Shown in pieces: positions 1-29,008 of a DNA stretch of 29,008 bases. Source of the DNA: a virus. The DNA lies in IMG/VR virus record IMGVR_UViG_3300030331_001715, positions 1-29,008 of that record, one strand, 5' to 3'. Each line of letters begins with the position of its first letter. The stretch's first letter is position 1. Below the pieces are notes generated by a model. It searched no databases. It was not told where the DNA came from and worked only from the letters and a program-made list of their open reading frames with translations. The position numbers were made by a program, and so were the translations under genes.

Positions 1-16
1 CTTTTATTTTTTAATG

Positions 17-385
17 TCAACCCTTATTATATAGGTCTATTTCTACTGGATAATATCTCCTTTCTTGTTTATCCCACTTTAATAAGTTGTACTTTCCATT
101 TGTCATATCAGAAACTATTGAACACGCTACGCCAATAATAGCTGGATCTCCTGTTAGTAATAAATAATCTTTAGAATTATATTCTTTTAATTTACTTCTT
201 AAGGTTGTTATTACGTAAGTTGGACTTAATATTATTTGAGAATTTTCAGGCAAACAAACTTTTAAATTACCAAATTGTGTTGCACCAATTATGTTTATTT
301 TAGGTGTGCCTGCTTTACTTCCAGGAATGTCTTGAATAACGTAAACGTTTCCTTTGTTATCAGCTGGCTGACTGTTTATTCTCAT
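17..385 (-). CDS. Hypothetical phage protein, 122 aa
   Basis: I do not recognise a family. The ATG at 385 is preferred because an AAGGA Shine-Dalgarno-like sequence lies about ten bases before it; a GTG at 418 would add 11 residues and has no such site. The product is a soluble-looking mixed alpha/beta protein with no signal peptide or membrane segment, a basic, Lys/Tyr-rich C-terminus (KWDKQERRYYPVEI) and one LLLTGDPAIIG stretch near residue 80 that could be a turn between strands. It is divergent from the helicase gene at 457, with about 70 bases between them. Its stop lies 16 bases from the window edge, so its downstream neighbours are not visible. Existence as a gene is likely from length and start site; function is unknown. 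Confidence 0.7.
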   Translation of the reverse strand: MRINSQPADNKGNVYVIQDIPGSKAGTPKINIIGATQFGNLKVCLPENSQIILSPTYVITTLRSKLKEYNSKDYLLLTGDPAIIGVACSIVSDMTNGKYNLLKWDKQERRYYPVEIDLYNKG

Positions 386-401
386 TAGTAATATATCCTT
401 C

Positions 402-430
402 TTGACATTTAATACCACATAATATATATG
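402..430 (+). promoter_or_regulatory. Candidate sigma70-type promoter for the helicase gene
   Basis: A perfect -35 hexamer TTGACA (402-407) is followed after 17 bases by TATATG (425-430, 4 of 6 to the -10 consensus) inside a run of alternating T and A. Transcription would start near 437, about 20 bases before the ATG at 457. This is the only convincing signal in the divergent gap and would serve the only plus-strand gene. AT-rich DNA gives chance matches, so this is an inference from sequence only. Confidence 0.5.
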
Positions 431-456
431 CTTCCAATAGAAAGTTAAAAGATATT

Positions 457-1881
457 ATGCATTATAAATATAAAAGCAAGCCTTTTGCACATCAAAAGAA
501 AGCCCTTGAAATGTCATGGGATAAAGAAGTTTTTGCGTACTTTATGGAAATGGGTACAGGTAAATCAAAGGTGTTAATTGATAATATTGCTATGCTTTAC
601 AACGCAGGCAAAATAAACGGAGCCTTAATAGTTGCACCAAAAGGTGTATATAAGAACTGGTTTGATCAAGAAATACCAAACCATATGCCTGATTATATAC
701 CAAAGAAAGTTGGTCTTTGGAAAACTAAACCTAATGCACCAGATCTAAAACCTTTGTTTTCAACAGGTGCAGAACTTCACATTCTTATAATGAATGTAGA
801 GGCTTTCTCTACTAAAAAAGGTGTACAGTTTGCAGAAAAGTTTTTAAATAGTCACAAAGCTTTGATGGCTATAGATGAGTCCACTACTATTAAAAACCCT
901 GGGGCGTTGAGAACTAAAACTATAGTATCATTAAGACCACTTACAAAATATAGAAGGATACTCACAGGTTCACCAGTTACAAAATCACCTTTAGATCTAT
1001 TTACACAATGTTATTTTTTAGATCCTTATTTATTAGATCAATCATCATACTATGTATTTAGAACTAGATATGCAATTTGTAGAAAAATAAATGTATCTGG
1101 TAGATCTGTAGAGATTGTAGTTGGATATAGAAACCTAGGAGAACTATCAGAAAAATTAAAACCTTTTTCTTATCGTGTATTAAAAGATGATTGTTTAGAT
1201 CTACCTAAAAAAACATACATGAAACGAACTGTAGAACTTACAGATGAACAAAAGAAAGTATATAAACAGATGAAACAAGAAGCTATTGCATTCTTAAATG
1301 GTAAGATGGTTACATCTGCAACTGTAATTACACAGCTTATGAGACTACATCAGATAACTTGTGGTCATTTCAAGTCCAATGATGGTACGGTGCAAGATCT
1401 TAAAAACAATCGTATCTCAGAACTTCTAGACATAATACAAGAGATAGAGGGTAAAGCTGTAATATGGGCTCACTACAGACATGACATAGAAAAAATTGTA
1501 GAGTCTATATCAAAAAAATATGGCGAAAATACGGTTGTTACATACTTTGGCGATACAAGCACAGACGATAGACAAAAAGCTATTAAGAAGATACAAGATC
1601 CAAACTCACCAGTTAGATTTATAGTTGGTACACCACAAACAGGTGGCTATGGTATTACGCTTACAGGTGCATCAACAATGATATATTATTCTAATGGTTA
1701 TGATCTTGAAAAGAGAATGCAATCAGAAGCTAGAATAGATAGAATAGGACAAGAGAAACCTATGACTTATATTGATATTATGGCTGAAGATACTATTGAT
1801 GATAAGATTGTAAAGTCGCTTCGTAATAAAGTTAATATCGCTACAGAGATAATGGGTGAAGAATTAAAATCGTGGATTTAA
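457..1881 (+). CDS. SNF2/DEAD-type superfamily 2 DNA helicase
   Basis: A 474-residue ATP-dependent helicase/translocase with a full set of superfamily 2 motifs. A Q-motif-like PFAHQKKALE is at residues 9-18, Walker A EMGTGKS at 31-37, the DEAH-box equivalent DEST at 140-143, motif III LTGSP at 169-173, and motif VI as QSEARIDRIGQ at 422-432. The RIGQ ending and the DEST box are typical of SNF2-like rather than DEAH replicative helicases. Phage members of this family of similar length usually act in recombination, repair or replication-fork remodelling (compare T4 UvsW); that role is inferred here. It is the only plus-strand gene in the window. Its TAA (1879-1881) overlaps the stop of the convergent gene at 1878, so no terminator fits between them. 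No strong Shine-Dalgarno sequence precedes the ATG. Confidence 0.93.
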   Translation: MHYKYKSKPFAHQKKALEMSWDKEVFAYFMEMGTGKSKVLIDNIAMLYNAGKINGALIVAPKGVYKNWFDQEIPNHMPDYIPKKVGLWKTKPNAPDLKPLFSTGAELHILIMNVEAFSTKKGVQFAEKFLNSHKALMAIDESTTIKNPGALRTKTIVSLRPLTKYRRILTGSPVTKSPLDLFTQCYFLDPYLLDQSSYYVFRTRYAICRKINVSGRSVEIVVGYRNLGELSEKLKPFSYRVLKDDCLDLPKKTYMKRTVELTDEQKKVYKQMKQEAIAFLNGKMVTSATVITQLMRLHQITCGHFKSNDGTVQDLKNNRISELLDIIQEIEGKAVIWAHYRHDIEKIVESISKKYGENTVVTYFGDTSTDDRQKAIKKIQDPNSPVRFIVGTPQTGGYGITLTGASTMIYYSNGYDLEKRMQSEARIDRIGQEKPMTYIDIMAEDTIDDKIVKSLRNKVNIATEIMGEELKSWI

Positions 1882-2087
1882 TTCATAAATAAATTAAATA
1901 AACCTACAAGAGTTAGTATCGTTGTAAAGGCACCACCAACAATCCAATAAATTACAGTGTCTGTTTTTCTTTCTAATTTACTTAAGTCTTGATGTAGATG
2001 ATCTATCTGTCTTTTAAAACCTTGTACATATCCGTAAAGAGATACTAAATGCTCGCCAGTTGTCTTTGGTGGTTTACCGTTAGGCAT
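1878..2087 (-). CDS. Small coiled-coil/transmembrane protein, possible holin-type lysis factor
   Basis: A 69-residue protein with a charged N-terminal half (GFKRQIDHLHQDLSKLERKTD, about residues 23-43, heptad-like and probably a coiled coil) followed by one C-terminal transmembrane segment (about residues 46-67, IYWIVGGAFTTILTLVG). This layout resembles XhlA/hemolysin-type small membrane proteins that cooperate with holins in phage lysis. The match is by architecture only, and no endolysin is visible nearby. The ATG overlaps the stop of the preceding gene (TAATG at 2089-2085), pointing to translational coupling. It is the last gene of the minus-strand late block, a usual place for lysis genes. 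The alternative is a virion membrane-interacting protein. Confidence 0.6.
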   Translation of the reverse strand: MPNGKPPKTTGEHLVSLYGYVQGFKRQIDHLHQDLSKLERKTDTVIYWIVGGAFTTILTLVGLFNLFMN

Positions 2088-2785
2088 TATTCTTCTCCGT
2101 ACTCCATGTCACCAGCCATAGCACCAGGTGAATCACTATAGTCTCTACCACCACTTGCGGCTGCTTCTGCTGCGGCTTCAGAACTACCGTATCCACCGTA
2201 ACCTGTTTGAGAAGATTCTTGAATTGAATCTATCATACCACCTGTGTCAACACCTGTGATACCAAATTTACCTAAAACATTATCTAAATTTTTCTGGCTA
2301 AAGTTTTTACCTGCAGCACCTCTTTGTAACATGTTTGAAATTCTTGCAGCATCTCGTCTCATGTTTAATCCAAAAGGATCACCAGCTCTTGAACCTGGTG
2401 CAAAAATTCTGTTACCAGTTATACCACGAGGATTATAAAATCTACTTCCTCTAAATGTATCGCCAAGCATGTTTCCTAAACTTGTTATACCTCGAGTGGC
2501 CATACCAATCATACCACCGCCTTGTATATAATCTTTAAACATGTCGAGAAGATTACGACTTGATGTTGTATCACTTTCCATTAATTCACTATCGCTATAG
2601 TCATCGTTTACATCAAACGTTCTAATAATACCTTGTGAATCTAAATTTATATTTCTATTTATTGCTTCTCTAATGTTATCAAGATTGATAGCATCCACGG
2701 TTGCTTGATCTAATCCCATTATACCAGGTCCAGTAGGTGCTCCACCTGACATTAAAGCTTCAATAAATTCACTGTTTCTTTGCAT
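2087..2785 (-). CDS. Hypothetical late/virion protein, Gly-rich, 232 aa
   Basis: No family recognised. The protein starts with MQRNSEFIEALMSGGAP, has a central glycine-rich, weakly hydrophobic stretch (GGGMIGMATRGITSLGNMLG, about residues 90-109) that could insert in a membrane or pack as a helix hairpin, and ends in an acidic, low-complexity tail rich in Ala, Gly, Ser, Asp and Glu. Its start overlaps the stop of the 1408-residue gene (TAATG at 2785), and its stop overlaps the start of the next gene, so all three are probably translated as a coupled set. Position at the end of the ejection-protein block suggests a minor virion component. The function is not established. Confidence 0.65.
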   Translation of the reverse strand: MQRNSEFIEALMSGGAPTGPGIMGLDQATVDAINLDNIREAINRNINLDSQGIIRTFDVNDDYSDSELMESDTTSSRNLLDMFKDYIQGGGMIGMATRGITSLGNMLGDTFRGSRFYNPRGITGNRIFAPGSRAGDPFGLNMRRDAARISNMLQRGAAGKNFSQKNLDNVLGKFGITGVDTGGMIDSIQESSQTGYGGYGSSEAAAEAAASGGRDYSDSPGAMAGDMEYGEE

Positions 2786-5700
2786 TAAGCCATTCCTCTA
2801 TCTTTAAGAAGTATCATCTTCTCTTCTTCTGATAATAAAGCTTGTTCCACAGGAGTCAAGCCAGTTGTCATAGTATTTGGTGCGGCCTGAGCTACAGAAA
2901 CGTTAGGCGCAGGAGTCTCTGGTAGTGGTGGCACCATACTAGTATCTGCTTCTGGTAATAAATATTTCTCTACATCAATGTTAAATTCTTCATTAAGCTT
3001 TAGTTTAGACATATCTTTTCTCATTTTCTCTAGTTTTTTTAACACTCTCCTGTTTAAAGGATTTGGTATGTCTCTCTCTTCTGACTCTTTTGCGTAAGCT
3101 GCTATAACATCAGAACTTACATTAAAAGGATCAAATCTATTGTTTTCTATAAAACCATAAAGTCTCAAAGCATTTCTATCAGCAAACTCTTCGCCTATTT
3201 TTTTATCTCTCATACCTAAAACTTTTACGGCATCGTACAATCTTCTCATTTTACTGTACGTTTCATATCTTTGTTGATTTGCTTTGACGAACTGTTTAAT
3301 AATTATATTATCATCTTTAACAGGATCTCCTGTTCTTGTGTCAGCAAAAATTAAATTACGTTCACTACGCGTGTCTCTGTTAAATTCTTGTATTCTAAAG
3401 TTAAGAGTTTTTTCAAGATTGACAGGTACTTTTCTAAATCCAAATAATCCCATAAGCTCGTCAGGTATTTCATATTTTGTGCCTTTTACAGTTTGATCAG
3501 TTAATGCTTTGTATAATCTTATTAACTGTTCTCTAGATCCTGGTGATAGCTCCTTAGCTGCATACTCTATTGCTGCAGAAAATTTATCTCCTGGTTCATC
3601 TCTTTCATTCCATATTTGTCTACCCTCTTTTGTTTTTCCTTTTCTAGCAAATATGTCTAATACAGTTCCTATCCAAATTGATTCTTGAATAAAAGGTTGA
3701 AAGATTTTACCGGTGGATTTTACCATACTATCTAAAAGTAACGGCACTAAAGGTTTATCTAAATCTCTTTGTACAGTTGATAGTGTTGTTTGCACAGGTT
3801 CAATCATTGTGTCATAGAAAAAGCCATGACTAAAATCTATGTATTTATATTTACCATTTTCATATACAGGCAAGATAGTATTGTCCTCTGACCATGTTGG
3901 TAATACTTCTCTAAGAGCGTTAACTTGATCTCTAGTAATACCATACAATAATCTAAATGCTTCTGTAGCTATAACTGGTATTGCAGTATAAGTGGCCGCT
4001 TGTCCTACTAAACTATTAAAACCTATTTGTTTTCTTATAGGGTCTTTAATTTCAAATAATGCTCTTGTAGTTGTGTTTACACCTGTTCTATATATTTCTG
4101 CTGGAAAGGCAGCAAAACTTCCAAGTGGAGATCGTCTAACACCTTTTACAAAATCAGAAACGTATGCATAGTTAGGCACAGTTTCTCTTACAATCTTTGC
4201 TGCTTCTTTCATTAACTCAAGATCTGTTGGTTTAGTTGCTTGTGTTACAACTTTACCTGTTGCATCCTTAATACCTTTTTTAATTGCAACATTAAATGCG
4301 TTATCTAATTTGTAATATTCAGCTAAAAAATTATACACTCTAAATAAATCATCTTCTGCTGTATATAAATCTTGTGCAACGTCATATAGTCTTTTAAATT
4401 TACGTGTGCCTGTGTTTAATATTTTATTAAACCATTTGTCTGTTGTCATGTTAGCAGTTCTTAATTGTGTAATATCAGAAAAAATACCTTCAAGTTCTCT
4501 AGCTACAATGTTTTGGTTAGTAACACCTTCTTCTAATAAAAATCTATATAACGCTTGATCTGGAGGTGCGTTTCTATATTTAGGGTTACCTGTCATTCTG
4601 TATAACAACTGTGGCTGCACAGATTTTCTAGATCTGTTTAAAAACTCTACAATTTTTCCAGGTGGTATTAATATGTTTCCTCTATGTATTGTTGTAAACA
4701 TTGAAGAGAAAAAGTTTCTAGCATGTGTAAAAGGACCCAAAATGGTTTTTGCAGCTTGCGATAAACCTTTTGGTATTAACATCAAAGCTCTGTAGATTGC
4801 ACTTCTGGTAAGTGCACTACCTGCTACAGCATCACCAATTCTAATGGCTTCACCATAAGGAACTGTTGTAAAATATCCATCTAACGGACTTTTATAAATA
4901 GTATCAGGTAAAGCTGTTTTTAAACTTAAAGGTGTTTTAGATATTGTTTGATTAGGTAAACTTACAACAGCGTCATTGTAATTTTTAAAAAATATAGGTC
5001 TACCTATTTGACCTCTAATAACGTCAGGATTACCTTGTTTTATCGCTGCAGCTATTCTGTTACTGTCATCAAGTAGCGTTTGATAAAATTTATCTCTTGC
5101 AATAGTTTCACCTAGTTCAGATGCTACAGCATAAATACCTTTTTGTGCATTTCTATATTCACCAAATAAATCTTTAAACGCTTGCAAGTCTGATTTTGTT
5201 TGTATTAGTCCACCTGCACCGTCAGGTTTAAATTTACCAGTAGTAATATATTTACCTATGTTAACTCTTTGCACCGCTTTATCTGCCAATGCACTTTGTT
5301 CTCCAATATCAAATACTAAAGCACCAGTTGTTTTATCTTTAAATGCATTCTTAGTTATGTCAGTTACTAATTTATTGGCAGTTTCATCATCTAAAGTTTT
5401 ACGATTAGCTCTTGCATATCTTTGTAAAACCTGTGCTACTTCTTTTATGCTTTCAGCTGCTGGTCTAAATCCGTTAAACAAACCTCTATTGTCATCTATA
5501 ATTTTATAATCTACAGATAATTGATTTTTAATTCTTTCATTTAATATTTTGTTTAATTTTTCTGTGCCCACTGTAACATTTTTACTTGCACTAATTAATG
5601 ATTTTAATCCTGCTGTAGTATTTCTAAAAGCTGTAGAATCATTAACTATTTTTTTAATAGATTGTTTAGACACACCTAATTTTTCCATTGCTTCTGTAAA

Positions 5701-7011
5701 TGTTTTTAAAGCTTTACTAGAAAAACCAGGGAAAGCTATTGACTTACCTTTTACAATATCATCCGTAGACGTAAACATAAACTCAGATATTATTTTAGAC
5801 ATACCTTCTGGGTCTTTAATTGCTTGCGCCGCGCCTCTTGTTTCTTTTGATATGGCTCTTATTGTATCATCAAAGTCTGCAGCAGCGTCCTTTGCTAATA
5901 CTTTTATAGCAGATTTTTTACCTTCTAGTTTTTGTATACCATCAAATAATTCTTGAGTTTTATTACTTCTAGATCTAAACGGTCGACCTACAAACCTGTC
6001 TACCCATCTCTCCAGCATACTATCACTGTATGTAAGATCTTTACCTTTTTGTAAAATAAGTTTACCAATCTTACCTGTGCCTACTACGGCAGGTATAATA
6101 GGAAAACCTAATTCTGCACCAAATTTTAATCTGTTCAGTAATTGTCTTTTTGCATCTTCAGCACCTTGTTCTCTTTCATTTCTATCTAATCCTGTAGGTA
6201 AAAAATCTAAAAAGTCCCAGTCACCAAACGTACCTATGTTTTCTACATCTGACACAATAAAACCTCCACCAACTCCTCCACCGATAGCAATAGCTATAAA
6301 TTTATCTTTGCCTGTAATTTTATTTAATTTATTAGCTTCTTTAACTGCTCTTGCTGCGTTTAAATTATTTGTAGTTTTTACGTATCTACCACTTTTGATA
6401 GAACTTACTAATTGTCTAACCTTTTGAGATGTTTTTGCTATTACCGGTATAGCTGTCTTTTGTGCTATCTTACCTGCACCATATAACTGACCAATTGCTT
6501 CTGTAATTTTACCAGCTGCTGTTTCTGCTGCAACATCTGATGCTGCTTGTTCTATTTTACCTAGAGTTGTTTGCTCGAAAGCTTCTGTTAATTTACCTGT
6601 TAATGTTTCATCATAGGGTATGCCTTCTTCTTGAGTTATATCATAAAGCAAAGTTCCAAATGTAACCAAACCTTTTGGTATTTTAATACCAGCACTAATA
6701 CCTGCGCCAGTCAAAGATTCTACAAGAGATACATCTTCGTCTACTTCTTTACCTTGTACTTTGTCTATGATTTTACTGAAGCCTCTTACTGTTTCTTCTG
6801 TAAGGGTGCCGGTAATATTATCTTCTGATAATATACCCTTTTCTTTTAGAGTATCTAAGCCAATGGGCTCTTCTCTTTCCTCTAATTCTTTTATAACTTC
6901 TGTTGTGTCTTGTAATTGTAAATCTTTATCTTTGACTACTTCATCAACGACTTCTTCGTTTTCATCTTCTATTATAATAGAGCCGTCCGGTAGTTTGAAT
7001 GTATCAGACAT
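2785..7011 (-). CDS. Very large candidate internal virion/DNA-ejection protein, 1408 aa
   Basis: The largest gene in the window. The N-terminus is strongly acidic (first about 50 residues, many Glu/Asp), with two glycine-rich hydrophobic segments (about residues 238-253, FIAIAIGGGVGGGF, and about 298-312). Long helical Lys/Glu-rich stretches fill the centre and C-terminal half, and a Pro/Ala-rich linker precedes the end. I see no catalytic motif such as a transglycosylase EGG or peptidase signature. Size, helical content, membrane-like segments and position after the nozzle gene resemble the internal proteins that podoviruses such as T7 (gp15, gp16) eject into the host envelope; I infer that role. 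A tape measure is less likely because no long-tail genes are present. AAAGGAG lies just before the ATG. Confidence 0.7.
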   Translation of the reverse strand: MSDTFKLPDGSIIIEDENEEVVDEVVKDKDLQLQDTTEVIKELEEREEPIGLDTLKEKGILSEDNITGTLTEETVRGFSKIIDKVQGKEVDEDVSLVESLTGAGISAGIKIPKGLVTFGTLLYDITQEEGIPYDETLTGKLTEAFEQTTLGKIEQAASDVAAETAAGKITEAIGQLYGAGKIAQKTAIPVIAKTSQKVRQLVSSIKSGRYVKTTNNLNAARAVKEANKLNKITGKDKFIAIAIGGGVGGGFIVSDVENIGTFGDWDFLDFLPTGLDRNEREQGAEDAKRQLLNRLKFGAELGFPIIPAVVGTGKIGKLILQKGKDLTYSDSMLERWVDRFVGRPFRSRSNKTQELFDGIQKLEGKKSAIKVLAKDAAADFDDTIRAISKETRGAAQAIKDPEGMSKIISEFMFTSTDDIVKGKSIAFPGFSSKALKTFTEAMEKLGVSKQSIKKIVNDSTAFRNTTAGLKSLISASKNVTVGTEKLNKILNERIKNQLSVDYKIIDDNRGLFNGFRPAAESIKEVAQVLQRYARANRKTLDDETANKLVTDITKNAFKDKTTGALVFDIGEQSALADKAVQRVNIGKYITTGKFKPDGAGGLIQTKSDLQAFKDLFGEYRNAQKGIYAVASELGETIARDKFYQTLLDDSNRIAAAIKQGNPDVIRGQIGRPIFFKNYNDAVVSLPNQTISKTPLSLKTALPDTIYKSPLDGYFTTVPYGEAIRIGDAVAGSALTRSAIYRALMLIPKGLSQAAKTILGPFTHARNFFSSMFTTIHRGNILIPPGKIVEFLNRSRKSVQPQLLYRMTGNPKYRNAPPDQALYRFLLEEGVTNQNIVARELEGIFSDITQLRTANMTTDKWFNKILNTGTRKFKRLYDVAQDLYTAEDDLFRVYNFLAEYYKLDNAFNVAIKKGIKDATGKVVTQATKPTDLELMKEAAKIVRETVPNYAYVSDFVKGVRRSPLGSFAAFPAEIYRTGVNTTTRALFEIKDPIRKQIGFNSLVGQAATYTAIPVIATEAFRLLYGITRDQVNALREVLPTWSEDNTILPVYENGKYKYIDFSHGFFYDTMIEPVQTTLSTVQRDLDKPLVPLLLDSMVKSTGKIFQPFIQESIWIGTVLDIFARKGKTKEGRQIWNERDEPGDKFSAAIEYAAKELSPGSREQLIRLYKALTDQTVKGTKYEIPDELMGLFGFRKVPVNLEKTLNFRIQEFNRDTRSERNLIFADTRTGDPVKDDNIIIKQFVKANQQRYETYSKMRRLYDAVKVLGMRDKKIGEEFADRNALRLYGFIENNRFDPFNVSSDVIAAYAKESEERDIPNPLNRRVLKKLEKMRKDMSKLKLNEEFNIDVEKYLLPEADTSMVPPLPETPAPNVSVAQAAPNTMTTGLTPVEQALLSEEEKMILLKDRGMA

Positions 7012-7023
7012 TTAAACTCCTTT

Positions 7024-7884
7024 CTAATTCGGTACTTCAATTAACCTGTTATTTTTTGCATCATAATAAAAAAATGCGTTTGCATCTACTACGAAGTATC
7101 TTAGGTTTGGTTGAAAATCATCTTTATCATCAGGTATAATAACTCTACGTTGTTCTATCTTACCCTCTGGAGTTTTTACTTTTACAGGTGCAGCAACTTC
7201 ATAATCATCTTTTGAAATAAAAGGATTGCTTACATCTACTACTTTTTCTAATTCTGGATTTTTCTCTAATTGAGTTATTATATTTACAATACGATTTTTT
7301 TGCAATGGATTGTATTTAGGATTTCTTAAAAAATCTTTGTATTTACCAAGATCTGCTGATGTATCTCGTTCTTTTTGAGCAGATCTATCTTCTGGATTTG
7401 TTTTCTTTTTAAATAATTCTTTTTGAGCATATTCTCTTATAAACTCTGGTTTAGTTAAACCTGAATCTTTTCCATAGTCTTTCCATGCTTGTTCAGCACT
7501 ACCTATTTTTGATTTAGAAATTAAAGAAGTTGCTAATTTTCTATCACTTAAATCTTTTAATTGTTGAGTTTTAATCGCTCTATCTATACCTGGTTTAATA
7601 CCACCAAGTATTTCTGATATTTTACTTCCGCCAGCTGCTTTACCTGAAACTAAATCTGGACCAGCTGTTAATAAAAATTGTGTAAGAGGATCTGATAAAG
7701 CACTTCCTCCACCTGTTACAGCGTTAATTATATTCATTTTACTTCTTACATTGTCTGCTATGCCTTGTTCTGATGTACTAAGTCCAGCAGTTGAAAACAT
7801 TTTTCTAGGCTTGATACCAGTCATAATACCTTCCATGACTTCTCCGCCTTTTCTAAACATAGGTCTTTTTAATGTTCTACTCAT
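7024..7884 (-). CDS. Hypothetical virion-associated protein, 286 aa
   Basis: It begins MSRTLKRPMFRKGGEVMEGI. A similar 'MFRKGG' start is, to my recollection, common among structural-region proteins of marine metagenomic phages. Residues 50-90 hold a Gly/Ala/Ser-rich weakly hydrophobic region. The middle (about 100-180) is helical and Lys/Glu/Asp-rich, and the last 60 residues look like beta strands (KVKTPEGKIEQRRVIIP). No enzyme motif is visible. It lies two bases after the Gln-rich gene and 12 bases before the 1408-residue gene, within a run of candidate ejection proteins, so it is probably packaged or assembles with the tail. Function unknown. Confidence 0.65.
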   Translation of the reverse strand: MSRTLKRPMFRKGGEVMEGIMTGIKPRKMFSTAGLSTSEQGIADNVRSKMNIINAVTGGGSALSDPLTQFLLTAGPDLVSGKAAGGSKISEILGGIKPGIDRAIKTQQLKDLSDRKLATSLISKSKIGSAEQAWKDYGKDSGLTKPEFIREYAQKELFKKKTNPEDRSAQKERDTSADLGKYKDFLRNPKYNPLQKNRIVNIITQLEKNPELEKVVDVSNPFISKDDYEVAAPVKVKTPEGKIEQRRVIIPDDKDDFQPNLRYFVVDANAFFYYDAKNNRLIEVPN

Positions 7885-7885
7885 A

Positions 7886-8704
7886 TTAACTAAATAACGG
7901 TTTAGGATTAATTAATCTGTAAATACCAGCTAACGTAGAAGCAGTTCCTAAACCTGTAGCTAATGGTGACGGTGTTGGTGCAGGTGGTTGAATAACGTCT
8001 CTTCCTGGATATCCTGCAATCAAACCTGTAACACCAGAGCCAAATTGTTGTGCTGCTTCTAGTGGTTGTAAAGCTTGTCTTGATAATAATTGTTGTTGTG
8101 CTGTTAAACCTTGTTGTGCTCTCGCCGCTTGCTGCGCGCCTAAACCTGTTAGTGCAGAGATCTGTTGACCTAGCAACGCAGGTGTTTGTTGTGCTAATTG
8201 AATGTTTCTATTAAAGTCTTGTGCAGCTAAATTTTGTGCTTGACCAAAACCTTGTTGTCTTAATTGAGCTAATAGTGATGCTCTGTTTCTGTCGCTTGCT
8301 GCTTGATACTCAGCTCTTTGTACACCTTCTCTACCACCACCAAATGCACCAGCTTGAATTGCTTGAGCAGATAATGCAGGTAAACCTTTTGCAGACTGCA
8401 CATCAAAGTCTGTCATAGTAGCGTCGATAACGTCTTGTTGATATGGAGACATGTAAGCTTGATAAGCTGTAGGGCCTCTTAAATTTTGTGCTTGTTGTAA
8501 GAAAGGTTGAAAACCACCAAGACCAGTAGCTAAACCTTCTGCTTGTGTTGTTAGTCCACTTGTTGGAGCCACAAATTGTGGACCCATAAATGTAGAAAGA
8601 TCCGTAGTTTTAAATGTACCTATCGCTTTTGTAAGATCGTCTAAATATGTTTTTGCACCAGCTTCTATAAACTCTGCCGGGGCTGTTCTTACTACTTCTG
8701 CCAT
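7886..8704 (-). CDS. Gln/Ala-rich candidate ejection or tail-associated protein, 272 aa
   Basis: A low-complexity helical protein very rich in Gln, Ala, Leu and Gly from about residue 80 to 220 (for example QGLTAQQQLLSRQALQPLE). In the N-terminal third is a Tyr-rich turn YQAYMSPYQQDVIDAT, a motif I recall from structural proteins of several marine phage groups. The C-terminus has a Pro-rich linker (PPAPTPSPL) and a short hydrophobic end. Gln/Ala-rich helical proteins in this position are often DNA-transfer (pilot) proteins of podoviruses such as P22 gp7/gp20; I infer a similar role without a sequence match. An AGGAGG lies upstream, and the start overlaps the preceding stop as TAATG at 8704. 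Confidence 0.65.
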   Translation of the reverse strand: MAEVVRTAPAEFIEAGAKTYLDDLTKAIGTFKTTDLSTFMGPQFVAPTSGLTTQAEGLATGLGGFQPFLQQAQNLRGPTAYQAYMSPYQQDVIDATMTDFDVQSAKGLPALSAQAIQAGAFGGGREGVQRAEYQAASDRNRASLLAQLRQQGFGQAQNLAAQDFNRNIQLAQQTPALLGQQISALTGLGAQQAARAQQGLTAQQQLLSRQALQPLEAAQQFGSGVTGLIAGYPGRDVIQPPAPTPSPLATGLGTASTLAGIYRLINPKPLFS

Positions 8705-9885
8705 TATGCTTTTCCTCCTGCTTCTAGCATCTTCATTTGATCGTACATTCTTTGTGCACCTAGGTTAACGTCGCCATCACCCATGCCTCTTACAGCATCA
8801 GCTGTAAATACGAATTCGTTGTTAGATAACATCGCTGGGATGTCATCTGCTTTTTCTTTTATACCAACAGGTTGTATAAATCCACCTGTATTTCTAAGAT
8901 CTAGTTCTTTTACACCAGCTTGATTTTTTCTTACAGGTAGCCCCTCGATACCCGCCGCTTGCATAGCGTTATCGCTTGCACTATCCATCTTACCACCTAA
9001 AGCTGCTAGACCTCTTGTATCTTCCATTTTTCTTTTACTCATTCTATCAAACTCATCACGAGCTGCTTTTTCTGCCTCTTTTGGAGATAAACCCATGTCT
9101 AGATATTTTTCAAATAGCATTTCTAAGATTTTATCATTCTCTAAATTGGATGCCATTTTTATCGGAATGTCTTCTTCTATTCCAAAGTCTCCTGGTCTTG
9201 GTCCAAAAGGATTTACAGGTTGTGTTGGGTCAGGTGGTAATACTGGACCATCAGCAAAACCTATTCTACCACCTTCTGCATAGCCACCTAAACCAGCTGT
9301 GTAATCTCCTGAATTAGTTGCTACAAATTCTTCTATCTCTTCTGATCCTGCGTTTGGATTTAAGTTTGTGTAATACATTCTTAAGTATCCTTTTAATTTT
9401 TCTGGGTCTCTTAATTCTTCTGCTTGTTCTTCTTCTGTCATACCGTACTTACTAGATAAGAAACCAGATAATCCTGCTAGTCCAGCAACTGCACCTACTT
9501 TTCCTAAAGAAAGTCCACTTGATACAGCTTCTCCTAATTTTAAAGCATTAGGTCCTTTTGTTAAATTACCTAGAGTTCCAATAGTGCTGCCTCCACCAGT
9601 AAAGAATCCAGCTCCTGGTAATTGACTAAATGCAAATTTATCCATACCAGCTCTCTGTAATCCAAATAAATTACCACCACCTGCATAGTAACCTGCTGCA
9701 GCTAATAAAGCAGCTTTACCTACGTCAGATTTAACAAGGTCCTTTACACCTCTAGTAACTTTTTTTACTGTTTTTTTAGCAGCTTTGGCTATTTTACCTA
9801 GAAAGAATTTATCTCTTGGCACGACATCCATTATACCGCCGCCCATATATAATTGTCTATTCATCTGTCCTCTTGATATTGTCAT
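8704..9885 (-). CDS. Virion-associated protein with conserved C-terminal 'SNNEFVFTADAVRG' module, 393 aa
   Basis: Three parts can be seen. The N-terminus (MGGGIMDVVPRDKFFLG) is followed by a basic Lys-rich stretch (about residues 30-55). A Gly/Ala-rich hydrophobic segment (ALLAAAGYYAGGGNLFG, about residues 57-75) could enter a membrane. The last 60 residues hold DDIPAMLSNNEFVFTADAVR and GAQRMYDQMKMLE, a module I recognise as recurrent at the C-termini of structural-region proteins in unrelated marine phages. The middle is acidic and Pro-rich. The ATG at 9885 gives the longest frame, but ATG at 9864 has a closer AGAGGA sequence, and similar proteins tend to start near it, so the true start may be there. 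Role: a probable minor virion or ejection protein, inferred from context. Confidence 0.65.
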   Translation of the reverse strand: MTISRGQMNRQLYMGGGIMDVVPRDKFFLGKIAKAAKKTVKKVTRGVKDLVKSDVGKAALLAAAGYYAGGGNLFGLQRAGMDKFAFSQLPGAGFFTGGGSTIGTLGNLTKGPNALKLGEAVSSGLSLGKVGAVAGLAGLSGFLSSKYGMTEEEQAEELRDPEKLKGYLRMYYTNLNPNAGSEEIEEFVATNSGDYTAGLGGYAEGGRIGFADGPVLPPDPTQPVNPFGPRPGDFGIEEDIPIKMASNLENDKILEMLFEKYLDMGLSPKEAEKAARDEFDRMSKRKMEDTRGLAALGGKMDSASDNAMQAAGIEGLPVRKNQAGVKELDLRNTGGFIQPVGIKEKADDIPAMLSNNEFVFTADAVRGMGDGDVNLGAQRMYDQMKMLEAGGKA

Positions 9886-9899
9886 AATTTAGCTAAATT
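9886..9899. repeat. 14-bp perfect palindrome touching a start codon
   Basis: AATTTAGCTAAATT is a perfect palindrome directly abutting the ATG at 9885. As RNA it could fold only into a weak five-pair AT stem, so an operator-like DNA site is as likely as an RNA structure. It sits in the 48-base gap between a 55-residue gene and the 393-residue gene. Such palindromes arise by chance in AT-rich DNA. Confidence 0.35.
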
Positions 9900-9933
9900 G
9901 TTAAGGCAGGCTTTATATCCTGTAATCTTCTTT

Positions 9934-10101
9934 TTACTTGGTTTTTCCAAATAAATCAAGACTTGGCATTATGACTGTTACGTCTCTCTTAATATCCTCT
10001 TCTGGCACGCCTTTTGCCTTCCAATCGTCCTCGTCTTTATAGACTTCACCCGTCTTTTTATTGCTTATTTTCTCTATTATATCTTTTGGTTTTATTAACA
10101 T
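9934..10101 (-). CDS. Small hypothetical protein, 55 aa
   Basis: A short gene of 55 codons: starts MLIKPKDIIEKISNKKTGEV, ends MPSLDLFGKTK. It is a charged soluble protein, alternately Lys- and Asp/Glu-rich, with no membrane segment. Support comes from the junction: its ATG (10101-10099) overlaps the TAA of the preceding gene as TAATG, the same arrangement as several neighbours, and without it this 230-base interval would be empty in an otherwise packed operon. It lies in the tail/ejection block downstream of the nozzle-like gene. Function unknown; a small virion component or assembly factor are both possible. Confidence 0.7.
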   Translation of the reverse strand: MLIKPKDIIEKISNKKTGEVYKDEDDWKAKGVPEEDIKRDVTVIMPSLDLFGKTK

Positions 10102-10442
10102 TACGTTACTACCTCTCTTGGCTGTATTTGTAATATAGAAGCTATGACGTGCAGCTCGTTCGCGTCACTAGCCTGCACCTTTAATATCTCACTCTCTTCT
10201 ACCACCAGAGGATGAGTTAAAAGTTCGGTTGTCGTATTAGTTGCTATAGTCTGAGTTTTAAACAAACTAAACACATTACCAGAGCTATCAGTCAAAGTAA
10301 CATCTAGATTACATCCAGAACCAGCATCATTAGATACTAGTATTGATTTTACCAAAGCAACGTTAGCACTTGGAGTTGTGTACAACGTTGTGTTGTCAGT
10401 TGTAGTTAGATCTACTTTTGCGTTTACGAAACTATTTGCCAT
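10101..10442 (-). CDS. Small beta-rich virion protein, 113 aa
   Basis: The protein starts MANSFVNAKVDLTTTDNTTL and is rich in Thr, Val, Ser and Asn, with a clear alternation of beta strands and short turns; it has no Cys pair, no signal peptide and no membrane segment. The pattern 'TLYTTPSANVALVKSILVSN' resembles small beta-sandwich virion proteins common in marine phages (decoration, neck or tail-tip subunits). I recognise the general type but not a named family. The start overlaps the stop of the 54-residue gene (TAATG at 10442) and the stop overlaps the start of the next small gene, so it is translated within a coupled chain directly after the nozzle-like gene. A minor tail or neck role is inferred. 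Confidence 0.65.
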   Translation of the reverse strand: MANSFVNAKVDLTTTDNTTLYTTPSANVALVKSILVSNDAGSGCNLDVTLTDSSGNVFSLFKTQTIATNTTTELLTHPLVVEESEILKVQASDANELHVIASILQIQPREVVT

Positions 10443-10606
10443 TAATTTAAAAAGAAGTTTTGTGCGTCTACTTCATCCTTTAGTTCTTGTTGATACGTTG
10501 TGTTTAATTTTTGTATTATACTGTCAAGATCTCTTACCTGTGCATCAGCAACATCTTGACTATATTCTCTAGCAGGTCTTGTTAATATCTGTACTATCTT
10601 TGCCAT
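10442..10606 (-). CDS. Small hypothetical protein, 54 aa
   Basis: A 54-codon gene encoding MAKIVQILTRPAREYSQDV followed by a helical Gln/Asp-rich segment and ending in QNFFLN. The helix (about residues 14-48) has amphipathic spacing and could form a coiled coil. Both ends overlap neighbours by TAATG: its ATG shares bases with the stop of the 711-residue gene (10608-10604), and its TAA overlaps the next start (10444-10440). This, plus the lack of any other gene in the 165 bases, makes it a real gene. It may be a small assembly factor or tail component. Function unknown. Confidence 0.72.
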   Translation of the reverse strand: MAKIVQILTRPAREYSQDVADAQVRDLDSIIQKLNTTYQQELKDEVDAQNFFLN

Positions 10607-12741
10607 TATCTTCTACCGTCTGGTTGTATATCTAATCTAAATCCACCTAACTTCCAATTCTGTTGTGCAGCCGTATTTGCTATTTTTAAAGATACAGCTC
10701 TGGCTCTAGCCCTAGTGTCTACTTTAGTTGTTGATGAACTAATTGTAAAAGGTCCAAGAGCAGAACTTGCTTGTGAGTCATTAGAATAATTTCTTAATTG
10801 TAATGTAATCTGTGTGTTACCAGTTTGAGATACAAAGTCTGGTATAAATCTTCTTATCTTTGCAAAGAACTCACCATCACCGCCTTGACTAATATCAAAG
10901 TCTCCTGACTCTATGTTAGAAGTTATTGCTGTTGTCGCTGTGGTTGTTACTTGATCTGTGCCGGTTTCATGCTCGTAGTATATTGTACAGCCATCGGTGT
11001 TGCCAACAACATCATAAGAGTTGTTAGAGTCAGCGTCATAATCTGTAGCATGTGGCTTGCCGAATACAGCAGAGTCTTGCCATGTTGTTCTATCTAACGT
11101 GCTTGTAGTCCAAACAGGTCTTTGAGGTGTAGACTCAATATAATTATAAGTTACACATCTATCTATGACTGTTGCACCAGAAGAAGAATAGAACCAATTA
11201 ATTTCACCAAACAAGTTATTGATTCCAGCATTGATAAGTTGATTAGCTGTTGTATTTAAATCATTGTAAACAAAATCTTCTACTAAACATGGTAATGATT
11301 GTAGGGCACCAGCATATTTAAAGAAACCATTTTCTGAAAACCAATACGCAGCACCGTCTACCTCTACTGCAGCGTTCTGACCTATCAATCCACAGTTTGT
11401 ACCTACCTGTGCAAAACCAAAAGTAAAAGGCGGTCCAATAAATCTTTGTGTAAATAAAGCAGTATCAGTCCAAACGTAAATAGCATCACGACCTCTAACC
11501 GCTCCCATAATTCTAGATCCGTCTGCAAGTCTTTGTGTACCAGCAGTGTTGGTAGCCGTTGGTGTGTAAGTGTTAATATCCTCTTGGTTAGAGAATCTAA
11601 TAAACATTTCGTCTTGTGTGCTTGGTGTTCCTATTGTGGTTTCTGTTCCAAAGAACACTAAGTGTCTATCCGGTGTAGATACAATCATGTCTCTTGATGC
11701 AGTTGGCGCACCAGATATAATTGTGGCTCTTGTTGTCGTTGCGTTAGCAGCGTTTGAGTCCCATTCAAAAACAGGACCATTGTGTATCAATGCAATAATT
11801 TTATCACCAAAGTTATCAATAGACCAAAGGCCTGGATCAATTACCAAGTCACCAGATGCAGCCTCGCCCCACGCTACGAAGTCAGAACTGTTTGTAATTG
11901 TTGCACCGTTGGAATGTGATGCAGCTGTCGTGCCTCTCGTTCCTCGTGTCACGCCTGTTAGTGTACTGCCTGAGATCCCTGTGTAAGATATTTCTTCTGA
12001 TCCTATCTGTATGTGATTTGTACCTGTTGTTGGAAAGTTGACAGCGCTTGTTAAAACAATGGTTGTTGTAGATGCATCGATAGCTCCATTCAAAGTCGTT
12101 GTAAGTGCGTTAGCTACTGTACCACCAAAAGAAGCTAGACCCCAACCGAATCCAGGTAACTGTTCTGCAGGTCCAACTGAATAGTATGATTGTACTCTGA
12201 TGCCTCCAGAAGCTGTTGCACCTGATCCTGTTTCAGCTGATGGCATTGTGATTGTTAGTGTTAAGTTAGTTGGTGTTGAAGTCACCATAAATTTTTTGTC
12301 ATCAAAATCTGATGCTGAGTAATTAGAATTTGTAATTGCTGTAAAATTATCTAATAAAATTATATCGCCTGGTGCAAGACTGTGACCAGAAGCAAAAGTA
12401 ATTGTTACAACGGCAGACCCGTTAGTTGTTGTAAAAGCGTTTGTAAGAGATGTTGTAGCTTCTATAGGATGTATGTCGTAAAAGATACCACCTGAGTATG
12501 CATATAAAATCCTGTTTGTGCCTATAATTGAAAATTTTTGACCACCTCTGTTTACGATATGGTGCATAGCTCTTGCAGCTCCTGTTAATTTATTATTACC
12601 TAATTGCTGCCAACCACCTATTTTTTCAGGTGTGCCATATCTAAATCTAACATTATCTCCATCAACCCATTGGCCCTCAGCCTGGGTGTCTGTGATCTGT
12701 TTATTAAAACCAGGTAAAAACTGTACTTTTTGCAATGCCAT
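10606..12741 (-). CDS. Probable tail nozzle/tail tubular (stabilisation-type) protein, 711 aa
   Basis: A large beta-rich virion protein. The N-terminus holds WVDGDNVRFRYGTPEKIGGW (residues 25-44), a motif I associate with nozzle or stabilisation-type proteins of marine podoviruses (functional analogues of T7 gp12 and P22 gp10), followed by many short strands consistent with a propeller. Around residues 214-286 an extra beta module containing QIGSEEISYTGISGS and GVTRGTRGT looks inserted; this Gly/Thr-rich unit recurs in phage tail proteins. The C-terminus (NWKLGGFRLDIQPDGRR) is strand-like. The assignment rests on motif memory and on its position before the ejection genes. The Shine-Dalgarno sequence is weak. 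It is separated from the adaptor and neck genes by the accessory cassette, which is unusual. Confidence 0.72.
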   Translation of the reverse strand: MALQKVQFLPGFNKQITDTQAEGQWVDGDNVRFRYGTPEKIGGWQQLGNNKLTGAARAMHHIVNRGGQKFSIIGTNRILYAYSGGIFYDIHPIEATTSLTNAFTTTNGSAVVTITFASGHSLAPGDIILLDNFTAITNSNYSASDFDDKKFMVTSTPTNLTLTITMPSAETGSGATASGGIRVQSYYSVGPAEQLPGFGWGLASFGGTVANALTTTLNGAIDASTTTIVLTSAVNFPTTGTNHIQIGSEEISYTGISGSTLTGVTRGTRGTTAASHSNGATITNSSDFVAWGEAASGDLVIDPGLWSIDNFGDKIIALIHNGPVFEWDSNAANATTTRATIISGAPTASRDMIVSTPDRHLVFFGTETTIGTPSTQDEMFIRFSNQEDINTYTPTATNTAGTQRLADGSRIMGAVRGRDAIYVWTDTALFTQRFIGPPFTFGFAQVGTNCGLIGQNAAVEVDGAAYWFSENGFFKYAGALQSLPCLVEDFVYNDLNTTANQLINAGINNLFGEINWFYSSSGATVIDRCVTYNYIESTPQRPVWTTSTLDRTTWQDSAVFGKPHATDYDADSNNSYDVVGNTDGCTIYYEHETGTDQVTTTATTAITSNIESGDFDISQGGDGEFFAKIRRFIPDFVSQTGNTQITLQLRNYSNDSQASSALGPFTISSSTTKVDTRARARAVSLKIANTAAQQNWKLGGFRLDIQPDGRR

Positions 12742-12759
12742 AGGTTATTTATACAATTT

Positions 12760-13329
12760 TTAATATCCCCACGCAACAAGTGAATATCTCGTTCCTTTTG
12801 TGACTGGGTGCACAACGTGTGGAAATAAGAAGTTTGAGGGAAAAACTAATAGGTCTCCGGCTTTTAGGGTTAGTTTTTCACCGTTCATAATAAATTCTCC
12901 ACCTTCATAATCATCATTTAATAGACCTACAAAAGACAGCACTGGGATGCCTTTTTCTTGACCATCAAAAATACTGTAAATATGATCTACGTGTTCTCTC
13001 ATAGTCAAACCTTTTTCATAAATATTAAATCTCATTTTACTAAATCTAGATACAAGAGGTTGACCCCTAAACTCTTCTGGAACTTTTGTTTGAGTGTATT
13101 CATCAACAGCTTTCTTAATAACTGGTTGTATCATGCTTTGTTGTAATTCAGATGACCATACAATATCAGGTTCTTTATCTGGATAGCTGTATCTTTCATC
13201 AGTGTCAAATGTATACCAATGATGTTTCTGCTTTTCTTGTTCTTTTATGTTCTGAATAAAATTCTTACAAATTGTATCATCAATAACGTTCGTTATTAAT
13301 ACAAAATCATTTACGCTTGTCTTAGCCAT
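12760..13329 (-). CDS. 2-oxoglutarate/Fe(II)-dependent oxygenase (P4H-like), 189 aa
   Basis: A jelly-roll dioxygenase of the prolyl-4-hydroxylase-like group: such enzymes use O2 and 2-oxoglutarate to hydroxylate a substrate. Numbered from the ATG at 13329, the metal triad is H113-x-D115 (motif REHVDH) with distal H171 (FPHVVHPV), and R181 in KGTRYSLVAW is the expected 2-oxoglutarate anchor; GGEFIMNGE and KAGDLLVFPS are typical strands. All essential residues are present. A TTG at 13338 would add three residues and has a better placed GGAGG six bases upstream, so the start is uncertain. The gene overlaps the end of the halogenase gene and is the last of the accessory cassette, 18 bases before the nozzle gene. 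The substrate is unknown. Confidence 0.88.
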   Translation of the reverse strand: MAKTSVNDFVLITNVIDDTICKNFIQNIKEQEKQKHHWYTFDTDERYSYPDKEPDIVWSSELQQSMIQPVIKKAVDEYTQTKVPEEFRGQPLVSRFSKMRFNIYEKGLTMREHVDHIYSIFDGQEKGIPVLSFVGLLNDDYEGGEFIMNGEKLTLKAGDLLVFPSNFLFPHVVHPVTKGTRYSLVAWGY

Positions 13330-14474
13330 GTTACCCAATTGTTACCTCCAAAAAAGTTATATTGACTGTTTGTATAATTTAAAGGTTCTTTCAACTTATT
13401 CTTATAATAGTCCATCTGAACAGGTCTTTTTATTTTTCTAGCTTCTTGCCAAAACTTCTCTGTTCTATCGTTTGCTAAATAATGCATAGCAATAAAATCT
13501 ATTGACTCTTCGTAAAAAGATTTAAGTATAGAGTTATACAAACCTCTAGTTGCTTGTGTATGATATCCTGATTCTGTTAATTTTACAAATTGATAAGCAC
13601 CCTCCATAGCTAACGCTAGTCCTGTGCTTTCTAATGGTTCAATAAAACCACCAGATAAACCTATCCTAATCACATTGTTTTTCCAAAGTCTTGGTTTGTA
13701 GAAAGGAGTCCAATCTATCACTTTTCTAACTTCTGGTCTGTTATCCCAATGTTTTAAAAAAATTTCTTTTGCTTCATCAATTGGTGTGATGTCTTTATTA
13801 AATACAATACCTGTTCCTATTCTAGTTCGTATTGGAACTTTCCATATCCAACCACAAGATACAGCTTCACATACAGTATAGTTTAATCTTTCAGAATCAT
13901 CTTTGTATTGAACAGGTCCTGCAATAGCTGTATTACAAATTAATCTATGAGACAGATCCGTTTCATTTGTAACTTGTAATAAAGATTGAAATCCTGTGCA
14001 ATCAATAAATACGTCAGCATAGATTGTTTGGTTCTCACACATTAAATAATTTTCCGATTGACCTATAACAGTGTCTTCTATAAATTTTACTTTTAATTTA
14101 CTCTTAATAAATTTTGCTAACTTCAAACAATCAACATGAAAACCATTAGGTGCGTTAACGTCTAGTTCGTCTAGCTTTCGCATAGGGTTCATAACAAACG
14201 GATGCCATACATGTTTTTGTGTTGTCCAACCAGGAAACAATATACCTGTTTTGTATGTAGCATCACATGCATCAAACCATTCTTGAAAATCAAAGCCACA
14301 TGCATTCATGTAACCAGCAAAGTTTATAAGAGTTGCTTCTCCTACACCAATAGGTGAGCCACCTGGTTTATCTACTACTGCTACATTGTAAGAAGTGTTG
14401 TTGGCAATATAAGCTGCAGCCAACATTGCAGATGAACCTCCTCCAACAATCACAACATCTTTTATTTCTTTCAT
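13311..14474 (-). CDS. Flavin-dependent tryptophan-halogenase-like protein, 387 aa
   Basis: FAD-binding N-terminus: GGGSSA at 11-16 (the GxGxxG loop with Ala in the last position) and GVGEAT at 43-48. K75 (ATYKTGILFPGW) aligns with the catalytic Lys of tryptophan halogenases. WIWKVP (209-214) is the family's WxWxIP motif with Val for Ile. IEPLESTG (278-285) carries the catalytic Glu (E282) and the chloride-site Thr-Gly. The enzymes oxidise chloride, bromide or iodide with FADH2 and O2 and halogenate aromatic substrates; a viral example, cyanophage VirX1, is known. At 387 residues it is shorter than the usual 500-540, mainly through a short C-terminal part, so the substrate site must differ. 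No flavin reductase is visible here. Its ATG overlaps the preceding stop by four bases. Confidence 0.87.
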   Translation of the reverse strand: MKEIKDVVIVGGGSSAMLAAAYIANNTSYNVAVVDKPGGSPIGVGEATLINFAGYMNACGFDFQEWFDACDATYKTGILFPGWTTQKHVWHPFVMNPMRKLDELDVNAPNGFHVDCLKLAKFIKSKLKVKFIEDTVIGQSENYLMCENQTIYADVFIDCTGFQSLLQVTNETDLSHRLICNTAIAGPVQYKDDSERLNYTVCEAVSCGWIWKVPIRTRIGTGIVFNKDITPIDEAKEIFLKHWDNRPEVRKVIDWTPFYKPRLWKNNVIRIGLSGGFIEPLESTGLALAMEGAYQFVKLTESGYHTQATRGLYNSILKSFYEESIDFIAMHYLANDRTEKFWQEARKIKRPVQMDYYKNKLKEPLNYTNSQYNFFGGNNWVTWLRQA

Positions 14475-14980
14475 TTTCTTAAATCGTAATTTAAGTTTAG
14501 TACATATCTAAATGTAGCATCTGTTTGTTGAACGCTTCTATGTTGTAAAGAAGCAGGAAATGTAATTAAAGTATTTGCTTCACTCTTTATAAAACCTTCG
14601 TCTTTAAATTCTGTTCCGCCATTATTTGTGTTGTAATAAAACACAGACGTCCATCTATCTTTAGTCTTTTCTACATCAGTATGCCATGCAGATTTTCTAG
14701 GTTCGTTTTGATTTACTAATAAATTTAACCTAGCTCTAAATAATTTATTCATACTAATTTTTAAAGCAAAAGGTATAATTAGATCTTGAAAGTGTTCACT
14801 AGTAATTTTTTCTTCGTTCATACAAATATGACAAAACATATGTTCACCCTTTAAAGGTTTGTCTTGATTTGCTTGATAGTTTCTAGCGTACCAAGGAAAA
14901 TAAGATCCGTTAAATAATTCAAATGCTTTATCTAAATCTGCTTGTTCTAAAAAGTTTTTCTGTATTTTAATTTTTGACAT
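14471..14980 (-). CDS. 2-oxoglutarate/Fe(II)-dependent oxygenase, 169 aa
   Basis: A compact dioxygenase of the PHM7/P4H-like fold. Metal ligands are H100-T-D102 (AWHTDVEK) and H147 (FPASLQHRSVQQTD), with R158 in FRYVLNLNY as the expected 2-oxoglutarate anchor; NNGGTEF marks the turn after the third strand. All three ligands are intact. It lies between the two halogenase genes and overlaps both (14 bases at the start, four at the end), so it is expressed with them. An oxygenase next to a flavin halogenase suggests successive oxidation of the same substrate, but this is inference. It is related to, but clearly different from, the other oxygenases of the cassette. Confidence 0.87.
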   Translation of the reverse strand: MSKIKIQKNFLEQADLDKAFELFNGSYFPWYARNYQANQDKPLKGEHMFCHICMNEEKITSEHFQDLIIPFALKISMNKLFRARLNLLVNQNEPRKSAWHTDVEKTKDRWTSVFYYNTNNGGTEFKDEGFIKSEANTLITFPASLQHRSVQQTDATFRYVLNLNYDLRK

Positions 14981-16442
14981 GTAAGTTTTTTATATATTCT
15001 TTGTGTGACATCTTTCTTATAAGTTCTGTTTTATTTCGCAAGATTATACCATTTTCAATATTTTTTTCAAACCAATAATCATCTAATTTTTTGTTGATAT
15101 ATTCATAATTTTCTTTGAGTTTTTTTAAATCTATTAAGTTATTAAAATATGCTATCAAATTAAAATTAGCTTCTTTAAATAGAGAGAACCAGCTATATGA
15201 TCCTATCAGTTCTAGATCTGTGCTTTTCAATAATTTACCTTGTTTCCATACATCTAACATTTGTTGTAATGTTTTTGATGGTTTGACTTTTTTAACATCT
15301 TTCCAAAAAGGTGAGTCTTCTTTATCTGTAATGTAGTGTAGTTGAATAAAGTCTTTAATGTTATTCATTATAATTTCAATATGTTTATTGTATGTGTTTA
15401 TAGAAGTAGGAGTATAGTCTTCTAGATACTGCATTAATAAAAACGATTGTTGTATAGTTGTTCCTATGGAAGTTGCTTCTAATGGTTCTACAAAGTTAGC
15501 ACTTAAACCAACAGCAACACAGTTCTCTATCCAAACTTTATCTAATCTACCAGGATCATATTCTATATGTTTTGCTACTTGTATTTTTCTACCTAATAAT
15601 TCTTCAACTTCTTTAACAGCTTCATCTTTAGAAATATAGTTTTTATCAAATACATACCCATTACCTGTTCTACCATAAGTTGGTATCTGCCACATCCAAC
15701 CAGCTTTCATAGCTTTTGATAGTGTCCATATATTATACTCGTCTTGATCTTCTGTTGGAAATGCAATGGCTGAATTAGTTTTTAACCATGGTGAATAAGA
15801 TACCCATTTTGCTCCTAGCTGCCCGATAAGAATTTTACGAAACCCAGTGCAGTCAATATAAAAATCAGATTGATATTTTTGTTTCTTGCCTTCGATACTT
15901 GTAATTTTTTTATCTATGTTTACTTTTGTAATTTCATCGTCAACAATTTTTATACCAGCTTCTTTAGCTAGTTTAGTTAAGTATTCATTTAATTTAAACG
16001 TGTTAAAATGATATTGAACTAAGTCTCCTGTTGTTCCTAGATCAGGCTCAAGCTTATTTTCAAAAAAACATTTAGGCACAAAAGCTATGGACTCACGTTT
16101 TGATGACATAAGATATTCATAGTTACGATGACTGAGACCTAGCATCTGTTGCCATTGAGATTGTATGTGATGTAAGTACAAAGGGTGATCGGAGTTCCAA
16201 TCTTTAAACATAATACCAGACTTTAAAGTTCCACAAGTTTCTTTTAAAAAAGTTTCTGCAGGTATACCTAAGTGTTCTCTAAAATCTTGAAAGTGTTCTG
16301 TTGATCCTTCTCCTACTCCTATGATTCCAATACGAGAAGGTATGACCATAGTAATAGAGATAGGCAATCTTTTCTTCAAGGTCAAAGCTGTTATAAAACC
16401 AGCTGTTCCTCCACCAACTATTGTTAAACTATTTACCTTCAT
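14967..16442 (-). CDS. Flavin-dependent tryptophan halogenase, 491 aa
   Basis: The better conserved of two halogenases. It has GGGTAG (10-15, FAD dinucleotide-binding loop), GVGEGST (42-48), catalytic K74 (CGTLKSGIMFKDW), an exact WxWxIP motif WMWQIP (249-254), which in the family blocks mono-oxygenation, and FVEPLEATS (317-325) with catalytic E322. The last motif has Ala-Thr-Ser where PrnA has Ser-Thr-Gly at the halide site. Length is near the family norm. It would halogenate an aromatic (indole, phenol or similar) group using FADH2, O2 and a halide; in seawater bromide or iodide are possible besides chloride. The substrate is unknown. It overlaps the genes on both sides by 14 bases. The C-terminal 140 residues are Lys/Asn-rich and specific to it. 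Confidence 0.92.
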   Translation of the reverse strand: MKVNSLTIVGGGTAGFITALTLKKRLPISITMVIPSRIGIIGVGEGSTEHFQDFREHLGIPAETFLKETCGTLKSGIMFKDWNSDHPLYLHHIQSQWQQMLGLSHRNYEYLMSSKRESIAFVPKCFFENKLEPDLGTTGDLVQYHFNTFKLNEYLTKLAKEAGIKIVDDEITKVNIDKKITSIEGKKQKYQSDFYIDCTGFRKILIGQLGAKWVSYSPWLKTNSAIAFPTEDQDEYNIWTLSKAMKAGWMWQIPTYGRTGNGYVFDKNYISKDEAVKEVEELLGRKIQVAKHIEYDPGRLDKVWIENCVAVGLSANFVEPLEATSIGTTIQQSFLLMQYLEDYTPTSINTYNKHIEIIMNNIKDFIQLHYITDKEDSPFWKDVKKVKPSKTLQQMLDVWKQGKLLKSTDLELIGSYSWFSLFKEANFNLIAYFNNLIDLKKLKENYEYINKKLDDYWFEKNIENGIILRNKTELIRKMSHKEYIKNLHVKN

Positions 16443-16884
16443 AGAATCCTGTTAACATATATCTTGTTCCTTTTTTTATTTTACTAACTCCGTGTAGATA
16501 AAACTTTCCATCAAAAAACACCATGCGTCCTAATCTAGGTTTGATAAGAGTCATGTCCTCAAAGAATAAATTACCGCCAACGTAGTCAGTGTTTAGAAAC
16601 GCAACAGAGCTTAGAGTTGTTTTTTCTTTAAATGTATCAAAGTGTAAGTCTTTGTAAGAGTCTTTTGGCCATTCAACAACTTCCATATAATCTATTTTAG
16701 AATTGTTCATATCTTCAGATACCTTGTTAATCCTTTCTCTATATTTTGCGTCTAATATTCTTTGAACTCTTAGTACAGAAACATTGTACATGGGTTCTAT
16801 AAATTGACTAAATTTTTTTCTAAGATCAATTAATTCTTTGCACTCATCTTCAGTAAAAAAATTATCGTATATTCTTATTTTCAT
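16429..16884 (-). CDS. 2-oxoglutarate/Fe(II)-dependent oxygenase (P4H-like), 151 aa
   Basis: A short prolyl-4-hydroxylase-like dioxygenase. Ligands are H81-F-D83 (DLHFDTFKEK) and H131 (KFYLHGVSKIKKGTRYM), with R141 as 2-oxoglutarate anchor; the strand VGGNLFFED between them is characteristic. The N-terminus IYDNFFTEDECKELIDL is the usual opening helix of the family. The motif set is complete, so it is predicted active despite its small size. Its ATG lies inside the nucleotidyltransferase gene (23-base overlap), and its end overlaps the halogenase start by 14 bases. The substrate is unknown; hydroxylation of a protein, sugar or small molecule are all possible. Confidence 0.87.
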   Translation of the reverse strand: MKIRIYDNFFTEDECKELIDLRKKFSQFIEPMYNVSVLRVQRILDAKYRERINKVSEDMNNSKIDYMEVVEWPKDSYKDLHFDTFKEKTTLSSVAFLNTDYVGGNLFFEDMTLIKPRLGRMVFFDGKFYLHGVSKIKKGTRYMLTGFYEGK

Positions 16885-17212
16885 TTCTTATTTTTGTGGC
16901 AGAAATCTCTTCTACTTTAGATGGTAATTTTATTTCTTCTATGTTGTAACCTACATCTCTACCATAACAAATATGTGTAACATTAGGAACTCTTATAACT
17001 TCAAACATACCTCTATATTCTCTAAGTCTTTTTATAATTTTTCTTCTTACAGTTTTAAATGGATATGGATTGTTATCACCATCACAATCTCTAACCATGA
17101 TTACGACTTGTCCTGTTCTTTCTAGTATCTTTTTAAAAAGCTCAAAATGACCTTCGTGAAAAGGTTGAAACCTACCTAGCATCTGCGCTGTTGGTTTTTT
17201 ATAATTTATCAC
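16862..17212 (-). CDS. HxGH-type nucleotidyltransferase (cytidylyl/adenylyltransferase-like), 116 aa
   Basis: A Rossmann-like nucleotidyltransferase. GRFQPFHEGH (13-22) carries the HxGH signature (H19, H22) that binds the nucleotide triphosphate phosphates, and EISATKIR (102-109) is the variant ISSTxIR motif near the C-terminus. The family transfers an AMP or CMP group to a small phosphorylated or sulfated substrate; NMN adenylyltransferase, glycerol-3-phosphate cytidylyltransferase and ATP sulfurylase share the fold. At 116 residues it is nearly minimal. It follows an APS-kinase-like gene and a sulfotransferase with which it overlaps, so a role in activating a group for transfer is suggested. 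Its exact substrate cannot be read from sequence. Confidence 0.82.
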   Translation of the reverse strand: MINYKKPTAQMLGRFQPFHEGHFELFKKILERTGQVVIMVRDCDGDNNPYPFKTVRRKIIKRLREYRGMFEVIRVPNVTHICYGRDVGYNIEEIKLPSKVEEISATKIRNENKNIR

Positions 17213-17579
17213 GAATCTCCTTTATTACATCTTGATAATCAAAGTTTGTAATTTCAAAATGACAGTGTGATGGTTTTTCGAACATCTTGTTTGTATCATC
17301 AAATCTACCTTTCTTAATTGTGTTCATCCAAACTCTTACATCATACTCAAGTCTGTCTTCGTCAAACGGACAAATAAAATCTATAACACAAGGTCCATCA
17401 ACTAAAGACGATAGACATCCCATTCTTTGAGCTTGTCTCGTTCTACCCTCTGCAGAAAAATCCCAATCGTTAAACATCTTTCTAACCTCGTCAGCATTAA
17501 AGTAAGCATAACCTGCAGACAGCTGTCTTGCAAAGGTTGTCTTACCTGATCCTGGTAATCCAAAAACTAATATTCTCAT
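17199..17579 (-). CDS. APS-kinase-like P-loop kinase, 126 aa
   Basis: The P-loop is GLPGSGKTT (7-15). The following segment YFNADEVRKMFNDWDFSAEGRTRQAQRMG (26-54) resembles the 'DGDnvR.gl...lgFs..dR.enirR' region of adenylylsulfate kinase, including an Asp (D30), an Arg (R33) and the FS..R turn. APS kinase makes the sulfate donor PAPS from APS and ATP, and a PAPS-type sulfotransferase gene directly precedes it, overlapping by four bases, which supports this reading. It is shorter than usual (about 126 against 175-200 residues), and the C-terminal part diverges, so a different small-molecule kinase is possible. It also overlaps the nucleotidyltransferase by 14 bases. Confidence 0.8.
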   Translation of the reverse strand: MRILVFGLPGSGKTTFARQLSAGYAYFNADEVRKMFNDWDFSAEGRTRQAQRMGCLSSLVDGPCVIDFICPFDEDRLEYDVRVWMNTIKKGRFDDTNKMFEKPSHCHFEITNFDYQDVIKEIRDKL

Positions 17580-18355
17580 ATTACATCTGCCTTTTCATAT
17601 TGTTTTATAACATCTAGTGGTAAATATTTTTCTATCTCATAATCTATTTTTTTTACAGAGTCCGTTCTAATATCATGTAAACCTTGATGTGGTATACCAT
17701 CTAGTAAGTGATCATAATACTTTACTTTTTTCATTTCATATTGATCAAGATTTGTTGTTCGCACTCCTTCAAAAGGACAACCAATATACTCGTTTATTTT
17801 TTTGACAGTGCCTACAGGATCAGTAACAATATCATTATATGTAATTAATAAATGATCTTCGTTCTCTACAATTTCTTGAGACGAATGCATGGCTTGATAC
17901 ATGGCGCCACCTTTAGCCATAAGTATATTACATCTTAATGATGTAGTAATTTGTCTATCTCTCCACGGTGTTTCAACTCTCATTAGTGAAGCAAGACATT
18001 CTAATACTGGACGATGTATTACTATAAACTTTGGTTTCTTATCGTAGAAGTCTAACATAGTTCTGTTTCTCTCTAATCCCCATGGTCCTCTTTCTAAAAT
18101 ATATTCTGCATTTGTAAACTTATCGTAATACAGATTAAACACTTCTGATACTACATTGTCATAAGCTTCTTCAGCAGGAAAATTTAAATAAATTGAGTTG
18201 TAGGTTTTGTGATATAATAAGCTATCTAGAATTAATAATACTTGTGATTGTGGAGTAAAACAAATATTTTTATTTTGATGTAACAAAGAAGCTAATAAAG
18301 TTTGACCGCTTCTTGGCATTGAACTAACAAAAGTATATTTCTTTTTTAAAAGCAT
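17576..18355 (-). CDS. P-loop sulfotransferase (PAPS-type), 259 aa
   Basis: The N-terminal TFVSSMPRSGQTLLASLL (8-25) is the 5'-phosphosulfate-binding loop (PRSGxT, with Gln at the variable position). IHRPVLECLASLMR (113-126) is the 3'-phosphate-binding motif with R115 and S123 at the usual eight-residue spacing. The rest is helical and about the length expected of a bacterial or phage sulfotransferase. It would transfer sulfate from PAPS to a hydroxyl or amine; the acceptor (sugar, tyrosine or small molecule) is unknown. No signal peptide is present, so it acts in the cytoplasm. The start lies ten bases inside the preceding oxygenase gene, and the stop overlaps the APS-kinase-like start as ATGA. 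Confidence 0.9.
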   Translation of the reverse strand: MLLKKKYTFVSSMPRSGQTLLASLLHQNKNICFTPQSQVLLILDSLLYHKTYNSIYLNFPAEEAYDNVVSEVFNLYYDKFTNAEYILERGPWGLERNRTMLDFYDKKPKFIVIHRPVLECLASLMRVETPWRDRQITTSLRCNILMAKGGAMYQAMHSSQEIVENEDHLLITYNDIVTDPVGTVKKINEYIGCPFEGVRTTNLDQYEMKKVKYYDHLLDGIPHQGLHDIRTDSVKKIDYEIEKYLPLDVIKQYEKADVI

Positions 18356-18852
18356 TTTATATTTCCTGATAGTATTAATCTTTCGGTATCTTTATTGTAA
18401 CCTACGCTATGTGGTATATACGAAGGAAACAAAACAATCAACCCTGGTTTTGGTTTTACCTCTTTACCTTTCCAATTAATTAATGGGTGTGCTGGTCCAT
18501 AAAATATTGTCTTTGAAGAGTTATCAGTTACTTTTAAATATAAAATAAAAGAATACCAATTTTGTTCTGATCCATGAGTATGTAAATCATGGTAATCTTG
18601 TTTGCCATATTTTTGAACCCACCAAGTATCTAATTTAAATTTACGATTTAAGATCTCGTTTATGTGTGGTTCTATATAATTATATATAGTTTGTGTTTTA
18701 GCTTGATCATGAAAATCTTTATCAAAAAAATTGTTTGAGTTTTGTTCGTATTTTTTTAAATTAGTGTTCTCTAACATTGACACAAATTTTTTATCTAAAG
18801 GTATTGTTTTTAAATATATAGTTGATTCAAATTTTAAATGTTCAACTGCCAT
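18346..18852 (-). CDS. Putative 2OG-Fe(II) oxygenase-family protein, 168 aa
   Basis: A jelly-roll protein of the group typified by 'HxH...lFPsxlxHxV...R'. DYHDLHTHGSEQNWYSF (86-102) contains H91-T-H93, distal H148 is in LFPSYIPHSVGYN, and R158 (ERLILSGNI) is the anion anchor. The acidic ligand of classical oxygenases is replaced by His or lies elsewhere (D89), as in the TIGR02466/PF13759-like family, so oxygenase activity is likely but not certain. The start overlaps the next oxygenase-like gene by 19 bases and the end overlaps the sulfotransferase by ten. Three genes of this type lie in a row here and are probably ancient duplicates. Confidence 0.78.
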   Translation of the reverse strand: MAVEHLKFESTIYLKTIPLDKKFVSMLENTNLKKYEQNSNNFFDKDFHDQAKTQTIYNYIEPHINEILNRKFKLDTWWVQKYGKQDYHDLHTHGSEQNWYSFILYLKVTDNSSKTIFYGPAHPLINWKGKEVKPKPGLIVLFPSYIPHSVGYNKDTERLILSGNIKCF

Positions 18853-19430
18853 AAACCTTGTTCATCTCCTATCTTTCCTTTTAAATAAGTATTGAAAGCT
18901 AAACTAATTCTTTCTTTTTTATCTTGTTTTGTAGCTACATGGTGACTTAGATCTGATGGAAATATAATTATATCTTGATTACTTACAGGAAAATAAAAAC
19001 TTTCAGAGTTATAATCGTTATACTCTGTAGCAACTAATCTAATATCAGTTCTTAATTCTTTGTTAAAATATATTCTATCTACTTTTGGATCTACATCTAT
19101 GTAGTAAACTCCAGATATAAAACTATTAGGGTGTTCATGTTTATGATGTTGTTCTGTTTGTTTTGTCCAATTAAACCAAGACTGTGTCATAAAAATTTCA
19201 ATAGATAAATGCATAGCTAAAGTATGATAAGCATATCTTCTAATATGATTCATTACTTCTTTCTTTAAACTTTCAAATAAAGGTAATTCTAATACATAAC
19301 TATTTAAACTAGACTTGTTAAAAGTATTACTTTTCTTTTCACAATTTTGCAAAAACTTCATTTGTTCTTTATTTAAAGTATAAGAAGTATTCTTAAAATA
19401 TATTGGTGTCATGAACAAGTTTCGTATCAT
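18834..19430 (-). CDS. Putative 2OG-Fe(II) oxygenase (PF13759/TIGR02466-like), 198 aa
   Basis: A good match to the 'putative 2OG-Fe(II) oxygenase' family common in marine viruses. QSWFNWTKQTEQHHKHEHP (83-101) and the strand NSFISGVYYIDVD give the W.N...H.HP.S..SGVYY signature with ligands H98 and H100. IIIFPSDLSHHVATKQ (154-169) supplies H163, and KERISLAFN supplies R174. The set is intact, so it is predicted active; its substrate is unknown. An AAGGA sequence sits eight bases before the ATG, inside the end of the upstream gene. It overlaps that gene, its degenerate paralogue, as ATGA. Confidence 0.85.
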   Translation of the reverse strand: MIRNLFMTPIYFKNTSYTLNKEQMKFLQNCEKKSNTFNKSSLNSYVLELPLFESLKKEVMNHIRRYAYHTLAMHLSIEIFMTQSWFNWTKQTEQHHKHEHPNSFISGVYYIDVDPKVDRIYFNKELRTDIRLVATEYNDYNSESFYFPVSNQDIIIFPSDLSHHVATKQDKKERISLAFNTYLKGKIGDEQGLWQLNI

Positions 19431-19930
19431 ATCATTATTCCTTCGCCTTTATCTATTGTCTCCATTATTTTAGAAGTTCCTATACCTTCAAACATAATTT
19501 GAAAGACAGTAAACTTTTTTAAACCTCCAGTTACATTTTCAAAATCATAATTTAAATAAGAAGGAAAAAGCATTATCTCATTCGATCTAATATTAAACCA
19601 CCAAGCCTCAGAGTTATATAGATTGTAGTTAGATACGTGTGGTTTGATATGTTTATATTTAGTTTTTAAAAAATGTATTTTATCGTTTTCATCAACTTCT
19701 TGAAAAAATATTCCTGATAAATAACTATTATAATTTTTATAGTATTCACGATTGCTTTTAGTTTCTATATTTTTAAATCCAACTAAAGTTGGTTTTATTG
19801 TTGGGTGAGTTTTTAATATGTTTTTGTAATAATTAGATGCATGCTCTAAAGCAATTTTTTTATCAAACCTATTTAATAGTTCTGAATAAATTCCAGTTGG
19901 AAATATTTCAATAATACTTTCTTGTGTCAT
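19427..19930 (-). CDS. Degenerate 2OG-Fe(II) oxygenase paralogue, predicted inactive, 167 aa
   Basis: Aligns by eye with the next gene. YNSYLSGIFFQEVDENDKI (67-85) matches PNSFISGVYYIDVDPKVDR, and YNLYNSEAWWFNI with NEIMLFPSYLNYDF (102-130) match the corresponding C-terminal strands. The metal positions have changed: the two His of the HxHP motif are Tyr64 and Asn66, the distal His is Tyr128, and the anion-binding Arg is Lys139. With no ligands left it is unlikely to bind Fe(II), yet the frame is full length with no stop or frameshift, so it is kept for another role, perhaps as a partner of the active copy. It is the first gene of the accessory cassette, 29 bases after the tail-fibre block. 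Confidence 0.75.
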   Translation of the reverse strand: MTQESIIEIFPTGIYSELLNRFDKKIALEHASNYYKNILKTHPTIKPTLVGFKNIETKSNREYYKNYNSYLSGIFFQEVDENDKIHFLKTKYKHIKPHVSNYNLYNSEAWWFNIRSNEIMLFPSYLNYDFENVTGGLKKFTVFQIMFEGIGTSKIMETIDKGEGIMI

Positions 19931-19941
19931 AAAACACCGAC

Positions 19942-19970
19942 ACTATATACTATTATAAATTATGAATCAA
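19942..19970 (-). promoter_or_regulatory. Candidate promoter for the accessory enzyme cassette
   Basis: On the minus strand TTGATT (19970-19965, 4 of 6 to -35) and TATAGT (19947-19942, 5 of 6 to -10) are 17 bases apart. The -10 ends only 11 bases before the ATG at 19930, so the transcript would be almost leaderless. A perfect TATAAT also lies at 19957-19952 without a good -35. The site overlaps the end of the preceding tail gene and would let the cassette be expressed apart from the tail operon. Sequence-only inference in AT-rich DNA. Confidence 0.4.
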
Positions 19971-20400
19971 TGTGCTCTACCCAACCTTTTGTATTGTCAG
20001 ATTGATAGAGTGCTTCGTCCCAAGTGTATGTTTTATTGATAGCTTCTTGTTCTTCTGGTGTTGGAAAATCTCCTGCCCATGCCGGTGGGTTAGGCATAGC
20101 GATAGGTGGTTCATATTTTTTTGTAGTTGAATTCCAAGCCCAAGAAGGAAAAAGTTGAGGTGGAACAAAACCACCTTTTGCTTCATCATACACGTAACCA
20201 TCACCAGGATAGTATCCAGTGTTGTCATTCCATGAACCAGTTGGTCCTTTATGACATTCTTTTAATTGTGTGCCGTTATTGATTTTTACAGTTTTCTTTA
20301 AGAAAGCAACACCTGCTTCTTCTGTAGGAGCATCAGTATCACTAACTGTATATACATTGATAACAACGTTACCAGAATTTATGTGAGCAAAATATTTCAT
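19960..20400 (-). CDS. Tail-fibre-associated small virion protein, 146 aa
   Basis: The protein begins MKYFAHINSGNVVINVYTV and contains GYYPGDGYVYDEAKGGFVPP (62-81), then Pro/Trp-rich turns (QLFPSWAWNSTTKKYEPP), ending in an acidic stretch. This 'PGDGYVYDEAK..FvpP.PfPSW' pattern recurs in small proteins next to tail fibres of cyanophages and other marine phages; I do not know a proven function. It has no enzyme motif and no signal peptide. The start overlaps the stop of the Gly-rich adhesin-like gene (TAATG), which suggests a coupled role such as fibre chaperone or tip subunit. The cassette follows directly after. Confidence 0.7.
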   Translation of the reverse strand: MKYFAHINSGNVVINVYTVSDTDAPTEEAGVAFLKKTVKINNGTQLKECHKGPTGSWNDNTGYYPGDGYVYDEAKGGFVPPQLFPSWAWNSTTKKYEPPIAMPNPPAWAGDFPTPEEQEAINKTYTWDEALYQSDNTKGWVEHIDS

Positions 20401-21311
20401 TATGCTTTGTACGTCCCCGTTGAAGTGTATTTAACAATAGTGTTACCACCACTTGTTGTCACTGTTGGTGATCCTGTTGTTACACCTGAGTAACTTGAAG
20501 TTGGAATACTTAAAACAATAAGTCCGTCTCCACCTTCACCACCTGTTGGGTTTGAAAATTGTTGACCTTTAGCGCCGCCTCCGCCGCCACCTAATCCGTC
20601 TGTGCCAGCACCGCCGAGTTGAGATCCTCCTGGGCCGCCGCCTCCGCCGCCACCACCTGCAGGTCCATGACCTGGGTTTGCACGACCTCCGCCGCCGCCA
20701 CCGCCAGCGTATTGAATAGATGAACCTTGGATAGAACTTGATTGACCGCCACCGCCGCCACCAGCTGTGTAGTTCGGTCCGTTACCTCCAGGAGATCCTG
20801 AAGAACCGCCGCCACCGCCTCCGTGACCACCAGTATAACCACCTGGTCCGCCGCCGTTAGCTCCTTGTGATGGAGATGTAGATGGAGTGTTTCCGCCACC
20901 TGATGGACCGTTGTTCCAAGCGCCTCCGCCTGCACCACCGTTTCCACCTGCTGAAGAAGGAGATCTTACAGAGTCAGGGCCACCGCCTCCTCCGTAGCCG
21001 CCACCTGTGCTAGTGAATGTTGTGATTTTAGGTCCAGAAACTACACTATCATTTCCTATAACTGCAGAGTTACCATTAATAGATGTTCCGCCTCCAGTTG
21101 TTGTTCCGCCAGTTCCACCTGTGCCAACTGTTATTGTGTAATTTCCGCCTGTGAAAAAACTTAATGTGGTTGTTCTCATTCCGCCGCCACCGCCGCCGCC
21201 GTGACCACCGCCACCGCCGCCACCGATAACTAGCATTTGTACATCATAAGGTGCACCTAAACCACCTCCTGAGCCAAAACCGAGTGTTTTGTATCCGAAT
21301 CCTGTTGCCAT
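20400..21311 (-). CDS. Poly-glycine tail adhesin/fibre protein, 303 aa
   Basis: By my count 119 of 303 residues (39%) are Gly. After MATGFGYKTLGFGSGGG and a short strand (VQMLVIG) come blocks of five to nine consecutive Gly separated by short His/Asn/Ser/Pro turns, up to about residue 260, then two beta strands at the C-terminus. The block MLVIGGGGGGG and its repeats match the glycine-rich domain of phage receptor-binding tips (poly-Gly II helices, as in T-even gp38-type adhesins), so host recognition is inferred. The DNA is locally much richer in GCC/CCG than its surroundings. An AAGGAG sits before the start, and the stop overlaps the next gene. Glycine-rich tracts are prone to slippage and rearrangement. 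Confidence 0.78.
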   Translation of the reverse strand: MATGFGYKTLGFGSGGGLGAPYDVQMLVIGGGGGGGHGGGGGGGMRTTTLSFFTGGNYTITVGTGGTGGTTTGGGTSINGNSAVIGNDSVVSGPKITTFTSTGGGYGGGGGPDSVRSPSSAGGNGGAGGGAWNNGPSGGGNTPSTSPSQGANGGGPGGYTGGHGGGGGGSSGSPGGNGPNYTAGGGGGGQSSSIQGSSIQYAGGGGGGGRANPGHGPAGGGGGGGGPGGSQLGGAGTDGLGGGGGGAKGQQFSNPTGGEGGDGLIVLSIPTSSYSGVTTGSPTVTTSGGNTIVKYTSTGTYKA

Positions 21312-21320
21312 TCAAACTCC

Positions 21321-22565
21321 TTATGCGTCGTTTGCAGCGTCAGTCGTGAAGAATAATTTGATACCTAATAGTTTAGCATCTGCTGATAATGTATCACTTC
21401 CGTTGTCTGCATCTCTAGTTACTTGAAAGAACACATCATCACCTGCCGCTGGGGATCCAGCGATAGTAATTGCACTACTTTCTGCTGTAACGTCTAAATC
21501 ATTAGCTGTTCCACTGTGTGCTTTTGTTACAGAAACTGCTGTACCAAATGCAGCATCAATCGCGTCATTGTCCGACACTGCTACACCAGATAAAGTCCAT
21601 ATCGCATTACCAGTATTTGTTGAGTTAGCTGTAAAGAATGCTTGATAAGTAACTGTACCTTCGTTCCAAGATTTTGGAAATGCGACTGCAAATTGTGCTT
21701 TTTCATCAGAAGAAGCATCGAAGTCCAATGACTTAAGTTCTGGTTGACCAGCTGTTAATTCTGTTTGAGCAATGTCAGCACAACCATTTGTTGTTGCTGG
21801 ATACATTGCATTTGCAGGAACCCAAATAGTTTCTTTACCTGCAACTTTAGCTGCAGCTCCACCTACTGTTACAGAGCCTGTTCCTTTTGCTACTAAGTTT
21901 AAGCTTACGTTAGTGTCATCACCAGTCGCTGTTATTGAAGGTGCGTTACCTGTTGCTGCGTTAGTTACATCAATTTGGTTTACTGCTGAACCTGTTGTTT
22001 GAAAAATAATTTGTTCATTTCCACTTTCATCTGCAATGAAATGTGCATCGTCGATTAAAATGTTATGAGAATTAGTATCTAAGTTACCACCTAATTGAGG
22101 TGTTGTGTCTTCAGATACTTCTGTAATTCCTGTGCTAACTGTTATGATGTCAGGATTAGTTCCATCGTTTGCAGAAGCAAAAACAATTTTATCACCTTTG
22201 TCTGTTGCTGAATAAGTTAAAGAATCTCCTGATCCAGAAACATATTTAAATTGTACTGTGTACGCACCAGATGTTGAGTTTCTTAAAATATAAAAAGTTT
22301 GAACATCTAAAGGAATAGTTACGATTTGATTTCCTGTAATCGTACCTGTGAACTCAATCATTCTGTGAGATAAAGTTGCTCCAGTTGATCCATCAGATAC
22401 GGATAATGTTGTAGTCTGTGCACCACCTGCTATTGATTGTTGTGTAAATCCGCCAGAAATTTGTTCTATAATTTGTAAGTTTGTATTAGTTTTAGTACCC
22501 CACGTTCCCGCGTTTTCACCGGTTGCCTGAAGTTCTATACCCAAAGGTGTATATGTTGAAGCCAT
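21321..22565 (-). CDS. Tail fibre-like virion protein, 414 aa
   Basis: Begins MASTYTPLGIELQATGENAGTW, an opening I recall from tail-fibre and virion proteins of many marine phages, and then has an almost entirely beta composition rich in Thr, Ser, Gly, Ala and Asn. Internal segments look like repeated strands (for example DTNSHNILIDDAHFIAD and GTGSVTVGGAAAKVAG). The C-terminal 130 residues (from about AFPKSWNEGTVTYQ) resemble a separate beta domain that could carry a receptor- or carbohydrate-binding site, but no specific family is identified. The gene sits between the cupredoxin/Trp-repeat protein and the poly-Gly adhesin with good Shine-Dalgarno sequences (AGGAG). A fibre or spike role is likely from sequence style and context. 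Confidence 0.68.
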   Translation of the reverse strand: MASTYTPLGIELQATGENAGTWGTKTNTNLQIIEQISGGFTQQSIAGGAQTTTLSVSDGSTGATLSHRMIEFTGTITGNQIVTIPLDVQTFYILRNSTSGAYTVQFKYVSGSGDSLTYSATDKGDKIVFASANDGTNPDIITVSTGITEVSEDTTPQLGGNLDTNSHNILIDDAHFIADESGNEQIIFQTTGSAVNQIDVTNAATGNAPSITATGDDTNVSLNLVAKGTGSVTVGGAAAKVAGKETIWVPANAMYPATTNGCADIAQTELTAGQPELKSLDFDASSDEKAQFAVAFPKSWNEGTVTYQAFFTANSTNTGNAIWTLSGVAVSDNDAIDAAFGTAVSVTKAHSGTANDLDVTAESSAITIAGSPAAGDDVFFQVTRDADNGSDTLSADAKLLGIKLFFTTDAANDA

Positions 22566-22584
22566 GTTTTATCTCCTAATTTAC

Positions 22585-24552
22585 TTAAGCAACATCTGTA
22601 TAGCTCGTATTTGAACCTGTGTCAACACTTTCAAAAGCTTGAATTCCAAAGCCTGTTGCGGTTCCAAATGCAGCTACATTTGAGGTTGCTGATAATCCAG
22701 TTAACGCTAAATCTAAACTTGTGTCAACTGATAATGTGCCTATATTAAACGTTGCTGACACTCCAGTCAAGCCCATAACATCAGCAGGAGTTAAATTTCC
22801 TACGCTAGAAGTTAAGCCAAATCCATCTGGTATAATTATAGGATTTGAAGTTTCATCCGTAGAACCTAAAGAAATAGTAGCAGAAAGACCATCTATTGCA
22901 TAAGTAAATTCTATAGTTGGTGATCCTACAGAAGACGTCATGGATATACCTGTTAGTCTTTCAACGTCTGCTGCTTCAACAGCGCCTATTGAGGACGTTG
23001 CAGAAACTCCTGTTAAACTAAATGTAGCATCAATTTGGAATCCTAAAGTTCCAACTGAACCTGTTGCAGAAACTCCTGTTGGTCCCATTACACTTGCAAC
23101 ATCATCTAATGCAAATTCACCCCAAGAATTATTACCCCAACCTTTTGCACCCCAAGTGCTATTACCTTGACCAGTTTGTAATTCAAAACCTTCTAATACA
23201 GCTGTAGCATCATTTGCTCTACCATAAGCTTCTTCGCCCCAACCATCACGGCCCCAACCAACTTCATTGTAAGCTTCTAAAGTTCCTAGAGAAGCTGTCA
23301 TTGATAGACCTGTTAATTCTGCGCCTTGATCATTTACTGCACCCCATTCACCTGCTCCGTATGTTTGACCACCCCATCCTGTTTGAGGAACACCCATTTC
23401 AGTTCCGTCACCAACAGAAGCTGTCATACTTAATCCAGTTACACTTACTACAGGGTCATTACTTTCTCCGAATGGTCCATCATTCCAAGTATTTCTACCC
23501 CAACCAGCTGATTGAAAAGATAATAATCCGTCTGCGTTTAATGATGTTGTTAATGAAAGACCTGAAGGAAACACGTCTATGTTAGCAAGTTCTCCCCAGT
23601 TATTGTCTCCCCAAGATTTACCACCCCATCCTTGTTGTGGCACACCTAACGCATCACCAACACTTGAAGTTAAACTTAATCCAGTTATAGATAAATCAAC
23701 ATCACCTTGATCACTCCAGTTACCATTACTCCAAGCGCCTGAACCAAACGTATTATTAAATAAAGATAAAGGACCACCCATGCCAATACCATGGATATAA
23801 CAATACAAATAAGGAGCATTCTCTGTAATTCCTAAAGCTGAATCTGGTGTAAATTCTATATAACGATCTGTTGCAGCGTTAAATGTTGAGAGGTTTGTCC
23901 AATCCGAATAACTTACAATACCATCTAACCAATATTTAATACCTGTTGTAATTCTACCACCAGAAATATTATCTAAATTATTTGTAAATAATAATGGGTG
24001 CCCATCGTTAGAAGAATCGGACTGATCAAATCTTGCATTTCCTCCTCTTACCCAACTTCCAAGAGGATCACCTCTTGTACCATCTAAGTAAAAAACATTA
24101 CCTGTTCCACCACTAATATATAGCGTGCCTGAGGCTACTGTAACTGCATATTCTCTGTCTGCATTTTCTTGCATGATTCCACCCATGCCGATTCCATGAT
24201 ACCAACAAAGATAATAAAAATTAGTTGATATGTTAGATAGATCTATCTCAATGTATCTTTCAGTGGCCGCGTTGAAAGTTGAGGAGTTCATGTAGTCAGA
24301 TTGACTACTGCTTCCATCAAGATAATAACTTACTCCTGATGTAATGATACCACCGGTTACTGTGCTTGTAGAAAATAATAATGGGTGTCCATCATTACTA
24401 GAATCACTTTGATCAAACCGTAGAACGGTATCATCATTCCAATTAAAATTTCCTGGTCCTGCTGAATTTCTTGCTCCGTCTATGTAATAGACATTACCTG
24501 TGCCACCCCCATGGAGGTTGCCGCTAGCGACAGTTATTTTGTAAGTCGGCAT
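22585..24552 (-). CDS. Virion protein with two cupredoxin-like domains and Trp-Gly repeats, 655 aa
   Basis: Two tandem homologous domains fill the N-terminus (about residues 4-124 and 134-259). Each has FDQSDSSNDGHPLLF, then a strand-rich part, and ends in C-x2-H-x3-M-G-G (LCWYHGIGMGG; YCYIHGIGMGG). The spaced H56, C116, H119, M123 and H185, C251, H254, M258 mimic the four ligands of type 1 copper proteins such as plastocyanin, so a metal-binding beta sandwich is inferred. From about residue 270 there are six Trp-Gly-rich blocks (14 Trp, residues 274-477) alternating with, then followed by, twelve repeats like LTGLSMTASLG to residue 627. No signal peptide. Similar 'LYY.C..H..MGG' domains occur in cyanophage structural proteins. 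Its start is in a hairpin (24549-24572). Confidence 0.75.
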   Translation of the reverse strand: MPTYKITVASGNLHGGGTGNVYYIDGARNSAGPGNFNWNDDTVLRFDQSDSSNDGHPLLFSTSTVTGGIITSGVSYYLDGSSSQSDYMNSSTFNAATERYIEIDLSNISTNFYYLCWYHGIGMGGIMQENADREYAVTVASGTLYISGGTGNVFYLDGTRGDPLGSWVRGGNARFDQSDSSNDGHPLLFTNNLDNISGGRITTGIKYWLDGIVSYSDWTNLSTFNAATDRYIEFTPDSALGITENAPYLYCYIHGIGMGGPLSLFNNTFGSGAWSNGNWSDQGDVDLSITGLSLTSSVGDALGVPQQGWGGKSWGDNNWGELANIDVFPSGLSLTTSLNADGLLSFQSAGWGRNTWNDGPFGESNDPVVSVTGLSMTASVGDGTEMGVPQTGWGGQTYGAGEWGAVNDQGAELTGLSMTASLGTLEAYNEVGWGRDGWGEEAYGRANDATAVLEGFELQTGQGNSTWGAKGWGNNSWGEFALDDVASVMGPTGVSATGSVGTLGFQIDATFSLTGVSATSSIGAVEAADVERLTGISMTSSVGSPTIEFTYAIDGLSATISLGSTDETSNPIIIPDGFGLTSSVGNLTPADVMGLTGVSATFNIGTLSVDTSLDLALTGLSATSNVAAFGTATGFGIQAFESVDTGSNTSYTDVA

Positions 24553-24572
24553 AAGAGGTTAACCTCCTATGC
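24549..24572 (-). promoter_or_regulatory. Hairpin sequestering the Shine-Dalgarno and start codon of the 655-aa gene
   Basis: On the minus strand the arms GCATAGGAGG and CCTCTTATGC flank a TTAA loop and form ten continuous RNA pairs (nine Watson-Crick, one G-U). The 5' arm holds the TAG stop of the preceding 143-residue gene and the GGAGG ribosome-binding site; the 3' arm holds the ATG of the 655-residue gene. The structure should block new initiation until a ribosome finishing the upstream gene melts it, so it predicts strict translational coupling. The DNA form is a 24-base near-palindrome with one mismatched pair of positions. Confidence 0.75.
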
Positions 24573-24998
24573 TATTCTGATGATCGCGTTACTTGCGTCT
24601 GCTGTTGGAAACTGAATAGTAAATGTTCCGCTAGTTACAGTTTTATCAGAACCAAAATCGATTGCACAAACTGCCGGATCACCTGTTGCTGAGTCGTTAA
24701 AAATTAAACATCCTCTTGCTGTGAAAGAAGCAGATGTAAAACTTGTGTCAGCGAAATCACAAACAGCTGTTGAACCAGATAAAGCTGGAGTCACGCTTGT
24801 TAATGCATTTCCTTTTGCAGTGTAGCCTGAACCAGAAACTTCGTTTGAAGTTGTGTATGCAGTTGTGCTAGCACCTAATGAAGCAGAACTTGTGTACAAC
24901 GCTAAGTTAAATGTGTTTCCACTTGACGCAGTGAAATTGTGAGTGCCTGTTAAGATTTCAGTTTTGAAACTATTACAGATTGCTGATGTTATTGCCAT
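24567..24998 (-). CDS. Small beta-rich virion protein, 143 aa
   Basis: It begins MAITSAICNSFKTEILTGTHNF and continues with short strands rich in Thr, Ser, Ala and Gly (NLALYTSSASLGASTTAYT, SGSGYTAKGNAL), then FADTSFTSASFTARGCLIFND. This layout is shared by small virion proteins lying beside adaptor genes in many marine podoviruses and siphoviruses; I know of no proven function, but a tail or neck decoration role is plausible. Three Cys residues (about 8, 84 and 95) are not arranged as a known motif. AGGAG precedes the ATG. The stop codon lies in the hairpin that controls the next gene, so its translation sets the level of the 655-residue protein. Confidence 0.7.
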   Translation of the reverse strand: MAITSAICNSFKTEILTGTHNFTASSGNTFNLALYTSSASLGASTTAYTTSNEVSGSGYTAKGNALTSVTPALSGSTAVCDFADTSFTSASFTARGCLIFNDSATGDPAVCAIDFGSDKTVTSGTFTIQFPTADASNAIIRIA

Positions 24999-25014
24999 AA
25001 TTAACTCCTAATTT

Positions 25015-25716
25015 TTACGGTGACGTAGATGGTATTGTAATTCTAACAGTCCCATCCGTGTAATCGTCACGTTTACGTCTGCCAAGTTGTTCAATACCAA
25101 ACTTGTCTAGTTCTTCTTTATACTTATTTTGGTAAAGTGTCAACATATCTAACGGACCTTTTAAAAATCCATATGCCTCTATTAGACACGCATATAATAG
25201 ACCATTACCAAAATATTGACTTATATAAGTAGTAGTATTTGAGCTCGATAAACCGTCTGGGATGGCCTGATAGTGTATTTTAAACTTATATGTGGTGTCG
25301 GGTGCCGGAGCCACCATCAAACGGCCTGACGTCGTATCTGTGACGCCTGTAGCACCACCAAACATGGCATAATACTTAGGCTTACCTGTGGATGTTTCAG
25401 CAGGTATATATTCTTGTAGATAAGTCTCATCTTTTTTCTCTAACCATTCATTAGCACCTGTTGCAGCAGAGGTTGAGTCATATACTTGTACACCCTTCAC
25501 AAAGATAGTTTTTGCAGGAACGTTAATTGTAGTCTGTCCTGTAACTAAATTACCAATAGATTGTTTTTTATATGCATCAATAGGCACATCTCTAAATATT
25601 CTAAGTTCTGCATTTTCAATAAATTGATCCGTAATAGTAGAAGTTAAAACATTAGTGTCTACTTCAGTGTAGTTTAGAATTGCTGTTGTTAATGTTGCGT
25701 ATGTAAATCCTGCCAT
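25015..25716 (-). CDS. Head-tail adaptor (phage adaptor family), 233 aa
   Basis: The N-terminus FTYATLTTAILNYTEVDTNVLTSTITDQFIENAELRIFRDV (4-43) is the helical opening typical of podoviral adaptor proteins that seal the portal and dock the tail. A central beta region includes TGKPKYYAMFGG (109-120) and MVAPAPDTTYKFKIHYQAIP. The C-terminal helix YGNGLL-like stretch FGNGLLYACLIEAYGFLKG, followed by YQNKYKEELDKF, is the conserved end. The family match is from motif memory and is good. It lies right after the 165-residue neck gene and overlaps it as TAATG, in the usual adaptor position. The protein acts in the connector of the virion. Confidence 0.78.
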   Translation of the reverse strand: MAGFTYATLTTAILNYTEVDTNVLTSTITDQFIENAELRIFRDVPIDAYKKQSIGNLVTGQTTINVPAKTIFVKGVQVYDSTSAATGANEWLEKKDETYLQEYIPAETSTGKPKYYAMFGGATGVTDTTSGRLMVAPAPDTTYKFKIHYQAIPDGLSSSNTTTYISQYFGNGLLYACLIEAYGFLKGPLDMLTLYQNKYKEELDKFGIEQLGRRKRDDYTDGTVRITIPSTSP

Positions 25717-26213
25717 TATGGTGTTAATGTTACCGGCCCTGCCGTTACAAACATTCCTCCTGCTCTTTCCGTTACCGTAGGAGTCGATCCTAATGTAAAC
25801 GTATAATTATTTGTTCCTGTTACTGTTATACTAAATCCTGAAGAATTTTCAAATACAGTAAAAGCTAATCCACCTGGTGATCCATCAACGTTTCTAAAAA
25901 CTACTGTATCCGAAGAAGACCTGCCGTGATTAGGTTCTGTTACGGTAATCGTTGTGCTTCCAGATGTAATATTAAAAGGATTTCCTGGTAACATATTTTG
26001 TGTTGCTGGCTCTGTTCTATCAGGTTTTGCCATAGGTAAACCTTGAGGATCAGCGCCATGTGGTTTTGGTTGTAGTTGTGGTTGCTTTGGTTCAAACTCT
26101 GATGTGTGAACTCTAGCACCGTTCCACTCTTTAACCATTTCTTTATATGGAAAAGCCATACCAGATCTGTCTGATATAAATTGTGCGTGTTTACCTTTTG
26201 AAAAATTAGACAT
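25716..26213 (-). CDS. Neck/structural protein with 'SDRSG' motif, 165 aa
   Basis: The start MSNFSKGKHAQFISDRSGMAFP, then YKEMVKEWNGARVHTSEFEP, is a hallmark I associate with a widespread small phage structural protein located between the gp4-like and adaptor genes; its exact role is not known. Residues 45-70 are Pro/Gln-rich and probably disordered. The remainder (ITSGSTTITVTEPNHG, AFTVFENSSGFSITVTGTNN) is a compact beta domain of immunoglobulin-like character. It overlaps the preceding gene by eight bases. A connector or head-tail joining role is inferred from position. Confidence 0.72.
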   Translation of the reverse strand: MSNFSKGKHAQFISDRSGMAFPYKEMVKEWNGARVHTSEFEPKQPQLQPKPHGADPQGLPMAKPDRTEPATQNMLPGNPFNITSGSTTITVTEPNHGRSSSDTVVFRNVDGSPGGLAFTVFENSSGFSITVTGTNNYTFTLGSTPTVTERAGGMFVTAGPVTLTP

Positions 26214-26934
26214 TTGGATAATAAGTTTTTGGGGTTATATATGAACTTGAAGAAGAACCATCTTCAGCTAATGCTCTTTGCAGTTCATCTTCATATAATA
26301 GTTTCATATTTTGAGTTAATTCTGGTTTAAATTTTTGTGATAAATAATAAGCTAAACCTGATGCCATACATGGAACAAATCTATACGGAACATCCGTTGC
26401 ATTAGTATAACTACCTACGTCTTGTATTCTTTTAACAAAATAAAAATTAAGTTTATTACCAGCTTCAGAAGAGCCTGGTGTTAAATACAAAGTGATAGTA
26501 ACTTTATCAATAAATCTTTGTACATAATATTGTGATGGTTGACCTGTTGAAGTTTTGTTAGAAAGAGCTTGATATGTAGATCTATTAATTTTTGTAAGAG
26601 GTGAGTCAACATTTGAAGAGTTTCTGTAAACTGCTTCTAAAACATCGTCTACACCATAGATAGCTGTAGCATCAGAAGTGCCATCACCTGTTGATCTAAA
26701 CATGGTATATACTGCTTGACCACTAACTAACGTAATATCATTGTTACCTATTTGCCAATAGTGAAGTCCTCTATTACCCCACTCTTGAAACATAATATTG
26801 AGAGATCTTCTTGCCATACGTAACTGATTACCAGATACGCCTTGCATTCCTATTCTCTCATAAGCTTCTTCGATTATCTCATCGATAGCAAATGTTTTAT
26901 CAAAAGTTGTTGTACCCGAAGTAGTGTTAGCCAT
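26206..26934 (-). CDS. P22 gp4-like head-completion/neck protein, 242 aa
   Basis: Helical N-terminus IDEIIEEAYERIGMQGVSGNQLRMARRSLNIMFQEWGNRGLHYW (18-61) is typical of gp4-like packaged-DNA-stabilisation (neck) proteins of P22-type and marine podoviruses. A beta middle region contains the strand SQYYVQRFIDKVTITLYLTP (133-152). The C-terminal part VPYRFVPCMASGLAYYLSQKF is the usual second helical bundle. The recognition is by sequence pattern. It would bind the portal after packaging, closing the head and receiving the tail. A perfect AGGAGG precedes the ATG. It is the first gene of the neck/adaptor block. Confidence 0.78.
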   Translation of the reverse strand: MANTTSGTTTFDKTFAIDEIIEEAYERIGMQGVSGNQLRMARRSLNIMFQEWGNRGLHYWQIGNNDITLVSGQAVYTMFRSTGDGTSDATAIYGVDDVLEAVYRNSSNVDSPLTKINRSTYQALSNKTSTGQPSQYYVQRFIDKVTITLYLTPGSSEAGNKLNFYFVKRIQDVGSYTNATDVPYRFVPCMASGLAYYLSQKFKPELTQNMKLLYEDELQRALAEDGSSSSSYITPKTYYPNV

Positions 26935-26942
26935 CTAACCTC

Positions 26943-27224
26943 CTACTTGTCTATTAATAACGTCGCTGCTGTTACGTTTGGTATTGCAGATACTTTTATT
27001 CCGCCTGGAAAAACCACGCCATCTTCTGGAATGTTAAAAGAAAAAACATCTCCATTAGCAACATCTGCTTGAAACAAAGTTGTGCTACTTGTGTTATCTT
27101 GCAAAGTTATTCCTCCAGCAGATCCACCGCCGTCGCTAACAACAATTAATCCTCTTAATCTTGTTCTACCTGCGAACACTGTGCCAGCTCCTGTAACTCT
27201 TACTGCTTTTACATCTGATTTCAT
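26943..27224 (-). CDS. Small beta-rich virion protein, 93 aa
   Basis: The sequence MKSDVKAVRVTGAGTVFAGRTRL followed by GLIVVSDGGGSAGGITLQDN and ending in a hydrophobic strand is a short beta sandwich seen in many marine phages next to neck genes. It has no enzyme motif, signal peptide or membrane segment. It follows a 10-bp stem-loop (27243-27289) and has an AAGGAG site. A decoration, head-joining or neck role is likely from position. The exact function is unknown. Confidence 0.68.
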   Translation of the reverse strand: MKSDVKAVRVTGAGTVFAGRTRLRGLIVVSDGGGSAGGITLQDNTSSTTLFQADVANGDVFSFNIPEDGVVFPGGIKVSAIPNVTAATLLIDK

Positions 27225-27242
27225 ATTTTATCTCCTTATTGG

Positions 27243-27289
27243 TCTTGGTGGGTATCAAGATCAAAAAGTCTCGAAGTTTCCCACCAAGA
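27243..27289 (-). repeat. 10-bp inverted repeat (stem-loop) between two head genes
   Basis: TCTTGGTGGG (27243-27252) and its perfect complement CCCACCAAGA (27280-27289) enclose 27 bases that can form a second, weaker pairing. It fills most of the gap between the decoration-like gene and the 93-residue gene. There is no U-run after it, so it is not a standard terminator; an RNA-stabilising or processing element, or a partial attenuator, is more likely. Confidence 0.55.
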
Positions 27290-27299
27290 TAATTAACTA

Positions 27300-27704
27300 T
27301 TACGCTATTGTTGCACCAACTGTTGAAGTTGCAACCCAACCAACAGTGCTGTTCCAAACTAAAGTAGCTGACTCACCTACTGCGTCAAACGTAATTGTAG
27401 TTCCGTTTGCAAAAGTAGTTGGAGTTAAAGTTCCATCTCCACCGTCAACAATCATGTTAATGATTTTAATTTGCCCTGAAGTTGTACCGTCAGCTAAAGT
27501 TAATGCATCAGCTCCAGTAGTAGTTACCTCAGTTATTAGATTAGTTAGATCAACTGCACCTGCGCCTGATAGAGATTGAACACCACCTCTAATAGCTTTT
27601 CCGTAAGATGCGTTAGATGTTACTGCACCAGTTGTTGCGTTTTTTGTTATTGATTCGAATCCGTTCTCCGAACGTACCGGACCATTAAACGTTGTATTTG
27701 CCAT
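27300..27704 (-). CDS. Putative head decoration/fibre protein, 134 aa
   Basis: The opening MANTTFNGPVRSENGFESITK is, to my recollection, shared by abundant small virion proteins of marine podoviruses found directly downstream of the capsid gene. The rest is beta-rich and Thr/Gly/Ala-rich (SYGKAIRGGVQSLSGAGAV, TTGADALTLADGTTSGQIK, VWNSTVGWVATSTVGATIA). Position close to the major capsid gene and lack of any catalytic motif suggest a capsid cement or head-fibre role; this is not proven. GGAGG precedes the ATG. A candidate promoter and an inverted repeat lie just upstream and another stem-loop just downstream, so this gene may be under separate control. Confidence 0.68.
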   Translation of the reverse strand: MANTTFNGPVRSENGFESITKNATTGAVTSNASYGKAIRGGVQSLSGAGAVDLTNLITEVTTTGADALTLADGTTSGQIKIINMIVDGGDGTLTPTTFANGTTITFDAVGESATLVWNSTVGWVATSTVGATIA

Positions 27705-27725
27705 AATTATATCCTCCTAGTTTCC

Positions 27726-27767
27726 GAACATAGTCTCTAGGCCGTCGACTATACCGCGTCTATGTTC
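27726..27767 (-). repeat. 8-bp inverted repeat in the leader of the decoration-like gene
   Basis: GAACATAG (27726-27733) and CTATGTTC (27760-27767) are perfect complements around a 26-base loop that includes GTCGAC. It lies between the candidate promoter and the ribosome-binding site of the gene starting at 27704, so it would be in the mRNA leader. There is no U-run. A leader stem-loop that stabilises or tunes translation is possible; chance occurrence cannot be ruled out. Confidence 0.5.
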
Positions 27768-27789
27768 TAATTAATTGTATAGTAAGGAT

Positions 27790-27818
27790 TTTATAACTTA
27801 GTTTTGTATGAAGTGCAA
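27790..27818 (-). promoter_or_regulatory. Candidate promoter upstream of the decoration-like gene
   Basis: On the minus strand TTGCAC (27818-27813, weak -35, 3 of 6) and TATAAA (27795-27790, 5 of 6 to -10) are 17 bases apart in the 159-base gap 27705-27863. Start of transcription would fall near 27782, giving a leader of about 78 bases that contains the 27726-27767 inverted repeat. It would restore expression after the terminator at 28290. Unproven. Confidence 0.4.
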
Positions 27819-27863
27819 GAGATCCTGTAGTGAAGTTACGTATTTCAACGATGTAGCTTTTGT

Positions 27864-28082
27864 TTACGTAGCTACTGAAACGCTGGGTGCAGCATCTTCG
27901 ATCTTATTAGTTAGATTAGCTAATTTAGCTTCTTCTAACTTAATTTGATTAACAACATCTCTTATCTTGTTATCAATCCGGACCATATCCAGAGTATATC
28001 TCTGATTATCCCGTTGCTGTACCGCCCACTCTGTCTCGAGACCTCTCTTCGCTTTGTAAAGATCTCTGATGTGAGTTTGCAT
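27864..28082 (-). CDS. Small coiled-coil protein, 72 aa
   Basis: MQTHIRDLYKAKRGLETEW followed by a long helix (about residues 20-62, RYTLDMVRIDNKIRDVVNQI, then KLEEAKLANLTNKIED) with heptad spacing, indicating a coiled coil or helical bundle, and a short Ser/Val-rich end. No membrane segment. A strong AGGAGG lies seven bases before the ATG, and both lie inside the coding part of the preceding gene, with which it overlaps by 77 bases in another frame. Both frames are kept open, so the overlap seems real. Function unknown; a small scaffold or assembly factor would fit its place after the capsid gene. Confidence 0.72.
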   Translation of the reverse strand: MQTHIRDLYKAKRGLETEWAVQQRDNQRYTLDMVRIDNKIRDVVNQIKLEEAKLANLTNKIEDAAPSVSVAT

Positions 28083-28269
28083 CTATAACCTCCTCATAGG
28101 TTAACCATATTTTGGACTTACTAATAAATCCATTTTTTTCCCATACTATATCATTTTGTCCTAGCTTGTCAACTAGTGCATTTTCAAAAGCTTTATCATC
28201 GTCTTCAGATAATAAATTGAAATCAGCATAATAGCCGTATGCTCTGATTTGTACGCGGAAGTTTTTCAT
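28006..28269 (-). CDS. Small hypothetical protein, 87 aa
   Basis: The ATG at 28269 (MKNFRVQIRAYGYYADFNLL) is chosen over an upstream non-ATG extension to 28308, which would run into the terminator hairpin. The N-terminal half looks like an alpha/beta fold with an acidic helix (SEDDDKAFENALVDKLG). The last 25 residues are Arg/Ser-rich and overlap the next gene out of frame, so their composition may be shaped by that gene. No family recognised and no strong Shine-Dalgarno sequence. It is the first gene after the terminator that follows the capsid gene, so it depends on read-through or on an unseen promoter. Confidence 0.62.
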   Translation of the reverse strand: MKNFRVQIRAYGYYADFNLLSEDDDKAFENALVDKLGQNDIVWEKNGFISKSKIWLTYEEVIDANSHQRSLQSEERSRDRVGGTATG

Positions 28270-28289
28270 GGGTCTTATCTTTCTATCAT

Positions 28290-28319
28290 AAAAAAAGGGC
28301 GACCACAAGGATCGCCCTT
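28290..28319 (-). terminator. Intrinsic terminator after the major capsid gene
   Basis: On the minus strand AAGGGCGA and TCGCCCTT form a perfect eight-pair, G/C-rich stem (28319-28312 with 28302-28295) with a nine-base loop that can add two more pairs, followed directly by T7 (28296-28290). This is a textbook rho-independent terminator starting 22 bases after the capsid stop codon. A single strong terminator after the capsid gene parallels T-phi of T7, which makes capsid mRNA more abundant than downstream tail mRNA. Confidence 0.88.
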
Positions 28320-28341
28320 AATTATTCAGTTAATCAAGTGA

Positions 28342-29008
28342 TTACGCACCTGGTGAGCCGAACATACCTCTAGGGTCTGAGAATCCGAAAGAATATCTCT
28401 CTCTAGCTTTGTATCTTACGTTACCAGTATCGAAGTCACCTTCCATAGCTGTTTTGATTGGACTTCTGACAAACATTTTCATACCGTTAGGTACGTCTGT
28501 TTTGATAAAGAACGCATCAGTGTCAGTTAAGTAGTTGTTTACTACATAACCTTGTGGGATCATTCCCATAGACGCGATTGCGTTTAAATCATTGTCAGCT
28601 GTAGCCGTTCTACCTTGAGATTTCATCAATCTCTCAGCAGTAAATTGAAGCTCAGAAGGAATAATCATTTTTACTCCTCTTGCTGCAACTTTTAGGCCTC
28701 TCTCATCAGTAAATGCGTTAATGTCGATCAAAGACTGCTCTAACGATGTTTCGTTAAGGTCAGCTGATGTTGATAACTCATTTCTGAAAGTACCAGCTAT
28801 CGTTGGGTGGTCATCCGCTAATAACGGCTTACCATCACCACCAGGAAATGAAGTGCTGAATGCATTGTTTAATACATTCGCAGCTTTCACTTGCTTAGTG
28901 TTTGCCATCGATCTCGCTAATGCTTTTGTGTATCTAGAAGCAAGTCTATCGTAAAGATTGTCTTCGATAGCTTCTTCTGTGATCGCAAATGCTAAAGCGA
29001 TTGTTTCA
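28342..29008 (-). CDS. Major capsid protein, 5'-truncated by the window edge
   Basis: The last 221 residues are visible. The frame is open to the window edge: the ATG at 28908 is internal, because 33 codons upstream continue in frame (...EEAIEDNLYDRLASRYTKAL then ARSMANTKQVKAANVLNNAF). The segment FAITEEAIEDNLYDRLASRY with the helix that follows, then FSTSFPGGDGKPLLADDHPT, is what I know from HK97-fold major capsid proteins of marine phages, where it spans the backbone helix and the P-domain; KYKARERYSFGFSDPRGMFG is the characteristic C-terminal strand. It forms the icosahedral shell. Portal, protease and terminase genes are expected to the right of the window. A strong terminator follows the stop. 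Confidence 0.88.
   Translation of the reverse strand, partial: ETIALAFAITEEAIEDNLYDRLASRYTKALARSMANTKQVKAANVLNNAFSTSFPGGDGKPLLADDHPTIAGTFRNELSTSADLNETSLEQSLIDINAFTDERGLKVAARGVKMIIPSELQFTAERLMKSQGRTATADNDLNAIASMGMIPQGYVVNNYLTDTDAFFIKTDVPNGMKMFVRSPIKTAMEGDFDTGNVRYKARERYSFGFSDPRGMFGSPGA

Follow-up and report, generated by a model that had tools for sequence, protein, structure and literature searches.

A candidate tail-adhesin modification module in a marine phage: eleven overlapping tailoring-enzyme genes exchanged together with a glycine-rich adhesin pair

Introduction

Clustered 2OG-Fe(II) oxygenase genes have been described in HTVC023P-type pelagiphages, where they were considered auxiliary metabolic genes and reported with a "ferrochelatase" partner (Wittmers et al. 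2022, PMC9599517). That work does not draw a link to an adhesin, and its main text mentions neither a halogenase nor a sulfotransferase. The cassette analyzed here belongs to the same viral group and occupies the same region between tail-fibre and nozzle genes, but it comprises eleven genes and adds halogenation and sulfation families. The original prediction, that no described system has such a composition, was nearly right, except that clustered 2OG oxygenases had already been published (PMC9599517). Neither the adhesin link nor the halogenase/sulfation set was found in the literature searched, and searches on tail-fibre hydroxylation and on halogenase plus sulfotransferase in phages returned nothing relevant.

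For its own collagen-like proteins, Mimivirus encodes a 2OG-dependent lysyl hydroxylase, L230, together with glycosylation enzymes (PMC5802723, PMC9546862). The likeness would lie in a virus encoding modifying enzymes for its own proteins; the difference is that Mimivirus is a eukaryotic giant virus whose system involves collagen and sugars, whereas here we deal with a bacteriophage, a glycine-rich adhesin, and predicted halogen and sulfate families. The T-even gp38 tail-tip adhesins (S16, PP01) carry glycine-rich motifs that flank hypervariable receptor-binding loops, according to an excerpt of PMC12892980 that does not mention modifying enzymes for gp38. As far as that excerpt describes it, the layout is shared by the glycine-rich protein encoded upstream of the cassette (GLY). 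However, GLY differs in that its profile had no match among PDB sequences and its best Foldseek match in the PDB is the Bxb1 tail-tip protein, a weak one (E 1e-3).

2OG oxygenases and halogenases occur widely among marine phages; the literature that we found treats them as metabolic genes or gives them no native role. If the adhesin were modified, such enzymes would become part of host recognition, with a nameable and directly testable substrate in the neighbouring glycine-rich protein.

Organization and conservation of the cassette

The window is the whole 29,008-nucleotide stretch analyzed (IMG/VR virus record IMGVR_UViG_3300030331_001715), from a marine phage whose kin are the pelagiphages HTVC023P and HTVC027P. 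Its minus strand carries, at 12760-19930, eleven end-to-end overlapping ORFs that encode six oxygenase-fold proteins, two flavin-dependent halogenases, a sulfotransferase, an APS-kinase-family kinase, and a small HxGH nucleotidyltransferase. Families were assigned with Pfam and PHROGs profiles. The cassette fills the slot that separates the nozzle gene from a glycine-rich adhesin pair (19960-21311):

NOZ, 10606-12741, minus strand: nozzle/stabilisation-type tail protein (PHROG_3287, 4e-110), downstream module border
OX1, 12760-13338, minus strand: 2OG-FeII_Oxy_3 protein, PKHD-like (Pfam 4e-12), HxD...H...R intact
HAL1, 13311-14474, minus strand: short flavin-dependent halogenase (PF04820, Trp_halogenase, 4e-67)
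OX2, 14471-14980, minus strand: 2OG-Fe(II) oxygenase (2OG_3 5e-4, PHROG_274 3e-35), HxD...H...R intact
HAL2, 14967-16442, minus strand: flavin-dependent, tryptophan-type halogenase (PF04820, Trp_halogenase, 1e-97)
OX3, 16429-16884, minus strand: 2OG-FeII_Oxy_3 protein (Pfam 8e-10), HxD...H...R intact
NT, 16862-17212, minus strand: minimal HxGH nucleotidyltransferase (CTP_transf_like, PF01467, 1e-6)
KIN, 17199-17579, minus strand: short APS-kinase-family P-loop kinase (PF01583, 23.2 bits against a cut-off of 21.1)
ST, 17576-18355, minus strand: sulfotransferase (Sulfotransfer_3, PF13469, 7e-15; PF00685, 5e-8)
OX4, 18346-18852, minus strand: 2OG-FeII_Oxy_5 protein (Pfam 2e-10), HxH...H...R
OX5, 18834-19430, minus strand: 2OG-FeII_Oxy_5 protein (8e-21; TIGR02466 above cut-off), HxH...H...R
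OX6, 19427-19930, minus strand: conserved pseudo-oxygenase of the 2OG_5/PHROG_81 fold, first gene of the cassette
F19960, 19960-20400, minus strand: small Trp/Pro-rich adhesin partner (PHROG_7759), co-inherited with the cassette
GLY, 20400-21311, minus strand: tail-tip adhesin, glycine-rich (39% Gly), its core of polyglycine type; putative substrate
F21321, 21321-22565, minus strand: conserved tail-module protein (PHROG_31104, 1e-67), upstream module border

The ORFs and profiles thus confirmed the eleven overlapping minus-strand genes and the families first proposed for them. Starting from OX6, neighbouring cassette ORFs overlap by 4, 19, 10, 4, 14, 23, 14, 14, 4, and 19-28 bases, the range of the last depending on a TTG or ATG start, so that no intergenic room is left for a precursor or scaffold gene. 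None of the eleven genes encodes a scaffold enzyme, carrier protein, precursor peptide, or transporter, which counts against a natural-product gene cluster. A promoter scan found the same number of sites as in shuffles.

The same gene order, searched for in viral metagenome contigs, recurs on about a dozen of them from different metagenomes. The cassette genes evolve under purifying selection: of five pairs tested, the four closer ones gave dN/dS 0.03-0.25. The cassette is therefore more than a chance arrangement, and the original prediction of a linked unit stood up, as linkage and conservation were found rather than independent scattering. The idea of one obligatory pathway acting in sequence did not. 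Related cassettes can lack HAL2, the kinase, or the nucleotidyltransferase, and the slot carries other mixtures elsewhere, of very variable composition (carbamoyltransferase, methyltransferase-like, cupin), so the cassette looks more like a mix-and-match repertoire.

Catalytic motifs of the encoded enzymes

All six predicted 2OG-Fe(II) oxygenase-fold proteins have the fold, but the first gene (19427-19930) has lost the iron ligands. Alignment of OX1, OX2, and OX3 with their relatives showed conservation of the iron triad (HxD/E...H) and of the 2OG-binding Arg, except in a diverged extra OX1-type copy in contigs L182/L187; dN/dS is about 0.03-0.07 for OX3. OX4 and OX5 have HxH in place of HxD, a pattern identical in the 2OG_5/TIGR02466 relatives examined. 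OX6 is homologous to the OX5 family (HHalign 4e-38) and matches only the PHROG_81 profile (3e-8; Pfam 0.015). Every metal ligand is replaced in OX6, the ligands being likewise absent in most first-gene homologues, and dN/dS is 0.15-0.25 in closer pairs. Judged by its sequence, OX6 would be an oxygenase-fold member inactive as an oxygenase.

HAL1 and HAL2 score 227.5 and 327.9 bits with PF04820, whose curated cut-off is 21. Their catalytic Lys and Glu (K75/E282 in HAL1, K74/E322 in HAL2), which we take to be equivalent to K79 and E346 of PrnA, are invariant in alignments of relatives. HAL2 matches both the GxGxxG (GGGTAG) and the WxWxIP (WMWQIP) motifs; HAL1 has GGGSSA, with the third Gly replaced, and WIWKVP, which is WIWKIP in most relatives. 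The structure model of HAL1 shows an FDH fold (mean pLDDT 69), and its nearest solved relative by sequence is the cyanophage halogenase VirX1 (PDB 6qgm, 1.6e-48). The two share the PF04820 family and the conserved Lys and Glu; however, the VirX1 chain has 531 aa against 387 aa for HAL1, and HAL1, a predicted halogenase, sits in a multi-enzyme cassette adjoining an adhesin. OX2 lies between the halogenases in every checked cassette holding both, and a 58-59% diverged HAL1 lineage occupies the same slot. Both halogenases also weakly match, far below cut-off, QhpG, LodB, and GoxB, maturases whose substrates are protein residues. A pattern-based search of 84,980 bacterial and archaeal genomes returned a single HAL1 homologue, on a viral contig inside a MAG, and a bacterial origin of HAL1 was rejected accordingly.

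ST has the family profile and the 5'-phosphosulfate loop (PRSGQT-type; PRTGQT or PKSGQT in some of six relatives) of a PAPS-dependent sulfotransferase and is predicted to be one; its nearest homologues were found only inside this cassette. KIN has a GLPGSGKT Walker A motif, generic AAA models score equally well, and it does not reach the NCBIfam apsK cut-off (20.3 against 138.7). A homologue in contig L262 (2.5e-12) scores 47.5 with PF01583. NT is closest to archaeal NMN adenylyltransferase (PDB 1f9a, 8.5e-7), and the ATP sulfurylase family PF01747 was absent for NT and sub-threshold (E 0.085) for its homologue in contig L186. Because NT is not ATP-sulfurylase-like by Pfam, we rejected a PAPS synthetase reading of the KIN/NT pair and tentatively kept only its kinase half. 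An NT-type domain is fused to a kinase in PHROG_10255.

Exchange of the cassette with the adhesin pair

Among 30 related contigs picked by their nozzle gene, without reference to the cassette, 26 hold tailoring enzymes in the slot. HTVC027P, HTVC023P, and 023Pt_psg01 carry oxygenases in the same place, with tail-fibre genes on one side and the nozzle gene on the other; their NOZ homologues, and that of DSL-LC04, are 44-52% identical to ours. Other cultured phages that have the slot are HTVC008M and cyanophage S-H38. F19960 comes after the glycine-rich gene in most slots. GLY also matches phage glycine-rich proteins in BFVD and, below threshold, the Gly_rich_2 profile.

Cassette similarity tracks the adhesin (rho 0.43, p 2e-4; partial 0.44), a signal that comes mainly from the HAL1 clade, as the correlation is 0.08 (p 0.24) once a single member stands for that clade. 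It also tracks the partner F19960 (rank correlation 0.50) and is independent of the nozzle (0.04) and of the upstream tail gene F21321 (0.03). The cassette and the adhesin pair are thus exchanged jointly, and the tail genes on either flank vary independently of them. Contig L186, with 54% identity in the nozzle and 69% in the adhesin, has the same full cassette, and contig L018, with 93% and 50%, has a different one. This co-transfer could be explained by physical proximity alone.

A separate survey used the partner protein as its sole seed. In it, tailoring genes made up 38 of 344 genes at most two genes from the adhesin pair versus 2 of 665 elsewhere; 29 of the 33 oxygenases fall in one 50%-identity cluster, so the independent cases are about five plus one of ST-KIN. 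Tailoring genes are interleaved within the adhesin/partner pair in contigs L262 (GLY-ST-KIN-F19960) and L221. Contigs with collar-type or other fibres have oxygenases too.

Proposed adhesin modification and alternative explanations

A mobile module for tail-adhesin modification, in which the cassette supplies the enzymes and GLY and F19960 form the other half, is in our view somewhat probable. As the cassette travels with the adhesin between phages, its probable use is the modification of the protein with which the phage contacts its host. A virion protein, a host glycan, or a small metabolite had been proposed as the target, and the genetic evidence favours the virion protein, specifically the adhesin pair upstream of the cassette. 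From this linkage, the most likely targets of the enzymes are amino-acid side chains in the tail-tip adhesin.

The substrate, the reactions, their order, and their benefit are what we infer. Cassette genes would be translated together with the tail genes, and the freshly synthesized adhesin would receive hydroxyl groups on its side chains from the 2OG oxygenases. The halogenases would add a halogen to aromatic residues, which in viruses with a HAL1 cassette may be the single loop Trp. ST might sulfate Tyr or an oxygenase-made hydroxyl, with the APS-kinase-like KIN, and perhaps NT, helping to supply PAPS, and the ligand-less OX6 could be a non-catalytic partner. Adhesin loops modified in this way would show altered adhesion or receptor recognition.

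The cassette might instead modify the host surface, an outer-membrane protein or glycan, for example by blocking re-adsorption of progeny or competitors. An adhesin and enzymes concerned with the same receptor would be expected to travel together, so this explanation also predicts co-transfer and adhesin-dependent repertoires, and glycans are common substrates of sulfotransferases and of NodU-like carbamoyltransferases, the latter encountered among slot or cluster genes. We nevertheless regard it as unlikely, since the cassette has no glycosyltransferase or export component, tailoring genes sit inside the adhesin/partner pair in the two contigs mentioned above, and a late tail-operon position would be more in keeping with virion proteins than with early changes to the envelope. 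The variable composition of the slot and the published view of the oxygenases as auxiliary metabolic genes (PMC9599517) agree with a tolerant insertion hotspot, from adhesin to nozzle, that collects such genes without functional relation to the adhesin. This appears improbable given that slot contents are confined to tailoring chemistry contig after contig, under purifying selection and with a fixed gene order, and that similar clusters adjoin tail genes in unrelated phages, among them two myovirus-like contigs. Moreover, slots with SPRY/DUF7483 fibres, which lack the glycine-rich pair, hold no tailoring genes (0/3 versus 47/50, p 9e-4, small numbers).

A biosynthetic route by which a small metabolite or host cofactor receives halogen, hydroxyl, and sulfate groups seems distinctly improbable to us, although this halogenase family usually uses free tryptophan or other small aromatics. 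VirX1, a viral member of the family, iodinates diverse small substrates in vitro, according to the title of a 2019 Nature Chemistry paper cited in PMC10452541, and protection against antibiotics was proposed in older reviews (PMC2984593). Against a metabolite stand the missing scaffold, carrier, transporter, and precursor genes, for which the overlaps leave zero room, and the confinement of HAL1 homologues to viral sequence in the genome search.

Adhesin modification, if true, would provide a source of enzymes that halogenate, hydroxylate, or sulfate a folded or folding protein, this substrate being encoded next door, and would add a post-translational layer of host recognition that is not described in the literature found. 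A broader possibility, which we hold tentatively, is that marine phages diversify their host-binding adhesins not only in sequence but also by chemistry, with interchangeable tailoring sets, co-inherited with a glycine-rich tail-tip adhesin, adding hydroxyl, halogen, and sulfate to it.

A candidate target residue

HAL2-type halogenases often accompany Trp-free adhesins, so Trp cannot be the target in every case. HAL2-only adhesins have no Trp at the loop position seen with HAL1 cassettes, and the HAL1 set is one lineage; on both grounds the adhesin Trp was ruled out as a general halogenase target. In HAL1-cassette viruses only, the loop Trp is a lead: a variable loop holds the sole Trp of GLY, residue 132 (20916-20918), and all scored adhesins of HAL1 cassettes have one Trp in the same loop.

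Composition of the cassette

The window covers 29,008 of the 30,078 bases in one viral record. The original prediction placed eleven overlapping minus-strand genes, including six for oxygenase-fold proteins, between the tail genes; all eleven were recovered, each overlapping the next, and the six comprise five recognisable 2OG-Fe(II) oxygenases and one remote oxygenase-fold protein. Family searches also identified two tryptophan-type flavin halogenases, one sulfotransferase, an APS-kinase-family kinase and a small HxGH nucleotidyltransferase. Tail genes also lie upstream of the cassette, whose surroundings are as follows:

20400-21311: glycine-rich protein (GLY), upstream of the cassette
19960-20400: small partner of the glycine-rich protein (F19960), upstream of the cassette
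12760-19930, minus strand: the eleven-gene cassette
10606-12741: nozzle/stabilisation-type tail protein, downstream of the cassette

Elsewhere, a 1408-aa protein without a PHROG match (2785-7011, minus strand) sits where related phages have their large ejection/structural protein.

OX1-OX3 retain HxD...H...R, and OX4 and OX5 carry HxH...H...R, as do the subfamily relatives examined. The first cassette gene is still homologous to OX5 despite its ligand loss, which is total in three close homologues and extends to most ligands in the remaining ones. In HAL1 and HAL2 alike, the catalytic Lys and Glu are intact; the short HAL1 is closest to VirX1 and shows a halogenase fold when modelled. PHROG_10255, a fused phage protein, combines the kinase and nucleotidyltransferase as its two halves. 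As the fused form occurs in Stenotrophomonas phages (L014:3599-4330, L015:3608-4345) with no sulfotransferase annotated nearby, the two may also serve some purpose other than sulfation. On one related contig (L182:5459-5938), the OX3 frame follows the kinase and opens with residues from the N terminus of the lost nucleotidyltransferase, likely an in-frame deletion scar.

Conservation of the gene order

The coupled unit proposed in the original prediction was borne out in viral metagenome contigs: a dozen others, some truncated, carry a HAL1 homologue at 70-74% identity, and all share the same neighbourhood and order. This order runs GLY, F19960, two to four oxygenases, sulfotransferase, an optional kinase and nucleotidyltransferase, then OX3, HAL2, OX2, HAL1, OX1 and nozzle. 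HAL2 is absent from two cassettes (L180/L181); OX2, seemingly missing from five contigs, was present on re-examination. A more distant HAL1 lineage (58-59%) occupies the same slot between adhesin pair and nozzle gene with a smaller gene set, and the sulfotransferase's close homologues turned up in this cassette only. Of five pairs compared, the four closer ones gave a dN/dS of 0.03-0.25 for cassette genes, the ligand-less first gene included, and of 0.19-0.73 for adhesin and partner; in the fifth, which is more distant and near saturation, some genes had higher values.

The closest tail proteins belong to pelagiphages HTVC027P and HTVC023P and phage 023Pt_psg01, which carry three to five oxygenase genes (annotated or detected) between the tail-fibre genes and the nozzle gene, with no halogenase or sulfotransferase in that region. 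Given these resemblances in tail proteins and region, the host is likely SAR11. Oxygenases of the HTVC023P-type group have been published as auxiliary metabolic genes (PMC9599517). Their reported partner in these phages, the PHROG_2954 'ferrochelatase' (L023:4804-5529 and 29 further slot proteins), had no Pfam match in the one member tested; its family consensus shows the pattern HxD...H and weakly resembles the oxygenases at profile level, and it may itself be a misannotated oxygenase-fold protein.

The slot is a tailoring hotspot. Among 30 contigs with a complete slot, retrieved by the nozzle protein alone, 26 carried oxygenases, seven of them also a halogenase and two a sulfotransferase; a NodU-like carbamoyltransferase, a methyltransferase-like protein and a cupin were further occupants. 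Tailoring genes were present in 47 of 50 dereplicated slots bearing the glycine-rich pair (a set biased in halogenase frequency, as it includes halogenase-selected contigs) and in none of three with SPRY/DUF7483 fibres. Larger clusters, with up to four halogenases and about ten oxygenases, lie beside glycine-rich or tail-fibre genes at L105:2510-21027 and L151:4000-18095.

Linkage to the adhesin pair

Across 33 contigs, cassette similarity followed that of the adhesin (rho 0.43, permutation p 2e-4; partial correlation 0.44 when nozzle and upstream tail gene are controlled for) and the partner (0.50), a cassette-adhesin signal that comes from the HAL1 clade and falls to 0.08 (p 0.24) when this clade is cut to one member. 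It did not correlate with similarity of the nozzle (0.04) or upstream tail protein (0.03), which correlated with each other (0.63). The best example is contig L186, where the nozzle is distant (54%), the adhesin is the nearest to that of the window (69%) and the full cassette is the same. Contig L280 (NHDJ01000130.1), filed under a Verrucomicrobia MAG, is apparently the same viral contig as L184, with the same length and match, and is probably misbinned.

In a separate survey of 80 contigs, retrieved with the partner protein as sole query, 38 of the 344 genes lying no more than two positions from the adhesin or partner were tailoring genes, as were 2 of the 665 genes elsewhere. Most came from a single unit that recurs, in the order adhesin - small protein - OX5-type oxygenase - partner, and the independent oxygenase clusters numbered about five. 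This four-gene unit, seen in many phages (L221:7124-10363 and similar contigs), consists of a glycine-rich adhesin, a conserved 84-aa small protein (PHROG_21526), the oxygenase and an F19960 partner. Contig L262 has the order adhesin - sulfotransferase - APS kinase - partner. On two contigs with myovirus-type tail genes, halogenase and oxygenase clusters adjoin tail-sheath, tail-fibre-assembly or baseplate-fibre connector genes.

Possible substrate

Because the order is conserved and the cassette co-transferred with the adhesin pair, because insertions occur inside this pair in other phages, and because there is no scaffold or transport gene, the simplest account has the cassette enzymes acting on the adhesin or its partner. 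From the genetic evidence, we lean slightly towards this reading; the cassette-adhesin linkage itself is held far more firmly.

GLY is 39% glycine, with variable loops between glycine-rich motifs, a layout like that of gp38 tail-tip adhesins (PMC12892980). Modelled with AlphaFold at moderate confidence (pLDDT 65, pTM 0.70), it matched phage glycine-rich proteins in BFVD and, among solved structures, weakly matched the Bxb1 tail-tip protein best. In adhesins of HAL1 cassettes the only Trp lies in one loop (GGAGGGAWN), and every HAL2-only adhesin aligned lacks Trp at this column; this association, seen in one lineage, may serve as a lead.
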